DNA of 64,000 nt from Microbacterium soli (GTDB taxonomy: Bacteria > Actinomycetota > Actinomycetes > Actinomycetales > Microbacteriaceae): positions 2,418,001 through 2,482,000 of the forward strand of contig NZ_BAABCP010000001.1 of NCBI RefSeq assembly GCF_039539005.1. The letters are read 5' to 3'. The notes below the pieces were generated by a model. The model searched no databases. It saw only the letters and a program-made list of their open reading frames with translations, and had not been told where the DNA came from. Shown here piece after piece: positions 1 to 64,000 of this stretch. The translations under genes and the position numbers were made by a program. Every line of letters begins with the position of its first letter. Position 1 is the first letter of the stretch.

Positions 1-1564
1 CCACCGCCGACCCGTCCGGCAGGAAGACGGCCGAGGCTGCCGGGAGGGGCAGATGACCGGTGGAGATGAGCGGTTCGAGCGCCTCACCGGTGTGCGCGTG
101 ATAGATCCCCGCGATCGCGCCGTCCTGGGCATCCGGTGCGCCCTGGCGAAGGACGGGCCCGAGGATGGTCTCGTTGTCCGGCGGGAGCACGACGCGAGCA
201 TCACCATCCCAGGCGAGCGTCCGTGCGCTGTCCCGCTCGCCGAACTGGTCGACGGTGACGGTGAACTGCCACTGTGCGACGACCTGAAGGCCGGCATCGA
301 GAAGGGCGACCTGGCCTGCGGCGGAGGCGGCGAGAACGCGCTCGCCGGTGCGATCGCCCTCGACGAAGACAGCACGGTCGGTGAACCCGAGCTCTGCGAC
401 GGCACGCTCGGCGATGACACGACCGTCCTCGATGAGCGCGACGGAATCACCGCCGGCGACGAATCCGCTCTCGCCCCATGTCCCGACGACGGAGGCGGGG
501 GAACGCGGGCCGGCGAACCCGAGGGCTCCGCCGTCGGCGCCGAACAGATGCACGCGTCCGCCCGCAGCCGCCAGCGTCTCGCCGTCATGCGACCACGCCA
601 GGTCGACGAGCCCGGACGAGCTTTCGGTCTGAACCGGTGAGGAGACCTCTCCCAGTGGCCAGATCCGCAGCATCGAGGTCGCATCGACAGTCGCGATGTG
701 CGTTTCCGACAGTGCGATGTCGATGGGGCGGGAGGCGTGCCCGATCAGGCGGGTCACGTCGTCGGATGTGGTGGTGATCTCCCAGTCGCCGGCGACCTCG
801 GCTGCCAGGGCGAGGGCGTCACGAGCCTGGTCCGTCTCGGCGATCCGCCAGGCCTCGATCGCGAGGAGGCGAGCCAACGCGCCATCAGCACCGGCGACCT
901 GTTGCGCCAGTGCCGCGAGGCGGCGACTGTCGGCATCATCCCGCTGGGCTTCTGCCTCCGCCCGGGCACGGTCGGCCGCGGCGGCCCCCTGCACGGCCAG
1001 GACGCCGCCCGCTCCGGCGACGACGAGCAGCACCGCGAGCGCAGCAGCCCCGATCCGGGTGAGGCGTCGGACACGATGCTGGCGGCGGACGTCCTCTCCG
1101 ACGAGGTCGTCCTTCGTGGTTCCCACGACCGGTGCGACGATCTCCGCGAGCTGATCGAGGAAGACGGGATCGCGGGGCGCAGGCGGATGCATCCGATCGC
1201 CCCGGTAGGGCATGTGCCGCGGCTCCGCCGGGAATGCCGTGCGCAACGGCTCGGGGGCGGCGGTCGAACCGGCGGAGAGCTCACCCCGAGCACTGTCCCA
1301 CTCCCAGGTGCCGGTGGTGACGACGACCTGGAGCCGTTCCACCCCGACCGCGGCGAGGCGCTGCCGGATGGCCGTCGTCACCGCGGCATCCCTCGCGGAC
1401 TCCGGTGACGCCAGCAGCAGGAACCAGTCGGCGGAACCGGGATCGCCCGCGCGTGTGACGCGGACCGCGCCACGTCGACCGTAGCGGGGGAGTGCGCGGA
1501 CGAGGGCATCCGCCAGCGGCTGGTCGGGGCCGTCCGCCGCGGCGAGGTAGACGGTGGCGCTCAT
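1..1564 (-). CDS. Degenerate TIR-like, membrane-anchored protein with WD40/propeller-like C-terminus (partial, runs off left edge)
   Basis: At least 521 residues are open from an ATG at 1564 to the window edge. It starts in a 4-base ATGA overlap with the stop of the TIR gene before it, so the two are translationally coupled. Layout: a TIR-like domain (about 1-150) that keeps the DWFLLLASP core strand seen in its neighbour, one transmembrane helix (about 183-205, LAVLLVVAGAGGVLAV), an Ala/Glu/Arg-rich helix, then beta-propeller-like sequence. It looks like a tandem paralogue of the upstream gene, but the FISYSH first strand is replaced by TVYLAAA. The SxWxxxE-type motif, which holds the catalytic glutamate in active TIR NADases, is absent. 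I infer a pseudo-enzyme or regulatory partner. The C-terminus cannot be judged. Confidence 0.75.
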   Translation of the reverse strand, partial: MSATVYLAAADGPDQPLADALVRALPRYGRRGAVRVTRAGDPGSADWFLLLASPESARDAAVTTAIRQRLAAVGVERLQVVVTTGTWEWDSARGELSAGSTAAPEPLRTAFPAEPRHMPYRGDRMHPPAPRDPVFLDQLAEIVAPVVGTTKDDLVGEDVRRQHRVRRLTRIGAAALAVLLVVAGAGGVLAVQGAAAADRARAEAEAQRDDADSRRLAALAQQVAGADGALARLLAIEAWRIAETDQARDALALAAEVAGDWEITTTSDDVTRLIGHASRPIDIALSETHIATVDATSMLRIWPLGEVSSPVQTESSSGLVDLAWSHDGETLAAAGGRVHLFGADGGALGFAGPRSPASVVGTWGESGFVAGGDSVALIEDGRVIAERAVAELGFTDRAVFVEGDRTGERVLAASAAGQVALLDAGLQVVAQWQFTVTVDQFGERDSARTLAWDGDARVVLPPDNETILGPVLRQGAPDAQDGAIAGIYHAHTGEALEPLISTGHLPLPAASAVFLPDGSAV

Positions 1565-3456
1565 GAGTCCTCCCCGGTCCCGGCGCAGCCGATGGGGGCA
1601 TGGTCGACGGCGGAGAAGCCGATGAACTCCTCCCGTGAGACGGCGCCGTCGAGCGCGTCGCAGGCGATGGCGAGCATCCGGGCGGCGTCGGTCGGCCAGA
1701 GGCCCGCGGAGGTGCGCACCCAGGAGCCGCCGAGGAGCCAACGGGACTCGCTTCCCGCCGTCGTGTCGTAGCAGCCGCTCTCGGCGTACTCGAGCGCGGC
1801 GGGCAGCTCCGCGATCGTCGCCATCGTCGGCGGGTGCACGATGCCGGGCAGCGCGCAACCGTCGGCCGGGGCGAGCGCGAGCGCGTCGTGGGCGTAGTGC
1901 AGCGGCCCCGCTCTGCTGATGCTCATCGACGGGCCCGCCGTCTCCAGGGTGTCGGGGGCGAGGATGCGCACCTCCGCATCGTCGCGGACCCACAGGGCCG
2001 TCCCGTCATCGGTGAACCGAACGGTGCCGACTCCGGCGACCTCGGTCGTGGCGAGCTCGGTCAGACCGTCGTCACCGATCGCATAGGTGGTCAGACGCGC
2101 GCGGAGCGGCGCTGCTGACCAGGCCGGCCCGATACGGGCGGCGATCCTCCCGCCATCCGGGGAGATCGCGAAGGACGACGCCTCCCCGCTGCATCCCGCG
2201 CCGTCCGCACCGAGCGGGACGGGGACGGAGCGGACATTCCGCCCGGCGCTGTCCGACACGATCAGTTCCGCGCCTCCGGCCCCGTCGTGCCGGTACACGA
2301 ACGCATCGCCGTCCGCGGCGAACACCGGTTCCGTGCCCAGCTCGGGGATCGTGCCGAGGGGTTCGGCCGCACCGTCCGGGCCGAGACCGAAGATCCTGCC
2401 GTCCGCACCGACCGCGCGCGCACCGTCCGGGGTCAGATAGTGCGTCCGGCCGGGCAGCTCCCAGGTGTCGTCGGCGGAGAGATCGACCACGACGGACCCC
2501 GTGGGCGTCGCCAGCGACAGGCGTCCGCCGCCGGCATCCCCCGGCGAGGAGCTCGACCGGATCTGCTCCGGACGGTACTCGTCGGGCAGCAGGGGAGGGA
2601 GGTCGACCAGATCGGCGCCGGGACCGCTGATCGCGGCGAGCAGTGCCCCCGTCTGTGCGGTCTCGGGAGCGAGCGCGTACGCCTCGACGGCGAGCGCAAG
2701 GGCGGCGCGGGGATCCTGCGCTGAGCGCGACTTCGCCGCGAACTCCCGAGCCAGCGCGGTCTGCGCCGCCGCCTCAGCGGTGGCGCGCTCGGCCGCCGCC
2801 GCCTGCCAGCTCACCCCCGCCGCCGTGGCGGCGACGACGGCGACAGCGGTCGCCGTGGCGAGGGCGCCGAGAGCGGAGCGGACGACGGTCCTGGTGCGGC
2901 GGCGCTCGGTGGAGTCCCGGTCGGCGACCTGCTGGACCGGCTCGTCACGGATCAGGGCGACGATGCGGGCGATATCGGCGCGGAAGCGCGGGTTGTCCAG
3001 CGTCAGCTCGGTCTCCTGCCGCGCCCAGGACAGGTCGATGATCCTCGGAGCGGTTGTGAGCAGCCCGCGCAGCGCGGGATGCGCGGCGTCGGATTCGGCG
3101 CTGAAATCCCCGGAATCCGCGTCCCAGCCGAGCGTGCCCTCAGTGAGGACGATGAGGATCCGGTCTGCGCCCTTGGTCGCGAGGCAGTGCTGGATCTCCT
3201 GCCCGACCCAGTGCGAGGCCGCCGCCTGCGGTGAGGCGAGGAGGAGGAACCACTCCGAGGCGTCCAGGGCGGTCGTGATCGCGCCCCACAGATCCGGGTC
3301 GACGGCGAGGCCGGTCTCATCCCGGAACACCTCCATCGCCCGCCGTTGCCGCCAGGACCGGGCGAATTGCTGCAGACCGCGCTGCAGCGCCGGGGCGAAG
3401 GCGCCGTCGGCGGAGTGCGAGTAGGAGATGAATGCCTGATATCCGGACTGCGCCAC
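1561..3456 (-). CDS. TIR-domain transmembrane protein with beta-propeller-like C-terminal region
   Basis: 631 residues. I chose the GTG at 3456 because FISYSH follows within 10 residues, a GAGAGGG ribosome site precedes it, and it lies one base past the stop of the upstream gene. N-terminal TIR domain (about 5-150) has FISYSH, an FLLLASP strand and SHWVGQE, where E87 sits at the usual catalytic glutamate position. One transmembrane helix (about 215-240) follows, then a charged Ala-rich helix and irregular beta-rich repeats resembling a degenerate WD40 propeller. The end resembles the tail of bacterial TIR-WD40 proteins (WPTDAARMLAIAC...SREEF...C). Bacterial TIR domains commonly cleave NAD+ or make cyclic ADP-ribose signals; activity here is inferred. 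Middle gene of the TrkA/RyR - TIR - pseudo-TIR operon. Confidence 0.85.
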   Translation of the reverse strand: MAQSGYQAFISYSHSADGAFAPALQRGLQQFARSWRQRRAMEVFRDETGLAVDPDLWGAITTALDASEWFLLLASPQAAASHWVGQEIQHCLATKGADRILIVLTEGTLGWDADSGDFSAESDAAHPALRGLLTTAPRIIDLSWARQETELTLDNPRFRADIARIVALIRDEPVQQVADRDSTERRRTRTVVRSALGALATATAVAVVAATAAGVSWQAAAAERATAEAAAQTALAREFAAKSRSAQDPRAALALAVEAYALAPETAQTGALLAAISGPGADLVDLPPLLPDEYRPEQIRSSSSPGDAGGGRLSLATPTGSVVVDLSADDTWELPGRTHYLTPDGARAVGADGRIFGLGPDGAAEPLGTIPELGTEPVFAADGDAFVYRHDGAGGAELIVSDSAGRNVRSVPVPLGADGAGCSGEASSFAISPDGGRIAARIGPAWSAAPLRARLTTYAIGDDGLTELATTEVAGVGTVRFTDDGTALWVRDDAEVRILAPDTLETAGPSMSISRAGPLHYAHDALALAPADGCALPGIVHPPTMATIAELPAALEYAESGCYDTTAGSESRWLLGGSWVRTSAGLWPTDAARMLAIACDALDGAVSREEFIGFSAVDHAPIGCAGTGEDS

Positions 3457-3457
3457 G

Positions 3458-5143
3458 TCATGCCCTCTCTTCGGCAGCGGGGGTGATCTGCAGGTCTGCG
3501 GCAGTGAGGATGCCGGGCAGGCGTCGTGCCTGGTCACGGCTCTGCTCCGCGTGCATCGGGTCCACATCCGCCCAGTCCGGTGCGGCGGCACCCGGATGTC
3601 GGGAGCGGAACCAGCGGTGGTGCTCCGCCTCGGCGAGCGCCTCGACCACATCATCGTCGAGAACCGTGATCGCGGGGAGGAGCGGTGTGCGCGGGACGAT
3701 GTCGAAACCCAGCTCGCGCAGCATGCCGCGAGCGGCCCGGGCCGCGTCGTAGTTCTGCGAACGGAGCTCGTCGGGCAGCTCCGCCCAGGGGCGGTACGCG
3801 GGCTTGGCGGCGCGCTCCTCAGCCGGCAGGGAGCGATTCAGCTGCCGCAGGTATCCGTCGTGCAGCGCCCGTCCGAGGGTCTCGAGTCTGCCGTGCGCGA
3901 TCTGCTCGTCATCACCGAGCTCTGCGGCGACGTCGAACAGCTCGATCCGGTCATGCCCGTGCAGCAGGCGCACCAGCGAGGGGCCCTCCGTCACCCCCAC
4001 CACCACGGTGTCCGTGCCCCGCAGCGCCACATCGGCGCAGGAGAGCACGCTCAACGCCTCCGCATCGTCGCGCTCCGAGACGACGACCAGAGCCGGGGGC
4101 GTGTGCAACCCGTGAAGGGTCGCGGCGATCTCCCCGCGACTGTCCGGACTCCTCAACTCCTGCACGATGATCCGCGCTGACCCGTGCGTCCCGCCCAGGT
4201 CGGTGAGAAGCCGTTCGACGCCGCGGCTGCGAGCGGAGAGCAGCCAATGCACCTCCAGCACATCATCGTCCGCTCGTGCCGACCACTGCCGGGCCGCGGC
4301 GGCGATCACGGACCGGGCGACGGCATCGGCGCCGATGACGATGATCGGCGGCGGCGGTCCGGCGGTGGTGAGCAGACCCGCCCACCGGTCGATGATGACC
4401 GGGCCGGAACGATCCTCCAGATTGAAGAACTCACGCTGAAACGGTGCACCCGGGTCGTGCATGAGAGCATTCAGGTCGTTCGCGGTGTCGGCATCGGGAA
4501 CGGCGAGGAAGCAGCAGAACTCCGGCCGGAAGGACAATCTCGGCGAACGGAAGAGGTCTGCCACGGCATCGGCGATGGCCGTGGTCTCGGCCGCGTCCCC
4601 GACGAGGACGATGGCCCGGGAAGCCCGGTCGAGGCGTGCGGCGCGCAGGCGGGAGACCTCTGTCGCGCTGCCGACGATCACCGGGATGCCCAGTCGGCGC
4701 GCGGCCCGCACATGCGGACCGGCGGCATCGGTCTCGATCACGGCCACGGCTCGGCCTGCTTGTTTCGCGGAGCGTGCGGCGCGCCAGCCGCGTTCCCCCA
4801 GTCCCACGATCACGACATGCCCGCGCAGGCTCCGCACGCCCAGGGCCCAGACCCGGTGCCGGGCCACGGAGACGACGGTGCCGATGGCCGCGGTGGCGAG
4901 CACGACGGGCGCAGCCCAGCGGGCGATCTCCAGTGCCCAGGGGATCTGCCCGTCGAGCGATCCGTTCTCCAGCAGGAACAGCGATGCGGTGATGTACAAC
5001 TGCGTGCCGAAGGGGATGCCCAGGTCGTGGATGTCGGAGTACCGGGCGACACCGAACAGGCCCAGGAGGAAGACCGCCGCGACGGCTCCGAGCATGACGA
5101 TGCCGCCGAGACGATCCCAGAACATCCAGAACCGCTGCCGCAT
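3458..5143 (-). CDS. Membrane-anchored TrkA-N (RCK-like) NAD-binding protein with C-terminal RyR repeats
   Basis: 561 residues, ATG at 5143 behind a GGAGGA ribosome site. The N-terminus has hydrophobic segments at about 14-33 and 75-95 around a re-entrant-like stretch (LFLLEN...PWALEIARWAAP). This layout is familiar from putative bacterial ion channels fused to TrkA-N domains. A Rossmann NAD site follows (GLGERG, 114-119), and a second Rossmann-like unit (IIVIGADA, about 270). The last 130 residues hold two RyR-like repeats: YRPWAELPDELRSQNYDAAR, and HHRWFRSR followed by DWADVDP...QARRLPGIL. RyR modules have been proposed as nucleotide-ligand sensors in bacterial conflict systems; that role is inference here. 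First gene of the leftward operon, one base before the TIR gene, divergent from a small RyR gene. Confidence 0.8.
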   Translation of the reverse strand: MRQRFWMFWDRLGGIVMLGAVAAVFLLGLFGVARYSDIHDLGIPFGTQLYITASLFLLENGSLDGQIPWALEIARWAAPVVLATAAIGTVVSVARHRVWALGVRSLRGHVVIVGLGERGWRAARSAKQAGRAVAVIETDAAGPHVRAARRLGIPVIVGSATEVSRLRAARLDRASRAIVLVGDAAETTAIADAVADLFRSPRLSFRPEFCCFLAVPDADTANDLNALMHDPGAPFQREFFNLEDRSGPVIIDRWAGLLTTAGPPPPIIVIGADAVARSVIAAAARQWSARADDDVLEVHWLLSARSRGVERLLTDLGGTHGSARIIVQELRSPDSRGEIAATLHGLHTPPALVVVSERDDAEALSVLSCADVALRGTDTVVVGVTEGPSLVRLLHGHDRIELFDVAAELGDDEQIAHGRLETLGRALHDGYLRQLNRSLPAEERAAKPAYRPWAELPDELRSQNYDAARAARGMLRELGFDIVPRTPLLPAITVLDDDVVEALAEAEHHRWFRSRHPGAAAPDWADVDPMHAEQSRDQARRLPGILTAADLQITPAAEERA

Positions 5144-5208
5144 CGCTCGTCCTCCACCAAGGGCCAGTTACCCTGATCCTAGTGAGGAACCGGGAGGAGT
5201 GCGGCGCA
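5144..5208. promoter_or_regulatory. Divergent promoter region of the TIR/RyR island
   Basis: Only 65 bases separate the two operons. Rightward, TACCCT (5169-5174) lies 7 bases before a GTG at 5182, matching the leaderless layout seen elsewhere in the window. Leftward, TAGGAT (5181-5176) would start an mRNA about 25 bases before the ATG at 5143. The two -10-like boxes nearly abut, so both operons could be controlled at one site. No convincing -35 boxes or operator are visible. Confidence 0.45.
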
Positions 5209-5631
5209 GTGATCCACGACGAGCACGTGACACAGCTCGCCCGAGCGATGCGGATGCGTGACGCCGAGAGCCGCGGCAGGACCGCCGCGGCATGGGAGCA
5301 GCTGGACGCCTCCGAACGAGAGGCGAACCTCGACTCGGCCCGGTTCGCGCCGATCATCCTCACCGCCCTCGGGCTGAGGATCGTCGAAGGCGAGCCCGAA
5401 GGACGCCGGGATTCCCTCACCGACGAGGAACTGGATGCGGGCGCGCGGCTGGAGCATCTGCGCTGGTGCCGCTTCACCCGTCGCGCCGGTCGCAGCGGGC
5501 ACCCGGACCTCGTGCCCTGGGAGGAGCTGGACGAGCCGACTCGGGAACTCGACCGTCTTCGGATCCGAGCGCTGCCGGAGGTGCTGGCAGCGCTCGGATA
5601 CTCGGTGATCGGCCATGACGGCGCATCCTGA
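5209..5631 (+). CDS. Small soluble protein of two RyR-like repeats
   Basis: 140 residues from a GTG at 5209, nine bases after a strong GGGAGGAG. An upstream in-frame GTG at 5182 is possible as a leaderless start. There are no signal or membrane segments. Two related repeats are visible: AAAWEQLDASEREANLDSAR...LTALG (about 26-55) and LVPWEELDEPTRELDRLRIR...LAALGY (101-131), with EHLRWCRFTRR between them. These match the RyR-type pattern in the tail of the divergent TrkA-N protein (YRPWAELPDELR, EHHRWFRSR). It may be a free ligand sensor, or a competitor of the membrane protein. It overlaps the phospholipase gene by 17 bases, so co-translation is likely. Function is not established. Confidence 0.7.
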   Translation: MIHDEHVTQLARAMRMRDAESRGRTAAAWEQLDASEREANLDSARFAPIILTALGLRIVEGEPEGRRDSLTDEELDAGARLEHLRWCRFTRRAGRSGHPDLVPWEELDEPTRELDRLRIRALPEVLAALGYSVIGHDGAS

Positions 5632-6712
5632 TCGGCACAGGCTTCTCGCCATCGACGGCGGCGGAGTGCGCGGCGTCGTCGCTCTGGAGACCATCGCCGG
5701 CATCGAGCGGGTGCTCCGCCAGGAGACCGGTGACCCCGACCTGCGGCTCGGCGACTGGTTCGACTACATCGCCGGTACGAGCACCGGCGCCATCATCGCC
5801 GCCGGACTCGCCCTGGGGCGTTCGGCGGAAGAACTCCTCGAGCTGTACGTCACGCACTCCAGGGCGATCTTCCGCTCCTCGCGCTGGAGCTCCCGCATCC
5901 GGCACCGCTACGATCACGCCGGGCTCGCCGCGCTGCTCAAGCAGGAGTTCGGCGAGACCACGACACTGGGCTCCGAGACGCTGCGCTGCCTGCTCATGAT
6001 CGGGTTGCGCAATGCCAGCACGGACTCGCCGTGGCCGGTCAGCAGCAACCCCGCGGCCGCGTTCAACGATCCCGGGGCGGCCGATTCGAATCTGCAGCTT
6101 CCGCTGTGGCAGCTCGTGCGCGCGAGCACCGCCGCGCCGACGTTCTTCCGGAGCGAGCGCATCGTCTTCGGCAACGGCACCGCATACACCTTCAGCGACG
6201 GCGCGACGACCACGCTGAACAATCCCGCCCTGCAGCTGGCGCTCATGGCCACCCTGCCGGAGTACCGGCTCGAGTGGCCCCGAGGGCCGGAGAGGCTGCT
6301 GCTGGTCAGCGTCGGCAACGGCGCCTTCGCCACCCGTGCGCTCTCTCAGCTCGATCAGCCGCTGTGGCAGCAGGCGACGGCCGTGCCCGCCGCTCTGATC
6401 AACAGCGTGTCCGTGCAGCAGGATCTGCTCTGCCGTGTCCTCGGCCGGACTCGCCACGGTGCACCCATCGATGCGGAGATCGGAGATCTCCACAAGCCTT
6501 CGATCGACGACCCGATGTTCAGCTACGTCCGCTATGACGCCGCCGTCACCGATGCGGAGCTGCGCAGGCGCGGGCTCTCCGCCGAGGTGGCCAGGGCGGG
6601 CCGCCTGGACGCGGTCGATGCGATCCCGGTCCTGCGGCAGCTCGGGCGCAGCATCGCCGCGGATGTGCGAGCCGAGCACTTCGCGGGGTTCATCGGCCGA
6701 CACCCCGCATAG
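5615..6712 (+). CDS. Patatin-like phospholipase
   Basis: 365 residues with the patatin signature: oxyanion loop GGGVRG (15-20), nucleophile elbow GTSTG (54-58, Ser56) and the DGA motif holding the second dyad residue (Asp195). The dyad is complete, so lipid acyl-hydrolase activity is likely. There is no signal peptide or membrane helix, as in cytosolic effectors of the CapV type that attack the inner membrane. No clear extra domain is seen after about residue 330. The ATG at 5615 lies inside the RyR gene (17-base overlap) with a weak ribosome site, which suggests translational coupling. Beside TIR and RyR genes it is best read as the membrane-damaging effector of the island; that role is inference. 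Confidence 0.85.
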   Translation: MTAHPDRHRLLAIDGGGVRGVVALETIAGIERVLRQETGDPDLRLGDWFDYIAGTSTGAIIAAGLALGRSAEELLELYVTHSRAIFRSSRWSSRIRHRYDHAGLAALLKQEFGETTTLGSETLRCLLMIGLRNASTDSPWPVSSNPAAAFNDPGAADSNLQLPLWQLVRASTAAPTFFRSERIVFGNGTAYTFSDGATTTLNNPALQLALMATLPEYRLEWPRGPERLLLVSVGNGAFATRALSQLDQPLWQQATAVPAALINSVSVQQDLLCRVLGRTRHGAPIDAEIGDLHKPSIDDPMFSYVRYDAAVTDAELRRRGLSAEVARAGRLDAVDAIPVLRQLGRSIAADVRAEHFAGFIGRHPA

Positions 6713-6730
6713 GGCGATCTGGCGCGCACG

Positions 6731-6746
6731 CGCGCCTTGCCGATAT
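6731..6746. other. GC hairpin between phospholipase and next gene
   Basis: GGCGCG-CACG-CGCGCC forms a six-pair stem with a four-base loop shortly after the phospholipase stop. No T tract follows, so it would be a weak terminator or an mRNA end-protecting structure at most. A -10-like TATGTT lies just downstream. Confidence 0.3.
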
Positions 6747-6820
6747 GTTGGAGCAGGTATTCGACCATGGCGGCCGGACAGACCCCCCTCGTACCGGGCC
6801 GCACCGAAAGGAGCTCGGCT

Positions 6821-7867
6821 TTGGCGAGTGTTGTCTCAGGCATGTCCCCGGCCGCACGAGCGCGACGCAAACGCGGATTGCTCATCTGGGGCATCATCAT
6901 CCTTCTCATCTGGTTCCTGTGCTCGCTCGCCTTCGCGTCCATGCTGGCGCCCGCCGCACCGAGCTTCGCCTCCGCGTTCATGGCGGGCCAGGGCATCGGA
7001 GGGGTGTTCTTCCTGCTGGGAGCCATCCTGTTCCTCATCGGCTTCATCGCCGAGCTGCGAGCGCGCGCCTTCAACCGCCGCGACATCGCCCAGGCGAACG
7101 CTCTGCATCACAGGCTCGTCGACTTCTCCCGGACACCGCGGTCCGCCCTGTACTCCGCCCCCGGTGACAGCGTCGTCAGCGGGGCGAGGATCATCGAGAT
7201 CGAACGTCACTTCGACCAGCAGACCGAAGGAGCGATCACGGGTGCGCTGGAGACCAGCATGCGCATGTTCTCCACCTCCTTCGGCGTGTCCTCCGCGACC
7301 ACCTACGCGCACGACGTCGACACGGCCCGCACCTACGGCTCGAGCTCCTCGTTCACCTCCGGGAGCATCAACGGCACGACGATCGCGAACCTCTCGATGA
7401 GCCAGACGACTCGCGCCAACCTCATGGGCGACGCGCTCTTCGCGGTCTTCGAGGTGAACGGCAACGACACCTACCGGGTCGTGTCGATGTCCGCATCCGG
7501 CGTACGCGACTGGATGGCGGAGCTGATCCTCGCCGTCTCCGAGCACTTCGGCGGGCAGGCCACCCACTCGGGGAACGTCGTCGCCTCGTGGGTGCCCACG
7601 ATCACCCAGCAGTTCGGGCCGCAGGACGTGTCCTACGCCACCGACCGGCTCAAGGCGCTCGCCGCCCGCCCATACGAGGACCGGGAGTCCGTGGCGTTCG
7701 CGGGCACGACGATCGGGCGCAACGCCATGATCGCCACGCACATGCGCATCGGCGACGCACCACCGCTCGAACTGCTCCCGTCCGTGTTCCCGAGCAGTTT
7801 CGGCGCGGCGCTGGGCGCACCGGAACAGCCCGCTGCTCTGCCGCAGTCGGTCGGAGGAGGCCGGTGA
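6821..7867 (+). CDS. Two-helix membrane protein of unknown function
   Basis: 348 residues from a TTG at 6821, chosen because AAAGGAG lies eight bases upstream. An ATG at 6767 would add 18 residues of unlikely composition. Two hydrophobic helices (about 20-42 and 58-80: GLLIWGIIILLIWFLCSLAF and IGGVFFLLGAILFLIGFIAEL) form a hairpin near the N-terminus. The remaining 260 residues are soluble, rich in Ser/Thr/Ala with runs such as YGSSSSFTSGS, and probably cytoplasmic. I recognise no family. Its stop overlaps the start of the lipoprotein gene (GTGA), so the two form one unit. They could belong to the upstream island or be a separate envelope pair. Confidence 0.6.
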   Translation: MASVVSGMSPAARARRKRGLLIWGIIILLIWFLCSLAFASMLAPAAPSFASAFMAGQGIGGVFFLLGAILFLIGFIAELRARAFNRRDIAQANALHHRLVDFSRTPRSALYSAPGDSVVSGARIIEIERHFDQQTEGAITGALETSMRMFSTSFGVSSATTYAHDVDTARTYGSSSSFTSGSINGTTIANLSMSQTTRANLMGDALFAVFEVNGNDTYRVVSMSASGVRDWMAELILAVSEHFGGQATHSGNVVASWVPTITQQFGPQDVSYATDRLKALAARPYEDRESVAFAGTTIGRNAMIATHMRIGDAPPLELLPSVFPSSFGAALGAPEQPAALPQSVGGGR

Positions 7868-8742
7868 GGCGGCGCGCGGCGGCGGCCGGCGCGATCCTCT
7901 GCGCAGCGCTGCTCCTGGCGGCGTGCGCCTCAGCATCGCCCCATGCGAAGGCGCCGACCGATGCCCCCGCCGACGTCGCGGAGACGCCGGAGGCGCCCTC
8001 CCTGACCGGTGCGGACATCCAGGCCTGGATCGCGAACGCCGAGTGGTCGTTCGCCGACCGCGGACTCGAGGAGCCGATCACGATCGTTTTCGAGGACGGG
8101 AAGGCGAGCGACGACGTCATGCGCGTGTACGAGATCGGCGTCGGCGTCGAATCCGATGCCGACGGCGACGGGGTCGTCGACCTCGCCGTGCCCGTCACCC
8201 AGCTCGACGGCAACGGCTTCCAGGAGCTGTGGTACGTCTGGCTCGGCAAGGACATCGATGCGGATGCCGTGGCCGAGCAGGTCTGGTACCCCATCGCGCG
8301 TACGGTCCGCTGCGGTGACGTCGTCCACTCCGTAGAAGGCACCGACGGCGGCTTCCTGATCGACCAGACCCTCTGGATGCCCCACACCGATCAAGGGCGC
8401 GACTGCGCCGGCGGCGGAACCGGGACGCAGACCCGCGAGATCGCCATCATCGACGTCGACGGCGTCGCCTACCCCGTGCAGACCGCGCCCGTCCCGGCCT
8501 GGGGCGGTGTCTGTCCGCGTTCGGAATGGCTCGACGGCATCATCGATGACACGGTCGACGGACGGGTCGCACCGCCGGCGTCGGCTCCGCAGGCCATCGC
8601 TCCCGGCGACCCGGTCGGGCTCTACGAGCTCCCGCCGGCACCGCTTCTCACCGCAGACGGTGCGCGGTTCTTCGGCTTCCAGGGCGACCTGCCCGGTGAG
8701 GCCGGCGAGCAGCAGGTGCTGATGCACTGCGCGTTCGGATGA
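7864..8742 (+). CDS. Secreted lipoprotein with EF-hand-like Asp loop
   Basis: 292 residues, GTG at 7864 overlapping the previous stop and preceded by GGAGGAGG. The N-terminus is a lipoprotein signal: RRR, a hydrophobic stretch and the lipobox LLAAC with Cys21 as lipidation site. The mature part contains a DADGDGVVDLAV loop with acidic residues spaced as in EF-hand or dockerin calcium loops, and a second acidic LDGNGF stretch. Four or more cysteines (CGD, CAGG, CPR, HCAFG) suggest disulfides outside the cell. No enzyme motif is recognised. Coupling to the membrane protein before it suggests the two act together at the envelope. Confidence 0.65.
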   Translation: MRRRAAAAGAILCAALLLAACASASPHAKAPTDAPADVAETPEAPSLTGADIQAWIANAEWSFADRGLEEPITIVFEDGKASDDVMRVYEIGVGVESDADGDGVVDLAVPVTQLDGNGFQELWYVWLGKDIDADAVAEQVWYPIARTVRCGDVVHSVEGTDGGFLIDQTLWMPHTDQGRDCAGGGTGTQTREIAIIDVDGVAYPVQTAPVPAWGGVCPRSEWLDGIIDDTVDGRVAPPASAPQAIAPGDPVGLYELPPAPLLTADGARFFGFQGDLPGEAGEQQVLMHCAFG

Positions 8743-8780
8743 GGCCGGAACAGCGGTGGGCAACGGATGAGGACACCGAC

Positions 8781-9350
8781 ATGAGACCGCTCCGCTACTC
8801 GATCAACGTCACGCTCGACGGCTGCTGCAGCCACGAGGCGGGGCTGCCACCGGACGCCGACTCGATGCGCTACTGGGCCGACCAGATGGCCAAGGCCGAC
8901 GCGCTGATCCTCGGCCGGACGACGTATCAGATGATGGAATCGGCTTGGCGCCGGCCGGCGACAGGCGATTGGCCGGGCTGGATGGGGGAGCGGGAGCTCC
9001 CCTTCGCGGAGGCCATCGACCGCGCGCCGAAGCATGTCGTCTCGAGCACGCTCGATTCGGTGGACTGGAATGCCGAGCTGCTGCGCGGCGACCCGGTCGC
9101 TGCGGTACGGCACCTCAAGGCCCAGCCCGGCAGGGGCCTGTGGGTGGGAGGCGTGACACTGCCGACGGCGCTGGCGGAACAGGGACTGATCGACGAGTAC
9201 GAGTTCCTCGTGCATCCGGTGCTCGCCGGCCGAGGCCCCACCCTGCTCGCCGGTCTCCACCAGCAGGTCCGGCTCGAGCTCGTGGAGCGGCGCGACTTCC
9301 CCTCCGGCGCCGTCGCCGTGCGATATCGGCCCCTGCACGCCACCGCCTGA
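8781..9350 (+). CDS. Dihydrofolate-reductase-like (RibD C-terminal family) reductase
   Basis: 189 residues. The ATG at 8781 is preferred because the family starts with RxLRYSINVTLDG; an ATG at 8739 overlapping the lipoprotein stop would add 14 poorly conserved residues. Hallmarks are YSINVTLDG at the N-terminus, LILGRTTYQMMES (about 50-60), the glycine-rich LWVGGVTL (about 115-125), and LIDEYEFLVHPVLAGRGPTLL (about 130-155). Members are NADPH-dependent reductases of unknown substrate, often in accessory or resistance settings, and usually not the housekeeping folate enzyme. The gene follows the lipoprotein by 38 bases and may be co-transcribed. Confidence 0.8.
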   Translation: MRPLRYSINVTLDGCCSHEAGLPPDADSMRYWADQMAKADALILGRTTYQMMESAWRRPATGDWPGWMGERELPFAEAIDRAPKHVVSSTLDSVDWNAELLRGDPVAAVRHLKAQPGRGLWVGGVTLPTALAEQGLIDEYEFLVHPVLAGRGPTLLAGLHQQVRLELVERRDFPSGAVAVRYRPLHATA

Positions 9351-9426
9351 CGGCCGCGACGCGCGCATCCGTCATCCCGGCGACGGCATAGGACCCTGCA
9401 CCTACCCGACGCGCCACGCCGTCCAG

Positions 9427-9432
9427 CACAAT
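9427..9432 (+). promoter_or_regulatory. -10-like box of a probable leaderless response-regulator mRNA
   Basis: CACAAT lies seven bases before the ATG at 9440, the same geometry as many genes in this window. It argues for the start at 9440 over the ATG at 9431, which would overlap the box. Confidence 0.4.
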
Positions 9433-9439
9433 GGCAACC

Positions 9440-10078
9440 ATGACAGTGCGCGTGCTCATCGTCGACGACCACCCGGTCGTCGTTGGAGGCCTGCGCGCCC
9501 TCCTGGAGACGCTGGACGGCATGGAGGTCGTCGGTCAGGCCTCGGACGGCGCAGGTGCCGTGCGGGAGGTCGCCCTGCGGCATCCGGATGTGGTGGTGAT
9601 GGACCTGCGGATGCCGGGAATCGACGGCGTCGAGGCGACGCGCCGGATCGCCGCCGGGTACCCGGAGACCGCCGTGCTCGTACTGACGATGTTCGCCGAG
9701 GACTCCCTCGTCGCGGAGGCGCTCGCCGCCGGAGCGCAGGGGTACCTGCTCAAGGGCGCCGAGCAGGAGGAGATCGAGCGGGCGATACGCGCCGTCGCCG
9801 CCGGCGACGCGATCTTCAGCCGCGAGGTCGCCGATCAGCTCCTCCGACCGCGCGCGCCGCAGCGCGCCGCCCTCCCGCAGCTGACCGAGCGAGAGCGGGA
9901 GGTCACGCACCTGCTCGCGGCGGGACGCTCCAACAGCAGCATCGCGCAGCGGCTCGCGATCTCGCCGAAGACGGTCAGCAACCACATCTCCGCGATCTTC
10001 CTCAAACTCGGCGTCGCGACCCGCGCGGAGGCGATCGTGATCGCGCGGGACGCCGGCCTCGGGCGCGAGGACGAATAG
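9440..10078 (+). CDS. NarL/FixJ-type response regulator
   Basis: 212 residues. The receiver domain (1-120) has the acidic pair D9/D10, phospho-acceptor D55 in VVMDLRMPG and K105 in YLLKG. A LuxR-type helix-turn-helix (about 147-205) starts LTEREREV and contains the recognition helix SPKTVSNHISAIF. Such regulators dimerise and bind DNA when phosphorylated by a HisKA_3 kinase. The likely partner is the rightward kinase at 11381, although two leftward membrane-protein genes lie between them. The ATG at 9440 is chosen from the -10 spacing. Confidence 0.9.
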   Translation: MTVRVLIVDDHPVVVGGLRALLETLDGMEVVGQASDGAGAVREVALRHPDVVVMDLRMPGIDGVEATRRIAAGYPETAVLVLTMFAEDSLVAEALAAGAQGYLLKGAEQEEIERAIRAVAAGDAIFSREVADQLLRPRAPQRAALPQLTEREREVTHLLAAGRSNSSIAQRLAISPKTVSNHISAIFLKLGVATRAEAIVIARDAGLGREDE

Positions 10079-10111
10079 GGCGTCACGAGCACCTGCATCG
10101 TGACGCCCCGC

Positions 10112-10831
10112 TCATGCCCGCTTCCTGGGTCTCGGAATCGGCGCGGCCTCCCAGATGTCGTCCGGGGTGCGCAGCACGTGCCATCCCAGCACCCCCATGC
10201 CGATCGCCGTCGTGCCCCAGCCGATGAAGTCCAGCCAGGGGATCCCGCCGAAGGTGGCGACCAGATGCACGATCTGCGACACCGTGAACAGCAGTCCGAA
10301 CCACAGCGGCATGAACCGCGTCCTCATCGCCAGGATGCCCAGCAGGATGACGCCGGTGATGTGCCCGAGAACGAAGATCAGCACCGGGACGAATGTGATC
10401 GGCCCTTCGAAGGCCGCCTCGCTGAGAGCATCCGAACTCGCCCGGTCCAGGCCGGTCCGGACGGCTCCCCACGCGATGCCGTCCATGATCGACAGCGCAC
10501 CCATCGCGATGTACGCCGGGGTGAGGATCGCCCCGGTGACGGTCGCGAGGATCGGCGCACGGCGCATCATCAGATGCACGGCGGCGATCGCGCCGCCGAC
10601 GAGCGAGAACAGCGCCAGCCAGTTCCACAGCGAGGCCGCCCACTGCCCGGAGGGGTCGGCGACGATCTCGTCATAGGTGTCCGACCCGTCGCCGTGCAGA
10701 CGCAGGAACGCGAGGATCAGAGGCCCGACGGGCATGAGGATCGCGGCGGTCACCCGCCGGAAGCGGCGCGAGTCGCGAGGCGTGCGCTCCTGCGCGCGGG
10801 TCGCCTCCGCGCGTGAGACCCGGCCGCTCAT
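10112..10831 (-). CDS. Multi-pass membrane protein (hypothetical)
   Basis: 239 residues, ATG at 10831 overlapping the stop of the preceding small membrane gene (ATGA). About six hydrophobic helices are evident, including AAILMPVGPLILAFL, LWNWLALFSLVGGAIAAVHLM, FVPVLIFVLGHITGVILLGIL and LWFGLLFTVSQIVHLVA, with short basic loops. The N-terminal 25 residues are Arg-rich and cytosolic, and the C-terminus ends RPRKRA. No channel or transporter motif is recognised. Lying between a response regulator and its presumed kinase, with its small partner, it may be the sensed or regulated membrane component. That is inference from position. Confidence 0.65.
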   Translation of the reverse strand: MSGRVSRAEATRAQERTPRDSRRFRRVTAAILMPVGPLILAFLRLHGDGSDTYDEIVADPSGQWAASLWNWLALFSLVGGAIAAVHLMMRRAPILATVTGAILTPAYIAMGALSIMDGIAWGAVRTGLDRASSDALSEAAFEGPITFVPVLIFVLGHITGVILLGILAMRTRFMPLWFGLLFTVSQIVHLVATFGGIPWLDFIGWGTTAIGMGVLGWHVLRTPDDIWEAAPIPRPRKRA

Positions 10832-11211
10832 GAGTCCCGCCGCCCGAGCCCGGCGAGGATGAGCATGGCGATCACGATCGTGATCACGATCCCCAGCGCC
10901 GCCGCGATGATCGCGCCTGCGGGAACACCCGGCACGAAGAACGCCGGCAACCCGCCGAGCGACCCGACCACGCCGAACACCGCCACCGTGATCGCGGCGC
11001 GTCGCGAGCCCCGCCACGCGGGAACGGCGAGGGCGATCACCCCCAGATTCAGGAGCAGTCCGACGATGACGATCGCGAGGGCGATGCCGCCGGCGGCCGC
11101 GAGCTGCTGGGTGGCATCGGCGAGTCCGAGGACCGCCAGGAGCGCGGCGAGTACGAGTCCGATGCGCAGCAGGACGGTGCGGCGGTTCACGGATGCGGTT
11201 GGTGCGGACAT
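10828..11211 (-). CDS. Small membrane protein, about four helices (hypothetical)
   Basis: 127 residues from an ATG at 11211 with AAAGGAAC upstream; an earlier in-frame start at 11262 would add an Arg-rich stretch. Four hydrophobic segments (LLRIGLVLAALLAVLGLA, GIALAIVIVGLLLNLGVIALAV, AITVAVFGVVGSLGGLPAFF, AIIAAALGIVITIVIAMLIL) fill almost the whole protein, and it ends GRRDS. No family is recognised. It is coupled by an ATGA overlap to the following membrane-protein gene, so the pair probably forms one complex or one export unit near the two-component system. Confidence 0.65.
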   Translation of the reverse strand: MSAPTASVNRRTVLLRIGLVLAALLAVLGLADATQQLAAAGGIALAIVIVGLLLNLGVIALAVPAWRGSRRAAITVAVFGVVGSLGGLPAFFVPGVPAGAIIAAALGIVITIVIAMLILAGLGRRDS

Positions 11212-11367
11212 GAGGTTCCTTTCCCGAGGACGACCGCTGTTCGGCCGACTGATTCCGAGCATCCGCCGTCGGCATCACCCGCCGGATGAGAGCGCGGCCG
11301 GAGTCGCTCGGGCTCTTCGCCCGGCCGCCTGGGGGCACGCCCCTACCCGGCGCACCCGTGCATGGGA

Positions 11368-11373
11368 CAGAAT
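11368..11373 (+). promoter_or_regulatory. -10-like box upstream of sensor kinase
   Basis: CAGAAT ends seven bases before the ATG at 11381, consistent with a leaderless mRNA. No clear -35 is visible. Position is the main support. Confidence 0.35.
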
Positions 11374-11380
11374 CACACTC

Positions 11381-13351
11381 ATGACCGAGGACGACGCGGA
11401 CCCGCGCCGCGGCTGGACGCTGGTCGGCGCCGGCGTCGCGGTGCTGCTGCTGACCGTCGCCGCGGCGGGGGGAGCTGCACTGGGCTGGGGATGGTCGGAC
11501 CTCGTCGAGACGTACACGTTCACCAACCTGCTCATCGGCGCCGCGTTCGTGCTGTCGGGGAGCGTGATCGGCTGGCATCGGCCGCGGAACGCCGTGGGAG
11601 TGCTGTTCGCGCTCGCAGGGCTCGCGCATCTGATCTCCGCGGCCTGCTATCCGCTGGTGCTCATCGGCGTGTCGGGCGGCTGGCCCGCGCCGCTGACCCG
11701 GGCCCTGGCGGGGCTGTTCAGCGGCAGCTGGCCGATGGGGCTCACCGCGCTCGCGCTCGTGGCGCTGCTGCGCTTCCCCGACGGCAGGACCGCCGGTGCG
11801 CCCCGCTGGCTGTGGCGCGTCGCCGAGGTCTGGATACTCGTCAACGGCGTCCTCAGCGCCTCGAGCGGGCTGGTCTCGCCCGCACCGCTCATCGCGGGCG
11901 ATCCGGCGACGGTCTCGCTGTTCGCCGTCGCCGAGTTCCCCGTCGAGTTCGTCGACGAGCTGACCGGTGTGCTGGGCGCACCGACCGTCTTCCTCGTCAT
12001 CGCGGCTTTCGTCGTGCGGTGGCGTCGCGGCGATGACCGCGCCCGTCGTCAGCTGCTCTGGCTCTTCCTCGCGTTCTTCGCGATGCTGCTCCTGAACAGC
12101 CAGCGCTGGCTCACCGACGACGGCCCGATCCTGCTGCTGGCGAGCACGGCGTTCATCCCCGTCGCGATCGGGATCGCCATCGTCCGCGAGCAGCTGCTCG
12201 ACATCCGTCTGGTCTGGTCCCGCACGCTGACCTACAGCCTGCTGATCCTCCTGGTCGTGGGCCTGTACGCGGGGCTCGTCGCCGCGGTCGCATCGGTGGT
12301 TCCCCCCGAAGCCGATCGCCCGGTCACGATCGTCGCGGCCGTCGCGGTGGCACTGCTGTTCAATCCGCTGCGGATCCTGCTGCAGCGACTCATCTCGAGG
12401 GCGTTCTTCGGCACCCGCGGCGATCCGGTCAGGACCGCCGCCGACGTGCCGACCGATGGTGGGCTCGCGGATGTGCTCGCGCATCTGCGGGCGACGCTGC
12501 GCCTGTCACATCTGGCCGTGGCGCGAGACGGGCGGGTCCTCGCCGAGGACGGGGCGGCTCCCCCCGAACGCGACGCGGTCGCGCTGGCCATCGCCGCGGA
12601 ACCGGGAGCGGAGCTCGTGATCGGCCTTCGAAGCGGGGAGCGCAGCCTGCACCGGAAGGACCGTCAGGCGCTCACGCTCGTGCTGCCGTCCATCGGCCTC
12701 CTGCTACGCGAGCAGCGTCTGCTGGAGGAGGTCCGCAGGACCAGGGCGCTCTCGGCGCAGGAGCGCGAGCGCGACAGGGCCCGGCTGCATCGCGACCTGC
12801 ATGACGGGCTCGGCCCGCTGCTGACCGGGGTCGCGCTGCGACTGGATGCCATCGCGAACCTCGTCGGCCGACGCGATGACCGGGTCGACGATGCGATCGC
12901 GAGGGCCCGTGCCGAGGTGCGCCTGGCTCTCGACTCCGTCCGACGCGTGGTGTACGGCCTCCGGCCGGTCGCCCTCGGCGAGGGGGGACTCGTCGGCGCA
13001 TTGCAGGAGCAGGCGCGCGGCGAGCAGTCCCCGGTCGTCGACGTGCACGTCGACGAGCCGCTGCCGGAGCTCTCACCGGCCGTGGAGCTGACCGCCTACC
13101 GCATCGCCATGGAGGCCCTCGCGAACGCGCGGCGCCACTCCCGGGCATCCGCCGTGTCGCTCACGCTGCGGACGCAAGCGGGTGACCTGCGCATGGTGAT
13201 CGAGGACGACGGCGGGGAGACGTTCGGAACGGTCGTGCCGGGGGCCGGGATCCGGTCGATGCGCGAGCGTGCGGAGGAGCTGCGCGGCCAGGTCATCGCC
13301 GAGCCCACAGCACGCGGCTGGCGGGTGGAGGCCACCATCCCGCTCGCCTGA
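11381..13351 (+). CDS. Membrane sensor histidine kinase (HisKA_3 family)
   Basis: 656 residues. The first half is hydrophobic, with about eight to ten helices between residues 12 and 350 and no large extracellular domain. A GAF-like linker of about 100 residues follows. The dimerisation/phosphorylation helix contains RARLHRDLHDGLGPLL with the phospho-histidine near 474. The ATPase domain keeps the N-box (YRIAMEALANARRHS) and a D-box DDGG, then GIRSMRERAEEL. This is the usual partner of a NarL-type regulator, most plausibly the one at 9440. It converges on a second, oppositely oriented two-component pair. The ATG at 11381 is supported by a -10-like CAGAAT seven bases upstream. Confidence 0.85.
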   Translation: MTEDDADPRRGWTLVGAGVAVLLLTVAAAGGAALGWGWSDLVETYTFTNLLIGAAFVLSGSVIGWHRPRNAVGVLFALAGLAHLISAACYPLVLIGVSGGWPAPLTRALAGLFSGSWPMGLTALALVALLRFPDGRTAGAPRWLWRVAEVWILVNGVLSASSGLVSPAPLIAGDPATVSLFAVAEFPVEFVDELTGVLGAPTVFLVIAAFVVRWRRGDDRARRQLLWLFLAFFAMLLLNSQRWLTDDGPILLLASTAFIPVAIGIAIVREQLLDIRLVWSRTLTYSLLILLVVGLYAGLVAAVASVVPPEADRPVTIVAAVAVALLFNPLRILLQRLISRAFFGTRGDPVRTAADVPTDGGLADVLAHLRATLRLSHLAVARDGRVLAEDGAAPPERDAVALAIAAEPGAELVIGLRSGERSLHRKDRQALTLVLPSIGLLLREQRLLEEVRRTRALSAQERERDRARLHRDLHDGLGPLLTGVALRLDAIANLVGRRDDRVDDAIARARAEVRLALDSVRRVVYGLRPVALGEGGLVGALQEQARGEQSPVVDVHVDEPLPELSPAVELTAYRIAMEALANARRHSRASAVSLTLRTQAGDLRMVIEDDGGETFGTVVPGAGIRSMRERAEELRGQVIAEPTARGWRVEATIPLA

Positions 13352-13411
13352 GCGGGTGTCATCCTGCCGACGTGTTCCGGACAGGACCACGCCGTCGGCC
13401 TGCCGGTCGTC

Positions 13412-14059
13412 TCACGACGGCTGATCGCGGGAGAGATACGCGATGGCCGCGAGGACCCTGCGGTGGGCCCGGCCGTCATCGGGGAGGTCGAGCTTCATGA
13501 AGATCGTGCGCATGTGCGTCTCGACCGTGCGCTCCGACAGATGCAGCGCCTCCGCCACCGCCGTGTTCGACCTGCCCTCGGCCACGAGCGCGAGCACGTC
13601 GCGCTCGCGCGCCGTGAGCCGACCGAGCGAGCCGTGCGCGGACTCCTGCACCAGGGCGCGCACGACCGTCGGATCCAGGGCCGTACCGCCTTCGGCGACT
13701 CTGCCGAGGGCCTCGCAGAACTCGGACACGTCGAGCACCCGGTCCTTGAGCAGGTACCCGAAACCGGGGGTGCCGATGAGCACCCGGCAGCCGTGCAGCT
13801 CGATGTGCTGACTGAGCATCATGATCCCGCACTCCGGCAGGCGGCGGCGCAGCTCCACCGCGGCGACGGCGCCATCGCGCACGCCGGCCGACGGCATCCG
13901 GATGTCGATGATCGCGACATCCGGGAGACAGCGCTCGACGGTCTCCGTGATCGCATCCGCACTGCGGGCGATCGCCACCACCCGGTGGCCCTGCCGTTCC
14001 AGGAGGGCGGTGAGCCCCTCTCGGAACAGGGCCCCGTCCTCCGCGATCACGATGCGCAC
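13412..14059 (-). CDS. NarL/FixJ-type response regulator
   Basis: 215 residues, GTG start at 14059 inside the end of the kinase gene (13-base overlap), so the pair is coupled. Receiver: acidic E7/D8, phospho-acceptor D52 in AIIDIRMPS and K105 in GYLLKD. The loop after the acceptor carries a few extra residues (SAGVRDGAVAAV) relative to its neighbour at 9440, typical of the LuxR group paired with multi-pass HisKA_3 kinases. C-terminal LuxR helix-turn-helix: LTARERDVLALVAEGRSN, then SERTVETHMRTIFMKL. Forms a two-component system with the kinase at 14047-15984; the signal is unknown. Confidence 0.9.
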   Translation of the reverse strand: MRIVIAEDGALFREGLTALLERQGHRVVAIARSADAITETVERCLPDVAIIDIRMPSAGVRDGAVAAVELRRRLPECGIMMLSQHIELHGCRVLIGTPGFGYLLKDRVLDVSEFCEALGRVAEGGTALDPTVVRALVQESAHGSLGRLTARERDVLALVAEGRSNTAVAEALHLSERTVETHMRTIFMKLDLPDDGRAHRRVLAAIAYLSRDQPS

Positions 14060-15984
14060 GGGATCTCCGCGGTGACCCGTGTTCCCCGACGGCCCGGCTC
14101 AGGGCCCACCCGCAGAGAGCCGCCGATGGCCACCGCCCGGTCCGTGAGCCCGGTCGGCACCGTCGTCACCAGCCCCGTGCCGTCGTCGGTCACGCACAGC
14201 GTCAGGCGGTCCCCTTGATGCGAGAGCCGCACCTGAACGCGGTTCGGCCGCGCGTGCTTGAGGGCGTTGGTCACCGCCTCCGCGGCGATGAGGTACACCG
14301 TGGCGGACTGCGCCTCCGACAGCTCGGGGAGGGTGCATACCTCCACGTCGACGGGAATCGGGCCCGTCATGCGCAGCGATGCCAGCGCCGCCGCCAGACC
14401 GTCCTCGAGCCTGCTCGGCCGGACGCCATGCGCGATCCTGCGGATCTCCTCGGTGGTCTCGCGCAGCTCGTGGACGATCCGCTCCAGGCCCGCCGCTGCC
14501 GCATCCGACACGTCGGACTGCACGGCGCGCACGAGCATGCCGATTCCGATCAGGCGCTGCTGCACGGCGTCGTGCAGGTCATGCTGGAGTCGTCGCCGTT
14601 CCGCCGCAGTCGCCTCCGCGAGCCGTGCGTTCACGGCGCGGGCGTCCTCAGCGGCGCGGCGCAGCACGGTGTCGAGCCGGCAGAGCTCCAGTGCCAGCGT
14701 CAGCGGCTGCGCGAGTTCCGCGATACGGCGCCGAAGCCGTGGTGTCCGGATGCTGAGCTCGATGCGCGCGATGCGTTCGGCTCCGCGCTCGATGTCGAGG
14801 TACGGGGCGTGCGGATCCGGCGTCGTCGGCGTGCCGTCCGGCAGCATCCACTCCGATGCCCGGGGCTCCAGGATCAGCACTCGAAGCCCGGAATCCCTGC
14901 AGGCCAGGCGCAGCGTGTCGGTGACGGCGGACGGCGGCCGGGTGCCGTCTCTCACCTGTGCGGCGAAACGTGTCGCCAGCGTCACGGCATCGACGTTCTC
15001 ACGATCGATGAGCCGGTGGATGCCGACGCGCAGCGCACGGTGAGCGGGAAGCAGGACCAGTGCCGCGGTGAATGCGGCCAGTGTGATCCCGACGGTCGTG
15101 TACGACGGCAGCAGCTCCGTCACCCCGAGCACGAGCACGGCGAACGCGGCTGCTGAGATCACGAACGAGGACAGCCAGGCGATGGACTGGCCGAGGATCC
15201 AATCGATGTCGAAGAGGTCGTGGCGGAGAACCGCGATCGTGACGGCGAGAGGGAGCAGAACGAGGATCGCGAACAGGAACGGTGAGAAGGAGACCGCGAG
15301 AGGCAGGTCGGCCAGCTGCATGCCCCATCCGGCGATCAGCAGCACCATCACCCCCGAACCGGCCAGCAGGAGCCAGCGGATCTGGCGTCTGCGGGCTGCG
15401 GATCCGGCGCGGTGGCGGGCGAGGAGGTCGATGACCGCGAGCAGCATGCTCGTCGCGATCAGCGCCATGCCGACCAGGACCGCCGGCTCGGAGCCGGAAG
15501 CCTCCGCGGAGACGCGGCCGTCCTCCTGCGGCACGTCCCACAGGCCGACCAGCACCAGCAGCGCCCCCGTGCCCCAGCTCCACGGCAGTGCGCGCACGAT
15601 GCGCTGGAATCGTCGCGAACGGCCGGAGTCATCAGGGAAGACCAGCAGCAGCGCGAAAGCCCCCGCGAGATTGACGGGCCACGCGCCGGCCCACCAGTGC
15701 GCGGCCACGGAGGCGCCCGGCAGAGGCGCCGATGTCGCCGCGGATGCCGCCAGCACGTCGTTGATCGCGACGAGCACGACGGCCGCGCTGCTCCAGGCCA
15801 GCGCCGGTGCGACGGCGGAATCCGGATGGACTCCGTGGATCACCCAGCCCAGACCGACGGCGACCCCCGCGAGGGCCGCGATGCCCCAGAGCGCGGGCTC
15901 GTCCCGCATCGCGCCCAGCAGCGCGCCGACCGCGATGACGGCGGATGCGAGCGCGGTCAGGACTCCGAACCGCAGGCGTCTCAC
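14047..15984 (-). CDS. Membrane sensor histidine kinase (HisKA_3 family)
   Basis: 645 residues, GTG at 15984. The N-terminal half has about ten hydrophobic segments (residues 8-320) linked by short loops, with no large extracytoplasmic sensor. A GAF-like region follows. The phosphorylation helix (about 460-480) reads RRLQHDLHDAVQQRLIGIG. The ATPase domain has the N-box IAAEAVTNALKHA and D-box DDGTG, ending RRGTRVTAEI. It is a paralogue-like match in architecture to the kinase at 11381, so two sensing systems of one type lie tail to tail. The partner response regulator overlaps its 3' end. A -10-like CAGAAT lies six bases upstream of the start. Confidence 0.85.
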   Translation of the reverse strand: MRRLRFGVLTALASAVIAVGALLGAMRDEPALWGIAALAGVAVGLGWVIHGVHPDSAVAPALAWSSAAVVLVAINDVLAASAATSAPLPGASVAAHWWAGAWPVNLAGAFALLLVFPDDSGRSRRFQRIVRALPWSWGTGALLVLVGLWDVPQEDGRVSAEASGSEPAVLVGMALIATSMLLAVIDLLARHRAGSAARRRQIRWLLLAGSGVMVLLIAGWGMQLADLPLAVSFSPFLFAILVLLPLAVTIAVLRHDLFDIDWILGQSIAWLSSFVISAAAFAVLVLGVTELLPSYTTVGITLAAFTAALVLLPAHRALRVGIHRLIDRENVDAVTLATRFAAQVRDGTRPPSAVTDTLRLACRDSGLRVLILEPRASEWMLPDGTPTTPDPHAPYLDIERGAERIARIELSIRTPRLRRRIAELAQPLTLALELCRLDTVLRRAAEDARAVNARLAEATAAERRRLQHDLHDAVQQRLIGIGMLVRAVQSDVSDAAAAGLERIVHELRETTEEIRRIAHGVRPSRLEDGLAAALASLRMTGPIPVDVEVCTLPELSEAQSATVYLIAAEAVTNALKHARPNRVQVRLSHQGDRLTLCVTDDGTGLVTTVPTGLTDRAVAIGGSLRVGPEPGRRGTRVTAEIPCAS

Positions 15985-15990
15985 GGCTCG

Positions 15991-15996
15991 ATTCTG
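15991..15996 (-). promoter_or_regulatory. -10-like box upstream of the leftward sensor kinase
   Basis: Read on the minus strand, CAGAAT ends six bases before the GTG at 15984. This fits a leaderless transcript for the kinase-regulator operon. Confidence 0.35.
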
Positions 15997-16136
15997 CCGG
16001 TTCGACCGCGCATCCGCCTCCGTGCGAGCACTGAAGGCCCCGCACGGGGCGAACTCCGGTGCGGGCGCGGATGCCGGGACGGCGCCGCTCCGGAAGTCTC
16101 GGATGCATCACGTCGACTCTTCCAGGAGGAAGCATC

Positions 16137-16487
16137 ATGAATCTCATCGTCGCCCCGATCCTCGCCATCCTGATCGGCCTCTTCGTCCGCTCGAAGTTCC
16201 AGGCAGTGCTGCTGTACCTCGTCATCGAGGCGCTCTTCTTCACCTACCAGACGCTGTCCGTGCTGATGTCGTGGATGGGCGGGGAGGGAGGTTTCGGAGG
16301 TGCGACGGAACAGGGCGCGTTCGGGCCGGCACCCGACGGGTTCCCGCTGGAGTACAGCGCGAGCGAGCTCAGCGCGTACGGCCTGGTCAACCTGACCATC
16401 ATCCTCGTGGGCACGGGGCTCATCCTGCTGATCTGCTGGCTGAGGGGGCGCAGCCGGGTCAAGAAGCACAGCGTTCAGGTCGCCTGA
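16137..16487 (+). CDS. Small two-helix membrane protein (hypothetical)
   Basis: 116 residues, ATG at 16137 behind CAGGAGGAAGC, a near-ideal ribosome site. Two to three hydrophobic stretches are clear: NLIVAPILAILIGLFV and AVLLYLVIEALFFTY at the N-terminus and LTIILVGTGLILLICWL near the end, flanking a Gly/acidic loop (GGEGGFGGATEQ). The C-terminus is basic (RGRSRVKKH). No family is recognised. It stands alone between the kinase promoter and the dehydrogenase gene. The following 63 bases hold only a GC-rich imperfect hairpin. Confidence 0.6.
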   Translation: MNLIVAPILAILIGLFVRSKFQAVLLYLVIEALFFTYQTLSVLMSWMGGEGGFGGATEQGAFGPAPDGFPLEYSASELSAYGLVNLTIILVGTGLILLICWLRGRSRVKKHSVQVA

Positions 16488-16550
16488 GCGCGTGGGGTCG
16501 CCGACGGCATGCCCGGTGGCCATGGCCGCCCGTCGCCGGGGCGGCGGCCC

Positions 16551-17258
16551 TCACCAGGGCAGATCGCCGTGCCCCGATGCGAACGTGCCGGTCGGCCCGT
16601 CCGGGGAGACCATGGCCATCCGGACGATGTGTCGCGCGCCGACCTCCACGCTCTGCGTGCCGGTGTTCCCGTTCAGATCGGTCCGCGTGAAACCGGGTTC
16701 GACGGAGTTGACGCGGAACCGGGGGAGGGCCTTCGCCAACTGGATCGTGATCGTGTTGACGACGGCCTTCGACGCCGGATACGCGATGCCCGGATAGAAG
16801 TGCGTGGGTCCGGACGGATCGCTCAGCATCGACAGCGACGCCAGGCCGCTGGCGACATTGACGATGACCGGTGCCGCCGAGCGCTCCAGGAGGGGGAGGA
16901 GCGCATGTGTGACGCGCATCGTGCCGAACACGTTCACGTCGAACACCGCCCGCACGTCCTCGGCCGTCGTCTCCGCCGGCGCGAGGATCGTGTTGCCCGG
17001 TCCGCGTCCTTCGACGCCCGCGTTGTTGATGAGGACGTCGATCCCGCCCTCGCCCGCGATCCGTTCCGCCGCGCGGGCGACGGAAGCTCCATCGGTCACG
17101 TCGATGCGGATGAAGGTCGCTCCCAGCTCGGCGGCGGCCGCCATGCCTCGGTTCTCGTCCCGCGCTCCGAGGAGCACGGTGTGCCCGGCGGCGATGAGCT
17201 GCCGGGCGGTCTCCTTGCCGAGGCCCTTGTTCGCCCCGGTGATGAATGTCGTCGTCAT
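16551..17258 (-). CDS. Short-chain dehydrogenase/reductase (SDR)
   Basis: 235 residues. The ATG at 17258 is preferred over a GTG at 17267 because GGAAGGG lies ten bases upstream and the family starts at TTTFITGANKG. Motifs: nucleotide-binding TGANKGLG (about 7-14), NNAG (about 79-82), and the catalytic YPASK (Tyr and Lys, about 157-161) with a preceding Ser-rich VNVASG strand. R15/R36-type basic residues after the first strands suggest NADPH preference. Substrate unknown. It is divergent from an XRE/MmyB-type regulator across a 103-base gap holding a 13-bp perfect inverted repeat, an arrangement typical of a dehydrogenase controlled by its neighbour. Confidence 0.85.
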   Translation of the reverse strand: MTTTFITGANKGLGKETARQLIAAGHTVLLGARDENRGMAAAAELGATFIRIDVTDGASVARAAERIAGEGGIDVLINNAGVEGRGPGNTILAPAETTAEDVRAVFDVNVFGTMRVTHALLPLLERSAAPVIVNVASGLASLSMLSDPSGPTHFYPGIAYPASKAVVNTITIQLAKALPRFRVNSVEPGFTRTDLNGNTGTQSVEVGARHIVRMAMVSPDGPTGTFASGHGDLPW

Positions 17259-17300
17259 GATCTCCACCCTTCCGCGGGGCTCGGGCGCGGAACAGTCGTC

Positions 17301-17335
17301 GGCCTGTCCTGGGACTGTCGGACCCAGGACAGGCC
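17301..17335. promoter_or_regulatory. 13-bp perfect inverted repeat, probable operator of the XRE/MmyB regulator
   Basis: GGCCTGTCCTGGG (17301-17313), nine-base spacer, CCCAGGACAGGCC (17323-17335): the arms are exact complements. It lies midway between the divergent SDR and regulator starts and covers the expected -35 position of the regulator promoter (CAGGAT at 17350-17355). A dimeric helix-turn-helix protein bound here could control both genes. An intrinsic hairpin role is less likely because no T tract follows on either strand. Confidence 0.7.
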
Positions 17336-17349
17336 GTGTCGTCAGGGGG

Positions 17350-17355
17350 CAGGAT
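17350..17355 (+). promoter_or_regulatory. -10-like box of the XRE-family regulator
   Basis: CAGGAT ends six bases before the ATG at 17362. GGAGAG in the gap could alternatively be a ribosome site. A -35-like AGGACA lies inside the right arm of the inverted repeat. Confidence 0.35.
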
Positions 17356-17361
17356 GGAGAG

Positions 17362-18231
17362 ATGGAATCGGAGTTCGGGGCCGCTCTGCGGGCGTGGCGG
17401 GATCGGCTGAGCCCGCACGAGCTCGGCCTGCCGACAGGCGCCCGGCGTCGCGCATCCGGGCTGCGCCGGGAGGAGCTCGCCGGGCTCGCGGGGATCTCCG
17501 TCGACTATCTGACCAGGCTGGAGCAGGGGCGGGCGCAGGGCCCGTCGGATCAGGTGGTCGCCGCGCTGGCGCGAGCGCTGCGGCTGTCCGACCGGGAGAG
17601 AGGGCTGCTGTTCGGTCTGGCCGGGGTCGCCCAGCCCGGCCCCGGCATGATCCCCCGGCACGTCGCGCCGAGCGTGCAGCGGATGCTGGACCGCTTCACC
17701 GGGACGCCGGTGATCGTGTTCGACGCGTCCTGGACGCTCATCTCCGCGAACGACGCCTATCGCGCAGTCATGGGTGACACGTCCGCCTGGGTGGGGCATG
17801 AGGCCAACGGCGTGTGGCGCGCCTTCACGGGCGCCGGCACGCGGGCACGACTGACCGCCGAGGAGTCGGAGGAGCAGCGACGACGGCTCGTCCTCGACCT
17901 GCGTCTGGCGGCTGCCCGCTACCCGGGCGACCCCCGCCTGCGCGACCTGATCCGCGACCTGAGGAGACGGTCGCCCGACTTCGGTGAGCTGTGGGACGAG
18001 CCCGGCGGTGAATCGGCGCCCGCGCGACGCAAGGTCATCGACCATCCCGAAGTGGGGCCGATCGGCCTCGACTGCGATACCGTCGAGGTCGCCGGTGATG
18101 ACCTGAGGGTCATGATCTACACGGCCGTACCCGGCACGGAGGACGCGAGCAGACTCGCGCTCGCCGTGGCCCTGGGGGTGCAGCCTCAGGCCGCTTCCGG
18201 CGACGGGAGCGGCCGCCGGTCATCCCGGTGA
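17362..18231 (+). CDS. XRE-family regulator with MmyB-like ligand-binding domain
   Basis: 289 residues. The N-terminal helix-turn-helix (about 25-80) reads RRRASGLRREELAGLAGISV...YLTRLEQGR, a hallmark of the actinobacterial MmyB-type group. The C-terminal domain (about 105-270) matches the MmyB ligand-binding region, a PAS-like fold proposed to bind a small molecule (DASWTLISANDAYRAVMGD...DPRLRDLI). These regulators often repress an adjacent divergent short-chain dehydrogenase, which is the layout here. The inverted repeat at 17301-17335 is the likely operator for both genes. The 3' end overlaps the convergent TetR gene by 12 bases. Confidence 0.88.
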   Translation: MESEFGAALRAWRDRLSPHELGLPTGARRRASGLRREELAGLAGISVDYLTRLEQGRAQGPSDQVVAALARALRLSDRERGLLFGLAGVAQPGPGMIPRHVAPSVQRMLDRFTGTPVIVFDASWTLISANDAYRAVMGDTSAWVGHEANGVWRAFTGAGTRARLTAEESEEQRRRLVLDLRLAAARYPGDPRLRDLIRDLRRRSPDFGELWDEPGGESAPARRKVIDHPEVGPIGLDCDTVEVAGDDLRVMIYTAVPGTEDASRLALAVALGVQPQAASGDGSGRRSSR

Positions 18232-18819
18232 GGCGACCCGTTCGGCTGCTGCGGCCAGCGTCTGCATCATGATCCGGCTGGCCGCCTGAAGGATGGGGAG
18301 CCCGCGCATGCGCGGCAGGACCTCGCGGAGGTCATCCGCCGAGATTCTGCTCATGACTTCGAGCATGCCGCCCAGGACGAATCGCATGGTCGCGAGCTCC
18401 TCGTCGTTCACGTCGGAGCTCTGCAGCCGGAAGGCGTCGAGCCAGAGGCTGCGGATGGAGTCCTTCAGGATCTCCCGCAGCTCGGAGGTGGAGTTCGGGC
18501 CCGCCACGGTCAGCATGTGCCGCAGCCGATCGTCTCCGATCGCGTTCAGCATGACCTCTTCGACCTGTGCGGACTCGAAGCCGAAGCCTCCCGCGATCAG
18601 ACGGGGGATCTCGGGCACCAGCTGGTTCGCGACGGCGCTGCGGGCCAGGTCCTCCAGGTCGGCGTAGTGGTAGTAGAACGAGTTCCGATTCACCCCCGCC
18701 GCCTGCACGAGACCGCTGACGGTGATCTCCTGGAACGGCATGGCGCGCAGCTGGGCGAAGAACGCGGTCTCGATGCGCGTCGTCGCCGGAGGGGAGCCGT
18801 CTTTGCGGGGCCGTGCCAT
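18220..18819 (-). CDS. TetR-family transcriptional regulator
   Basis: 199 residues, ATG at 18819 with AGGAG ten bases upstream. The N-terminal helix-turn-helix (about 12-60) contains ITVSGLVQAAGVNRNSFYYHYADLEDLAR, the standard TetR recognition-helix pattern. The C-terminal helical ligand domain is not classifiable by eye. It is divergent from the YhgE/Pip-like gene at 18936 and probably represses it and itself through the AT-rich gap between them. It converges with the XRE gene, overlapping by 12 bases. Confidence 0.85.
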   Translation of the reverse strand: MARPRKDGSPPATTRIETAFFAQLRAMPFQEITVSGLVQAAGVNRNSFYYHYADLEDLARSAVANQLVPEIPRLIAGGFGFESAQVEEVMLNAIGDDRLRHMLTVAGPNSTSELREILKDSIRSLWLDAFRLQSSDVNDEELATMRFVLGGMLEVMSRISADDLREVLPRMRGLPILQAASRIMMQTLAAAAERVASPG

Positions 18820-18854
18820 GAGTGCTCCTGGGTTACTGGGCGATTCGCGTGAGT

Positions 18855-18895
18855 CTGTCTGTTTTTATTGTACAGCGTGTCTAATAGCCTGGAGG
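18855..18895. promoter_or_regulatory. AT-rich divergent promoter/operator region (TetR / YhgE-like)
   Basis: The gap between the TetR gene and the membrane-protein gene has an unusually AT-rich core (gtttttattgtacagcgtgt, then ctaatag). It contains a loose ACA-N3-TGT inverted element. Boxes such as TTGTAC and TAATAG are visible but their spacing is not canonical, so the exact promoter is unclear. Confidence 0.35.
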
Positions 18896-18935
18896 TTCCG
18901 AGACGACGGACTTCAGGACAGGGAGAGGATCCGGG

Positions 18936-20075
18936 ATGATCGAGAGGCTGGGACCGAGGAAGTACGCCTTCCCGCTGCTGGTGGTGGTGCTGATCGGATG
19001 CGTGATGGCGCTGCTGTTCTATCCGATGCTGCACATGCAGCCGAAGAACCTGCCGTTCGCCGTGCTGTCCCTGGACGAGGGGGCCACGACGCCCGCCGGC
19101 GAGGTCAATGCGGGCGAGATGATGACGGAGAAGCTCGTGACCGCGGAGGCACCCGGAGACGGCGAGGTCGCCCCGATCAAGTGGGAGGTCGTCGACTCGC
19201 AGGAGGCGCTGGACGACGCGATCGCGGAGAACGAGTATTACGGCGCACTGACGATCCCCGCGGACTTCACGAAGGCGCAGGCCGCCGCGCAGGCCGGTCA
19301 GGGCGAGGCGCCGAGCGTGCATGTCGTGCTCGACAACGCCAAGAGCCCCATGATGGCGACGCAGATGCAGACGTTGATGGGGCAGACGTTCGGCGGGCTC
19401 GGTCTGACCGCGGACATCGAGGTGATCCACACCGGGGATGCGGATGCGGCACCGGTCTCGCCGATGGCGGGCATGATGAGCCAGCAGGTGGGAATCATGC
19501 CGCTGATGATCATGTCGCTGATCGGGTCGATCCTGCTGGTGCGCATCTTCCCGATGCGGGGAGCGGAGACCACCGGGCGGCGCTTCGGGGTCCTCGGCAT
19601 CCAGCTGGCCTACGCCGCCGGATACTCGCTGCTGGCATCCCTGGCCGCCGTCTGGCTGCTCAACGGCGTCGTCGGCGCGGCGGCGCCCTTCTGGACGACG
19701 ACGGTGTTCCTGTGGTTCGCGGCGTTCGCGGTCACCGCCCTGTTCCTGGGTGCGTTCGACGTCGCGTTCCCGCTGGGCGTGCTGCTGGCGATCGCGGCGG
19801 TGCTGTGCGGGATGATGACCGCGGTGCTCCCGCCGGAGACCCTGCCCGCGTTCTGGGCGGATTGGATCCAGCCGTGGGTTCCGCAGCCCTTCATCGCCGG
19901 GGGCCTGCGCGACATCCTCTACATGGGCGCCGGACTCATGCCCAAGGGCAGCGGCGGGCTTCTCGTCATCGGCGGCGTCGGGGTCATCCTCACCCTCATC
20001 GCCGGATTCATCCCGCGCCGTGCGCGGGCGGGCGTCTCACCGGCAGCCGCCGAGCCGGAGCCGGTGACGGCCTGA
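18936..20075 (+). CDS. YhgE/Pip-like (ABC-2 type) membrane protein
   Basis: 379 residues, ATG at 18936 after AGGGAGAGGATCC. One N-terminal helix (about 10-30) is followed by a roughly 170-residue extracellular region, then five to six helices from about residue 180, including IMPLMIMSLIGSILLVRIF and FLWFAAFAVTALFLGAFDVAF. The layout is that of the YhgE/Pip and ABC-2 permease family, whose best-known members are phage-infection proteins and exporters with a large ectodomain between helix 1 and the rest. No ATPase gene is adjacent. Probably controlled by the divergent TetR repressor, which suggests export of a toxic compound. Confidence 0.75.
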   Translation: MIERLGPRKYAFPLLVVVLIGCVMALLFYPMLHMQPKNLPFAVLSLDEGATTPAGEVNAGEMMTEKLVTAEAPGDGEVAPIKWEVVDSQEALDDAIAENEYYGALTIPADFTKAQAAAQAGQGEAPSVHVVLDNAKSPMMATQMQTLMGQTFGGLGLTADIEVIHTGDADAAPVSPMAGMMSQQVGIMPLMIMSLIGSILLVRIFPMRGAETTGRRFGVLGIQLAYAAGYSLLASLAAVWLLNGVVGAAAPFWTTTVFLWFAAFAVTALFLGAFDVAFPLGVLLAIAAVLCGMMTAVLPPETLPAFWADWIQPWVPQPFIAGGLRDILYMGAGLMPKGSGGLLVIGGVGVILTLIAGFIPRRARAGVSPAAAEPEPVTA

Positions 20076-20087
20076 GCGGTCGGGCCT

Positions 20088-20780
20088 TCAGCCCGGACGC
20101 GGCTCCCGTCGTGCCCGTGCGACGACGATCCCGCGCTGAGAGTGCGGGAAGTCCTCCAGCATCGCTCGCAGCTCGGCGGCCTCCACATCCGCGCCGAACG
20201 CCTCCGCGCCCGGCTCGAGCATGATCCCGGATGCCAGGGGGCCGGCGATCACCGGATCGAAGCCCAGGTCGTCGACGAGCCCGGCGACGGCCGCCACGTC
20301 GTCCTCCCCGTCGCCGGCGATCGCGATCGCCTTGCGCCCGGCGGCTCCCGCCGGCCTGGCCTCGTCCACCAGATCCTGATATCCCATGTGTCCGAGGGCC
20401 TTGACCACCCGGGCACCGGTGAGGAACTCCTGCACGAGCTCGCTCGTGGAGGTGCGCGGGTCGTTCAGGTCCGGACGGATGCCGTCGGAGCCCCACCAGA
20501 AATTCATGGCGTCGATGACGAGCATCCCGCGCAGTCCCGCCACGGGGAGGGTTCGGAAGCCGCTGAGCGGGAGGGCGAGCAGCACGGCATCCGCCCCCGC
20601 GATCACGCCGTCCACGGACCCCGCCGACGCGCCGATCGCGGCCATCGCCGGGGCGATCGATCCGGCGTCGCCGGAGTGCGCGACCCGCACCCGCAGGCCC
20701 GCGGCGACGGCGAGCTGCGCGATCGCGCCGCCCAGCCGTCCCGCGCCGATGATGCCCAGGGTGCGGATGCGGGTGTCCAT
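20088..20780 (-). CDS. NADPH-dependent F420 reductase-like oxidoreductase
   Basis: 230 residues. The Rossmann motif GIIGAGRLGGAIAQL (about 9-23) and the layout of the NADP-oxidoreductase/F420-reductase family are clear: AHSGD after the second strand, LLALPLSG, VIDAMNFWW near 90, and VVKALGHMGY (about 125-135). The family transfers hydride between NADP(H) and a flavin or F420-type cofactor, or acts on small ketones; the substrate here is unknown. A -10-like TAGCAT six bases before the ATG at 20780 suggests a leaderless mRNA. It lies in the nine-base gap after the MMPL gene but has its own likely promoter. Confidence 0.8.
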   Translation of the reverse strand: MDTRIRTLGIIGAGRLGGAIAQLAVAAGLRVRVAHSGDAGSIAPAMAAIGASAGSVDGVIAGADAVLLALPLSGFRTLPVAGLRGMLVIDAMNFWWGSDGIRPDLNDPRTSTSELVQEFLTGARVVKALGHMGYQDLVDEARPAGAAGRKAIAIAGDGEDDVAAVAGLVDDLGFDPVIAGPLASGIMLEPGAEAFGADVEAAELRAMLEDFPHSQRGIVVARARREPRPG

Positions 20781-20786
20781 GCCACG

Positions 20787-20792
20787 ATGCTA
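20787..20792 (-). promoter_or_regulatory. -10-like box of the F420-reductase-like gene
   Basis: On the minus strand TAGCAT ends six bases before the ATG at 20780. It overlaps the stop codon of the MMPL gene. Confidence 0.4.
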
Positions 20793-23042
20793 CGTGCCGC
20801 TCGGGCCCGAAGAGCGTTCCGCACCGTCCTTCCCGCGCGCGAGGCGGGAGGGCCACCAGATCGCCGGACCGATGTCGAGACTCAGCGCGGGCACGAGCAG
20901 CGATCGCACGACGAAGGTGTCCAGCAGCACGCCGACGGCGACGATGAACGCGATCTGCACGAGGAACAGGATCGGGATCACCGAGAGCGCGGCGAACGTC
21001 GCGGCCAGCACGAGCCCGGCCGAGGTGATCACCCCGCCCGTGACCGCGAGCCCGCGCAGCACGCCCTCTTCCGTGCCGTGGCGCCGCGACTCCTCGCGCA
21101 CCCGTGTCATGAGGAAGATGTTGTAGTCGATGCCCAGCGCGACGAGGAACACGAAGCCGTACAGCGGGACGGCGGGGTCCGCGCCGGGGAAGTCGAAGAT
21201 CCCGTTGAACACGAGGGCGGACACGCCCAGCGCCGACCCGAACGACAGCACGGTGGTGAGGATCAGCAGCAGCGGGGCGACGACGGCGCGCAGCAGCAGC
21301 ATGAGGATCCCGAGGATCACGAGGAGGATGACGGGGATGATCAGCGTGCGGTCGTGGATCGACGCGGTGTTCGTGTCGATCGACGTCGCGGTGACTCCTC
21401 CGACCAGCGCCCCCAGCCCATCGAGGTCATCGCGCACGGCGTTCACGGCCCGCTCCGCGGCGGCGGAGTCCGCGGCGGAGTCGAGGGTGGCCTGCAGCAG
21501 CACCCGTCCGTCCACCACGGTGGGCGCGGGAGCAGGGGCACCGGGAGGACCGAAGGCGCCCACGCCGTCCGCGGTCATCGGCGCGGTGCCCGACGGCGAG
21601 TCGGATGCCGTCACCGACACCGTGTCGATGCCGTCCGCGTCCCGCAGCACGTCAGCGGCGTCCTGCAGGCCGGACTCGTCGACCAGCACGTACACGGGGC
21701 TGCCGGATCCGCCCGGGAAGTGCTCGCCGAGCACCTGCTGGCCGTCGCGGGCGTCGGACTGGCCCAGCACCAGGTCGGACTGCGGCACACCGTCCGCCTG
21801 CAGCTGCACGACCCCCGTCGCCGCGACGAGGAGCACCAGTGCCACGGAGATCCAGATGGCGCGCGGCCTGCGGCGCACGAGGCGCGCCAGGCGCGGCCAC
21901 GCGCCTCCCTGATCGAGAGGACTCTCGTCGACGGCGCCGTCGGGGGAGAACACCGGGCGACGTGGCCAGAACGCGGCGCGCCCGAACAGGAGGAGCAGGG
22001 CCGGGAGCAGGGTGAGCGCCGACAGCATCGCGAAGACGATGCCGACGGCCGCCACCGGGCCCAGCGAGCTGTTGGACTTCAGATCGCTCAGCAGCAGGCA
22101 CAGCAGGCCGGCGATGACCGTGCCGCCCGACGCGAGGATGGGTTCGAAGGATCCCTTCCAGGCGGCGCGGATCGCCGTCCATCCGTCCTGCGTCCGCCGC
22201 AGCTCCTCACGCAGCCGCGCGACCAGCAGCAGCGAATAGTCGGTCGCCGCGCCGATGACGAGGATGAACAGGATGCCCTGGGTCTGCCCGCTCAGCAGCA
22301 GGATGCCGGCCTTCGCCGCCCACCACACCACCAGCAGCGCCACGCACAGGGCGAACAGGCTCGTGCTGAGCACGATCACCGGCAGCAGCAGGGACCTGTA
22401 CACGACGATGAGGATCACGAGCACGGCCAGCATCGCCACCAGCAGCAGGATGCCGTCGATGCCGGAGAAGCCCGCGACGAGGTCGGCGGTGAAGCCCGCC
22501 GGCCCGGTGAGATGCACGCGGACGCCGGCGGGAACGGCGGTGCGCAGGTCGGCGGAGAGGGCGGCGGTGACCTCGCCGACATCGGCGTCCGCGTCGATGG
22601 GCACGAACGCCTGCGCGGCCCTGCCGTCGTCGGAGACCAGCACGGGGGAGGAGCCGTCCTGCACGCCCTCGGCGGTCACCGCGCCGTCCAGCGCGGCGCC
22701 GAGCGCCTGACGCAGATCGTCGTCGATCGTCGTGTCCGCTTCGAAGACGACCACCGCGGGGATGGCGTCCTCGCCGAGGAAGTCGCCGAGGCTCCGCTGC
22801 ACCTCGGTGGCCGCGGCGGAATCGGGCAGATAGGCGGTGCCGTCGTTCGAGGAGACCTCGTCCACCCGTCCGAACAGCGGACCGCCCAGGCCCGCCCCGA
22901 TCACCCACGCGAGGATGAGGAGGGCGGAGAGCAGGGTGCGCAGCAGGCGACCGCGTCGGCGGGTCGGCTCTGCGGCCTCGGGCGGTCCCGAGCGGACCCG
23001 GGGCGTCGCGGTGCGCTGCGGTGAGGAAGGGGGATGCGACAT
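20790..23042 (-). CDS. MMPL-family transporter (RND superfamily)
   Basis: 750 residues with the MmpL/RND duplication: helix 1 (LLRTLLSALLILAWVIGAGLGG), a periplasmic-type loop of about 130 residues, five helices from about 185 to 350 (FSGIDGILLLVAMLAVLVILIV onward), helix 7 (about 385), a second loop, and five more helices to the end. The DYSLLL stretch after helix 4 and the matching IDYNIFL in the second half are the proton-relay positions. Such pumps export lipids or hydrophobic compounds. It is the last gene of the carotenoid operon, 25 bases after crtEb, and an MMPL gene is also present in the Corynebacterium glutamicum crt operon, so a role with C50 carotenoids or prenyl lipids is inferred. 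Confidence 0.88.
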   Translation of the reverse strand: MSHPPSSPQRTATPRVRSGPPEAAEPTRRRGRLLRTLLSALLILAWVIGAGLGGPLFGRVDEVSSNDGTAYLPDSAAATEVQRSLGDFLGEDAIPAVVVFEADTTIDDDLRQALGAALDGAVTAEGVQDGSSPVLVSDDGRAAQAFVPIDADADVGEVTAALSADLRTAVPAGVRVHLTGPAGFTADLVAGFSGIDGILLLVAMLAVLVILIVVYRSLLLPVIVLSTSLFALCVALLVVWWAAKAGILLLSGQTQGILFILVIGAATDYSLLLVARLREELRRTQDGWTAIRAAWKGSFEPILASGGTVIAGLLCLLLSDLKSNSSLGPVAAVGIVFAMLSALTLLPALLLLFGRAAFWPRRPVFSPDGAVDESPLDQGGAWPRLARLVRRRPRAIWISVALVLLVAATGVVQLQADGVPQSDLVLGQSDARDGQQVLGEHFPGGSGSPVYVLVDESGLQDAADVLRDADGIDTVSVTASDSPSGTAPMTADGVGAFGPPGAPAPAPTVVDGRVLLQATLDSAADSAAAERAVNAVRDDLDGLGALVGGVTATSIDTNTASIHDRTLIIPVILLVILGILMLLLRAVVAPLLLILTTVLSFGSALGVSALVFNGIFDFPGADPAVPLYGFVFLVALGIDYNIFLMTRVREESRRHGTEEGVLRGLAVTGGVITSAGLVLAATFAALSVIPILFLVQIAFIVAVGVLLDTFVVRSLLVPALSLDIGPAIWWPSRLARGKDGAERSSGPSGT

Positions 23043-23067
23043 GATCGGCCTTTCGGATCGGGCGGGG

Positions 23068-23934
23068 TCAGCCCCGCCATGCGGCGATGAGCAGCAGGGT
23101 CGCCAGGAAGCCGACGACGTAGTTGAGGATGAGGAAGCGTCGCCAGGAGCGGTTCGCAGCGGGGGATCGGTCGTCGGTCACGCTCCACCACGGCAGGGCG
23201 ATCGCGATGTACGGCAGCACGAGGGCGGCGGCCCAGGGGCCGGGCCACGGCGCCCAGAGCATGACGCACCCCGCGGTGATCCAGACGACGACGGCGAGCC
23301 TGACCGTGGACCGCGCGCCGAGCGCCGTCGCGATCGAGGAGATCCCGCCGGCGCGGTCGGGAAGGACGTCCTGCACGGCGCCGAAGGCGTGCGCGGCCGC
23401 ACCCCAGAGGAAGAAGGCGACGAGGGTGAGCACCCAGCCGGCACTCGGTGCGGCGCCCGCGAGGGACAGACCGACCAGTGCGGGGCCGACGAAATGCGTG
23501 CTGGAGGTCAGGGAATCGATGACCGGCCGCTCCTTCAGACGCAGCCCCGGCACGGAGTAGGCGACCACGGCGACCATGCTCACCGCCAGCCACGCCCGTG
23601 CCGCCGGGGTGCCGAGGGTGAACAGCAGCACGAGGAAGGGGATGTTGGAGGCCGCGATCGTCCACATCAGAGCACGGTGCAGCTCCGGCGTCGGCTGTGC
23701 GCCCTCCGCTCCGCCCTTGCGGGGATTGAGGAGGTCGGAGGCGCTGTCGAACACGTCGTTGATCCCGTACAGGGCGAGGTTGTAGGGGGCGAGGAAGTAG
23801 GCGACGCCGATCACGAGGACGACGTCCACCCGACCGGAGGCCATCAGATACGCGGCGCCGAACGGGAACGCCGTGTTGATCCAGCTGACGGGACGGGAGA
23901 CCGTCAGGAGCTGCCGGACCGCGCCGGTGGTCAT
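23068..23934 (-). CDS. crtEb: UbiA-family prenyltransferase, lycopene elongase (C50 carotenoid)
   Basis: 288 residues with seven to nine helices. The first Asp-rich motif is NDVFDSASDLLNPRKGG (about 62-78) and the second QDVLPDRAGGISS (about 187-199); both are the UbiA metal-diphosphate signatures. In C50 pathways this enzyme adds C5 prenyl units to lycopene to give flavuxanthin-type intermediates. Placement next to crtYe/crtYf strongly supports the elongase over a quinone-biosynthesis UbiA. Start ATG 23934 overlaps crtYf by four bases (ATGA). Alternative: another prenyltransferase subgroup. Confidence 0.88.
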   Translation of the reverse strand: MTTGAVRQLLTVSRPVSWINTAFPFGAAYLMASGRVDVVLVIGVAYFLAPYNLALYGINDVFDSASDLLNPRKGGAEGAQPTPELHRALMWTIAASNIPFLVLLFTLGTPAARAWLAVSMVAVVAYSVPGLRLKERPVIDSLTSSTHFVGPALVGLSLAGAAPSAGWVLTLVAFFLWGAAAHAFGAVQDVLPDRAGGISSIATALGARSTVRLAVVVWITAGCVMLWAPWPGPWAAALVLPYIAIALPWWSVTDDRSPAANRSWRRFLILNYVVGFLATLLLIAAWRG

Positions 23935-24254
23935 CGTCCGGGCCCCTCGTCCGTGTCGCGTCGGGAGCGCAGCGCCGCCCACACTGCAGGCAGCAGGACA
24001 CCGGCCGCCAGCGGATACGACAGGTCCTCCACGGGGACGGGCCCGATGTGCACGCCCAGGAGCCGCGACGGCTCGTAGGAGAAGAATCCCGCGGTGATCA
24101 TCACGGCGTCGAAGACGAGCGTCAGGGCCAGCAGGACGGTGATGGTCAGCAGGACGGGGACCGTTGCAGGGCGCCGCGCCGCCGCGAGCCGCAGAGCCGC
24201 GGTCAGCACGACGACGGCGGCGAGGAGGATCACGGACAGCAGGGGGTACGTCAT
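23931..24254 (-). CDS. crtYf: C50 carotenoid epsilon-type cyclase subunit
   Basis: 107 residues, three hydrophobic helices (LLSVILLAAVVVLTAALRL, VPVLLTITVLLALTLVF, PLAAGVLLPAVW). The small lycopene-cyclase-domain motif PVEDLSYPLA replaces the PxEE motif of CrtY-type halves. In C. glutamicum and relatives CrtYe and CrtYf form a heterodimer that cyclises the elongated chain ends, giving decaprenoxanthin-type pigments. It is coupled on both sides by ATGA overlaps (crtYe upstream, crtEb downstream). Which of the two small subunits is e or f is assigned by gene order. Confidence 0.82.
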   Translation of the reverse strand: MTYPLLSVILLAAVVVLTAALRLAAARRPATVPVLLTITVLLALTLVFDAVMITAGFFSYEPSRLLGVHIGPVPVEDLSYPLAAGVLLPAVWAALRSRRDTDEGPGR

Positions 24255-24610
24255 CCGAGATCCTCCGACCGGTCGCGACGGATGCCCCGCAGTCGGGCGG
24301 TGCCGACGATGCGGACGAAGCCGGTGTAGGCGACCATCGTGCACGTCGACAGCAGGACCAGGAACACCGGCTCCTCCAGCGGCAGCTCCGGGGCGAGCAC
24401 GATGCCCGTCGCCCACGGGCTGTCCCCGCGGAGGAAGATGCCGGCGGCGATGCCCGTGGCATCCCAGAGCAGGAAGAAGACCGTTCCTGCTGCGGTGACG
24501 ATGGCAGCCGTGATCGGATCCCTCCAGAAGAACAGCCGGAAGCGATGATCCAGCAGCAGCACACAGCCCAGGCCGGCCAGCAGCCCGAGAAGATGCGTCA
24601 TTCCCATCAT
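24251..24610 (-). CDS. crtYe: C50 carotenoid epsilon-type cyclase subunit
   Basis: 119 residues, three to four helices. It carries the canonical LPLEEPVF motif of lycopene cyclase domains (about 75-82), complementing the PVEDL motif in crtYf. Three nearby ATG codons (24610, 24607, 24601) are possible. I chose 24610, which overlaps the crtI stop as ATGA, but AAGGAGAGG sits very close to it, so 24607 or 24601 may be the true start. It forms the heterodimeric cyclase with crtYf. Confidence 0.82.
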   Translation of the reverse strand: MMGMTHLLGLLAGLGCVLLLDHRFRLFFWRDPITAAIVTAAGTVFFLLWDATGIAAGIFLRGDSPWATGIVLAPELPLEEPVFLVLLSTCTMVAYTGFVRIVGTARLRGIRRDRSEDLG

Positions 24611-26199
24611 CCTCTCCTTCGCACGTCGGCGCCCGCGGGCTCGGGCAGCGGACCGGCGGAGCGGTCGCCACGGATGCGCTTGAGGACGAGCTCGGCGCTG
24701 ATCAGGCACATCGGCACGCCCACCCCCGGTGACGTCGTCGCCCCGGCGAAGTACAGCCCTCGTACGCGCCGGGAGGCGTTCCGGGCGCGGAGGACGGCGC
24801 TCTGCGACAGCACGTGCGCCGGTCCCAGCATCCCTCCGCGCCAGGAATGGAAGTCGGCGGCGAAGTCCGCCGGGCCCCGCGTCTCGCGCACGAGGATGCG
24901 TGGGCGCAGATCCGGGATGCCCGCCCACTGCGAGACCGTGTCGATCGCCGCATCCGCGATCTCCTCGACCCGCCGATCACCTCCGCCCTCGCTCCCGCCC
25001 CGGCCGAGCGCGACGTCGGGCGGCACCGGTACGAGGAGGAAGAGGTTCTCATCGCCCTCCGGGGCGACCGTCGGGTCGGTCTGCGACGGCTTGCACGCGT
25101 ACAGCGAGGCGGGCTCGGGAACCCGCGGTCGCGTGCCGAACACGGCATCGAGATTCGCATGCCAGTCCTCGGCGAGGAACAGGGAGTGATGCGGGAGCCG
25201 CGGAAGGCGGCCACGGATGCCGAGCATGACCGTCACCGCTCCCGGCCCGCTCACGCGGCGGCGCCACCAGCGCTCCGGCCAGGTGCGCAGCCGGGGAGGC
25301 AGGAGACGGGTCTCGGTGTGATGCAGATCCGCGGCGGAGACGACGATGTCCGCGGAGAGGCGTCGCTCGACGCCCGTGCCGTCGCGCCAGCGGACACCGC
25401 GCACCTCGGCGCCCGTGGTCGTGGTCGTGGTGAGGATCTCCTCCACTTCGGCATCCGTCACGATCACCGCTCCGGCATCCTCCGCCAGAGCCGTCAGACG
25501 GTCGATGACGCGGGCGAAGCCGCCCTGCGGGTAGCGCACGCCGTCATCGAGGTCCAAGGCGCTCAGCAGGTGGTACAGGGCCGGTGCGCGCCGCGGGTCG
25601 GTGCCGAGGAAGACCGCGGGGTAGCCGAGGATCTGCCTGAGCACGGGATGCGCGAACCGGCGGGAGGCGAAGGCGTCCAGGCTCGTGGACAGCAGGCCCG
25701 CCAGTCTCGGCAGCACGCGCAGGACCTCGGGGCGGAACAGACCGCTCAGCCGCGTGTACGGGTTGTACAGGAAGTGCGCGAGCGCGAGGTCCTTCGCCCG
25801 GCGCGCGGAGGAGAGATAAGCCGTCAGCCGCCGGCCGGCGCCCGGCTCGAGACGCTCGAACAGGATCGGTGCCGCGCCGCGCGCGTGCACGGCGACGGGG
25901 GAGACCGGGGCGCCCTCGTGGCGCTCGGCGAAGACGGCGTATCCGGGATCGAGCGATCTCAGATCCAGCTGCTCGTCCGACGAGGTGCCCATCAGCGCGA
26001 AGAAGTGCTCGAAGGCCTCGGGCAGGAGCAGCCACGACGGCCCGGTGTCGAATCGGAAGCCGTGACGGTGCAGCGAGCCGGCGCGTCCGCCGACGACGGC
26101 GTTCTTCTCGAGCACGGTCACCTCGTGGCCGTCACGGGCGAGCAGTCCCGCCGTGGCCAGCCCTGCGACCCCGGCCCCGATCACGATGACGCGGCTCAT
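24607..26199 (-). CDS. crtI: Phytoene desaturase
   Basis: 530 residues. FAD-binding Rossmann motif VIGAGVAGLATAGLLARDGHEVTVLEKN (in two parts, residues 5-32), followed by GGRAGSLHRHGFRFDTGPSW. The C-terminal bacterial phytoene-dehydrogenase signature is LYFAGATTSPGVGVPMCLISA (about 488-508). It converts phytoene stepwise to lycopene. Length agrees with CrtI enzymes. The ATG at 26199 overlaps the crtB stop by ATGA. Codon use and GC match the neighbours. Confidence 0.93.
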   Translation of the reverse strand: MSRVIVIGAGVAGLATAGLLARDGHEVTVLEKNAVVGGRAGSLHRHGFRFDTGPSWLLLPEAFEHFFALMGTSSDEQLDLRSLDPGYAVFAERHEGAPVSPVAVHARGAAPILFERLEPGAGRRLTAYLSSARRAKDLALAHFLYNPYTRLSGLFRPEVLRVLPRLAGLLSTSLDAFASRRFAHPVLRQILGYPAVFLGTDPRRAPALYHLLSALDLDDGVRYPQGGFARVIDRLTALAEDAGAVIVTDAEVEEILTTTTTTGAEVRGVRWRDGTGVERRLSADIVVSAADLHHTETRLLPPRLRTWPERWWRRRVSGPGAVTVMLGIRGRLPRLPHHSLFLAEDWHANLDAVFGTRPRVPEPASLYACKPSQTDPTVAPEGDENLFLLVPVPPDVALGRGGSEGGGDRRVEEIADAAIDTVSQWAGIPDLRPRILVRETRGPADFAADFHSWRGGMLGPAHVLSQSAVLRARNASRRVRGLYFAGATTSPGVGVPMCLISAELVLKRIRGDRSAGPLPEPAGADVRRRG

Positions 26200-27098
26200 C
26201 GGCCCGGCTCCGCGACGGTGCGCAGCACGGCGCCGGCGACGATGGCGGCCTTGCGGGCGTCGGGCACGCGCACGCGCGTGCTGTACAGGGTGCTGACCGG
26301 GGTGGCGCTGATGCGATCCGCCAGTGCGGCGAACAGCCCCAGGGCGCTGCGGACCGCGACCCGCGCGTCCCTCGGCAGCAGCGGGACGGCCACGCGCGCC
26401 TCGGCCAGCCGGGCTCGGATCCGCAGCAGCCGAGCATCGCGATCTGCATCCGTCAACCGGCCCTTCTCGCGCAGGTAGCTGCGGTGCAGCCGTTCGGTGT
26501 CGTCGGCGAGATCCCGCAGGAAGTTCACGTCCTGGAAGGCCGCCCCCAGTGCCCGTGCGCCGTGCTCGAGAACGCTCAGCTGCCCGTCGCTGCGGGATTG
26601 GTGGCACAGGAAGACCCGAAGGCACATGAGTCCGACGACCTCTGCGGAGCCGTGCACGTACTGCTCGTGGGAGCGATCGTCGTGGCCCCGGACGGTCGTG
26701 GCTCCGGCGGGGCGGAGGTCCATGCGCATCGAGTCGAAGAACGGCGCCGTCAGATCCTCGTCGATGCCGCAGTCCCGCGCCGTGCGGGCGAAGGCGTGCA
26801 GCACCATGTCGCCGCTGCATCCGAGGCGGATCGCGCGGCCGACCGCCTGCTCGTACTCGCAGAGCGCGGCCAGCTGCGCGGCGGCGTCCAGACCCGCCTC
26901 CTCCGTCACGCCGTCGACCAGCTCGTCGGCGATGCGAACCATGGCGTAGATGTTTCGGACGTGCTGCCGGTGCCGCCGGCCGAGCAGGCGGGTGGCGAGA
27001 CCGAAGGAGGTCGAGTAGGCGCGGATGACCTCCGATGCGGCGGCTTCGGCTGTGTCGGTGAACAGCGGCAGGCCGGCGGTGGCTCTCGTGCCCGTCAT
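26196..27098 (-). CDS. crtB: Phytoene synthase
   Basis: 300 residues. Shows YSTSFGLAT (about 28-36), the first Asp-rich motif RIADELVD (about 55-62), the second DVNFLRDLADD (about 190-200), and YLREKGR, all squalene/phytoene synthase signatures. It joins two GGPP molecules head to head to phytoene. Third gene of the operon, coupled to crtE and crtI by ATGA overlaps. Confidence 0.93.
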   Translation of the reverse strand: MTGTRATAGLPLFTDTAEAAASEVIRAYSTSFGLATRLLGRRHRQHVRNIYAMVRIADELVDGVTEEAGLDAAAQLAALCEYEQAVGRAIRLGCSGDMVLHAFARTARDCGIDEDLTAPFFDSMRMDLRPAGATTVRGHDDRSHEQYVHGSAEVVGLMCLRVFLCHQSRSDGQLSVLEHGARALGAAFQDVNFLRDLADDTERLHRSYLREKGRLTDADRDARLLRIRARLAEARVAVPLLPRDARVAVRSALGLFAALADRISATPVSTLYSTRVRVPDARKAAIVAGAVLRTVAEPGR

Positions 27099-28210
27099 GA
27101 CGCCCTCCCGTCGATGAGCCCCACCACGTCGTCGAGCACGGCCCTGGCGGGAGGCGGGAGCAGTCCAGCGCGGGCGGCATCCGCGATCCCGGCTCGAGCT
27201 CGGGCGAGCTGCTGGGCGACCAGACGGTGGGCGAACTCCTCGGCGCCGCAGGCTCGGAACCGGTCGCGCATCGCGTCGGCCTCCGCTTCCGTGAGATCAG
27301 CGGCGCCGAAGCGGGGTGCGATGTCCTCCCACGCGCCGGTGCGGCGCGCGTGGGCGACGAGCGTCGTGCGCTTGCCCTCCCGCAGGTCCGAACAGGGGTC
27401 CTTGCCGTGCGAGCGCCCGTCGCCGAACATCGCCAGCGCGTCATCCTGAACCTGATACGCCAGTCCGAGGGCCCGGGAGACTGTCGCGAGCACCGTTTCG
27501 AGATCCTCGCCGCGCCCCGCCAGGATCACCGCCAGACGCAGCGGGAGCGCGAAGCTGTACGCCGCGGTCTTCTCCGCCGTCATCCTCAGAACCGTCTCCG
27601 GCTCGTCGGCGATCACCCCGTCACTCAGAGCCGTGTCGGTCAGCTCCCCGGCGACGGTCGTGCTGATCGTGCTGTGCAGCAGCCGGAGCATGCGCGTGCG
27701 CACAGCGGCCGGCAGGTCGGCGAGGGCGAAGATGCGATGCACCTCGGTCAGCAGCAGATCGCCCATCAGGATGGCTCCCGTGCATCCCCAGTGCCGGGCC
27801 GCCGCGTTCGTGCCGCGGGCGGGAGCAGGATGCTGATCCTGCAGGCGCGCGATGAGATTCGGGGCGTGCCGGCGCTGCAGATCTCCGTCGATCACATCGT
27901 CGTGCAGGAGGAATGCGAAGTGCAGCAGCTCGATGGCGCAGGCCAGCTGGAGCACGGTCCGGGGCGCCGCCGAGTCGGAGCAGCGCGAGGAGACCGCCGG
28001 ATCGGGGCGGTCCGACAGTGCGGCGTGGAGGCGGAGCAGCATCCGCGGGCGCAGCATCTTCCCGTCTGCGATCTGCTCTCCCGCGAGCCGCCACAGCAGG
28101 GCGAACTCGTCGCCGTGCGTGAGCGCGGACGCCTCCCGCTCCGCAAGGAGCCGGCGCAGTTCGGGCCCGACCTCGGCCTCGGGATCCGCGGCGCCGCGCA
28201 GCGACGTCAT
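27095..28210 (-). CDS. crtE: Geranylgeranyl diphosphate synthase
   Basis: 371 residues. First Asp-rich motif LLHDDVIDGDLQRRH (about 103-117) and second YQVQDDALAMFGD (about 254-266), with GDLLLTEVH between them. These mark a trans-polyprenyl diphosphate synthase. Position between idi and crtB makes GGPP synthase (crtE/idsA type) the most likely role, supplying C20 units for phytoene and possibly C5 elongation. A second family member lies at 54578-55651. ATGA overlaps on both sides. Confidence 0.9.
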   Translation of the reverse strand: MTSLRGAADPEAEVGPELRRLLAEREASALTHGDEFALLWRLAGEQIADGKMLRPRMLLRLHAALSDRPDPAVSSRCSDSAAPRTVLQLACAIELLHFAFLLHDDVIDGDLQRRHAPNLIARLQDQHPAPARGTNAAARHWGCTGAILMGDLLLTEVHRIFALADLPAAVRTRMLRLLHSTISTTVAGELTDTALSDGVIADEPETVLRMTAEKTAAYSFALPLRLAVILAGRGEDLETVLATVSRALGLAYQVQDDALAMFGDGRSHGKDPCSDLREGKRTTLVAHARRTGAWEDIAPRFGAADLTEAEADAMRDRFRACGAEEFAHRLVAQQLARARAGIADAARAGLLPPPARAVLDDVVGLIDGRAS

Positions 28211-28734
28211 GGTCGCAGCCCGTCCAGCTCGAGGAGCAGCGGAAGCTGCTCGCGCATCCACGGGCTGAAGACGAATCCCGTCGTCTGCAGGGCCTGGGCG
28301 ACGGCCCCGGGCTGTGCCCAGGCCCAGTCCAGGACCTCGGTGGGATCGGGCGCCGGCGTTCCGTCCAGCAGGGCGACGGAGACAGGGCAGATCTCGTTCT
28401 CGACGACTCCCGACGCGTCCACGGCACGGTACCGGTAGGAGGGGAGCACGATGCGGATCGATCGGATGCGAACCCCGAGCTCCTCGTGGGCGCGCCGCTC
28501 GGCCGCCCGGACCGGATGCTCTCCGGGGAAGGGATGCCCGCAGAAGCTGTTGGTCCACACTCCCGGCCAGGTCGTCTTCTCCAGCGCGCGGCGGGTGAGC
28601 AGCAGCCGCCCGTCGGAGTCGAGCAGATAGCAGGAGAAGCCGAGGTGCAGCGGTGTGAGGGCGGTGTGGACGGTGTCCTTGCGCGCCGATCCCGTCGGTG
28701 TGCCGTCATCCGACAGGAGCGTGATCAGTTCCAT
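28207..28734 (-). CDS. idi: Isopentenyl-diphosphate delta-isomerase (type 1)
   Basis: 175 residues. Nudix-type IPP isomerase with TNSFCGHPFPGE (catalytic Cys, about 62-73), RRAHEELGV (Nudix-like, about 80-88) and FSPWM near the C-terminus. It interconverts IPP and DMAPP to feed crtE. First gene of the leftward operon, ATG at 28734 behind GAGGGG. Its promoter region is AT-rich and faces a MarR regulator. Having idi in the crt operon occurs in several Microbacteriaceae. Confidence 0.92.
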   Translation of the reverse strand: MELITLLSDDGTPTGSARKDTVHTALTPLHLGFSCYLLDSDGRLLLTRRALEKTTWPGVWTNSFCGHPFPGEHPVRAAERRAHEELGVRIRSIRIVLPSYRYRAVDASGVVENEICPVSVALLDGTPAPDPTEVLDWAWAQPGAVAQALQTTGFVFSPWMREQLPLLLELDGLRP

Positions 28735-28766
28735 GCGTCGTTCCCCTCAATATCTATAGCCGAGAG

Positions 28767-28793
28767 TATTGCTAGCTAGGCAAGAAAGCAATA
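28767..28793. promoter_or_regulatory. Nested inverted repeats, probable CrtR/MarR operator
   Basis: TATTGCT (28767-28773) and AGCAATA (28787-28793) are perfect arms with a 13-base spacer. Inside, TTGCTAGCTAGGCAA forms a second, near-perfect palindrome around CTAGCTAG. The region is strikingly AT-rich for this genome. On the minus strand the site overlaps a TTGCCT -35-like box, and TATAGA follows as a possible -10 for idi. A repressor here would shut the crt operon. Confidence 0.65.
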
Positions 28794-28815
28794 TAGCATG
28801 AAATAATTAATCGGA

Positions 28816-28821
28816 TAGTAT
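28816..28821 (+). promoter_or_regulatory. -10 box of the MarR-family gene
   Basis: TAGTAT ends exactly six bases before the ATG at 28828, so the mRNA is probably leaderless. GGAGG touches the ATG directly and is too close to act as a ribosome site for it. Confidence 0.5.
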
Positions 28822-28827
28822 CGGAGG

Positions 28828-29451
28828 ATGGATGAACGATCGGGCCAGGGAGCCTCAGTCGGCGAAGGAGCCGTCGAGAGCCCTCGGCGCCCGTCGGAGG
28901 GGATGCGGAAGGACGATGTCTACGACATCGATCTCAGCGATCCCACGCACATCCTCGTCGACCGGGGGGGGATGGATCCCGCCGATGTGCGGCAGATCAC
29001 CGAACTGATGATGTCCCTGGGGCGGCTCCGTGAAGCCGAGGAGCACCTGTCGGAGGTCTCACGGCGCTACATGCGCCTCAACGAGACCGACATGCGCGCG
29101 CTGCACTACCTCATCGTGTGCGAGAACAAGAAGGTCATCGCCACGCCCGGGGGCATCTCCGACCACCTCGACATCTCCTCCGCCTCGACGACCAAGCTCC
29201 TGGACCGACTGGAGCGCGGCGGGCACATCGTGCGCGAGCCGCATCCCACCGACCGGCGCGCCCTGGCCATCTCGATCACCCCCGAGACGCATCGTGCGGC
29301 CATGGAGACGGTCGGACGCCAGCAGTCCAAGCGCTTCTACGCCGCAGCACGGCTGAGCACGGCGGAGCGGGACGTCGTCATCCGGTTCCTGCAGGACATG
29401 ACGGCGGAGATCACGCTGCACGACGAGGCCTGGGCTCAGCAGGAGGACTGA
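28828..29451 (+). CDS. MarR-family regulator of the carotenoid operon (CrtR-like)
   Basis: 207 residues. The winged helix-turn-helix (about 85-155) shows GGISDHLDISSASTTKLLDRLERGG and a wing with HPTDRRALAISIT, the MarR pattern including the conserved D-R in the wing. The first 50 residues are charged and probably flexible; an ATG at 28903 would remove the first 25. In C. glutamicum a MarR-type repressor (CrtR), released by GGPP, lies divergent to the crt operon; position and family match here, so the same control is inferred. Operator candidate at 28767-28793. Confidence 0.85.
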   Translation: MDERSGQGASVGEGAVESPRRPSEGMRKDDVYDIDLSDPTHILVDRGGMDPADVRQITELMMSLGRLREAEEHLSEVSRRYMRLNETDMRALHYLIVCENKKVIATPGGISDHLDISSASTTKLLDRLERGGHIVREPHPTDRRALAISITPETHRAAMETVGRQQSKRFYAAARLSTAERDVVIRFLQDMTAEITLHDEAWAQQED

Positions 29452-29521
29452 CACCGCGGCGGCGTCGATCGGAGCCGGCCCGGTCATGCCGTCGTCCCGC
29501 CCATCGGGCCCCGCGGATGCC

Positions 29522-29527
29522 TAGAGT
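29522..29527 (+). promoter_or_regulatory. -10 box of the 53-residue ORF
   Basis: TAGAGT ends six bases before the ATG at 29534, the same geometry as at 28816, 35678 and 49514. This is the main support that the small ORF is expressed. Confidence 0.4.
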
Positions 29528-29533
29528 GTGGTC

Positions 29534-29695
29534 ATGGAGAAGAATCGACCGGACGAACCCGAACGGCCTGCGGCCGTCGACGCGGAGGAGGCGCTGCGCG
29601 ACGCGGCCGCAGCCGCAGGGGCCGCGACGGCCGAGGCCAACCGCTGGGGCGGGGCCGACAAGAAGCCCGCCGAGCCCGCGGACCGCTTCTGGTGA
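29534..29695 (+). CDS. Small acidic, alanine-rich protein (53 aa, hypothetical)
   Basis: MEKNRPDEPERPAAVDAEEA begins a 53-residue ORF rich in Ala, Glu, Asp and Pro, ending ADRFW. It has no hydrophobic segment and is probably disordered. There is no ribosome site, but a -10-like TAGAGT sits six bases upstream, fitting leaderless expression. The 46 bases to the dnaE2 stop downstream contain no evident terminator. No function recognised. Confidence 0.5.
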   Translation: MEKNRPDEPERPAAVDAEEALRDAAAAAGAATAEANRWGGADKKPAEPADRFW

Positions 29696-29741
29696 GCCGG
29701 GTGGAGACGGCACGGCTCACAGGGCGCCTGCACCGGGGTGC

Positions 29742-32700
29742 TCACCGGAAGTCCCGCGAGCGGTGGGCGAGGCCCGTGCGCAGATCCTCGAAGGCATCCG
29801 CGAGGACGTTCGTCACACCCTCGGCGGAGCGCTCGACGATGCCGCGCACGATGAGGGCGGGGGAGTCCCGGGCGACACGGCGGTAGCGCCCCCAGACGCC
29901 CGCCGAGCAGATCACGTTCACCAGCCCGTACTCGTCCTCGAGGTTCAGGAAGGTGATCCCGCCTGCCGTCGCCGGACGCTGCCGGTGCGTGACCACGCCC
30001 GCCACCTCGATGCGCCGCCCGGCCTCGTGCGTGCGCAGCAGGTCGGAGCGGAGCACACCGCGCTCGTCGAGCGTCGCCCGCAGATGGGCGATCGGGTGAT
30101 CATCCGTGGACACGCCGGTGGCCCACAGATCCGCGGCCAGGCGCTCATAACCGGACTGATCGGCGAACAGCGGCGGCTGAACGGCCACCGTCGTCCCCGG
30201 CAGATACTGTGCCCGGTCCCGGGCGGCAGCCCCCGCCAGCCAGATCCCCTCGCGTCTGCTCAGACCCAGGCACTCGAAGGCGCCCGCAGCGGCCATCGCC
30301 TCCAGCTGGGCGGCTGTGGCATCCGTCCGCCGCACCAGATCAGGCAGATCGCGGAACGGACCGTGCTCATCACGGGAGGCGACGATCCGCTTCGCGAGCC
30401 GCTCGCCGATCCCGCGGATGCCGGCCAGACCCAGCCGCACGGCGAAGCGGCCGTCACGGCGGTGCGCGGCCGAGGAATCCGGAGCTGCGGCATCGAAGAT
30501 CCCCGCCGCGGGCTGCTGGTCGTCCAGGCAGGACTCCAGCCCGGTGGGACCGTGCGGACCCTCATCGCCCAGGCGCTCCAGGCCGTCCAGCGCCGCGGAG
30601 GCGTGCAGATCGGGCCGCAGCACGCGCACTCCGTGTCGGCGGGCGTCGGAGGTCAGCGACGACGCCGAGTAGAACCCCATCGGCTGGGAGCGCAGCAGCC
30701 CGGCCAGGAACGCCGCCGGGTAGTGCAGCTTCAGCCAGGAGCTGGCGTACACGAGCAGGGCGAAGGACAGTGAATGGGATTCCGCGAAGCCGAAGTTCGA
30801 GAACGCCTGGATCTGCGCGTAGATGCGATCGGCCGTCACCTCGCTCAGGCCCTTCTCCCGCATGCCGGAGTACAGCGACTCCCGGATCCTCTCGATCTTC
30901 TCCGACCCCCGTTTGGATCCCATCGCCCTGCGCAGCAGATCGGCCTCGTCGGCCGTGCAGTCCCCGAGCACCGTCGCCATCCGGATCAGCTGCTCCTGGA
31001 ACACCGGGACGCCCAGGGTGCGCTCGAGCACGTTCTTGAGCAGGGGGTGCGCGTACGGGATCTCCGGCGGATCCTCGAGCGGCTCGCCGCGTGCCCTTCT
31101 GACACGGTTCGACTTCTCGACGCGATCCCTCTCCAGCTTGCGCTTGACGAACGGATGCACGGCACCGCCCTGGATCGGGCCGGGACGGATCAGGGCGATC
31201 TGGATCGCCAGGTCGTAGAACTCACGGGGCTGCAGTCGGGGCAGCAGGCCCATCTGCGCGCGGGACTCCACCTGGAACACGCCGATCGAATCCGCGCGGC
31301 AGAGCATGTCGTACACCGCGGGCTCCTCCTTCGGGATCGTGTCGAGGGACCAGTGCTCTCCGGTCGCCTCGGCGATCAGGTCGAAGCAGTGCCGCAGCGC
31401 CGACAGCATCCCCAGGCCCAGCAGGTCGAACTTGACCAGTCCCATCCAGGCCGCATCGTCCTTGTCCCACTGGATGACCGTGCGGCCCGGCATCCGGGCG
31501 TGCTCCACCGGCACCACCTCTCCCACCGGCTCGGCGGTCAGCACCATCCCCCCGGAGTGGATGCCCAGATGCCGCGGGGCCTTCAGCAGCTCCCCGGCGT
31601 AGGAGAGCACGTCGGCGGGGATGTCGCTGCCCTCGGCGGGCTCGATCTCCGCCCCCCAGCCGTCCACCTGCCTCGACCAGGCATCCTGACTGCCGGGAGA
31701 GTGCCCCAGCGCCCGTGCCATGTCCCGGACGGCGTTCTTCGGCCGGTACTGGATGACGTTCGCCACCTGGGCGGCGCGCTCACGGCCGTAGGTCTCGTAC
31801 ACCCACTGGATGATCTCCTCGCGCCGGCTGGAGTCGAAGTCCACGTCGATGTCGGGCTCCTCGCTGCGGGTGGTGGCCAGGAACCGCTCGAAGGGGAGCC
31901 GGTACAGGATGGGGTCGACGGCGGTGATGCCCAGCAGGTAGCAGACCGCGCTCGCAGCCGCCGATCCGCGACCCTGGCAGAGGATGCCGAGGCTCCTGGC
32001 CTTCTGAACGATCCCGTGCACGATGAGGAAGTAGCCGGGGAAGTCCTTCTCCTCGATGACGTCCAGCTCGCGCTCGATCCGCCGCCGTCCCGCCTCGTCG
32101 AGCCGAGGGTACCTGTGCGGGACCGCCGCCCAGACCAGGGCGCGCAGATGGCTCATCGGCGTCTCGCCCTCCGGCACCTTCTGCCGGGGGAGGGCGGGCC
32201 TGGCCCGTCGTAGCGGAAAGGCGCAGGCCGCGGCGATCCGCAGCCCTTCCTCGACCGCTCCCGGGTACCGACGGAACCGTGCGGTCATCTCCGCCCCGCT
32301 GCGCAGATGCGCACCGCCGTGGGCGGGCAGCCAGCCGTCGAGGTCGTCCATGCTGCGGGTCGCGCGCACCGCGGCGACAGCCTCGGCCAGGTCAGTCCGC
32401 GCGGGTGTCGCGTAGTGCACGTTGCCGGTGGCGACCACGGGAAGACGGAGATCGGCGGCGAGGGCGGCGAGGGCGTCGTTGCGGCGGGTGTCCAACGGGT
32501 CGCCGTGGTCGAACAGCTCGACGGCCACCCGGTCCTGCCCGAACAGGTCCACGAGCCTGCGCAGGGGCGTCTCGGCATCCGCCTGCTCGAGGCCGCGGCG
32601 CACGCCGCCCTTGCGGCATCCGGTCAGGATCATCCAGTGCCCTCCCGCGCTGGCCACCAGATCGTCGAGATCGTAGAGCGGTCGCCCCTTCTCCCCGCCG

Positions 32701-33215
32701 CGCAGCTGCGCGCGGGTGATCGCCCCGGAGAGCCGGTGGTACCCCTCGACCCCGTGCGCGAGCACGAGCAGGTGCTCCCCGAGCGGGTCGGGAGCACCGG
32801 TGCGGGAGGGAGCGGGACGGCCGTCGGCGGCGCCCAGCGACAGTTCCGCCCCGAACACGGTCTGCACGTCGGTGAACTCGGCGGCCTCGGCGAAGCGCGC
32901 CGCGCCGTAGAAGCCGTCATGATCGGTGATCGCGAGGGCGGTCAATCCCAGGGCCTCGGCCTCGGCCAGCAGCTCCTCGGGCGAGGAGACGCCGTCGAGG
33001 AAGGAGAACGAGCTGTGCGCGTGCAGCTCGGCGTACGGCACGGCGCCCTCCGGGCGGGTGACGGCCGGGCGGGACGCGGGCGGGCGGTGCCTGCTGAGCG
33101 GCCCGGGATCCATGCGCCGGACCGGCGGCTCGGGCGATGCCGGGGGCGGATCGGTCGGTGCGCTCAGCGTCCGCGCGAGCTGCGACCAGGGGAGGCTCGG
33201 GTTGTTGAAGCCCAT
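29742..33215 (-). CDS. dnaE2: Error-prone DNA polymerase III alpha subunit DnaE2 (ImuC)
   Basis: 1157 residues. ATG at 33215, overlapping the imuB stop by one base. The PHP domain starts AELHAHSSFSFLDGVSSPEEL; the ITDHDGF motif is at about residue 95. The palm carries the catalytic Asp triad motif PDIDVDFDSSRREEI (about 453-467). Finger and thumb regions follow with SHSLSFALLVYASSWLKLHYP, and an OB-fold lies near the C-terminus (VVTHRQRPATAGG). The protein is slightly longer than many DnaE2 proteins because of a Pro-rich N-terminal stretch. It is the catalytic translesion polymerase of the ImuA'-ImuB-DnaE2 mutasome responsible for damage-induced mutagenesis. Confidence 0.93.
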   Translation of the reverse strand: MGFNNPSLPWSQLARTLSAPTDPPPASPEPPVRRMDPGPLSRHRPPASRPAVTRPEGAVPYAELHAHSSFSFLDGVSSPEELLAEAEALGLTALAITDHDGFYGAARFAEAAEFTDVQTVFGAELSLGAADGRPAPSRTGAPDPLGEHLLVLAHGVEGYHRLSGAITRAQLRGGEKGRPLYDLDDLVASAGGHWMILTGCRKGGVRRGLEQADAETPLRRLVDLFGQDRVAVELFDHGDPLDTRRNDALAALAADLRLPVVATGNVHYATPARTDLAEAVAAVRATRSMDDLDGWLPAHGGAHLRSGAEMTARFRRYPGAVEEGLRIAAACAFPLRRARPALPRQKVPEGETPMSHLRALVWAAVPHRYPRLDEAGRRRIERELDVIEEKDFPGYFLIVHGIVQKARSLGILCQGRGSAAASAVCYLLGITAVDPILYRLPFERFLATTRSEEPDIDVDFDSSRREEIIQWVYETYGRERAAQVANVIQYRPKNAVRDMARALGHSPGSQDAWSRQVDGWGAEIEPAEGSDIPADVLSYAGELLKAPRHLGIHSGGMVLTAEPVGEVVPVEHARMPGRTVIQWDKDDAAWMGLVKFDLLGLGMLSALRHCFDLIAEATGEHWSLDTIPKEEPAVYDMLCRADSIGVFQVESRAQMGLLPRLQPREFYDLAIQIALIRPGPIQGGAVHPFVKRKLERDRVEKSNRVRRARGEPLEDPPEIPYAHPLLKNVLERTLGVPVFQEQLIRMATVLGDCTADEADLLRRAMGSKRGSEKIERIRESLYSGMREKGLSEVTADRIYAQIQAFSNFGFAESHSLSFALLVYASSWLKLHYPAAFLAGLLRSQPMGFYSASSLTSDARRHGVRVLRPDLHASAALDGLERLGDEGPHGPTGLESCLDDQQPAAGIFDAAAPDSSAAHRRDGRFAVRLGLAGIRGIGERLAKRIVASRDEHGPFRDLPDLVRRTDATAAQLEAMAAAGAFECLGLSRREGIWLAGAAARDRAQYLPGTTVAVQPPLFADQSGYERLAADLWATGVSTDDHPIAHLRATLDERGVLRSDLLRTHEAGRRIEVAGVVTHRQRPATAGGITFLNLEDEYGLVNVICSAGVWGRYRRVARDSPALIVRGIVERSAEGVTNVLADAFEDLRTGLAHRSRDFR

Positions 33216-34816
33216 CAGCAGTACCGCCCCTCGGCCCACCAGCCGTCCTCGCGGAGCAGGACCAGCCAGGCGCGATGCCGGTCGTCGAGCAGCTGGAACC
33301 GGTGGACGGGCCGGCGCCGTCCGGCACCCCCGCGCCGTTCGCGCACCGGCCACGGTCCCGCCCAGCCGATCACCGGACTGTCCTCGACGAGAGCGGGTGG
33401 GCAGGACAGCCCGCCGCGCTCGTCGACGACGACCTCCGCGCCGTCGGCGCCGGTGACCTGCACGGGACGCGGCGGGGCGAAGACCTCGGCGGGCAGCGGG
33501 TTCGGCATGCTGCCCGGCCACGGCCGATCGGGCTCGCGCGGGAGGACAGGGCGCTCGCCCCACGGTGTGAGCACCTGACGATCCTCGAGAAGACGCCCAC
33601 CCGACACGGCCGCGGTGAGGACGCCACGATGTCCGAGCATCGTCTGCACACGGGAGACCGCGTGATGCAGACGGTCGTCGGTGCCCGAGCCGAACAGGCC
33701 GGGCTGGTGGTGCGCGGCGTCGTCCACCGCGGTGGGCGCGATCCGCACCGCGACGATCCCCCGGAAGGAGCGCGCGGCATCGGCATCCTGTCCCAGCACC
33801 CCGCGGCGCGCGGAGTCCGCGGCGAGCGTCTCCAGCTGCCAGCGCACCCTGTCCACGAGATCGCTCGCATCGAAGCAGGTGGGATGCAGCCAGACGCGTG
33901 AGAACACCGCCCCGTCGTCGTCGGTGAGGTCGACGCGCACCTCGGTGCACACCAGAGAGGCGTCGGCGAGGGCCAGCAGCACGGCATCGGCCGTCCGCCG
34001 CACGGCGAAGGCGATCTGATCGGACTGCCCGAGCGGCGTCTCGAAGACGGCCTCCCCGGACAGCTGCGGATCGGGAGGCCGGGGGGTCGTCGGGCGGGAG
34101 TCGGCGCCCTGCGCCAGCGCGTGCAGCCGAGCGCCGTGCTCGCCGAACCTCTCCCGCACGGCCTCGCCCTCCAGGGCGGCGAACCCGCCCAGCGTGGAGA
34201 TCCCCAGCCGTCGCAGCAGGGCGGCCAGCTCCGGTGCTCCCAGTGCCTGCAGCGGGAGGGGGGCGAGGAAGCGCCGGGATGCGCCGGGCGGGACCACGGC
34301 GTACCCTCCGGCGGGCTCCGCCGCCGTCCGCTCCGAGGCGGTGCGAGCCGCCAGTTCCGCGGTGAACGCCCCGTCGGCGACGCCGATCCGGACCTCCCCG
34401 TAGCCGGCATCGGCGAGCAGATCGAGCAGGGCGGAGGCGGCCTCCGCCTCACCGCCGTGGTAGCGGGATATCCCGCGGGAGCGGAGGGCTGCGAGCCCGG
34501 GGCGCAGCAGGTGCACGCCGGGAGCGTGATCCTCGATCAGCCGCAGCACGGGCAGGAAGGCGCGCTCATCGACCGAGGGATCGTGCGGCAGCATCCGCAG
34601 CGACGGCAGCAGGCTCTGCGCGTGCCGACGTCGTTGTCCGATCCGTACCCCGTGCTCTCGGGCGGAAGCCGTACAGGCGGTGATCGCCCCCGCCCGCACG
34701 AGCGCTGCGGGCGGATGCGGGGGAGCACCTCCCAGGGCAGCCCGCAGCGGCCAGTCCGGGAACCACAGCGCGTGCATGCGGACGGGGGCGGGGTGCGCGG
34801 CGGAGGGCGCGTTCAT
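33215..34816 (-). CDS. imuB: Y-family polymerase-like mutasome adaptor ImuB
   Basis: 533 residues, ATG at 34816 in ATGA overlap with imuA'. It has the Y-family layout but lacks the catalytic acidic residues: the N-terminal strand reads ALWFPDWPLRAAL where active enzymes have a DxD-type motif. ImuB proteins are known to be inactive adaptors. A canonical clamp-binding motif HQPGLFG lies at about residue 385. The C-terminal region (about 390-533) is the ImuB-type tail, which in mycobacteria binds ImuA' and DnaE2. Middle gene of the operon. Confidence 0.9.
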   Translation of the reverse strand: MNAPSAAHPAPVRMHALWFPDWPLRAALGGAPPHPPAALVRAGAITACTASAREHGVRIGQRRRHAQSLLPSLRMLPHDPSVDERAFLPVLRLIEDHAPGVHLLRPGLAALRSRGISRYHGGEAEAASALLDLLADAGYGEVRIGVADGAFTAELAARTASERTAAEPAGGYAVVPPGASRRFLAPLPLQALGAPELAALLRRLGISTLGGFAALEGEAVRERFGEHGARLHALAQGADSRPTTPRPPDPQLSGEAVFETPLGQSDQIAFAVRRTADAVLLALADASLVCTEVRVDLTDDDGAVFSRVWLHPTCFDASDLVDRVRWQLETLAADSARRGVLGQDADAARSFRGIVAVRIAPTAVDDAAHHQPGLFGSGTDDRLHHAVSRVQTMLGHRGVLTAAVSGGRLLEDRQVLTPWGERPVLPREPDRPWPGSMPNPLPAEVFAPPRPVQVTGADGAEVVVDERGGLSCPPALVEDSPVIGWAGPWPVRERRGGAGRRRPVHRFQLLDDRHRAWLVLLREDGWWAEGRYC

Positions 34817-35559
34817 GACGCCGCCGCCCAAGGACCTCGGACGGGTTCGACGGTCCGGCGCACCGAAGCGGAGGACCGCTCTCCGGCGGTGATCGGGACC
34901 ACCCCGATCCTGCCCCGGTCGTCGGGCAGCCGTACTCGCATGCTGCGCGGGTGCGGGGCGGACCTCGTCTGCGCGGCGACCGTCACCATACGCTCCGTCA
35001 GCAGCCCCCAGCCCTCGCCGATCCCCTCCCAGTGCGGGTCCTGCAGGCTGATCATCCCCTCGCTCCGGGGCCAGGACGCGGTGGTCAGCACCGTGCATCC
35101 GCGATCGCGCAGCCGGGCGGCCAGCCGTGCGGCCTCCTCCTCCCGCACACCGCCGGTGGGATGGACCGCCAGCAGCGGCACCACCTCCGCCAGCGCCGAG
35201 ACGACCGCCAGCCACCTCTGGCCGGGAGAGGGCACCAGGATCAGCCTGCTCAGCTCGATGCCGAAGGCGGCGGCGGCCTCGATGCCGAGCGTGGGCATGC
35301 CCACGGCGGCGCACCAGCCGCCGCGCTGCGAGACGGTGCTCATCAGGGCGAAGAGCAGGCTCGGCGAGGGCGACACCGAGTACACCGCGCCGGTGCGCAG
35401 CCCCTGCTCGGGGAGCAGCCCCTGCAGGACGGGCGGCAGCGGCAGCACGGTGTCGTCGCCGCGACGCCGCTGCATCCGCCCGATCTCCCGGCGCAGACGG
35501 AGGACGTCCCCCGCGCGTTCGTCAGCGGCGGAGAGCGCCGTGATCGTTCCGATGCTCAT
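34813..35559 (-). CDS. imuA': Mutasome protein ImuA' (RecA-like fold)
   Basis: 248 residues from an ATG at 35559 behind GAGGAT; extending to 35628 would read through the AT-rich promoter and LexA box, so I reject that start. The body is a degenerate RecA-like domain: SVSPSPSLLFALMSTVSQRGGW in place of a good Walker A, then LSRLILVPSP and VLTTASWP strands. Sequence is diverged, as expected for ImuA'. It interacts with ImuB and RecA in mycobacteria. First gene of the operon; SOS control is supported by the box at 35570-35585. Confidence 0.85.
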   Translation of the reverse strand: MSIGTITALSAADERAGDVLRLRREIGRMQRRRGDDTVLPLPPVLQGLLPEQGLRTGAVYSVSPSPSLLFALMSTVSQRGGWCAAVGMPTLGIEAAAAFGIELSRLILVPSPGQRWLAVVSALAEVVPLLAVHPTGGVREEEAARLAARLRDRGCTVLTTASWPRSEGMISLQDPHWEGIGEGWGLLTERMVTVAAQTRSAPHPRSMRVRLPDDRGRIGVVPITAGERSSASVRRTVEPVRGPWAAAS

Positions 35560-35569
35560 TCGACCATCC

Positions 35570-35585
35570 TCGAAGAAAGATTCGA
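35570..35585 (-). promoter_or_regulatory. LexA (SOS) box upstream of imuA'
   Basis: The minus strand reads TCGAATCTTTCTTCGA, matching the actinobacterial LexA consensus TCGAAC-N4-GTTCGA at 10 of 12 arm positions with the exact 16-base length. It ends 11 bases before the imuA' start, so LexA bound here would block the operon promoter. Surrounding bases are unusually AT-rich. Confidence 0.75.
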
Positions 35586-35654
35586 ATAATTCAAATGCAT
35601 ATCGAAGTGTAGATAGTACATCCGACATCGCGGAGTGCTCGGGTGGCGCGTGCG

Positions 35655-35683
35655 CGGACAGTGCGGGACAAGAGGGCTAATCT
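35655..35683 (+). promoter_or_regulatory. Promoter of the 71-residue ORF (leaderless)
   Basis: CGGACA (35655-35660), 17-base spacer, TAATCT (35678-35683), then six bases to the ATG at 35690. Spacing is ideal for a housekeeping sigma factor and the start codon lies at the expected transcription start. Confidence 0.55.
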
Positions 35684-35689
35684 GAGCAC

Positions 35690-35905
35690 ATGGCAATCGC
35701 ACGGCTACACGGCGGCCCGCTCGACGGGCAGATCATCCCGCTCGAGGACGCCGGGCAGGCATCCCTGGTCCTGCCCTACAGCGAGACCCAGCTGACGTAT
35801 CAGCGCGAGGGCGAGGCGACGAACACGGGGGCGCATGACGGCCCCACCGAGATCGCCTTCCGGTTCACGGAATCCAGCGACGACATCTCACCGCATGACG
35901 ACTGA
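35690..35905 (+). CDS. Small conserved-type hypothetical protein (71 aa)
   Basis: 71 residues. Begins MAIARLHGGPLDGQIIPLED; the LHGGPLDGQIIPL motif is a short pattern recalled from many actinobacterial small proteins of unknown function. It is acidic at the C-terminus (SSDDISPHDD), with no membrane segment. A well-spaced promoter (35655-35683) predicts a leaderless mRNA. Its stop overlaps the CYTH gene by 11 bases, so the two are coupled. Confidence 0.7.
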   Translation: MAIARLHGGPLDGQIIPLEDAGQASLVLPYSETQLTYQREGEATNTGAHDGPTEIAFRFTESSDDISPHDD

Positions 35906-36545
35906 CGCCGCGGTGCCCTCTCCGACGGTGGCCGGCGACCCGCAGCGCACCGTCGAGATCGAGCGCAAGTACGACGCGGATGCCGACACGCGGCTGCCGG
36001 ACTGGACGGGCGTCCCCGGGGTGACGACGGTGAGCGCGGGTGAGCTGAGGGAGCTGGACGCGCGCTACTTCGACACGGTCGGGCGCACCCTGGCCATGCA
36101 CGGCATCGCGCTGCGCCGCCGTACCGGCGGTCCGGACGCCGGCTGGCACATCAAGGGACCTCGGCAGGGCGATGGCAGGCTCGAGCTCGGCTGGCCGCTG
36201 GATGATGACGACCGGATGCCGGATGCCGTCGCCGGGACCGCCGCGCAGTGGACCTCGGACCGCCTGCTCCCGATCGCCCGCATCCGCAACACCCGCACCG
36301 CCTACCGTCTGATGGGCGGAGACGGCATGGTCGCCGAGTTCGTGGACGATCGCGTGCGGGCCACGAATCTGCTCACCGGGACGCGCCGGGAATGGCGGGA
36401 ATGGGAGATGGAGCTGGGTCCTGCCGCGCCCGCGGACGCCGCAGGGCAGGAGTCCTTCTTCGCCGCCGTCGAGCAGGCCGTCCTCGCCGCCGGAGGTCGC
36501 GCGCCGTCCTCCGGCTCCAAGCTCGCCCGCGCGCTCGGGGCCTGA
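35895..36545 (+). CDS. CYTH-domain protein (triphosphate tunnel metalloenzyme family)
   Basis: 216 residues, ATG at 35895 inside the end of the preceding ORF. The signature ExExK appears as VEIERKYD (about 20-27). It is followed by REL...YFDT, LRRRTGG and WHIKGP, the strand order of the CYTH tunnel, and ends with FVDDRV and WREWEMELG, where acidic metal ligands recur. Members hydrolyse inorganic triphosphate or nucleoside triphosphates, or make cAMP; the precise substrate cannot be read. Ends at a strong hairpin shared with lpdA. Confidence 0.82.
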   Translation: MTTDAAVPSPTVAGDPQRTVEIERKYDADADTRLPDWTGVPGVTTVSAGELRELDARYFDTVGRTLAMHGIALRRRTGGPDAGWHIKGPRQGDGRLELGWPLDDDDRMPDAVAGTAAQWTSDRLLPIARIRNTRTAYRLMGGDGMVAEFVDDRVRATNLLTGTRREWREWEMELGPAAPADAAGQESFFAAVEQAVLAAGGRAPSSGSKLARALGA

Positions 36546-36561
36546 GCTCAGGCGCGCTCAG

Positions 36562-36603
36562 ACGCAGGAGGCTCCGGTCCGAGCGGACCGGAGCCTCCTG
36601 CGT
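36562..36603. terminator. Long bidirectional hairpin between CYTH gene and lpdA
   Basis: A perfect 20-bp stem (left arm 36562-36581, right arm 36584-36603) with only two unpaired bases. It lies 16 bases after the CYTH stop and 15 bases beyond the lpdA stop, so it can end both convergent transcripts. There is no T tract on either strand, as is common for actinobacterial terminators. Confidence 0.8.
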
Positions 36604-36618
36604 GCGGACGCCGAGGCG

Positions 36619-38016
36619 TCAGAGGTTGATCATGTGGCCGGCGAGGCCGTGGAAGCCCTCCTGCAGCGCCTCCGACAGCGTCGGGTGGGTGTGCACGTTT
36701 CGGGCGGCCTCGAGAGCCGTGAGATCCCACTTCTGTGCGAGGGTCAGCTCCGGGAGCAGCTCGGAGACGTCCGGACCGATCAGGTGCCCGCCGATGAGCT
36801 CGAGGTGCTCGGCGTCCGCGATGAGCTTGACGAAGCCGACCGGCTCGCCCAGGCCGTTGGCCTTGCCGTTCGCGCTGAACGGGAACTTCGCGACCTTGAT
36901 CTCGCGTCCCTCCGCACGCGCCTGCTCCTCGGTGAGGCCGAAGCTGGCGACCTGCGGCTGGCAGAACGTCGCACGCGGCATCATCCGGTAGTCGCCCAGC
37001 GTCTGGGTCTCCGCACCGGCGATGGTCTCGGCCGCCACCACGGCCTGCGCCTCGGCCACGTGGGCCAGCTGCAGCTTGGCGGTCACGTCGCCGATCGCGT
37101 AGATGCCCGCGACGTTCGTGCGCATGTGGTCGTCGATGTCGATCGCACCGCGCTCGGTGAGCGTCACCCCGGTCGCCTCCAGGCCGTAGCCGTCGACGTT
37201 CGGCGCGAAGCCGACCGACATGAGCACCTTGCCCGCGGTGATCTCACCGGGCTGCCCGTCCCGGGTCTCATAGGTGACGTGCACGGACGAGCCGTTGTCG
37301 GTGACGGTCTTGACCGCCGTGGAGGTGAGGATGTCGATGCCGAGCTTCTTGTACTGCCGCTGGATCTCCTTGGAGACCTCGGCGTCCTCGTTGGGCAGTG
37401 CGCGGTCGAGGAACTCGATGATCGTGACCTTGACGCCGTAGTTCGCCAGCACGTACGCGAACTCCATGCCGATCGCACCCGCGCCGACGATGACGATCGA
37501 CTCGGGCAGCTCGCGGGTGAGGATCTGCTCCTCGAAGGTGACGACGTTCTCGCTCAGCTGCACGCCCGGAAGCAGACGGACGGTCGACCCCGTCGCGATG
37601 ATGACGTTCTCGAACGTGACCTCCTCGGTGGTCCCGTCCGACTTCGCCACGGAGATCGCCTTCGGACCGGTGAAGGTCCCGCGCCCGTCGTACTCGGTCA
37701 CCTTGTTCTTCTTCATCAGGAAGTGGATGCCCTTGACGTGCGTCTCCGAGACCTTGCGGCTGCGGTCGAACGCCGCACCGAAGTCGAAGTGCACGTCACC
37801 GGAGATGCCGAAGAAGTCGGCCTTGTGGGTGAAGGTGTGCGCGATCTCGGCGTTCTTCAGGAGCGACTTGGAGGGGATGCATCCGACGTTCAGGCACACA
37901 CCGCCCCAGTACTTCTCCTCGATGATGGCTGTGGACAGACCGAGCTGTGCGCTGCGGACGGCGGCGACGTAGCCGCCAGGGCCCGCCCCGAGGATGACGA
38001 CATCGTAATGTGGCAT
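36619..38016 (-). CDS. lpdA: Dihydrolipoyl dehydrogenase
   Basis: 465 residues. FAD-binding [21 protein letters not shown] (in parts, residues 6-26), redox-active disulfide [13 protein letters not shown] (about 38-50, Cys41 and Cys46), NAD-binding [10 protein letters not shown] (about 180), IYAIGDVT (about 310), and the C-terminal HxxxxE element [12 protein letters not shown] with His as general base. It is the E3 component of pyruvate/2-oxoglutarate dehydrogenase complexes. Divergent from garA, whose product controls 2-oxoglutarate dehydrogenase; the pairing is functionally neat. The start at 38016 has TAGGCT seven bases upstream. Confidence 0.95.
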
Positions 38017-38023
38017 GTCCTCA

Positions 38024-38029
38024 AGCCTA
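38024..38029 (-). promoter_or_regulatory. -10 box of lpdA
   Basis: Minus-strand TAGGCT ends seven bases before the ATG at 38016. GAGGAC touches the ATG too closely to be a standard ribosome site, so a leaderless mRNA is likely. Confidence 0.4.
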
Positions 38030-38138
38030 TCGTCTGCGTCGCGCGCGAGCGCCTGAGAGCGCGTGCGCGGGAGGCGAAGTCCTCCTCCCGCGCACGGGAT
38101 GGCATCCGATAGGCTGAAGGACCGGAGGAGGGAGAACC

Positions 38139-38621
38139 GTGACAGACGACAGCACGATCGGCGCCGGAGGCGCGATCCACCGCGATGGCGAGGTGCGGCA
38201 CGATGTGACGCAGACGTTCGGCCACGAATCCGACCTCTCGTTCGTGCCGTTCGGTGCGGACCTGACCGAGACGGAGAGCGCCGCCATCGCAGCACTGCCC
38301 TCCGGCTCCGCGCTGCTGCTGGTGCGGGCGGGGGCCCTCGCCGGCGCGCGCTATCTGCTCGACGCCGATGTGACGACCGTGGGCCGTCACCCCGAGGCCG
38401 ACATCTTCTTCGACGACGTGACGGTGTCGCGTCGTCACGCCGAGATCACCCGGGCGGGAGCGGTGTTCGAGATCATCGACCAGCGGTCCCTGAACGGCAC
38501 GTACGTCAACGGCGAGCGCGTCGACCGCAGTGAACTGGCCAACGGCTACGAGCTGCGCATCGGCAAGTTCCGGATGAACTTCTTCGCCTCCCCGATCGAT
38601 CTCGCTGCGGCGAACGACTGA
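38139..38621 (+). CDS. garA: FHA-domain regulator GarA/OdhI
   Basis: 160 residues, GTG at 38139 after GGAGGAGGGAG. The FHA domain (about 70-150) shows [24 protein letters not shown] (in parts), SLNGTYVNG and [13 protein letters not shown], close to GarA/OdhI. The N-terminal phospho-threonine region reads [10 protein letters not shown] (Thr24, Thr26) where Mycobacterium has ETTS. Unphosphorylated GarA inhibits 2-oxoglutarate dehydrogenase; kinases such as PknB, PknG and PknL relieve this. A pknL homologue lies at 50897. Stop overlaps ftsR by one base. Confidence 0.9.
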
Positions 38622-39310
38622 TGGCATCGGGGGGTGCCGCCCGGGAGCGCTTGGCGCCCACGGGTCTTCTCAGCATCGGTCAGGTGCTCGCTCGCCTGAC
38701 TCCGCAGTTCCCGCAGCTCACCTCCAGCAAGCTGCGCTTCCTCGAGGTGCAGGGCATCGTCGCACCGTCGCGGACCGAGTCCGGATACCGAAAGTTCTCT
38801 GCATCCGACGTCGAGCGTCTGCGCACGGCGCTGACCCTGCAGCGGGATCACTACCTGCCGCTCAGCGTGATCCGCGAGCAGCTCGACGAGGCGGAGGCGA
38901 AAGGGGAGAGCTGGAGTGACATCGTGCCGCGCTCCATCACTCCCGTCGGCCGTCGCCACCGGCGGGAGGAGCTGCTGGCCCGGACCGGAGCCACGCCGCA
39001 GCTGCTGAACGATGCGATCAGCGCCGGGCTCATCCCGGCATCCGAGACGTATCCGGAGCAGGTGTCCACGCTGCTTTCCGGCCTCGTGACGCTGGCACGG
39101 CACGGCATCGAGCCCCGTCATCTGCGCAGCCTGCGGCAGAGTGCGGAGCGCGAGGCGGCACTGATCGAGTCGGCGCTGTCCACGCTGCTGCGGCGCACGG
39201 ATGCGGCATCGCGGGGGCGCGCGGCCGAGCTCGCCCCCGAACTGGCCACCTGCATCGATGAGGTGCGCAGCGCCATGGTGCGCCAGGCGCTGGAGCGGGT
39301 GCTTTCGTAA
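38621..39310 (+). CDS. ftsR: MerR-like regulator FtsR (Rv1828-type)
   Basis: 229 residues. MerR winged helix-turn-helix (about 15-85): LLSIGQVLARLTPQFPQLTSSKLRFLE and SGYRKFSASDVERL. A roughly 140-residue helical C-terminal domain with no metal-binding cysteines follows, as in Rv1828/FtsR. In Corynebacterium FtsR activates ftsZ. It always sits next to garA, as here. Coupled to garA by a one-base overlap (TGATG). Confidence 0.88.
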   Translation: MASGGAARERLAPTGLLSIGQVLARLTPQFPQLTSSKLRFLEVQGIVAPSRTESGYRKFSASDVERLRTALTLQRDHYLPLSVIREQLDEAEAKGESWSDIVPRSITPVGRRHRREELLARTGATPQLLNDAISAGLIPASETYPEQVSTLLSGLVTLARHGIEPRHLRSLRQSAEREAALIESALSTLLRRTDAASRGRAAELAPELATCIDEVRSAMVRQALERVLS

Positions 39311-39351
39311 CGAAGAGGTTGCGACACACCTTCGGTGCGAGGCGGATGTGA

Positions 39352-39380
39352 TTGCCCGTCCGGGGGTGCTGCTCTAGCGT
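39352..39380 (+). promoter_or_regulatory. Promoter of the second MerR-type gene
   Basis: TTGCCC (39352-39357), 17-base spacer, TAGCGT (39375-39380). A transcript would start near 39387 and carry a GGAGAGGACAGAGG ribosome site before the ATG at 39412. Confidence 0.55.
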
Positions 39381-39411
39381 TGAGGTATTCGTTCAGGAGA
39401 GGACAGAGGTT

Positions 39412-39957
39412 ATGAATGCGGATGAGCTGACGGGTGAACCGCGCTTCGTGACCGAGCTCCTCTTCACCGACGGGCTGCCCGCCATGGACGACGAGGTCGG
39501 GTACCGCGGCGTCGTCGCCGCGCGGGCGGCGGGGATCACGTATCGCCAGCTCGACTACTGGGCTCGCACCGAACTGGTCGTCCCCACCATCCGCGGCGCC
39601 TCCGGATCCGGGTCGCAGCGCCTGTACGGCTTCCGTGACATCCTCGTCCTCAAGCTGGTCAAGCGCCTGCTGGACACCGGGATCTCCCTGCAGCAGATCC
39701 GCACCGCCGTCGAGCAGCTGCATGCCGCCGGCATCCGCGATCTGGCCGGGACCACGCTCATGAGCGACGGGGCCTCCGTCTACCTGTGCACCTCGAACGA
39801 TGAGGTCATCGACCTCGTCAGCCGCGGCCAGGGTGTGTTCGGCATCGCCGTCGGGAAGGTGCTGCGCGAGGTGGAGACCACGCTCGTGGAGTTCGACCAG
39901 TCCGCTCCGGACCCGATCGACGAGCTCGCCGCCCGCCGCAGGAAGCGCACCGCCTGA
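39412..39957 (+). CDS. MerR-family regulator (Rv1830-type)
   Basis: 181 residues, ATG at 39412. Helix-turn-helix region: GYRGVVAARAAGITYRQLDYWARTELV (in parts), then GSQRLYGFRDILVLKLVKRLLDTGISLQQI. The C-terminal half ends LAARRRKRTA. In mycobacteria the order is garA-Rv1828-Rv1829-Rv1830, where Rv1829 is a bifunctional-nuclease protein; here that middle gene is absent. Rv1830-type proteins bind their own promoter region in mycobacteria. The gene has its own promoter at 39352-39380. Confidence 0.87.
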   Translation: MNADELTGEPRFVTELLFTDGLPAMDDEVGYRGVVAARAAGITYRQLDYWARTELVVPTIRGASGSGSQRLYGFRDILVLKLVKRLLDTGISLQQIRTAVEQLHAAGIRDLAGTTLMSDGASVYLCTSNDEVIDLVSRGQGVFGIAVGKVLREVETTLVEFDQSAPDPIDELAARRRKRTA

Positions 39958-39999
39958 TCCTCCACGGGGCCGAGCCCTTCCCGGCTCAGCGCAACGGCG

Positions 40000-40812
40000 T
40001 CACGCCTGGGCGCCGCCCTCCGGGACCGGCACGCGACCCGCGCGGACGATCCGGTCCAGGAGCTGGTCGAAGTCGGCAGCGAGCTCCTGAGCGGAGTCAC
40101 CGGGCCAGATGTGCAACGGCTTGGCGGCCCCCTGCGCCTGCTGCAGCGAGGTGCGCTCCGGCAGCTGCGGCGAGAGCACCAGCGGGCCGAACATGTCGCG
40201 CAGCTCCTTGATGCGGAACTGGTGCTCGATGGACTGCGGGCGCACGCGGTTGACGACGATGCCCAGCGGCTGCAGGCGAGGGGAGAGACCGCGGCGGATC
40301 TCCTCGATGGCGCGCAGCGCGCGATCGGCGGCCGCCACCGAGAACAGGCCCGGCTCGGTGACCACCATGACGCGGTCGCTGGCGGCCCAGGCCGTGCGGG
40401 TGAGCGCATTCAGGGAAGGGGCGCAGTCGATGAGCACGAGGTCGTACTCGCTCTCGACGGTGGCCAGCGCCTCCTCGAGCTTCCACACGTCGCGCACGCT
40501 GGGGTGCGGGCCGTCGAAGTTGATCGCCGACGGGCTGCCGATCAGCAGATCGATCGTGCCGGGGTGCACTTTCGCCCAGCCGCTGGTGGTGATCGCCTGA
40601 CGGACCACCTTCTCCTTGGGGTTCTCCAGCACGTCGGCGATGTTCAGCCTGCCGGCGATCTGGATGTCCATGCCGGTGGACACATCCGACTGCGGGTCGA
40701 GGTCGACGACGAGAGTGCGGATGCCGCGGGCGAAGGCGGCGGAGGCGAGACCGAGGGTGACGGTCGTCTTCCCCACGCCTCCCTTGAGGGAGCTGACGCT
40801 GAGTACGTGCAC
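40000..40812 (-). CDS. ParA-family ATPase (orphan)
   Basis: 270 residues, GTG start. Deviant Walker [17 protein letters not shown] (about 8-23), LVVDLDPQSDVS (about 40-50), and LVLIDCAPSLN (about 125). Complete MinD/ParA signature. No parB or parS-like repeat is next to it, so this is not the chromosomal parAB locus. Candidates are positioning of chromosomal or envelope complexes. Divergent from pyruvate carboxylase, with the promoters overlapping in the 92-base gap. Minus-strand TAACGT seven bases before the start suggests a leaderless mRNA. Confidence 0.88.
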   Translation of the reverse strand: MHVLSVSSLKGGVGKTTVTLGLASAAFARGIRTLVVDLDPQSDVSTGMDIQIAGRLNIADVLENPKEKVVRQAITTSGWAKVHPGTIDLLIGSPSAINFDGPHPSVRDVWKLEEALATVESEYDLVLIDCAPSLNALTRTAWAASDRVMVVTEPGLFSVAAADRALRAIEEIRRGLSPRLQPLGIVVNRVRPQSIEHQFRIKELRDMFGPLVLSPQLPERTSLQQAQGAAKPLHIWPGDSAQELAADFDQLLDRIVRAGRVPVPEGGAQA

Positions 40813-40819
40813 GACCTAC

Positions 40820-40839
40820 ACGTTACCGTGCCATAGTCT
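40820..40839. promoter_or_regulatory. Overlapping divergent promoters of parA-like gene and pyc
   Basis: Leftward TAACGT (40825-40820) ends seven bases before the ParA start. Rightward TAGTCT (40834-40839) would start a transcript about 59 bases before pyc. The two boxes are eight bases apart, so only one direction may fire at a time. Confidence 0.4.
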
Positions 40840-40904
40840 GGGGGCACACTCAGCCCCCGCCTGCACGCAGTCGTCTGCGCGCATCGACCTCTGAAGAGGT
40901 GTGC

Positions 40905-43900
40905 ATGTTTCAGAAGATCCTGGTAGCGAATCGTGGCGAGATCGCCATCCGCGCGTTCCGCGCGGCGTACGAGGTGGGGGCGCGCACCGTCGCGGTCTTC
41001 CCCCATGAGGATCGCGGCTCGCTGCACCGGCTCAAGGCCGACGAGGCGTACGAGATCGGTGAGAGGGGCCACCCCGTCCAGGCCTACCTCGACGTCGACG
41101 GGATCATCGCGGTCGCGCTCGAGGCCGGCGCGGATGCCATCTACCCCGGCTACGGCTTCCTCTCCGAGAACCCGGAGCTGGCGGAGAAGGCCGCCGCCGC
41201 GGGTCTCGTCTTCATCGGTCCGCCCGCGCACGTCCTGGAGATGGCCGGGAACAAGGTCGAGGCCAAGCGCCACGCCATCGAGGCCGGCGTGCCCGTGCTG
41301 GCCTCGACGGAGGCGTCCGACGACATCGACGCGCTCGTGGCGCAGTCCGACGAGATCGGCTTCCCGCTGTTCGCGAAGGCCGTCGCCGGCGGCGGCGGCC
41401 GCGGCATGCGACGGGTGGAGACGAAGGAGGAGCTGGCACCCGCACTGGCGGAGGCCATGCGCGAGGCAGGGGCGGCCTTCGGCGACGCGCGGATGTTCCT
41501 CGAGCAGGCGGTGCTGCGTCCTCGTCACATCGAGGTGCAGATCCTCGCTGACGGGCAGGGCGGCATCGTGCACCTGTTCGAGCGGGACTGCTCGGTGCAG
41601 CGACGCCACCAGAAGGTCGTCGAGGTGGCGCCCGCGCCCAACCTCGATGACACCGTGCGAGACGCCCTGCACCGTCATGCGATCGCGTTCGCGCGCTCGA
41701 TCGGCTACCAGAACGCGGGGACCGTCGAGTTCCTGCTGGAGACCGAGGGTCCCCGCGCGGGGCAGGTCGTGTTCATCGAGATGAACCCGCGCATCCAGGT
41801 CGAGCACACCGTGACCGAGGAGGTCACCGACGTCGACCTCGTGCGCGCGCAGATGCAGATCGCCGACGGCGCCACCCTCGCCGAGCTCGAGCTGGAGCAG
41901 GACGACATCCAGCTCCACGGCGCGGCGCTGCAGTGCCGGATCACCACGGAGGACCCCACCCAGGGATTCCGACCGGACACCGGCAAGATCACGACCTATC
42001 GCTCGCCCGGCGGCGCGGGCATCCGTCTCGACGGCGGCACGACAGCCGCGGGATCCCAGATCAACCCCTACTTCGACTCCATGCTGTCGAAGCTGATCTG
42101 TCGAGGCCGCTCCTTCGACAGCGCCGTCTCGCGGGCGCGCAGGGCGCTGGCGGAGTTCCGGGTCCGCGGCGTCGCCACGAACATCCCGTTCCTGCAGGCG
42201 GTGCTGGACGATCCGTCCTTCGCCGCGGGCGACCTGTCGACGTCCTTCATCGACGAGCGACCGGAGCTGCTGCGCGGACGGGTGTCGAAGGACCGTGGCT
42301 CGAAGATCCTCAACTGGCTCGTCGACGTCACGGTCAACAAGCCGTACGGCGAGAACCCGCTCGTGGCGTCCCCGTCGCAGAAGCTGCCGGTGATCGACCT
42401 CGGTGCCGAAGCACCCGCAGGGTCCCGCCGGCGACTTCAGGAGCTCGGCCCCGAGGGGTTCGCCGCCGCGCTGCGCGCGCAGGACGCCCTCGCCGTCACC
42501 GAGACGACGTTCCGCGACGCGCACCAGTCCCTGCTGGCCACGCGCGTGCGCACGAGGGATCTCGTCGCCGTCGCTCCGCACGTGGCCCGCATGACGCCGC
42601 AGCTGCTGTCGGTGGAGGCCTGGGGCGGCGCGACCTACGACGTCGCGCTCCGCTTCCTCGGCGAGGACCCGTGGGAGCGGCTGGCAGCGATGCGCGCCGC
42701 GCTGCCGAACATCAACATCCAGATGCTGCTGCGCGGCCGCAACACCGTGGGCTACACGCCGTACCCGACGGCCGTCACGGATGCCTTCGTGCGCGAGGCC
42801 GCCGAGACCGGAGTGGACATCTTCCGCATCTTCGACGCCCTCAACGACGTGTCGCAGATGCGCCCCGCCATCGATGCGGTGCTGGGCACCGGCACGGCCG
42901 TGGCCGAGGCCGCGCTGTGCTACACCGGTGATCTGCTGGACCCCGCCGAGGACCTGTACACCCTGGACTACTACCTGCGCCTCGCGGAGCAGATCGTCGC
43001 GGCCGGCGCGCATGTCATCGGCATCAAGGACATGGCGGGTCTGCTGCGCCCCGCGGCGGCGGCGAAGCTCGTCACGGCGCTGCGGGAGCGCTTCGATCAG
43101 CCCGTGCACGTGCACACCCATGACACGGCGGGCGGTCAGCTGGCGACCCTGCTCGCGGCGAGCGGGGCCGGAGCGGATGCCGTGGACGCGGCCTCCGCGC
43201 CGATGTCGGGCACCACCAGCCAGCCGTCGCTGTCGGCTCTGGTCGCCGCCCTCGCGCACACCGAGCGCGACACCGGCATCGATCTGCAGGCGGTCGCCGA
43301 CCTGGAACCGTACTGGGAGGCGGTGCGCCGACTGTACCGGCCGTTCGAGTCCGGTCTGCCCAGTCCCACCGGCCGCGTGTACCACCACGAGATCCCCGGT
43401 GGGCAGCTGTCGAATCTGCGTCAGCAGGCGATCGCCCTGGGCCTGTCCTCCGACTTCGAGCTCATCGAGGACATGTACGCCGCGGCGGATGCCATCCTCG
43501 GCCGAGTGCCCAAGGTGACCCCGTCCTCGAAGGTGGTCGGCGATCTCGCCCTGCACCTGGCAGCCGTGAAGGCGGATCCGGCGGACTTCGAGGCCAACCC
43601 CGATCACTACGACATCCCCGACTCCGTCGTGGCGTTCATGGCCGGCGAACTGGGCGATCTGCCCGGTGGGTGGCCCGAGCCGTTCCGCAGCAAGGTGCTC
43701 GCCGGACGCGGCGCGAAGGCCGGCATCACCCCGATCACGGCCGCGCAGCAGGAGGCGCTCGACGGTACGTCGCAGGAACGGCGCGGCATGCTCGACGAGC
43801 TGCTGTTCCCCGCTCCGACCAGGGCCTTCCGTCAGCGCCGTGAGGAGTACGGTGATCTGTCGGTGCTGGACACCGCCGACTACCTGTACGGGCTGGTCCC

Positions 43901-44312
43901 CGGCGCCGAGCATGCCGTGGAGATGGAGCGCGGCGTGCGGCTGTACGTCGGTCTCGAGGCCATCGGCGAAGTCGATCCGAAGGGCATGCGCACCGTGATG
44001 ACCACGCTGAACGGGCAGCTGCGCCCGGTGTCGGTGCGCGACAGGTCGGTCACCGTCGAGGTGCACGAGGCGGAGAAGGCCGACGCCTCCAGGCCCGGGC
44101 ACGTCGCTGCTCCGTTCTCCGGCGCGGTGACTCTGAAGGTCGAGGAGGGGGCCGCCGTCGAGGCGGGCGAGGCCGTCGCCTCCATCGAGGCGATGAAGAT
44201 GGAGGCGACCATCACGACACCCGTCGGGGGCGTCGTGGAGCGCCTTGCGATCGGTGCGACCCAGCAGGTCGAGGCCGGTGATCTTTTGGTCGTCATCCGT
44301 CCCGAGCACTAA
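40905..44312 (+). CDS. pyc: Pyruvate carboxylase
   Basis: 1135 residues, ATG at 40905 after GAAGAGG; a GTG six bases upstream is less likely. Biotin-carboxylase domain with ATP-grasp motif AKAVAGGGGRGMRRV and EMNPRIQVEHTVTEE; carboxyltransferase domain with TTFRDAHQSLLATRVR (about 530) and IKDMAG; C-terminal biotinyl domain with EAMKMEA, where Lys carries biotin (about 1100). Full-length single-chain enzyme converting pyruvate and bicarbonate to oxaloacetate. The TAATCT promoter of the next gene overlaps its stop. Confidence 0.96.
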   Translation: MFQKILVANRGEIAIRAFRAAYEVGARTVAVFPHEDRGSLHRLKADEAYEIGERGHPVQAYLDVDGIIAVALEAGADAIYPGYGFLSENPELAEKAAAAGLVFIGPPAHVLEMAGNKVEAKRHAIEAGVPVLASTEASDDIDALVAQSDEIGFPLFAKAVAGGGGRGMRRVETKEELAPALAEAMREAGAAFGDARMFLEQAVLRPRHIEVQILADGQGGIVHLFERDCSVQRRHQKVVEVAPAPNLDDTVRDALHRHAIAFARSIGYQNAGTVEFLLETEGPRAGQVVFIEMNPRIQVEHTVTEEVTDVDLVRAQMQIADGATLAELELEQDDIQLHGAALQCRITTEDPTQGFRPDTGKITTYRSPGGAGIRLDGGTTAAGSQINPYFDSMLSKLICRGRSFDSAVSRARRALAEFRVRGVATNIPFLQAVLDDPSFAAGDLSTSFIDERPELLRGRVSKDRGSKILNWLVDVTVNKPYGENPLVASPSQKLPVIDLGAEAPAGSRRRLQELGPEGFAAALRAQDALAVTETTFRDAHQSLLATRVRTRDLVAVAPHVARMTPQLLSVEAWGGATYDVALRFLGEDPWERLAAMRAALPNINIQMLLRGRNTVGYTPYPTAVTDAFVREAAETGVDIFRIFDALNDVSQMRPAIDAVLGTGTAVAEAALCYTGDLLDPAEDLYTLDYYLRLAEQIVAAGAHVIGIKDMAGLLRPAAAAKLVTALRERFDQPVHVHTHDTAGGQLATLLAASGAGADAVDAASAPMSGTTSQPSLSALVAALAHTERDTGIDLQAVADLEPYWEAVRRLYRPFESGLPSPTGRVYHHEIPGGQLSNLRQQAIALGLSSDFELIEDMYAAADAILGRVPKVTPSSKVVGDLALHLAAVKADPADFEANPDHYDIPDSVVAFMAGELGDLPGGWPEPFRSKVLAGRGAKAGITPITAAQQEALDGTSQERRGMLDELLFPAPTRAFRQRREEYGDLSVLDTADYLYGLVPGAEHAVEMERGVRLYVGLEAIGEVDPKGMRTVMTTLNGQLRPVSVRDRSVTVEVHEAEKADASRPGHVAAPFSGAVTLKVEEGAAVEAGEAVASIEAMKMEATITTPVGGVVERLAIGATQQVEAGDLLVVIRPEH

Positions 44313-44337
44313 TCTTGGGCGGGCGCATGTGTGCGCC
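44310..44337 (+). promoter_or_regulatory. Promoter and 5' leader hairpin of MinD-like ATPase gene
   Basis: TAATCT (44310-44315) covers the pyc stop codon. Transcription would start near 44322, where GGCGCA-TGTG-TGCGCC (44322-44337) forms a small hairpin at the very 5' end of the mRNA. Confidence 0.4.
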
Positions 44338-44356
44338 GGAGCTGGGAGCTGGATTC

Positions 44357-46294
44357 GTGACGCCGAAGAACACCGTGGACCCCGAGGGGGATGATTCGCT
44401 GGGCGTGCTCGATGACACCGCGTCGTCGGACACCATCCCGATCGGACCGCTCGGCAGCACCGAGCAGGTCAGCGTGACGCTGCCGACGGGCGGTGAGGAC
44501 GACGATCTCGTGGACGACGAAGTGGTCGGCGGCGAGGTCGTCGCCGACCTCATCATCGACACCTCGGCGGTCGCCGACGAGGACACGGTCGCCCGGATCA
44601 GCCGGGAGACGCCGGAGATCGTCATCGAGCTGCCGGCGGAGGATCTGCCGCAGGCGGCCCCGGCTGAGCCGGAACCCGTCATCGAGGTCGAGCCGGAGAC
44701 CGCACCCATGACGGAGAGTGCCCGCTCCGTGGACCCGGCCCCGTCCGCCATCGTGGACGCGGAGGTGGTCCCCGCGACCGATGCGGTGCCGACGTCGGCC
44801 GGGTCGACGTCCTCGGCGGGTGGCAGGCCGACGGCGACGTCGAGACCGACGAGGAAGCCGGCGACGAAGGCGAGGGCGAAGGCGTCCGCAGGGGAGTCCG
44901 CGCAGCGGAAGGCGGACGCACGCCCTGGGGCGGACGCCGCACGAAAGTCGGACGACGGCGCGGTGCCGACCGCCGTCGTCGGGTCGCGGGAGGCCGCGGA
45001 GCCGGTGTCGGCCGTCGCATCGGCCGCCGCAGCGCGCACGGATGCCGGTCCTGAGCCCACGAGCGACGAGAACCCTCCCGAGGGGTCGGAGCTCGCGCAG
45101 CTGGAATCCGTGGTCGCCGCTACCAAGGCCTCGCTCCGCGAGGCCATGTCCCCGACCCGACCCGACCCGAGGAACGAAGCACGGCCCGTCACGACGGGCA
45201 TCGAAGAGGAGAACAGCCCCGTGCACACCGAGGACGCCGCTTCCGCTGGCCGCCCCGCGACCGACGCCGACCACCCGACGCCCGCGCCGGTGCGAGCGGC
45301 CTCGGAGCTGACGCTCACCGCCAAGCGACTCGACGATCTGGGCGACTCGGGCAGGGAGAGCGCCGACCTCCTCACCGCTGACCGGCTGCTCGACCCGTCC
45401 CGCCTCTCGCGGCCCGAGCCGGAGGGCGCGTGGAGTCACCTGCTGTACACGCTCTCGCGCGGCAGGATCAACATCGGTGACGGGCGCAGGGCGCGCGAGC
45501 GCAAAGCGCTCACCGCACGGATCGCGGCACCGATGACCGGCGACGCGCGGTTCGTGCCGGTGCTCTCCCGCAAGGGCGGTGTCGGCAAGACCACGGTGAC
45601 GGTGCTGCTGGGAATGGCTCTGGCCGATGCCAGGGAGGACCGCGTGATCGCCGTGGACGCCAACCCCGACCGGGGCACGCTCGCCGAGCGCGTCGGCGGC
45701 AGCCACACCAGATCCGTGCGCGACCTGGTGCGCGCCCAGCATGACATCCGCGGATTCCATGACATCTCCGCACTCGTGGCTCGTGACCACACGCGTCTGG
45801 ACGTGCTGGCGTCGGATGCCGACCCTCGTGTCTCGGAGGCGTTCGGCGACGCGGACTACCGGGACGTGGCGGCGGTGGCCGCACAGTACTACTCGCTCGT
45901 GCTCACCGACTCCGGCACGGGCATCGTGCACTCGGTGATGGGCGCCACGCTGGACCTCGCCGATCGGATCATCGTCGTCTCCGGCCTCAGCGTGGACGAG
46001 GCGCGCCTGGCATCCGAGACGCTGACATGGCTGGAGAGCAACGGGTACGCGCAGCTCGCGCGCGATGCGATCGTCGTGCTGAACCAGTCCACGCCGGGGA
46101 TGCCGCTCGTTCGTCTCGGTGAGCTCGAGTCGCATTTCTCCACGCGTGCCGCACAGGTGCTGCGCATTCCGTACGATCCGCAGATCGCCGGCGGCGGACC
46201 CATCCACTATGCCGGCCTGCGGCCGGAGACTCGGCTCGCCGCCCGCGAGATCGCCGCCGCGCTCGTCGAGGGCCTGCGGGCGAAGGCCGCCTGA
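44357..46294 (+). CDS. MinD/ParA-like ATPase with long disordered N-terminus
   Basis: 645 residues, GTG at 44357 behind GGGAGCTGG. The first 370 or so residues are low-complexity, rich in Ala, Glu, Asp, Pro and Thr with a basic patch ([15 protein letters not shown]), probably disordered. A MinD-type ATPase follows: [17 protein letters not shown] (406-412 P-loop), [25 protein letters not shown], and [11 protein letters not shown]. This resembles the architecture of EspI of type VII secretion loci, but no secretion genes are visible, so the role is unknown. It overlaps def by one base. Confidence 0.82.
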
Positions 46295-46785
46295 TGGCCG
46301 TTCGTGAGATCCGGCTGTACGGCGACCCCGTGCTGCGCGAGAGGTGCGCGACCATCGACGGCATCGACGACGGCGTGCGCGCGCTGGTCGCAGATCTCCT
46401 CGACACCGTCGCACTGCCCGGCCGCGCAGGAGTGGCGGCGAACCAGATCGGCGTCGCGCTGCGCGCGTTCAGCTACAATATCGACGGCGACATCGGCTAT
46501 GTCCTCAACCCCGTGCTCACCGAGGTGCGCGGCGAGCCGGAGCTCGTCGGCGAGGGATGCCTGTCGGTGCCCGGGCTCTGGCACGACACGCCGCGGCATC
46601 CATGGGCTCGTGTGGAGGGGATCGATCTGGACGGCGAGCCGGTCGTGCTGGAGGGCGAGGGGCTGCTGGCTCAGGCGCTGCAGCACGAGACCGACCATCT
46701 GGACGGCATGGTGTACCTGGGCCGACTGCAGGGCGAGACCCGCAAGCTGGCGATGCGCCAGGTGCGGGAGAGCGACTGGTTCTGA
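46294..46785 (+). CDS. def: Peptide deformylase
   Basis: 163 residues. The three motifs are complete: GVAANQIG (about 46-53), EGCLSVPG (about 87-94, Cys metal ligand) and QHETDHLDG (about 129-137, two His ligands and catalytic Glu). It removes the formyl group from new proteins. Coupled to the MinD-like gene through TGATG. Slightly shorter than many PDFs but nothing essential is missing. Confidence 0.95.
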
Positions 46786-46827
46786 CGCGGGCCGGAGCAA
46801 TGCGGCGAGGCCGCGTCGCTGGGACGG

Positions 46828-48654
46828 TCAGCCCAGCGGTGTCGTCGTGGTGTGCGCGGGCGCCTCGTAGATCTCGGCGATCTCGTCGGCGAAGTCCTGC
46901 AGGATCACGTTGCGCTTGATCGACAGCTTCGGCGTGAGATGCCCGCTGGCCTCGGTCCACTCGACGGGGAGGATCGTGAACTTGCGGATGGACTCGGCGC
47001 GCGAGACCGTCTTGTTCGCCCGGTCGATGGCGCGCTGCACCTCCTCGCGGACCGCCGCGTTCGTGCTGGCCTCGGCCAGCGACATGTCCCCGGGGAGGCC
47101 GTTGTTGGTCAGCCACGTCGGCAGCATCTCGGAGTCGAGCGTGATGAGCGCTGAGATGAACGGCTTCTGATCGCCCAGCACGACGACCTGGCCGACGATC
47201 GGGTTGGAGCGGATCGGATCCTCCAGCTGAGCGGGGGAGACGTTCTTGCCTCCCGCCGTCACGATGATCTCCTTCTTGCGGCCGGTGATCGTGAGGAACC
47301 CCTCGGAGTCGAAGGTGCCCAGGTCGCCCGTGCGGAACCATCCGTCGTCGAAGGCCGCCGCCGTCGCCTCCGGGTTGTTCCAGTACTCCTTGAAGACGTT
47401 GATGCCCCTGATCTCGATCTCGCCGTCGTCGGCGAGCCGGAGGCCGACGCCGGGAAGGGCGGGACCGACCGTGCCGATCTTGGACTTGTCGGCGAGGTTC
47501 ACCGTCGCGGGGGCGGTGGTCTCGGTGAGCCCGTAGCCCTCCAGGATCACCACGCCGAGACTGTGGAAGAAATGGCCCAGGCGCGCGCCCAGAGGCGCGG
47601 AGCCGGAGACGGCGTACTTGACGTTGCCTCCCATCGCTTCACGCAGCTTGCCGTAGACGAGCTTGTCGAACAGCGCGAACTTCACCCGCAGCCCGAGCGG
47701 CACCTTCCTGCCCTGTTCGAGGAGGGTGGAGCGCTCGACGGCGACGGCCGCCGCGGCGCGGAAGATCTTGCCCCTGCCTCCGGCCTCGGCCTTCTGCTCC
47801 GCGGAGTTGTAGACCTTCTCGAACACGCGGGGAACGGCCAGGAGGAAGGTGGGCTTGAAGGAGCCGAGAGCGGGCAGCAGCTGCTTCGTGTCGGGCTGGT
47901 GGCCCGTCCGCACGCCCGCGTGGATGCCGAGGACGGAGATGAACCGTGCGAACACGTGCGCGGTGGTGATGAACAGCAGGGTCGACGCGCCCGGCATCGT
48001 GACGACCTCCTCCAGCGCCTTGGCGGAGTTGCGGGACAGCTCCACGAAGTTGCTGTGCGTGAGCACGCAGCCCTTGGGGCGGCCCGTCGAGCCCGAGGTG
48101 TAGATGAGGGTCGCGATGTCGGAGCCCACCGCGATCCTGCGGCGGCGCTCGATCTCGGCATCCTCCACGTCGGCGCCCTGGGCGGTGAGAGTGTCGATGG
48201 CGCCGAGGTGCATCTGCCACACCTCGCGCAGCAGAGGCAGGTCGCCGCGCACCTCGTCCACGCGGGCGAAATGCTCGGGCGACTCCACGATGAGCGCGAT
48301 GGCACCGGAGTCCTCCATGATCCATTGGATCTGCGAGGGGGAGCTGGTCTCGTAGATGGGCACCATCACCGCGCCGGCGTAGAAGAGGGCGAAGTCGACG
48401 AGCGTCCACTCGTAGGTGGTGCTCGCGAGGAAGCCGACCTTCTCACCGGGCTGGATGCCCGCGGCGGTGAAGCCCTTCGCGAGGGCGATCACCGCCGTCT
48501 CGAAGTCCTTGGCCGTGACGTCGCGCCAGCCGTCCCCCTCGGGAACGGAGAACAGAGCGAGGTCCGGGGTCTGCTGCACGCGGATGGCGAGCAGATCAGA
48601 AGTGTTGGCCTGGGGGTCGGCGGGGACGAGGGCGGGAACTTCGAACTGGACCAC
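46828..48654 (-). CDS. Long-chain acyl-CoA synthetase (FadD15-like)
   Basis: 608 residues, GTG at 48654 after GAAGGAGC. AMP-binding motif LIYTSGSTGRPKGCVLTHSNF (in parts, about 180-200), GYGLTETTAPATVN, WFRTGDLG, and GRKKEIIVTAGGKNVSP near the C-terminal hinge. It activates fatty acids with ATP and CoA. Synteny with mycobacterial fadD15 near a plsC-type gene, aroG and pknL supports the orthology. Converges with def, 42 bases apart. Confidence 0.9.
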   Translation of the reverse strand: MVQFEVPALVPADPQANTSDLLAIRVQQTPDLALFSVPEGDGWRDVTAKDFETAVIALAKGFTAAGIQPGEKVGFLASTTYEWTLVDFALFYAGAVMVPIYETSSPSQIQWIMEDSGAIALIVESPEHFARVDEVRGDLPLLREVWQMHLGAIDTLTAQGADVEDAEIERRRRIAVGSDIATLIYTSGSTGRPKGCVLTHSNFVELSRNSAKALEEVVTMPGASTLLFITTAHVFARFISVLGIHAGVRTGHQPDTKQLLPALGSFKPTFLLAVPRVFEKVYNSAEQKAEAGGRGKIFRAAAAVAVERSTLLEQGRKVPLGLRVKFALFDKLVYGKLREAMGGNVKYAVSGSAPLGARLGHFFHSLGVVILEGYGLTETTAPATVNLADKSKIGTVGPALPGVGLRLADDGEIEIRGINVFKEYWNNPEATAAAFDDGWFRTGDLGTFDSEGFLTITGRKKEIIVTAGGKNVSPAQLEDPIRSNPIVGQVVVLGDQKPFISALITLDSEMLPTWLTNNGLPGDMSLAEASTNAAVREEVQRAIDRANKTVSRAESIRKFTILPVEWTEASGHLTPKLSIKRNVILQDFADEIAEIYEAPAHTTTTPLG

Positions 48655-48758
48655 GGCAGCTCCTTCGGTACCGGATGGACGGGTGACAGTCCCGAGTCTA
48701 AGACATGGGACCCGGTCGCATCCCACCAGACACCCGGTCGCTCGAGAGGGGGCGGCGC

Positions 48759-48764
48759 TAGACT
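48759..48764 (+). promoter_or_regulatory. -10 box of the acyltransferase gene
   Basis: TAGACT lies eight bases before the ATG at 48773, with no ribosome site between them. Confidence 0.4.
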
Positions 48765-48772
48765 TCCAGACG

Positions 48773-49468
48773 ATGTTCTACTGGCTGATGAAGTACGTCG
48801 TGATCGGACCGCTGGTCAAGGCGGTCTTCCGACCCTGGATCGTGGGGCGCGACAACGTCCCCGCCTCCGGCCCGGCCATCCTGGCGAGCAATCACCTCTC
48901 CTTCGCCGACTCGATCTTCCTGCCGCTGCTGATCGACCGGCCCATGTCGTTCCTCGCCAAGAGCGACTACTTCACCGGCCGCGGGCTGAAGGGCTGGGCG
49001 ACCAAGGTCTTCATGAAGGCGACCGGTCAGATCCCCATCGACCGGTCCGGCGGCAAGGCGTCCGAGGCCTCCCTGAACACGGGGCTGCAGATCCTGGGCC
49101 GTGGAGACCTGCTGGGCATCTACCCGGAGGGCACCCGCAGCCCCGACGGCAAGCTGTACCGGGGAAGGACGGGGCTCGCGAGGATGGCACTGGAGGCCAA
49201 GGTGCCGGTCGTCCCCGTCGTCATGGTGGACACGGATGCCGTGATGCCGATCGGCACGCGCATCCCGAACGTCATGCGGGTCGGCGTGGTCATCGGGGAG
49301 CCGCTGGACTTCTCCCGGTACGCGGGCATGGAGAACGACCGCTACATCCTGCGCTCCGTCACGGACGAGATCATGATCGCACTGCAGCGCCTGGGTGAGC
49401 AGGAGTACGACGACGTGTACGCGTCCACGGTGAAGGATCGACTGCCCAAGTCCGCCGTCCGCCGCTGA
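48773..49468 (+). CDS. PlsC-type 1-acylglycerol-3-phosphate acyltransferase
   Basis: 231 residues. Catalytic HX4D motif SNHLSFAD (about 41-48) and YPEGTRSPDG (about 123-132), with a basic patch around AKSDYF. One hydrophobic N-terminal segment (YVVIGPLVKAVF) likely anchors it to the membrane. It transfers acyl groups to lysophosphatidate or a related lipid, matching Rv2182c in the same mycobacterial neighbourhood. Divergent from the acyl-CoA synthetase that could supply its donor. Leaderless start likely. Confidence 0.88.
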   Translation: MFYWLMKYVVIGPLVKAVFRPWIVGRDNVPASGPAILASNHLSFADSIFLPLLIDRPMSFLAKSDYFTGRGLKGWATKVFMKATGQIPIDRSGGKASEASLNTGLQILGRGDLLGIYPEGTRSPDGKLYRGRTGLARMALEAKVPVVPVVMVDTDAVMPIGTRIPNVMRVGVVIGEPLDFSRYAGMENDRYILRSVTDEIMIALQRLGEQEYDDVYASTVKDRLPKSAVRR

Positions 49469-49513
49469 GCGGCCCCGCCCGTCACGGCGGGATCGGCGCC
49501 GACGCGCGGACAC

Positions 49514-49519
49514 TAAGCT
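49514..49519 (+). promoter_or_regulatory. -10 box of aroG
   Basis: TAAGCT ends six bases before the ATG at 49526. GGGTGG in between is too close for a ribosome site, so the mRNA is probably leaderless. Confidence 0.45.
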
Positions 49520-49525
49520 GGGTGG

Positions 49526-50863
49526 ATGCATCCCTCGCACCCTGAACTCGACGCGTGGCGCTCCCTTCCCATCAAGCAGCAGCCGCAGTGGCCGGACGGC
49601 GAGCGGGTGGCCGAGGTGTCCGCGCAGATCGCGTCGCTGCCACCGCTGGTGTTCGCGGGCGAGGTCGACGACCTTCGCGCCCGCCTGGCGCGAGCGGCGT
49701 CCGGGCACGCCTTCCTGCTGCAGGGCGGAGACTGCGCGGAGACGTTCGCCGGGGCCACGGCCGATCAGATCCGCAACCGCATCAAGACCGTGCTGCAGAT
49801 GGCCGTCGTGCTCACCTACGGCGCATCGATGCCGGTGGTCAAGATGGGGCGCATGGCGGGCCAGTTCGCCAAGCCGCGCTCCAGCGACACGGAGACCCGC
49901 GGGGATGTCACCCTGCCCGCCTACCGCGGCGACATCGTCAACGGGTACGACTTCACCGCGGCCTCCCGGCAGCCCGACGCCGGCCGCCTGCTGCAGGGCT
50001 ACCACATGGCGTCGTCGACGCTGAACCTCATCCGCGCCTTCACGCAGGGCGGGTTCGCCGACCTGCGCGAGGTGCACTCCTGGAACCGCGGCTTCGCGCA
50101 GAACCCGGCCAATCAGCGCTACGAGCGCATGGCGGCGGAGATCGATCGCGCGATCAAGTTCATGGAGGCGGCGGGTGCCGACTTCGAGGAGCTCAAACGG
50201 GTGGAGTTCTTCACCGGTCACGAGGGCCTGCTCATGGACTACGAGCGGCCGATGACGCGCATCGACTCGCGCACCGGGACCCCGTACAACACGTCCGCGC
50301 ACTTCCTGTGGATCGGGGAGCGCACCAGAGGCCTCGACGACGCGCACGTGGACTACTTCTCCCGCATCCGCAACCCCATCGGCGTCAAGCTCGGGCCGAC
50401 CACGACACCCGACACGGCGCTCGCCCTCATCGACAGGCTCGACCCGGAGCGCGAGCCCGGGCGTCTCACCTTCATCACGCGGATGGGTGCGGGCAGGATC
50501 CGGGACGCCCTGCCCCCGCTGCTGGAGGCCGTGCGGGACTCGGGGGCCACGCCGCTGTGGGTCACCGACCCCATGCACGGCAACGGCATCACGACCTCGA
50601 CGGGGTACAAGACCCGTCGCTTCGACGATGTGATCGACGAGGTGCGCGGCTTCTTCGAGGCGCACCGCGCGGCGGGGACCTTCCCCGGCGGCATCCACGT
50701 GGAGCTCACCGGCGACGACGTCACGGAGTGCCTGGGCGGCTCGGAGCACATCGACGAGGCCTCCCTCGCCACGCGCTACGAGAGCCTGTGCGACCCGCGG
50801 TTGAACCACATGCAGAGCCTCGAGCTGGCCTTCCTCGTGGCAGAGGAGCTCGAGAAGCGCTAG
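49526..50863 (+). CDS. aroG: 3-deoxy-7-phosphoheptulonate (DAHP) synthase, class II
   Basis: 445 residues. Class II features: FLLQGGDCAETF (about 63-74), MPVVKMGRMAGQFAKPRS, RGDIVNGYDF, HEGLLMDYE and TDPMHGNGI near residue 350. It catalyses the first step of the shikimate pathway, joining phosphoenolpyruvate and erythrose-4-phosphate. Rv2178c equivalent, next to pknL as in Mycobacterium. It converges with pknL, 33 bases between the stops. Confidence 0.95.
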   Translation: MHPSHPELDAWRSLPIKQQPQWPDGERVAEVSAQIASLPPLVFAGEVDDLRARLARAASGHAFLLQGGDCAETFAGATADQIRNRIKTVLQMAVVLTYGASMPVVKMGRMAGQFAKPRSSDTETRGDVTLPAYRGDIVNGYDFTAASRQPDAGRLLQGYHMASSTLNLIRAFTQGGFADLREVHSWNRGFAQNPANQRYERMAAEIDRAIKFMEAAGADFEELKRVEFFTGHEGLLMDYERPMTRIDSRTGTPYNTSAHFLWIGERTRGLDDAHVDYFSRIRNPIGVKLGPTTTPDTALALIDRLDPEREPGRLTFITRMGAGRIRDALPPLLEAVRDSGATPLWVTDPMHGNGITTSTGYKTRRFDDVIDEVRGFFEAHRAAGTFPGGIHVELTGDDVTECLGGSEHIDEASLATRYESLCDPRLNHMQSLELAFLVAEELEKR

Positions 50864-50896
50864 CGTCGGGACTCGCCGGGCGGCCGGCGGCGGGAA

Positions 50897-52837
50897 TCAG
50901 CCGCTCACATTGAGCACGATGTAGATCTCGGTTCCCCGGCGACGCATCGATCCGCTCTCCGGGTCGGTGCTCTTGGCCTGCGTGAGGGCGTTCGGGACAC
51001 CGCTCCAGAACGGCGCGTACGTCGCGGAGAAGCCCGCATCCTTCAGCTTCTTCACCGCATCGTCACGCGTCAGCCCGGCGACGTCGGGAACGGCGAACAG
51101 CTGCGGGCCCTTCGAGACCGTCAGCGTCACGGTGTCGCCGGGGCGCCAGCTGCCACCACCGGGACGCTCCGTGGTCTGCGCGATGACGGTGCCCTTCGCG
51201 GCGGTGTCACTCCACTCCTCCGGACGATTGCCGTCGACCTTCAGCTCGACGTCCTGCAGCTCCTTCACGGCGTCGTCCACGGTCTTGCCGACGACGTTCG
51301 GGACCTCGCCGAGGGAGATCTGGATGAGGGCGTCGTCGTCCTCGAAGAGATCGCAGCCGTCACCGCATCCGTAGGGCTCGCCCCCGGCTCGGGGAGTGAT
51401 CCGCACGTTCAGCACGAGGCCGCGCTCGAGAGAGGCGAAGTAGCGCTCGACGTCATCGTCGACGTTGACGCCGTTGGCGACCAGCGTGCGGCGAACCTCA
51501 TCCTCGGTGGAGCCGCTGAGCTTGCCGATGGTGTGTCGGGCGGGGCCGGAGGAGACGATGAGCGTGACGGCGCTCTCCTTCTCGACGCGTTCGCCCGCGC
51601 CCGGGTCGGAGTCGATCACATCACCCGCGTCGATGTCGATCGACGGCTTCTCCATCGTCTCCGGATGCAGGCCGGCATCCGTGATCGCGTTCTGCGCATC
51701 GGCCAGTGTCAGCCCCGCCACGGGCGGCACCGTGATGAGAGACCCGGGTCCGGAGCCGAACCACCACCCGACGCCGCCGGCTGAGACGGCCAGCAGCAGC
51801 ACGATCGACAGCAGCAGGGCTCCGCGTGCGCGGCGGCGTGCGGAGCGGCGTCTCAGCCGGGCTCCGTTGTCGGTCTCCGTCTCGGCCGGTGCGACGGGAC
51901 CGGCGATGACGGCCGTCCCGGGCAGGATCTTGGTCACCGCGCCGGAGTCGTGCTCGCGGGAGGCGGAGTGCGCGGAGGTCCGGATGGGGGTGATTCCCAG
52001 CTCCTGTTCGATCTCGCGGAGCCGGTCGAGCATCGCCTGCGCGTTCAGCGGACGCTCGTCGGGCGACTTCTCGGTCGCCCACAGCACCAGCTCGTCCAGC
52101 GCCGCGGGCACGCCGGGGTTGCGCACGCTCGGGCGGGGCACCTGCTCGGTGGCGTGCTGGAAGGCGATCTGCATGGGCTGCTCGCCCTGGTACGGCTGCT
52201 CGCCGACGAGCATCTCGTACAGCATGATCCCCAGCGCGTAGATGTCGCTGCGCGCGTCTGCCGTCCCGCGGGTGACCAGCTCCGGTGCGAGGTACGCGAT
52301 CGTCCCCATCAGCTGCGCGCCCGTGGCGGTGTTGGCCGTGGTGGCGCGCGCCAGCCCGAAGTCGCCGATCTTGATGCGCCCGTCCTCGGCCAGCAGCACG
52401 TTCTCGGGCTTCACATCGCGGTGCACGATGCCCGCGCGGTGCGCCGCGGACAGGCCGGACAGGATGGCGTCCATGATCGTGACGGTCTGCTGCACCGTCA
52501 GGCGCTTCTGCTCGCGCATGAGCTCGCGCAGCGTGATGCCGGGGAGGTACTCCATCACGAGATAGGCGAGGTCGCCGTCCTGCCCCTGGTCGAACACGTT
52601 GACCACATGCGGGTCGGCCAGGCGGGCGGCCGAGCGCGCCTCCTGGATGAACCGGCTCTGGAACGCCGAGTCGTCGCTGAGATGGGCGTGCATGACCTTG
52701 AGCGCGATACGGCGCTCCAGACGCATGTCGGTGGCGACATACACCGTCGCCATGCCGCCGCGCGCGATGCGCGCGCGCACCCGGTACCGGCCGTCGACGA
52801 GCCGCCCGATGAGGGGGTCTGCCGGCGGAGTGCTCAC
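50897..52837 (-). CDS. pknL: Ser/Thr protein kinase with PASTA repeats (PknL-like)
   Basis: 646 residues, GTG start. Kinase domain (about 15-275): glycine loop IARGGMATVYVA, ALKVMHAH lysine, HRDVKPENVLL catalytic loop, GDFGLARAT, and APELVTRG. One transmembrane helix at about 340-360 (LLLSIVLLLAVSAGGVGWWF). Outside are four PASTA-like units, each starting VPPVAGL / EVPNVVGK / VPDVAGL or diverged; the second has an insertion with CGDGCD. Synteny with aroG and the Rv2175c-like gene identifies PknL. Mycobacterial PknL lacks PASTA repeats, corynebacterial ones have them. Confidence 0.9.
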   Translation of the reverse strand: MSTPPADPLIGRLVDGRYRVRARIARGGMATVYVATDMRLERRIALKVMHAHLSDDSAFQSRFIQEARSAARLADPHVVNVFDQGQDGDLAYLVMEYLPGITLRELMREQKRLTVQQTVTIMDAILSGLSAAHRAGIVHRDVKPENVLLAEDGRIKIGDFGLARATTANTATGAQLMGTIAYLAPELVTRGTADARSDIYALGIMLYEMLVGEQPYQGEQPMQIAFQHATEQVPRPSVRNPGVPAALDELVLWATEKSPDERPLNAQAMLDRLREIEQELGITPIRTSAHSASREHDSGAVTKILPGTAVIAGPVAPAETETDNGARLRRRSARRRARGALLLSIVLLLAVSAGGVGWWFGSGPGSLITVPPVAGLTLADAQNAITDAGLHPETMEKPSIDIDAGDVIDSDPGAGERVEKESAVTLIVSSGPARHTIGKLSGSTEDEVRRTLVANGVNVDDDVERYFASLERGLVLNVRITPRAGGEPYGCGDGCDLFEDDDALIQISLGEVPNVVGKTVDDAVKELQDVELKVDGNRPEEWSDTAAKGTVIAQTTERPGGGSWRPGDTVTLTVSKGPQLFAVPDVAGLTRDDAVKKLKDAGFSATYAPFWSGVPNALTQAKSTDPESGSMRRRGTEIYIVLNVSG

Positions 52838-52843
52838 GGGAAG

Positions 52844-52849
52844 AGTCTA
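52844..52849 (-). promoter_or_regulatory. -10 box of pknL
   Basis: Minus-strand TAGACT ends six bases before the GTG at 52837; leaderless start likely. Confidence 0.45.
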
Positions 52850-52916
52850 TGAAGAACGCGCGCGAGGCTGCGGCAGCGGCTCACCTGCGGGACGTTTCGA
52901 TCCGCTGACGACACGG

Positions 52917-54068
52917 TCATCCCAGCGCGGCGACCCACTCGGTCGCCTGCTGCTCCCACTGGCCGTAGCGCTCCGGGTACGCCGACACCTGCACGGTCTG
53001 TGCGGCCTGCGTGAACGGCATGTGCTGCCATCCGGTCACGTCGAGCAGGCCGCGGCTGGCTGCGCCGTTGGGGTCGTGCCCACCGCCGTAGAACACCCGG
53101 ATGCTGCGGTCGGCGTCCATGATCTGCGCGGGCGTCCCCCATCCCTGGCTCGGCCGCTGCTGGAACAGGCCGAGGGAATCGCGGTCGCCGTGGTCGAGGT
53201 TGCGCAGCGAGGACTCCACCATGGCCGTCGCCAGCGCGATGGCGATCCCGCGGTCCGGTACGCCGAGTTCGCGCCCGACGCGGATGATGTGCTGGGCGTG
53301 CCCGCGCTGGGTGGCGTCCAGGACGGCCCTGCGCTGCGTGGACGCGGGGGAGAGTCGCAGGGTCTGACCCGGATAGATGATGCTCCCGTCGCGGAGTCCG
53401 TTCGCCTGCATCAGCACGGCCACGCTCGTGCCGTGCTTCCTCGCGATCCCGAACAGCGTGTCTCCGGCGACGACCCTGTGGGTCTGCGCGGCGGGAGCCG
53501 CGGTGGGGGCGGGTCCCGCCGTCGTCGCGCCGGGCACCCGCAGGTGCTGGCCGGGATGGATGAGCGCCGAGTCGCCGAGCCCGTTCGCGGTGATGACGGC
53601 GTCGACGGTGGTGCCGTACCTGCGTGCGATCGCGTACACGGTGTCGCCGGGCGCCACGGTGTGCACGGTCGCGGCCGGCGGGGCAGGAGACGTCGCTGCC
53701 GCTGCCGCCGGCGCAGCGCCGGGGACCAGTCGCAGCGTCTGGCCCGGGTGGATCACCGAGCGCCAGCCCAGACCGTTCCAGCCGAGCACATCGGCCGGGC
53801 GCAGCCCGTGCCGGATGGCGATGCCGGACACGGTGTCTCCCGGACGCACCACGTAGTCGGAGACAGTCGACGCCGGTCGCGACACGGCGGCGCGCGGGGC
53901 GGCCGGCCGAGCGGCGCGGGCCTCGTGCGCGCCGACCGAGGCGGGGGCGGAGCGGACGGGCTCCTCGGCCTCCGTGGGCACTGCGGTGAGGACGGCGGCG
54001 AGGGTTCCGATCACGGCGGCAGGCGCTCCGAGGCGGAGCGACCGGGCGCGGGCCGAGCGATTGTGCAT
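52917..54068 (-). CDS. Secreted LysM protein with C-terminal lysozyme-like domain
   Basis: 383 residues, ATG at 54068 behind AGGGAG. Signal peptide at 1-35 (basic, then LRLGAPAAVIGTLAAVLTAVPTEA). Three LysM domains follow, each starting with a xxVxxGDTxxxIA pattern: YVVRPGDTVSGIA, HTVAPGDTVYAIA, HRVVAGDTLFGIA, separated by Ala/Pro linkers. C-terminal part (about 255-383) has AMVESSLRNLDHGDRDSLGLFQQRPS (in parts), where Glu would be the catalytic residue of a transglycosylase-like fold. It likely binds and trims peptidoglycan. Inserted between pknL and the Rv2175c-like gene, relative to Mycobacterium. Confidence 0.82.
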   Translation of the reverse strand: MHNRSARARSLRLGAPAAVIGTLAAVLTAVPTEAEEPVRSAPASVGAHEARAARPAAPRAAVSRPASTVSDYVVRPGDTVSGIAIRHGLRPADVLGWNGLGWRSVIHPGQTLRLVPGAAPAAAAATSPAPPAATVHTVAPGDTVYAIARRYGTTVDAVITANGLGDSALIHPGQHLRVPGATTAGPAPTAAPAAQTHRVVAGDTLFGIARKHGTSVAVLMQANGLRDGSIIYPGQTLRLSPASTQRRAVLDATQRGHAQHIIRVGRELGVPDRGIAIALATAMVESSLRNLDHGDRDSLGLFQQRPSQGWGTPAQIMDADRSIRVFYGGGHDPNGAASRGLLDVTGWQHMPFTQAAQTVQVSAYPERYGQWEQQATEWVAALG

Positions 54069-54095
54069 GAGGATCTCCCTGTCCTTCCTGAGGAC

Positions 54096-54124
54096 ACGCT
54101 GACACGGAAGTAAAGAGTTGTCAA
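54096..54124 (-). promoter_or_regulatory. Candidate promoter of the LysM gene
   Basis: Minus-strand TTGACA (54124-54119), 17-base spacer, CAGCGT (54101-54096). It has a perfect -35 but a weak -10. The mRNA would carry a short leader with AGGGAG before the ATG at 54068. Confidence 0.45.
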
Positions 54125-54206
54125 CAGAAGTGGCTGGTGTGACTGGAGGGTCCAGAGTTGCCATCAAGACGAATCCTCGCCGTGAACACCCGTATCGACG
54201 GGATGA

Positions 54207-54212
54207 GATAGT
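54207..54212 (+). promoter_or_regulatory. -10 box of the Rv2175c-like gene
   Basis: GATAGT ends six bases before the GTG at 54219. The rest of the gap back to the LysM gene (54069-54206) holds no other feature beyond the LysM promoter. Confidence 0.4.
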
Positions 54213-54218
54213 GGTGAG

Positions 54219-54563
54219 GTGTCTGAGAACGCCCCTGAACCGACCGACTGGCTGACCCTCCCCGAGCTCGCCGAGGCGCTCGGCGAGACTCCCGGGCGTG
54301 TGCGCCGACTGCTCGACGAGCATTATCTGGTCGGCTCGCGCCGGGACGGCGCCTTCGCGGTGCCCTCCCTCTTCCTCGTCGACGGCAGGCCGCTGCCATC
54401 GCTGCGCGGGACGATCATCGCGCTCCAGGATGCCGGGTTCGACGACGACGAGGTCATCGACTGGCTGTTGGCGCAGGAGGATTCGCTCGGTCGCAGCCCC
54501 ATCGCCGCCCTGCGGGACGGTCACAAGAGCGCCGTGCGCAGCATCGCCCGCACACTCGCCTGA
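54219..54563 (+). CDS. DNA-binding protein, Rv2175c-like PknL substrate
   Basis: 114 residues, GTG at 54219. It has a winged-helix-like N-terminal part (DWLTLPELAEALGETPGRVRRLLDEHYLVG) and an acidic/helical C-terminal part (FDDDEVIDWLLAQEDSLGRSPIAALR). Rv2175c of M. tuberculosis is a DNA-binding protein phosphorylated by PknL. Length, order beside pknL and sequence pattern match. Thr/Ser near the N-terminus (SENAPEPT) could be the phospho-site, but that is inference. Converges with the polyprenyl synthase, 14 bases between stops. Confidence 0.85.
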   Translation: MSENAPEPTDWLTLPELAEALGETPGRVRRLLDEHYLVGSRRDGAFAVPSLFLVDGRPLPSLRGTIIALQDAGFDDDEVIDWLLAQEDSLGRSPIAALRDGHKSAVRSIARTLA

Positions 54564-54577
54564 GATCTGCGCGGCGC

Positions 54578-55651
54578 CTACGCCGAGCGCGCGATCGCGG
54601 CCTCTGCCAGCTCGCGAAGCGTCGCCGCCGCCTCGGCGTCGACCGCGGCGGATGCCAGTGCCTGCTCGGCCCGTGCGCCGTACTCGGCGATCATCTCCTC
54701 GATCTGCGCCACCGCCCCGGTGCCGTCGATGAGCGTCTGCAGCGCACGAACATCGGAGGGCGACAGGTCGGGGTCTCCCAGGGCCCGATCGAGCCCGGCC
54801 CGGTCGGCTGACGAGAGGCGCTCACGGGCGAGGGCGATGAGAGCGGTGCGCTTGCCCTCGCGGAGATCGTCGCCGGCGGGCTTGCCCGTCACGAGGGGAT
54901 CTCCGAAGACGCCGAGCAGATCATCGCGCAGCTGGAACGCCATGCCCACGGGGTGGCCGATGGCGCGCAGTGAGGACAGCAGCCCCGCATCCGCCCCCGC
55001 CAGCGATGCCCCCAGCAGCAGCGGCTCGATGACGCTGTACCCGGCGGACTTCAGTGATGCGACGCGCAGTGCGCGCTCGAGCAGCACGGCGGGCTCGTTG
55101 ACGCTCCACGCCGACTCCTCGGTGATGTCCAGCAGCTGTCCGATCGTGACGTCCCGGCGCATGCGCGCGTACTCCGCGCGGGTGGCGGCCGCGTGCGGGT
55201 GTCCCCGCAGCGATTCCTCGAGGAGATCGTCGCTCCACGCCACCAGCAGGTCTCCCAGCAGGATCGCAGCGGATCGTCCGAACGATTCGGCGTCGCCGTG
55301 CCAGCCCGCCGTGCGGTGGGCGCTCTCCAGCGCGCGGTGCGCGGCGGGGCGTCCGCGTCGGGTGTCGGAGTTGTCGATGAGGTCGTCGTGCACGAGCGCC
55401 GCGGACTGGAAGATCTCCAGCGCCGCGCACAGCCCCCAGAGCGCGGAGAGGTCGTCGGACGCGGGCGACGCGGCCAGCCAGCCCGCGTGGCAGAACCGCG
55501 CGCGCAGGCGTTTCCCGCCGGAGAGGGCTGCTCCTGCGGCGTCCAGGAACAGGGCGGCGTCCGTACCGTAGCCATCGCCTTCCGCACGGATCCTGCCGAG
55601 GAATTCCTCCAGGCGGGCGGACACGGCATCGGGGACGGGGGAGGGGCGCAC
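54578..55651 (-). CDS. Polyprenyl diphosphate synthase (IdsA2-like)
   Basis: 357 residues, GTG start. First Asp-rich motif LVHDDLIDNSDTRRGRPAAH (in parts, about 87-106) and second FQLRDDLLGVFGD (about 240-252); KRLRARF near 47. Trans-prenyltransferase making farnesyl- to longer diphosphates, probably for quinones or glycan carrier lipids. The place next to the Rv2175c-like gene matches Rv2173 (idsA2). Distinct from crtE in the carotenoid operon, so two such synthases serve different pathways. Confidence 0.88.
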   Translation of the reverse strand: MRPSPVPDAVSARLEEFLGRIRAEGDGYGTDAALFLDAAGAALSGGKRLRARFCHAGWLAASPASDDLSALWGLCAALEIFQSAALVHDDLIDNSDTRRGRPAAHRALESAHRTAGWHGDAESFGRSAAILLGDLLVAWSDDLLEESLRGHPHAAATRAEYARMRRDVTIGQLLDITEESAWSVNEPAVLLERALRVASLKSAGYSVIEPLLLGASLAGADAGLLSSLRAIGHPVGMAFQLRDDLLGVFGDPLVTGKPAGDDLREGKRTALIALARERLSSADRAGLDRALGDPDLSPSDVRALQTLIDGTGAVAQIEEMIAEYGARAEQALASAAVDAEAAATLRELAEAAIARSA

Positions 55652-55658
55652 GATTCCC

Positions 55659-55664
55659 AGCCTA
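55659..55664 (-). promoter_or_regulatory. -10 box of the polyprenyl synthase gene
   Basis: Minus-strand TAGGCT ends seven bases before the GTG at 55651. The DUF3040 promoter box TAGACT (55714-55719) faces the other way 50 bases off. Confidence 0.4.
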
Positions 55665-55746
55665 GATGCAGGAATCGGACGGCGCTCGGCTAGCCGGGCG
55701 CCCTGCGCACGGGTAGACTGGGGGGAACGAACCGAGGGGGTTGGAC

Positions 55747-56136
55747 ATGCCTCTTTCCGAGCAGGAGCAGCGCATGCTCGATGAGATGGAGCGCCATCTC
55801 CTGAAGCATGACGCGGATGTGGTGAGCGCGCCGTCCGGGGACCGTGCGCTCAGCTACCGGAACCTGGTCTACGGCGCCCTGCTGCTGCTTGCCGGCGTGG
55901 GAGGGCTGGTGGCCGCGGTCGTCGCCAGCGGCGGCATCGGGCAGATCGGCAGCATCGTGATCGGCGTCATCGCGTTCGTCGCGATGCTCGGCGGGGCCAT
56001 CGTCGCCTTCACTCCCGTTCGACGTGCGTCCTCCGGAGTCCGCCCCGGTGCGGGACCGCGTCCCGACCGTCAGCGCGACGCCTCCTTCATGGAGCGCATG
56101 AACGATCGGTGGGATCGGCGGCAGGACGAGCGCTGA
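55747..56136 (+). CDS. DUF3040-type membrane protein
   Basis: 129 residues, ATG at 55747 behind GAGGGGG. Begins MPLSEQEQRMLDEMERHLL, the DUF3040 signature. Two hydrophobic helices follow (YGALLLLAGVGGLVAAVVA and IVIGVIAFVAMLGGAIVAF, about 41-86), then a basic disordered tail with a terminal MERMNDRWDRRQDER. DUF3040 proteins lie just upstream of mraZ in many actinobacteria, as here, but their role is unknown. A strong hairpin follows the stop at 56151-56185. Confidence 0.85.
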   Translation: MPLSEQEQRMLDEMERHLLKHDADVVSAPSGDRALSYRNLVYGALLLLAGVGGLVAAVVASGGIGQIGSIVIGVIAFVAMLGGAIVAFTPVRRASSGVRPGAGPRPDRQRDASFMERMNDRWDRRQDER

Positions 56137-56150
56137 CTCGACTTCTTCTC

Positions 56151-56185
56151 CGAGGAGCCCGGATGCTGAGCATCCGGGCTCCTCG
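56151..56185 (+). terminator. Hairpin terminator after the DUF3040 gene
   Basis: Arms CGAGGAGCCCGGATGCT (56151-56167) and its complement (56169-56185) form about 16 pairs with a three-base loop, 15 bases after the stop. No T run follows, so termination may be incomplete; a second hairpin with TTTT lies 90 bases downstream. Confidence 0.7.
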
Positions 56186-56233
56186 CGTCTCCAGCCGTCG
56201 TCGGAGCGTCGAGAGCGGTCCTTCGCCACCCGC

Positions 56234-56272
56234 CCTCCACCCGTCCTCCACTTCTCCTCCACTGGCCTCCAC
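56234..56272. promoter_or_regulatory. Upstream MraZ-type box cluster (four boxes, minus orientation)
   Basis: CCTCCAC occurs four times at 56234, 56245, 56256 and 56266, with 11-, 11- and 10-base steps. On the minus strand each is GTGGAGG, sharing the GTGG core with the three boxes nearer mraZ. The steps are about one helix turn, so all boxes face the same side of the DNA. This is the arrangement known for MraZ operators elsewhere. Confidence 0.55.
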
Positions 56273-56302
56273 CCCCGCGATCCGCGTGATTGCGGGGGTT
56301 TT
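56272..56302 (+). terminator. Intrinsic terminator inside the mraZ upstream region
   Basis: CCCCCGCGATC (56272-56282), loop CGCGT, GATTGCGGGGG (56288-56298), then TTTT. In RNA the G-U pair closes an 11-pair stem, giving one of the few classic stem-plus-U-tract terminators in the window. It insulates mraZ from upstream transcription. Confidence 0.65.
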
Positions 56303-56345
56303 CGCGTTCAATCCGTGAGGATCCCGTGAATGGTGCCGATTGATC

Positions 56346-56377
56346 ATATAAAAGTGGAGAGAAGTGGAGTAAAGTGG
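56346..56377 (+). promoter_or_regulatory. mraZ proximal promoter with three AAGTGG boxes
   Basis: AAGTGG occurs at 56352, 56362 and 56372, exactly ten bases apart, right after an AT-rich TATAAA (56346-56351) that may be the -10. Published MraZ sites are short direct repeats one turn apart, so these are strong autoregulation candidates for the mraZ-rsmH-fts operon. Confidence 0.7.
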
Positions 56378-56419
56378 TGCAAACCTCGGATTGGCCGGAT
56401 GCAGAGGGGGTGATGGCCG

Positions 56420-56851
56420 ATGCTGTTGGGGACGCACACGCCCAAGCTGGACGACAAGGGCCGAGTCATCCTCCCCGCGAAGTTCCGTGAGGATCTCGCC
56501 GGCGGCATCGTCGTCACCAGAGGGCAGGAGCGTTGCCTGTACGTGTTCAGCACCGCCGAGTTCGAGGCCATGCACGAACGCATCCGGCAGGCTCCGCTGA
56601 GCAACAAGCAGGCCAGGGACTTCCTACGCATGTTCCTCTCCGGCGCCAGCGCCGAGATGCCCGACAGTCAGAACCGGATCACGATTCCCGGTCATCTGCG
56701 CCAGTACGCGGGGTTGCAGAAGGAGCTGGTCGTCACGGGTGTCGGCGCGCACGCAGAGATCTGGGACGCCGCCGCGTGGAACGCGTACCTGGAGGGCAAT
56801 GAGGAGTCGTACGCAGAGCTGGAGCAGGAGGTGATTCCCGGATTGTTCTGA
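56420..56851 (+). CDS. mraZ: Transcriptional regulator MraZ
   Basis: 143 residues, ATG at 56420, nine bases after GAGGGGG. Two AbrB-like repeats: [21 protein letters not shown] (in parts, about 4-24) and [20 protein letters not shown] (about 76-95), each with the D-x-x-G/N-R motif. It represses its own dcw operon by binding direct repeats upstream. First gene of the division and cell-wall cluster. Confidence 0.95.
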
Positions 56852-56947
56852 CCACGGCTGTGATGCCTCGCCGCTCCGCCCCGACACACTTCCCCGGTGC
56901 CGGGTCGAGCGGAGAGGAATCAGAGCCGGCGGTCACGGGAGAAGATC

Positions 56948-57886
56948 ATGAGCCTCCGCGACATCCACACGCCGGTCCTGCTGGACCGCTGCGTCGAACT
57001 GCTCGCCCCCGCTCTTGCGGCAGACGGGGCCGTGCTCGTCGACGCGACGCTCGGCATGGGCGGGCATTCCGAGGCGTTCCTGGAGCGATTCCCGGGCATC
57101 CGGCTGATCGGGCTGGATCGCGACACCGACGCGCTGGACATCGCGCGCGAGAGGCTCTCGCCGTACGCGGACCGGATCACGCTGGTGCACAGCGTCTACG
57201 ACGAGATCGGTCTGCATGCCCACGGCGCGTCGGCGATCCTCTTCGACCTCGGGGTCTCCTCCCTGCAGCTCGACGAGGCGGAGCGGGGCTTCGCGTACTC
57301 CCAGGACGCGCCACTGGACATGCGCATGGACCAGACCAAGGGGCGCACCGCCGCCGCGATCCTCGCCGAGTACAGCGAGGGTCGGCTGCGCAGGATCTTC
57401 GAGCGCTACGGCGAGGAGAAGCTCGCCGGCCGCTACGCCCGCTTCATCGTCGAGGCACGGCAGGAGCGTCCGCTCCTGCGCTCCGGGGAGCTCGTCGATC
57501 TGCTCATCGCGGCCACCCCCGCCGCGGCGCAGAGGGCGGGGCATCCGGCCAAACGCGTCTTCCAGGCGCTGCGCATCGAGGTCAACTCCGAGCTGAGCGT
57601 GCTCGCCGACGCCATCCCCTCCGCGATGGACGCGCTGGCCGTCGGCGGTCGCATCGTGATCCTGGCGTACCAGTCGCTGGAGGACCGCCTCGTCAAGCAG
57701 GCCTTCGCCTCCGCATCCGCCTCCACCGCGCCCGCCGGGCTCCCCGTCGAGCTTCCGGAGCATGCGCCGCGGTTCCGCATGCTCACCCGGGGGGCGGAGA
57801 CGGCGGGCGAGGAGGAACGCGCACGCAACCCGCGCGCCATCCCCGCCCGCCTGCGCGCAGCGCAGAAGCTCAGGGAGACGACATGA
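56948..57886 (+). CDS. rsmH: 16S rRNA (cytosine1402-N4)-methyltransferase
   Basis: 312 residues, ATG at 56948 behind [21 protein letters not shown] start, [18 protein letters not shown]-binding motif (about 31-45), [31 protein letters not shown] and [20 protein letters not shown] are all family signatures. It methylates C1402 of 16S rRNA with SAM. Ends overlapping the ftsL-like gene (ATGA). Confidence 0.95.
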
Positions 57887-58440
57887 GCGTGCTCGACGCC
57901 CTCGCACCGCAGCGGGTCGAACCGGCACGGAAGCCGGAGCGACGGCTTCGGGCCGTCACCGGGCGCGTCGCCAGACGGCGCCCCAGGCTCGCCGGAGCCG
58001 TGCTGGCCGTCGGCGGCGCCCTGGCCATCGGCGCCGCCCAGATGGCGATCTCCCTGGCCTCCACGCAGGACGCGTTCGTCCTCGCCGGGCTCAACGTGCA
58101 GCAGCACGAACTCACCCTGCAGAAGCAGGCGCTGGAGGACGAACTGGCGGGCGTGAGCTCGCCGCAGGCCCTGGCTGCGAAAGCGGATGCCATGGGGCTC
58201 GTCGTCGTCGGTTCGCCCTCCTACCTGCGCCTGAGCGACGCCACCGTGCTCGGTGACCGCGCCGGTACGGGGTGGATCTCCACCGTCACGCCCAACGGCT
58301 CGACGAGAGTCGGCAACGCGCTGCTCGCACCGCCGCCGAGCGAGACGCCCGCGGAGGCACCGGAGGAGACGGCGACTCAGGAGGACCCCGACCGGCCGCC
58401 CGTCCTCACCGACGGCCTGCCCTCACCGACCACCCGTTAG
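57883..58440 (+). CDS. ftsL: FtsL-like small bitopic membrane protein
   Basis: 185 residues. A basic N-terminus ([20 protein letters not shown]) is followed by one transmembrane helix (about 37-60), then a coiled-coil-like stretch ([20 protein letters not shown], about 70-90). The Pro/Thr/Glu-rich tail of about 65 residues is probably disordered. Sequence is diverged but position between rsmH and ftsI, topology and coiled coil support an FtsL/DivIC-type septum protein. Overlaps rsmH by four bases. Confidence 0.75.
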
Positions 58441-58465
58441 ACCCGTTCAGGATGGAGACCGCCGC

Positions 58466-60250
58466 ATGACGACACGCGCAACACGCGGGACACGACGGCG
58501 CACGGTCGTCGCGCTCGCCGTGATCCTCGCGGTGCTGTCCGCCTTCATCCTGCGTCTGATCGACATCCAGGTGGTGCAGGCCGACGACCACGTCGCCGAC
58601 TCCCTCGGCAAGCTCAGCAGCTCCACCACCATCCCCGGTGCGCGCGGTGACATCGTCGATGCCGAGGGCACGGTGCTGGCCTCGGACGCCTTCGTGTACG
58701 ACGCTCAGCTGGATCCGAAGCTCATCCACCAGTACGAGACCGAGACCGATCCGAGGAAGAAGCCCGAGCTGTCCTGGGACCAGGCCAGCGAGAAGATCGC
58801 CGGGATCGTCGGGATGACCGGAGACGAGGTGCGGGGCATCGTGGCGGCGGCACTGGAGAAGAACCCGAACAGCCGGTACGCCAAGCTGAAGAACGGACTG
58901 TCCACGGAGCAGTACCTGCAGCTGCGGGACCTGCGTCTGGCCTACCTGCACAACGCCTCCCGGGCCATCCGGGTGTATCCCGACGGCGCCGTGGCGGGCA
59001 ACCTCGTCGGCTTCCTCAACGGGGCGGGCGAACCGCAGTACGGCATCGAGCGGATGGACCAGTCCTGCCTGGCGGCCAAGAACGGCTCGACGACGTACCG
59101 GCGCGGCCAGGGCGGTGTGCGGGTCCCCGGCAGCGAGCGCACCGTCCCCGCCGTGGACGGCGGCACGGTGCGGCTGACCATCGATGCGGATCTGAACTGG
59201 TACCTGCAGCAGATGATCGCCGAGGAGGCGCAGCGCCAGGGCGCGCGGGCGGGCAGCGTCACCGTCGTCGAGGTGAAGACCGGGAAGATCCGCGCCGCGG
59301 CGGAGTACCCCTCCGTCGACCCCAACGACGTCGACACCGTGCCACAGGAGTTCTGGCGCTCGCACGTCTTCTCCGATGCCTACGAGCCGGGGTCGACGTT
59401 CAAGGCCATCACCGCCGCGACCGTCATCGATCAGGGCAAGGCGACGCCGCTGTCGCATGTGACCGCCCCCGCGCACATGGTCTTCCCCAACGGGGCGGTC
59501 ATCAACGACGCCGCCCCGCATCCGGTCTACGAGTACACCCTCGCCGGAGCCATGATCGACTCCTCGAACGTCTCGCTGTCGATGTTCGGCAGCAGAGTCG
59601 ACCCCGGCACGCGCGAGGAGTACCTGCGGAGCTTCGGGGTCGGAAGTCCCACCGCCGTCGACTTCCACAGCGAGGCCGCCGGGATCCTCGAGGACTCCGC
59701 CAAGTGGGACAACCAGTCGCTGTACACCACCACCTTCGGCCAGCACTTCACCGTCACGCCCGTGCAGATCGCCGGCGCCTACCAGGCCATCGCCAACGAC
59801 GGCAGGAAGATCGACCTGTCCCTGGTCGAGTCCTGCACCGACGCCGACGGCACCGTGCACGAGGCCGCCGCGCCCGAGAGCAGACGCATCATCAAGTCGG
59901 AGACCGCGGCCGATGTGCGCCGGATGCTGGAGAACGTCGCCGTGCAGAGCTCGAACGCCAGAGCCGTCAAGGTTCCCGGATACCGGATCGGCATGAAGAC
60001 CGGGACGGGGGAGAAGCCCGACGGGCACGGCGGGTACAAGAAGGGCGTGTACTTCACCAACATGGTCGGCATCGCCCCGATCGAGGACCCGCAGTACGTC
60101 GTCGTCGTGACGCTGGACGAGCCGACTAAGATGAGAAGCTCCGCCGCAACCGCCGTCGCGTTCCAGCAGGCGGTGACCCAGGTCATGAAGACCTATCGCG
60201 TGCCACCGTCCTCGAAGCCGATGGGCGAGCTGCTTCCCAAGTTCAACTAG
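58466..60250 (+). CDS. ftsI: Class B penicillin-binding protein FtsI (PBP3)
   Basis: 594 residues, ATG at 58466 after GGATGGAG. Short basic N-terminus and one helix (about 14-33), a PBP dimer domain (about 50-220), then the transpeptidase with EPGSTFK (Ser310, Lys313), SSN (about 367) and KTGTGE (511-516). All active-site motifs are intact. It crosslinks septal peptidoglycan. No C-terminal PASTA domain. Next gene starts 30 bases on. Confidence 0.94.
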   Translation: MTTRATRGTRRRTVVALAVILAVLSAFILRLIDIQVVQADDHVADSLGKLSSSTTIPGARGDIVDAEGTVLASDAFVYDAQLDPKLIHQYETETDPRKKPELSWDQASEKIAGIVGMTGDEVRGIVAAALEKNPNSRYAKLKNGLSTEQYLQLRDLRLAYLHNASRAIRVYPDGAVAGNLVGFLNGAGEPQYGIERMDQSCLAAKNGSTTYRRGQGGVRVPGSERTVPAVDGGTVRLTIDADLNWYLQQMIAEEAQRQGARAGSVTVVEVKTGKIRAAAEYPSVDPNDVDTVPQEFWRSHVFSDAYEPGSTFKAITAATVIDQGKATPLSHVTAPAHMVFPNGAVINDAAPHPVYEYTLAGAMIDSSNVSLSMFGSRVDPGTREEYLRSFGVGSPTAVDFHSEAAGILEDSAKWDNQSLYTTTFGQHFTVTPVQIAGAYQAIANDGRKIDLSLVESCTDADGTVHEAAAPESRRIIKSETAADVRRMLENVAVQSSNARAVKVPGYRIGMKTGTGEKPDGHGGYKKGVYFTNMVGIAPIEDPQYVVVVTLDEPTKMRSSAATAVAFQQAVTQVMKTYRVPPSSKPMGELLPKFN

Positions 60251-60280
60251 CCGGCGTTCCGCCGCGCATGGAGATGACAC

Positions 60281-61693
60281 ATGATCGCTCTGTCGCTCGC
60301 CGAGATCGCCGAGATCCTGGACGGTGAGCTGCGCCCGGCCGGTGCGGACTCCGCGCAGACCGTCGTCCGCGGCCCCGTCGACACGGACTCGCGGGAGATG
60401 ACCCCGGGGGCGATCTTCGTCGCCAAGCCCGGCGAGGTCACGGATGGCCATCTGTTCGTCGACGCCGCGGTCGCCGCGGGGGCGGTGCTCGCGATCGTCG
60501 AGCGTCCGGTCGAGACCGAGGTCTCGCAGATCGTCGTCGCCGATGCCGTGCAGGCACTCGCCGACCTCGCGCGCGCGGTGGTCGCGCGAGTGCGCGCCGC
60601 CGGCCGGCTGAGGATCGTGGGGATCACCGGGTCGAACGGCAAGACCACGACCAAGAACTTCCTCGCCCGCATCCTCGCCGACGAGGGCGAGACCGTGGCG
60701 CCCATCCGGTCGTACAACAACGAGGTGGGCGCGCCCCTGACCATGCTGCGCGTCACCGAGCGCACCCGCTACCTGGTGTGCGAGTTCGGCGCCGCGGGGC
60801 AGGGCGGCATCGCCCATCTGGCGGGTCTCGTGGAACCCGATGCGGCAGTGGTGCTCATGGTCGGCCTCGCCCACGCCGGCGGCTTCGGGAGCATCGAGTC
60901 GACGGCACGGGCGAAATCCGAACTCCTCCAGGTCGCCCGTCCGGGCGGGACCGCCGTGCTCAACATCGATGACCCGCGGGTATGGGCCATGCGCGCGGTC
61001 GCCGAGGATCGCGGCCTGGCCGTGGTCGGCTTCGGGCAGGGCGAGGGCGCCGTCGTGCGCGCGGAGGACGTCGTGGTCACGGCCTCGGGCACCTCGTGCA
61101 CGGTCGTGCACGCCGACGAGCGATTCCCCCTGCAGCTGCAGGTGCTCGGTGCGCACCACATCGGCAACGCGCTGGCGGCCATCGCCGCGGCGGGCGTGCT
61201 CGGTGTGCCGGCATCCGTCGCCGCGGCGCGCCTCGAGACCGTGGAGATCGCCGAGCGGTGGCGCATGCAGCCGATGGGCAATGAGCGCGTGCGCATCATC
61301 AACGACGCTTACAACGCCAGCCCGGACTCCATGGCCGCGGCCCTGCGCACACTCGCACAGATCACCGGACCGGGAGAGCGCACGGTCGCCGTGCTGGGCG
61401 CGATGACCGAGCTGGGGGAGTACGCGGGCGAGGAGCACGATCGGATCGGCCTGCTGGCGGTGCGCCTGAACATCCGTCGCATCGTGGTGGTGGGCCCGGA
61501 GGCCCGGCGCCTGTACCTCGCCGTCGTCGGCGAAGGATCATGGGACAGCGAGGCCGTGCACCTGCCCGATCAGGACGCCGCTTTCGAGTACCTGCGAGGC
61601 GAGCTGCGCGACGGCGACCGCGTGCTCGTGAAGTCGTCCAACTCCGTGGGGCTCCGGCATCTCGGCGATCGTCTGGGAGAATTGTTCTCGTGA
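60281..61693 (+). CDS. murF: UDP-MurNAc-tripeptide--D-Ala-D-Ala ligase MurF
   Basis: 470 residues. Mur-ligase N-domain with SREMTPGAIFVAKPGE (about 37-52), ATP motif GITGSNGKTTTKNF (about 113-126), YNNEVGAPLT, a central ENALAAI-like GNALAAIAAAG, and NDAYNASPDSM (about 343) diagnostic for MurF over MurE. It adds D-Ala-D-Ala. In most actinobacteria murE precedes it; here ftsI is directly upstream. Overlaps mraY by four bases. Confidence 0.95.
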   Translation: MIALSLAEIAEILDGELRPAGADSAQTVVRGPVDTDSREMTPGAIFVAKPGEVTDGHLFVDAAVAAGAVLAIVERPVETEVSQIVVADAVQALADLARAVVARVRAAGRLRIVGITGSNGKTTTKNFLARILADEGETVAPIRSYNNEVGAPLTMLRVTERTRYLVCEFGAAGQGGIAHLAGLVEPDAAVVLMVGLAHAGGFGSIESTARAKSELLQVARPGGTAVLNIDDPRVWAMRAVAEDRGLAVVGFGQGEGAVVRAEDVVVTASGTSCTVVHADERFPLQLQVLGAHHIGNALAAIAAAGVLGVPASVAAARLETVEIAERWRMQPMGNERVRIINDAYNASPDSMAAALRTLAQITGPGERTVAVLGAMTELGEYAGEEHDRIGLLAVRLNIRRIVVVGPEARRLYLAVVGEGSWDSEAVHLPDQDAAFEYLRGELRDGDRVLVKSSNSVGLRHLGDRLGELFS

Positions 61694-62799
61694 GGTCCCT
61701 GCTTATGGCGACGGCGATATCGCTCGCCTTCTCGCTCTTCCTGACGCCCGTGTTCCTGAAGCTGTTCCGCAGGGTCGGCTGGGGTCAGGTGATCCGCACG
61801 CCCGAGGACATCGCCAACCCCAGTCACGAGGCCAAGCGCGGCACCCCCACCATGGGCGGCGTGATCTTCATCATCGGCACCATCCTCGGCTATTTCGTGG
61901 GGACGTTCTTCGGCGGCACCACGCCCGCGCTCTCGGCCATCCTCGTGCTGTGGCTCATGGTGGGCTTCGGTGTGGTGGGTTTCATCGACGACTACATGAA
62001 GGTGCGCAGCCAGCGCAGCCTCGGGCTGTCGGGGTGGCGCAAGGTCGTCGGACAGCTCGTCGTGCTCATCCCGTTCGGCATCGTGGCACTGAACTTCCCC
62101 AACTCCCTCGGGCAGTACCCCGCCAGCGGCTATGTCTCGCTGTTCCGCGACATCTCCTGGCTGAACCTGTTCGTCTTCGGCACGGTGCTCGGCTGGATCC
62201 TCTATCTCATCTGGATCTCGGTGATCGGCGTCGCCACCTCCAACAGCGTCAACCTCACCGACGGTCTGGACGGCCTCGCCGCCGGCTCCGGCGTGCTCGT
62301 GGTCGGATCGTACGGGCTCATCGCCTTCTGGCAGTTCAAGCAGTCCTGCATCGGCGAGGGCATGAACGCCATGGGCTGCTACGAGGTGCGCGAGCCGCTG
62401 AACCTCGCCACCGTGGCGGCGGCGTTCGCGGGCGGGCTGATCGGGTTCCTGTGGTGGAACGCACCCAAGGCGAAGGTGTTCATGGGCGACGTCGGCTCGA
62501 TGGCCATCGGAGGCGTCGTCACAGCGCTCGCCATCCTCACCCGCACCGAACTGCTGCTGCTGGTCATCGCCGGCATCTTCGTGATCTCCTCCGGCTCGGT
62601 GATCCTGCAGCGCGCGTACTTCAAGCTCACCCGCGGCAAGCGGCTGTTCCTGATGAGCCCCTTCCACCACCATCTCGAGATGCGCGGCTGGGCGGAGGTC
62701 ACGATCGTCGTGCGGCTGTGGATCATCGCGGGTCTGCTGGCGGCATCCGCCGTCGGACTCTTCTACGTGGACTGGTTCGCCCAGGCCTCGAACGGCTGA
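61690..62799 (+). CDS. mraY: Phospho-N-acetylmuramoyl-pentapeptide-transferase
   Basis: 369 residues, GTG at 61690 overlapping murF (GTGA). About ten transmembrane helices. Signature sites: GTPTMGGV (about 50), GFIDDYMKVRSQRSLGLS (Asp pair), SNSVNLTDGLDGLAAG (about 195), MGDVGSMAIGG and SPFHHHLEMRGW (about 320). It makes lipid I by transferring the MurNAc-pentapeptide to undecaprenyl phosphate. Confidence 0.95.
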   Translation: MRSLLMATAISLAFSLFLTPVFLKLFRRVGWGQVIRTPEDIANPSHEAKRGTPTMGGVIFIIGTILGYFVGTFFGGTTPALSAILVLWLMVGFGVVGFIDDYMKVRSQRSLGLSGWRKVVGQLVVLIPFGIVALNFPNSLGQYPASGYVSLFRDISWLNLFVFGTVLGWILYLIWISVIGVATSNSVNLTDGLDGLAAGSGVLVVGSYGLIAFWQFKQSCIGEGMNAMGCYEVREPLNLATVAAAFAGGLIGFLWWNAPKAKVFMGDVGSMAIGGVVTALAILTRTELLLLVIAGIFVISSGSVILQRAYFKLTRGKRLFLMSPFHHHLEMRGWAEVTIVVRLWIIAGLLAASAVGLFYVDWFAQASNG

Positions 62800-62804
62800 C
62801 GGGC

Positions 62805-64000
62805 ATGAGCGACACCGCGCGCCTGGACGGACTCATCAGCTGGCACTCCGACTGGGCAGGACTCCGCGTCGCCGTCCTCGGACTGTCCGTGACCGGCTTC
62901 TCCGCCGCCGACACCCTCACCGAGCTCGGTGCCGAGGTGCTCGTCCTCTCCGAGGACGCCGCAGAGGAGTACGCGCGCCTCGTGCCGGTCATCGGCGCGC
63001 GACTGGTTCTCGGCCCGCTCGATGCGCCGCCGGAGGCGCTGCGCGCCTTCGAGCCGGATGTGATCATCGCATCGCCGGGCTTCGCCCCCTCGCACCCGGT
63101 CATCGCATGGGCGCGGGCGGCCGACATCGCCCTGTGGGGCGATGTCGAACTCGCCTGGCGGCTGCGCGACAAGGTGCTGCGTCCGGACGGAACTCCCGCC
63201 GAATGGGTGCTCATCACCGGCACCAACGGCAAGACCACGACCACGCAGATCACGGCCACTCTGCTGCAGGCGGGCGGACTGCGGGCGGCGCCGTGCGGCA
63301 ACATCGGCGTCCCAGTGCTCGACGCGATCCGCGACCCGAGCGGCTTCGACGTGCTGGTCGTCGAGCTCTCCAGCCATCAGCTGTGGTACCTCGGGCTGTC
63401 CGCGCCCGCCGGCCAGCCCGTCCCGTACGCCGCCACCTGCCTCAACCTCGCCGACGACCACCTCGTCTGGCACGGCGGCGCCGCGGCGTACCGCGCGGCC
63501 AAGGCGCTCGTGTACCGGCACACGAAGGTCGCCTGCGTCTACAACAGGGACGATGCCGCCACCCGGGAGATGGTGGAGGAGGCGGATGTCGTCGAGGGCG
63601 CCCGCGCGATCGGCTTCGGGCTGGGCACCCCCGGGCCGAGCGACCTCGGAACCGTCGACGGCATCCTCGCCGACCGGGCCTTCCACGACGACCGGCGCCA
63701 CAGCGCGCTGGAGCTGACGACGCTGGAGGAGCTGCACGCCGTGGGGCTGTCCGCCCCGCACATCGTGCAGAACATCCTCGCGGCATCCGCACTGGCCCGC
63801 TCCCTGGGCGTCGAGCCCGCCGCGATCCACGACGCCCTGCAGAGGTTCGCCCTCGACGCGCATCGCATCCAGATCGTGGCCGAGCATCGCGGCATCCGCT
63901 GGGTGGACGACTCCAAGGCCACCAATCCGCACGCCGTGGCGTCCTCGCTGCGGGCGTACCCGGGTGCGGTGTGGATCGTCGGCGGCGATCTCAAGGGCGT
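62805..64000 (+). CDS. murD: UDP-MurNAc-L-alanine--D-glutamate ligase MurD (partial, right edge)
   Basis: 398 residues visible, running off the window. N-domain VAVLGLSVTGFSAADTL (about 22-38), ATP motif ITGTNGKTTTTQI (about 139), CGNIGVPVLDAI, VELSSHQL and the C-domain WVDDSKATNPHAVASSLRAY (about 366) are MurD hallmarks. The usual HR-x-E element reads HRIQIV here, a small departure. It adds D-Glu to the stem peptide. The start lies five bases after the mraY stop. Confidence 0.93.
   Translation, partial: MSDTARLDGLISWHSDWAGLRVAVLGLSVTGFSAADTLTELGAEVLVLSEDAAEEYARLVPVIGARLVLGPLDAPPEALRAFEPDVIIASPGFAPSHPVIAWARAADIALWGDVELAWRLRDKVLRPDGTPAEWVLITGTNGKTTTTQITATLLQAGGLRAAPCGNIGVPVLDAIRDPSGFDVLVVELSSHQLWYLGLSAPAGQPVPYAATCLNLADDHLVWHGGAAAYRAAKALVYRHTKVACVYNRDDAATREMVEEADVVEGARAIGFGLGTPGPSDLGTVDGILADRAFHDDRRHSALELTTLEELHAVGLSAPHIVQNILAASALARSLGVEPAAIHDALQRFALDAHRIQIVAEHRGIRWVDDSKATNPHAVASSLRAYPGAVWIVGGDLKG

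Follow-up and report, generated by a model that had tools for sequence, protein, structure and literature searches.

We find that a compact, divergently transcribed set of five genes in Microbacterium soli encodes two TIR proteins (TIR1 and TIR2), a putative channel carrying RyR domains, a small RyR protein, and a patatin-like phospholipase. We assign a probability of about 0.5 to the reading that this set is a TIR-based nucleotide-signaling module with membrane effectors; the figures behind this core account and its rivals overlap. Its probable function is to convert a TIR-made signal into an attack on the membrane of the cell itself, with defense against viruses the likeliest purpose. It would be a new variant of TIR nucleotide signaling; the open-access literature that we searched gives no description of the gene set, although a 2025 preprint survey of TIR systems may already cover it. 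The genes lie at the start of the window (the whole stretch of 64,000 nucleotides that was analyzed) and are arranged as follows, in window positions:

1..1564, continuing to window position -322, minus strand: TIR2, a pseudo-TIR without WxxxE, with a transmembrane segment and a WD40-like C-terminal part
1561..3456, minus strand: TIR1, 631 aa, a TIR with intact WxxxE, one predicted transmembrane segment, and a WD40-like C-terminal region
2932..3447, minus strand: TIR domain of TIR1 (residues 4-175), with WVGQE at 3196-3210
3458..5143, minus strand: putative RyR-RCK channel protein, 561 aa (TM1, pore helix, TM2, two Rossmann (RCK) domains, tandem RyR)
3479..3910, minus strand: putative C-terminal tandem RyR of the channel (residues 412-555), with HDGY in repeat 1 and HHRW in repeat 2
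3917..4822, minus strand: double RCK gating-ring region of the channel (residues 108-409)
4940..5011, minus strand: pore helix and loop of the channel (residues 45-68), without a TVGYG-type filter
5144..5208, no strand: divergent intergenic region, 65 bases
5209..5631, plus strand: small tandem-RyR protein (Repeat12-type), 140 aa
5455, 5464, 5500, and 5551: candidate ligand-site residues H83, W86, H98, and D115 of the small RyR protein
5615..6712, plus strand: patatin-like phospholipase, 365 aa, with Ser56 (5780) and Asp195 (6197)

All five genes named in a first-pass annotation of the sequence are present, with the channel, TIR1, and TIR2 on the minus strand and the small RyR and patatin genes on the plus strand. 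The two back-to-back operons that it described, 65 bases apart, are likewise borne out; this gap presupposes that the GTG at 5209 is the start of the small RyR gene. The TIR1 and TIR2 genes overlap by 4 bases, and the small RyR and patatin genes by 17. TIR2 extends beyond the window, from an ATG at 1564 to a stop at window position -322 (14678-16564 of locus L004), and encodes 628 aa. A promoter/terminator scan detected no element, and in the 65 bases between the operons it found no sigma-70-type consensus.

The same layout recurs in another family. A one-genome-per-species scan of GTDB 220 returned one further channel gene, in Demequina mangrovi, where the patatin, small RyR, channel, TIR1, and TIR2 genes have the same order and strands as in the window. 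Identities to the window proteins are 63% for the patatin, 53% for the small RyR protein, 51% for the channel, 41% for TIR1, and 44% for TIR2. Recurrence of the divergent five-gene layout at 41 to 63% identity indicates that the five genes form a unit. Homologues scattered independently across genomes, which the first-pass annotation had named as evidence against a system, are thus not what we see for the five-gene set, whose members stay linked in a second family.

The five-gene loci examined at the level of the sequence itself are those of the window and of Demequina mangrovi. Linkage in further relatives is indirect, being taken from equal sizes of the proteins' longest contigs, in channel and small-RyR searches that scored 8000 candidates each. 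Seven of 11 other channel proteins apparently share a contig with a small-RyR protein by this measure, and five of those seven contigs also match one of the 120 patatins listed; the other two (sizes 3316423 and 11219) have no patatin among those 120. The remaining four channel proteins lie on contigs with no visible partner. Among 32 small-RyR relatives, 11 match a close patatin in both contig size and data source. A 12th coincidence (size 1653) was discarded as chance, since the sources differ. Six credible small-RyR/patatin pairs lack a channel among the channel relatives listed. Given these partnerless channels and channel-free RyR/patatin pairs, linkage is strong but not absolute.

The module is rare and its distribution patchy. 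Of 366 genomes from the window's genus, one has the full channel gene at E ≤ 1e-30. The gene is found in 1 of 44 Demequina genomes and in 2 of 396 genomes of the order (the window's own counted), where four more genomes give partial matches. The channel profile matches 38 of 295 genomes; apart from the window's own genome and a divergent gene in a congeneric genome (G083), we read these as partial TrkA-N/Rossmann matches from short ranges with low scores. The channel has no match in plasmids or in IMG/VR contigs. Upstream of the module lies a tRNA-Pro gene (window -2463 to -2387), followed by a stop-riddled integrase fragment (about -2281 to -2003). The left-flank gene was found in 31 of 59 genomes searched, and four such loci were compared (G042, G029, G040, and G034). 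The first three carry an intact-looking phage-type integrase at the corresponding spot; tRNA-Pro was detected in G034 and in two of the other three. The interval between tRNA-Pro and the following conserved stretch spans ~10 kb in G034 versus ~32 kb in the window's genome, which places the module in a variable region.

Two genes downstream of the patatin, encoding a membrane protein (6788-7867) and a lipoprotein (7864-8742), were weighed as a sixth and a seventh member, given the lipoprotein homologues on the flanks of the Demequina module. They were left out, since the pair recurs in G026 (L062) without TIR, RyR, or patatin matches, and the lipoprotein gene taken alone is present in 5 of the 99 genus members searched, the window's own genome included. 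A passenger of this kind, together with a variable stretch beside tRNA-Pro, is what chance crowding of unrelated island genes would produce. However, in Demequina, which belongs to another family, the genes keep their order, strands, and overlaps at 41 to 63% identity. This, together with the equal contig sizes in further relatives, refutes the explanation for the five genes as a set and leaves it extremely improbable overall. The same range of identities speaks against a recent transfer of the whole island to Demequina.

TIR1 is recognized by Pfam TIR_2 (9.3e-8), and the motifs reported as intact in the first-pass annotation, FISYSH and W83-VGQ-E87, are present. The WxxxE Glu, which by family knowledge we take to be the catalytic residue, is also intact in the Demequina copy. 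TIR1 is moderately close to known TIR families: it matches the PADLOC ThsB model at 3.2e-6 and Pfam ThsB_TIR at 4.2e-4 (21.1 bits versus a cut-off of 21.2), and phmmer matched no PDB chain to its TIR region. In TIR2, Ala replaces both the W and the E of WxxxE, here and in Demequina. The first-pass description of a degenerate paralogue therefore stands as to the lost motif, but the loss common to both loci marks a pseudo-TIR that has been conserved, not a recently decayed gene. From its sequence, TIR2 looks like a retained pseudo-TIR partner of TIR1.

Both TIR proteins share a feature absent from the first-pass account, namely, a transmembrane segment followed by a weakly recognized beta-propeller region. 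In TIR1, the predicted transmembrane segment is a hydrophobic stretch at residues 190-218, just after an Arg-rich stretch, and the C-terminal part gives a weak PD40 propeller match in Pfam. TIR2 has the same build, with a predicted transmembrane segment at 165-198 and weak Pfam beta-propeller matches in the part inside the window. By the positive-inside rule, the TIR domain of TIR1 would be cytosolic and the propeller part probably outside.

This architecture raises the alternative that the locus serves envelope-stress or osmotic control, with outward propellers sensing the cell wall while the channel and patatin tune turgor and lipids without killing. Membrane anchoring and propeller-like C-termini in TIR1 and TIR2 agree with such a role, as do solitary RyR channels that occur without TIR (see below) and the classical part that RCK channels, as a family, play in osmotic and potassium control. 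The scarcity of the channel gene (1 of 366 genomes in one genus, 1 of 44 in the other), the tRNA-Pro spot, and the integrase remnant fit an accessory mobile function better, and we rate envelope control as quite unlikely.

The small RyR protein is a Repeat12-type domain by several routes. Its translation taken from 5182 matches Pfam RyR (PF02026) at 1.1e-6 (29.2 bits versus a cut-off of 27.4), its profile matches a PDB RyR chimera at 1.8e-15, and a fold search gives the Repeat12 fold. The RyR assignment, whose failure in a profile search the first-pass annotation had named as a refuting result, thus holds in both profile and fold searches. According to a 2026 preprint, 2'cADPR and 3'cADPR, both made by TIR proteins, are bound or cleaved by RyR-domain proteins of phages, with nanomolar binding of cADPR isomers and with both glycosidase and sponge activities in the domain family (PMC13232231). 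The earlier proposal that RyR modules sense a TIR-derived signal would, by analogy with these proteins, take a concrete form. Equivalents of the RyDEP ligand residues H75, W78, H100, and D117 are kept in 30 of 30 small RyR proteins, including the dyad equivalents H83 and D115, which are invariant. The conserved H, W, H, and D form a candidate ligand site, through which the protein may bind or cleave cADPR. The likeness to phage RyDEP lies in the RyR (PF02026) fold and these residues; the small RyR protein differs in being bacterial, in having two tandem repeats, and in sharing an operon with a patatin beside TIR genes.

These residues also bear on a different role for the small RyR protein, that of a brake. 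It would hydrolyze the signal, as RyDEP does, or soak it up, thereby setting a threshold; the response would come from the channel and possibly also from the patatin, acting directly in the manner of CapV. The invariant dyad, a partly lost RyR site in the channel, the reported glycosidase and sponge activities, and the directly nucleotide-activated CapV proteins that are the patatin's nearest PDB relatives are consistent with a brake. On the other hand, the other RyDEP homologues tested in that preprint showed no signal degradation despite conserved residues (PMC13232231), and the 17-base overlap with the patatin, along with 11 of 32 relatives being paired, points no less strongly to an effector partnership. 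We consider a brake doubtful.

The patatin matches Pfam Patatin at 5e-22 and the PADLOC phospholipase effector model at 3.1e-38. Its candidate Ser/Asp dyad is intact, as first noted, with DGGGVRG, GTSTG, and DG all present. The best PDB match is CapV (1.1e-19), and the shared patatin core with intact catalytic motifs is the extent of its likeness to CapV-type CBASS patatins: against the CBASS_lipase model it scores 94.1 bits, below the cut-off of 200. CBASS pairs a CD-NTase with an effector, and because there is no CD-NTase among the module genes, membership in CBASS fails. The patatin family is much wider than the module, with all 8000 of 8000 scored candidates matching. The top relatives among the matches listed are mostly RyR-linked, and many matches fall below ~60% identity, with named sources that include Nocardioides and Arthrobacter among those listed. 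It seems, then, that a patatin of a common type was recruited into the module.

The channel protein matches Pfam TrkA_N (4.5e-11). Its modeled layout is a 2TM unit with a pore helix, in which the pore loop has low confidence, and a double RCK gating-ring fold. This layout resembles RCK-gated channels such as GsuK, MthK, Slo1, and CASTOR/DMI1, from which the protein differs in its C-terminal tandem RyR and in lacking a TVGYG-type selectivity filter, the signature of potassium channels. That filter is found in 0 of 12 channel proteins, and a pore-region motif, LF...G..P...L..AR, is conserved across the family. Unlike those of the animal ryanodine receptor, the pore and gating parts are of bacterial RCK type and not an RyR calcium-release pore. 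Among 8000 scored candidates, the closest named relative (75% identity) comes from Microbacterium sp. Mu-80. A BFVD fold search with the channel gave nothing convincing (two matches reached E ≤ 0.001, each with a poor TM-score). A phage potassium-channel protein stood at rank 3 in that search.

Pfam makes no RyR call in the channel, but the RyR-like repeats that had been noted there are supported by mutual profile matches. The channel profile matches the small RyR gene at E 6.2e-14 (model positions 421-553), and the small-RyR profile matches the channel C-terminus at E 3.5e-12; the channel profile matches the PDB RyR chimera weakly (E 0.016). In our alignment of 12 channel proteins, the ligand-site H and W are kept in 12 of 12, the second His is lost in 11, and the Asp is two residues out of register.

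TIR and RyR domains also meet outside this module. In G083, a TIR1-like gene of 1011 aa precedes a 2TM-Rossmann gene of 769 aa (28.8 bits) whose product has a weak RyR-like part (15.4 bits), with at least one further TIR gene nearby. In G614, a TIR gene lies 21 bases ahead of an AAA-RyR gene. RyR at E ≤ 1e-5 occurs in 13 of the 396 genomes of the order sample, and TIR lies within 5 kb of RyR in 2 of the 12 genomes other than the window's own, against an expectation of 0.035. G083 stands outside this count, since its TIR and channel genes were what led to it. RyR channels of a broadly similar build also occur alone: five genomes (L064-L068) encode a ~700-aa 2TM-Rossmann-RyR protein with all four ligand residues, and L071 carries a solitary 541-aa version. 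At the four of these five loci with neighbors listed, no TIR lies within two genes (the contig of L067 measures 4.6 kb). No TIR_2 match exists in four of the five genomes with solitary channels (G450, G463, G559, and G578), so a TIR signal is not required for an RyR channel to work. One protein (L069) joins RyR to RelA_SpoT and SLOG; with the TIR-free channels, it suggests that RyR there may read other adenine nucleotides.

This distribution leads to the alternative that RyR in the module senses ordinary adenine nucleotides or linear ADP-ribose. The TIR proteins would then be scaffolds or simple NADases, and NAD+ depletion or an ATP/ADP shift would move the channel. Human RyR3 Repeat12 binds AMP-PCP and ADP (PMC12627627), and the titles of GsuK and TrkA entries indicate that RCK domains bind NAD, ADP, and ATP. 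The TIR-free genomes with RyR channels and the RelA_SpoT-SLOG-RyR protein point the same way. In contrast, the repeated TIR neighborhoods, and the nanomolar isomer binding by the domain family cited above, favor a dedicated signal, and we hold sensing of ordinary nucleotides to be unlikely.

Under the signaling-module reading, TIR1 and the pseudo-TIR TIR2 would sense an event at the envelope or inside the cell, and TIR1 would convert NAD+ to an ADP-ribose–type signal (2'cADPR, 3'cADPR, or a relative) to be read by the RyR modules. Binding to the channel RyR, behind the double-RCK gating ring, would open (or close) the 2TM pore. The free tandem-RyR protein, co-translated with the patatin, would most likely be the signal-binding partner that controls the phospholipase. 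Depolarization and phospholipid cleavage would then stop or kill the cell, for which abortive phage defense would be the simplest role. A full TIR-to-RyR pathway, in which an outward-sensing membrane TIR makes a cyclic ADP-ribose isomer, Repeat12 opens the RCK channel, and a second Repeat12 protein unleashes the phospholipase, is a reasonable possibility that we would put short of even odds. Solitary, TIR-free RyR channels and the lost His of the channel RyR speak against a strict TIR-to-RyR reading of the module.

The first-pass annotation knew of no named system with this set of parts, and neither PADLOC nor NCBIfam holds one; PHROGs gives no match for the four proteins compared. Thoeris is similar in placing a TIR protein with effector genes, and TIR1 matches ThsB TIR models weakly. 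The five genes, however, include no SIR2, SLOG, or macro-domain effector by Pfam; TIR1 and TIR2 are predicted to be anchored in the membrane and carry propeller-like parts; and the putative effectors are an RyR-RCK channel and an RyR/patatin pair. We do not claim Thoeris membership because the known Thoeris effectors are absent.

If the signal gates the channel, a channel type without a potassium filter and an RyR/patatin pair would join the TIR-driven effectors, and the locus would offer a small genetic system for testing whether cyclic ADP-ribose isomers act on RyR Repeat12, a point that PMC13232231 leaves open for animal RyR. The full TIR-to-RyR pathway, if real, would give bacteria a parallel to the connection, long disputed in animals, of cADPR with ryanodine-receptor channels. 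The RyR domain, newly described in PMC13232231 as a phage tool against TIR-made signals, is here placed on the host side, and the full pathway would be an immune system whose own reader is a domain that phages deploy as anti-defense. Neither 50,697 phage records nor IMG/VR contigs yielded a close copy of the small RyR protein; a divergent RyR query gave weak RyR matches in 240 phage records.

The divergent five-gene module is flanked on both sides by recognizable genes. Negative positions count bases upstream of the window start, and L004 is a stretch of the same genome around that point:

Window -2463 to -2003 (L004 12537-12997): tRNA-Pro (GGG), then a tyrosine-integrase fragment
Window -1794 to -520 (L004 13206-14480): Radical SAM gene (Pfam, 2.1e-17)
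Window 6788-8742: two-TM membrane gene and lipoprotein gene

The integrase fragment is riddled with stops, and an integrase occupies the same spot in three of the four relatives examined. The Radical SAM gene lies between this tRNA and the pseudo-TIR gene TIR2. The membrane and lipoprotein pair also occurs in genome G026 (L062), where it is accompanied by neither TIR nor RyR, and the module of Demequina mangrovi is flanked by two lipoprotein homologues (L005 5958-6914 and 7789-8463). Further into the window, visual inspection of the gene run at 23068-28734 suggests a carotenoid cluster that includes an isopentenyl-diphosphate isomerase gene.

Channel-type RyR proteins also occur alone. Five loci (L064-L068) encode solitary 2TM-Rossmann-RyR proteins of ~700 aa, all with the four ligand residues (H, W, H, and D) typical of RyDEPs, the phage RyR-domain proteins (PMC13232231). 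Genome-wide searches gave no TIR_2 match in four of the five genomes carrying them.

TIR and RyR meet at other loci. Consecutive genes at L070 5572-10078 encode a TIR protein, an AAA-RyR protein, and a weakly YspA-SLOG-like protein, a row that is a candidate further RyR conflict system. Another genome of the same genus carries a stretch rich in TIR genes (L078 5188-18999), comprising a TIR1-like gene, an RyR-like channel whose C-terminal PGDYG match falls slightly below the PGDYG cut-off, a vWA/GDSL-lipase gene, and one more TIR gene, preceded by a 748-aa gene that looks, by eye only, like a pseudo-TIR. Separately, a single protein at L069 8986-11466 joins RelA_SpoT, SLOG (LSDAT), and RyR domains; it is possibly an alarmone or nucleotide enzyme carrying an RyR reader.
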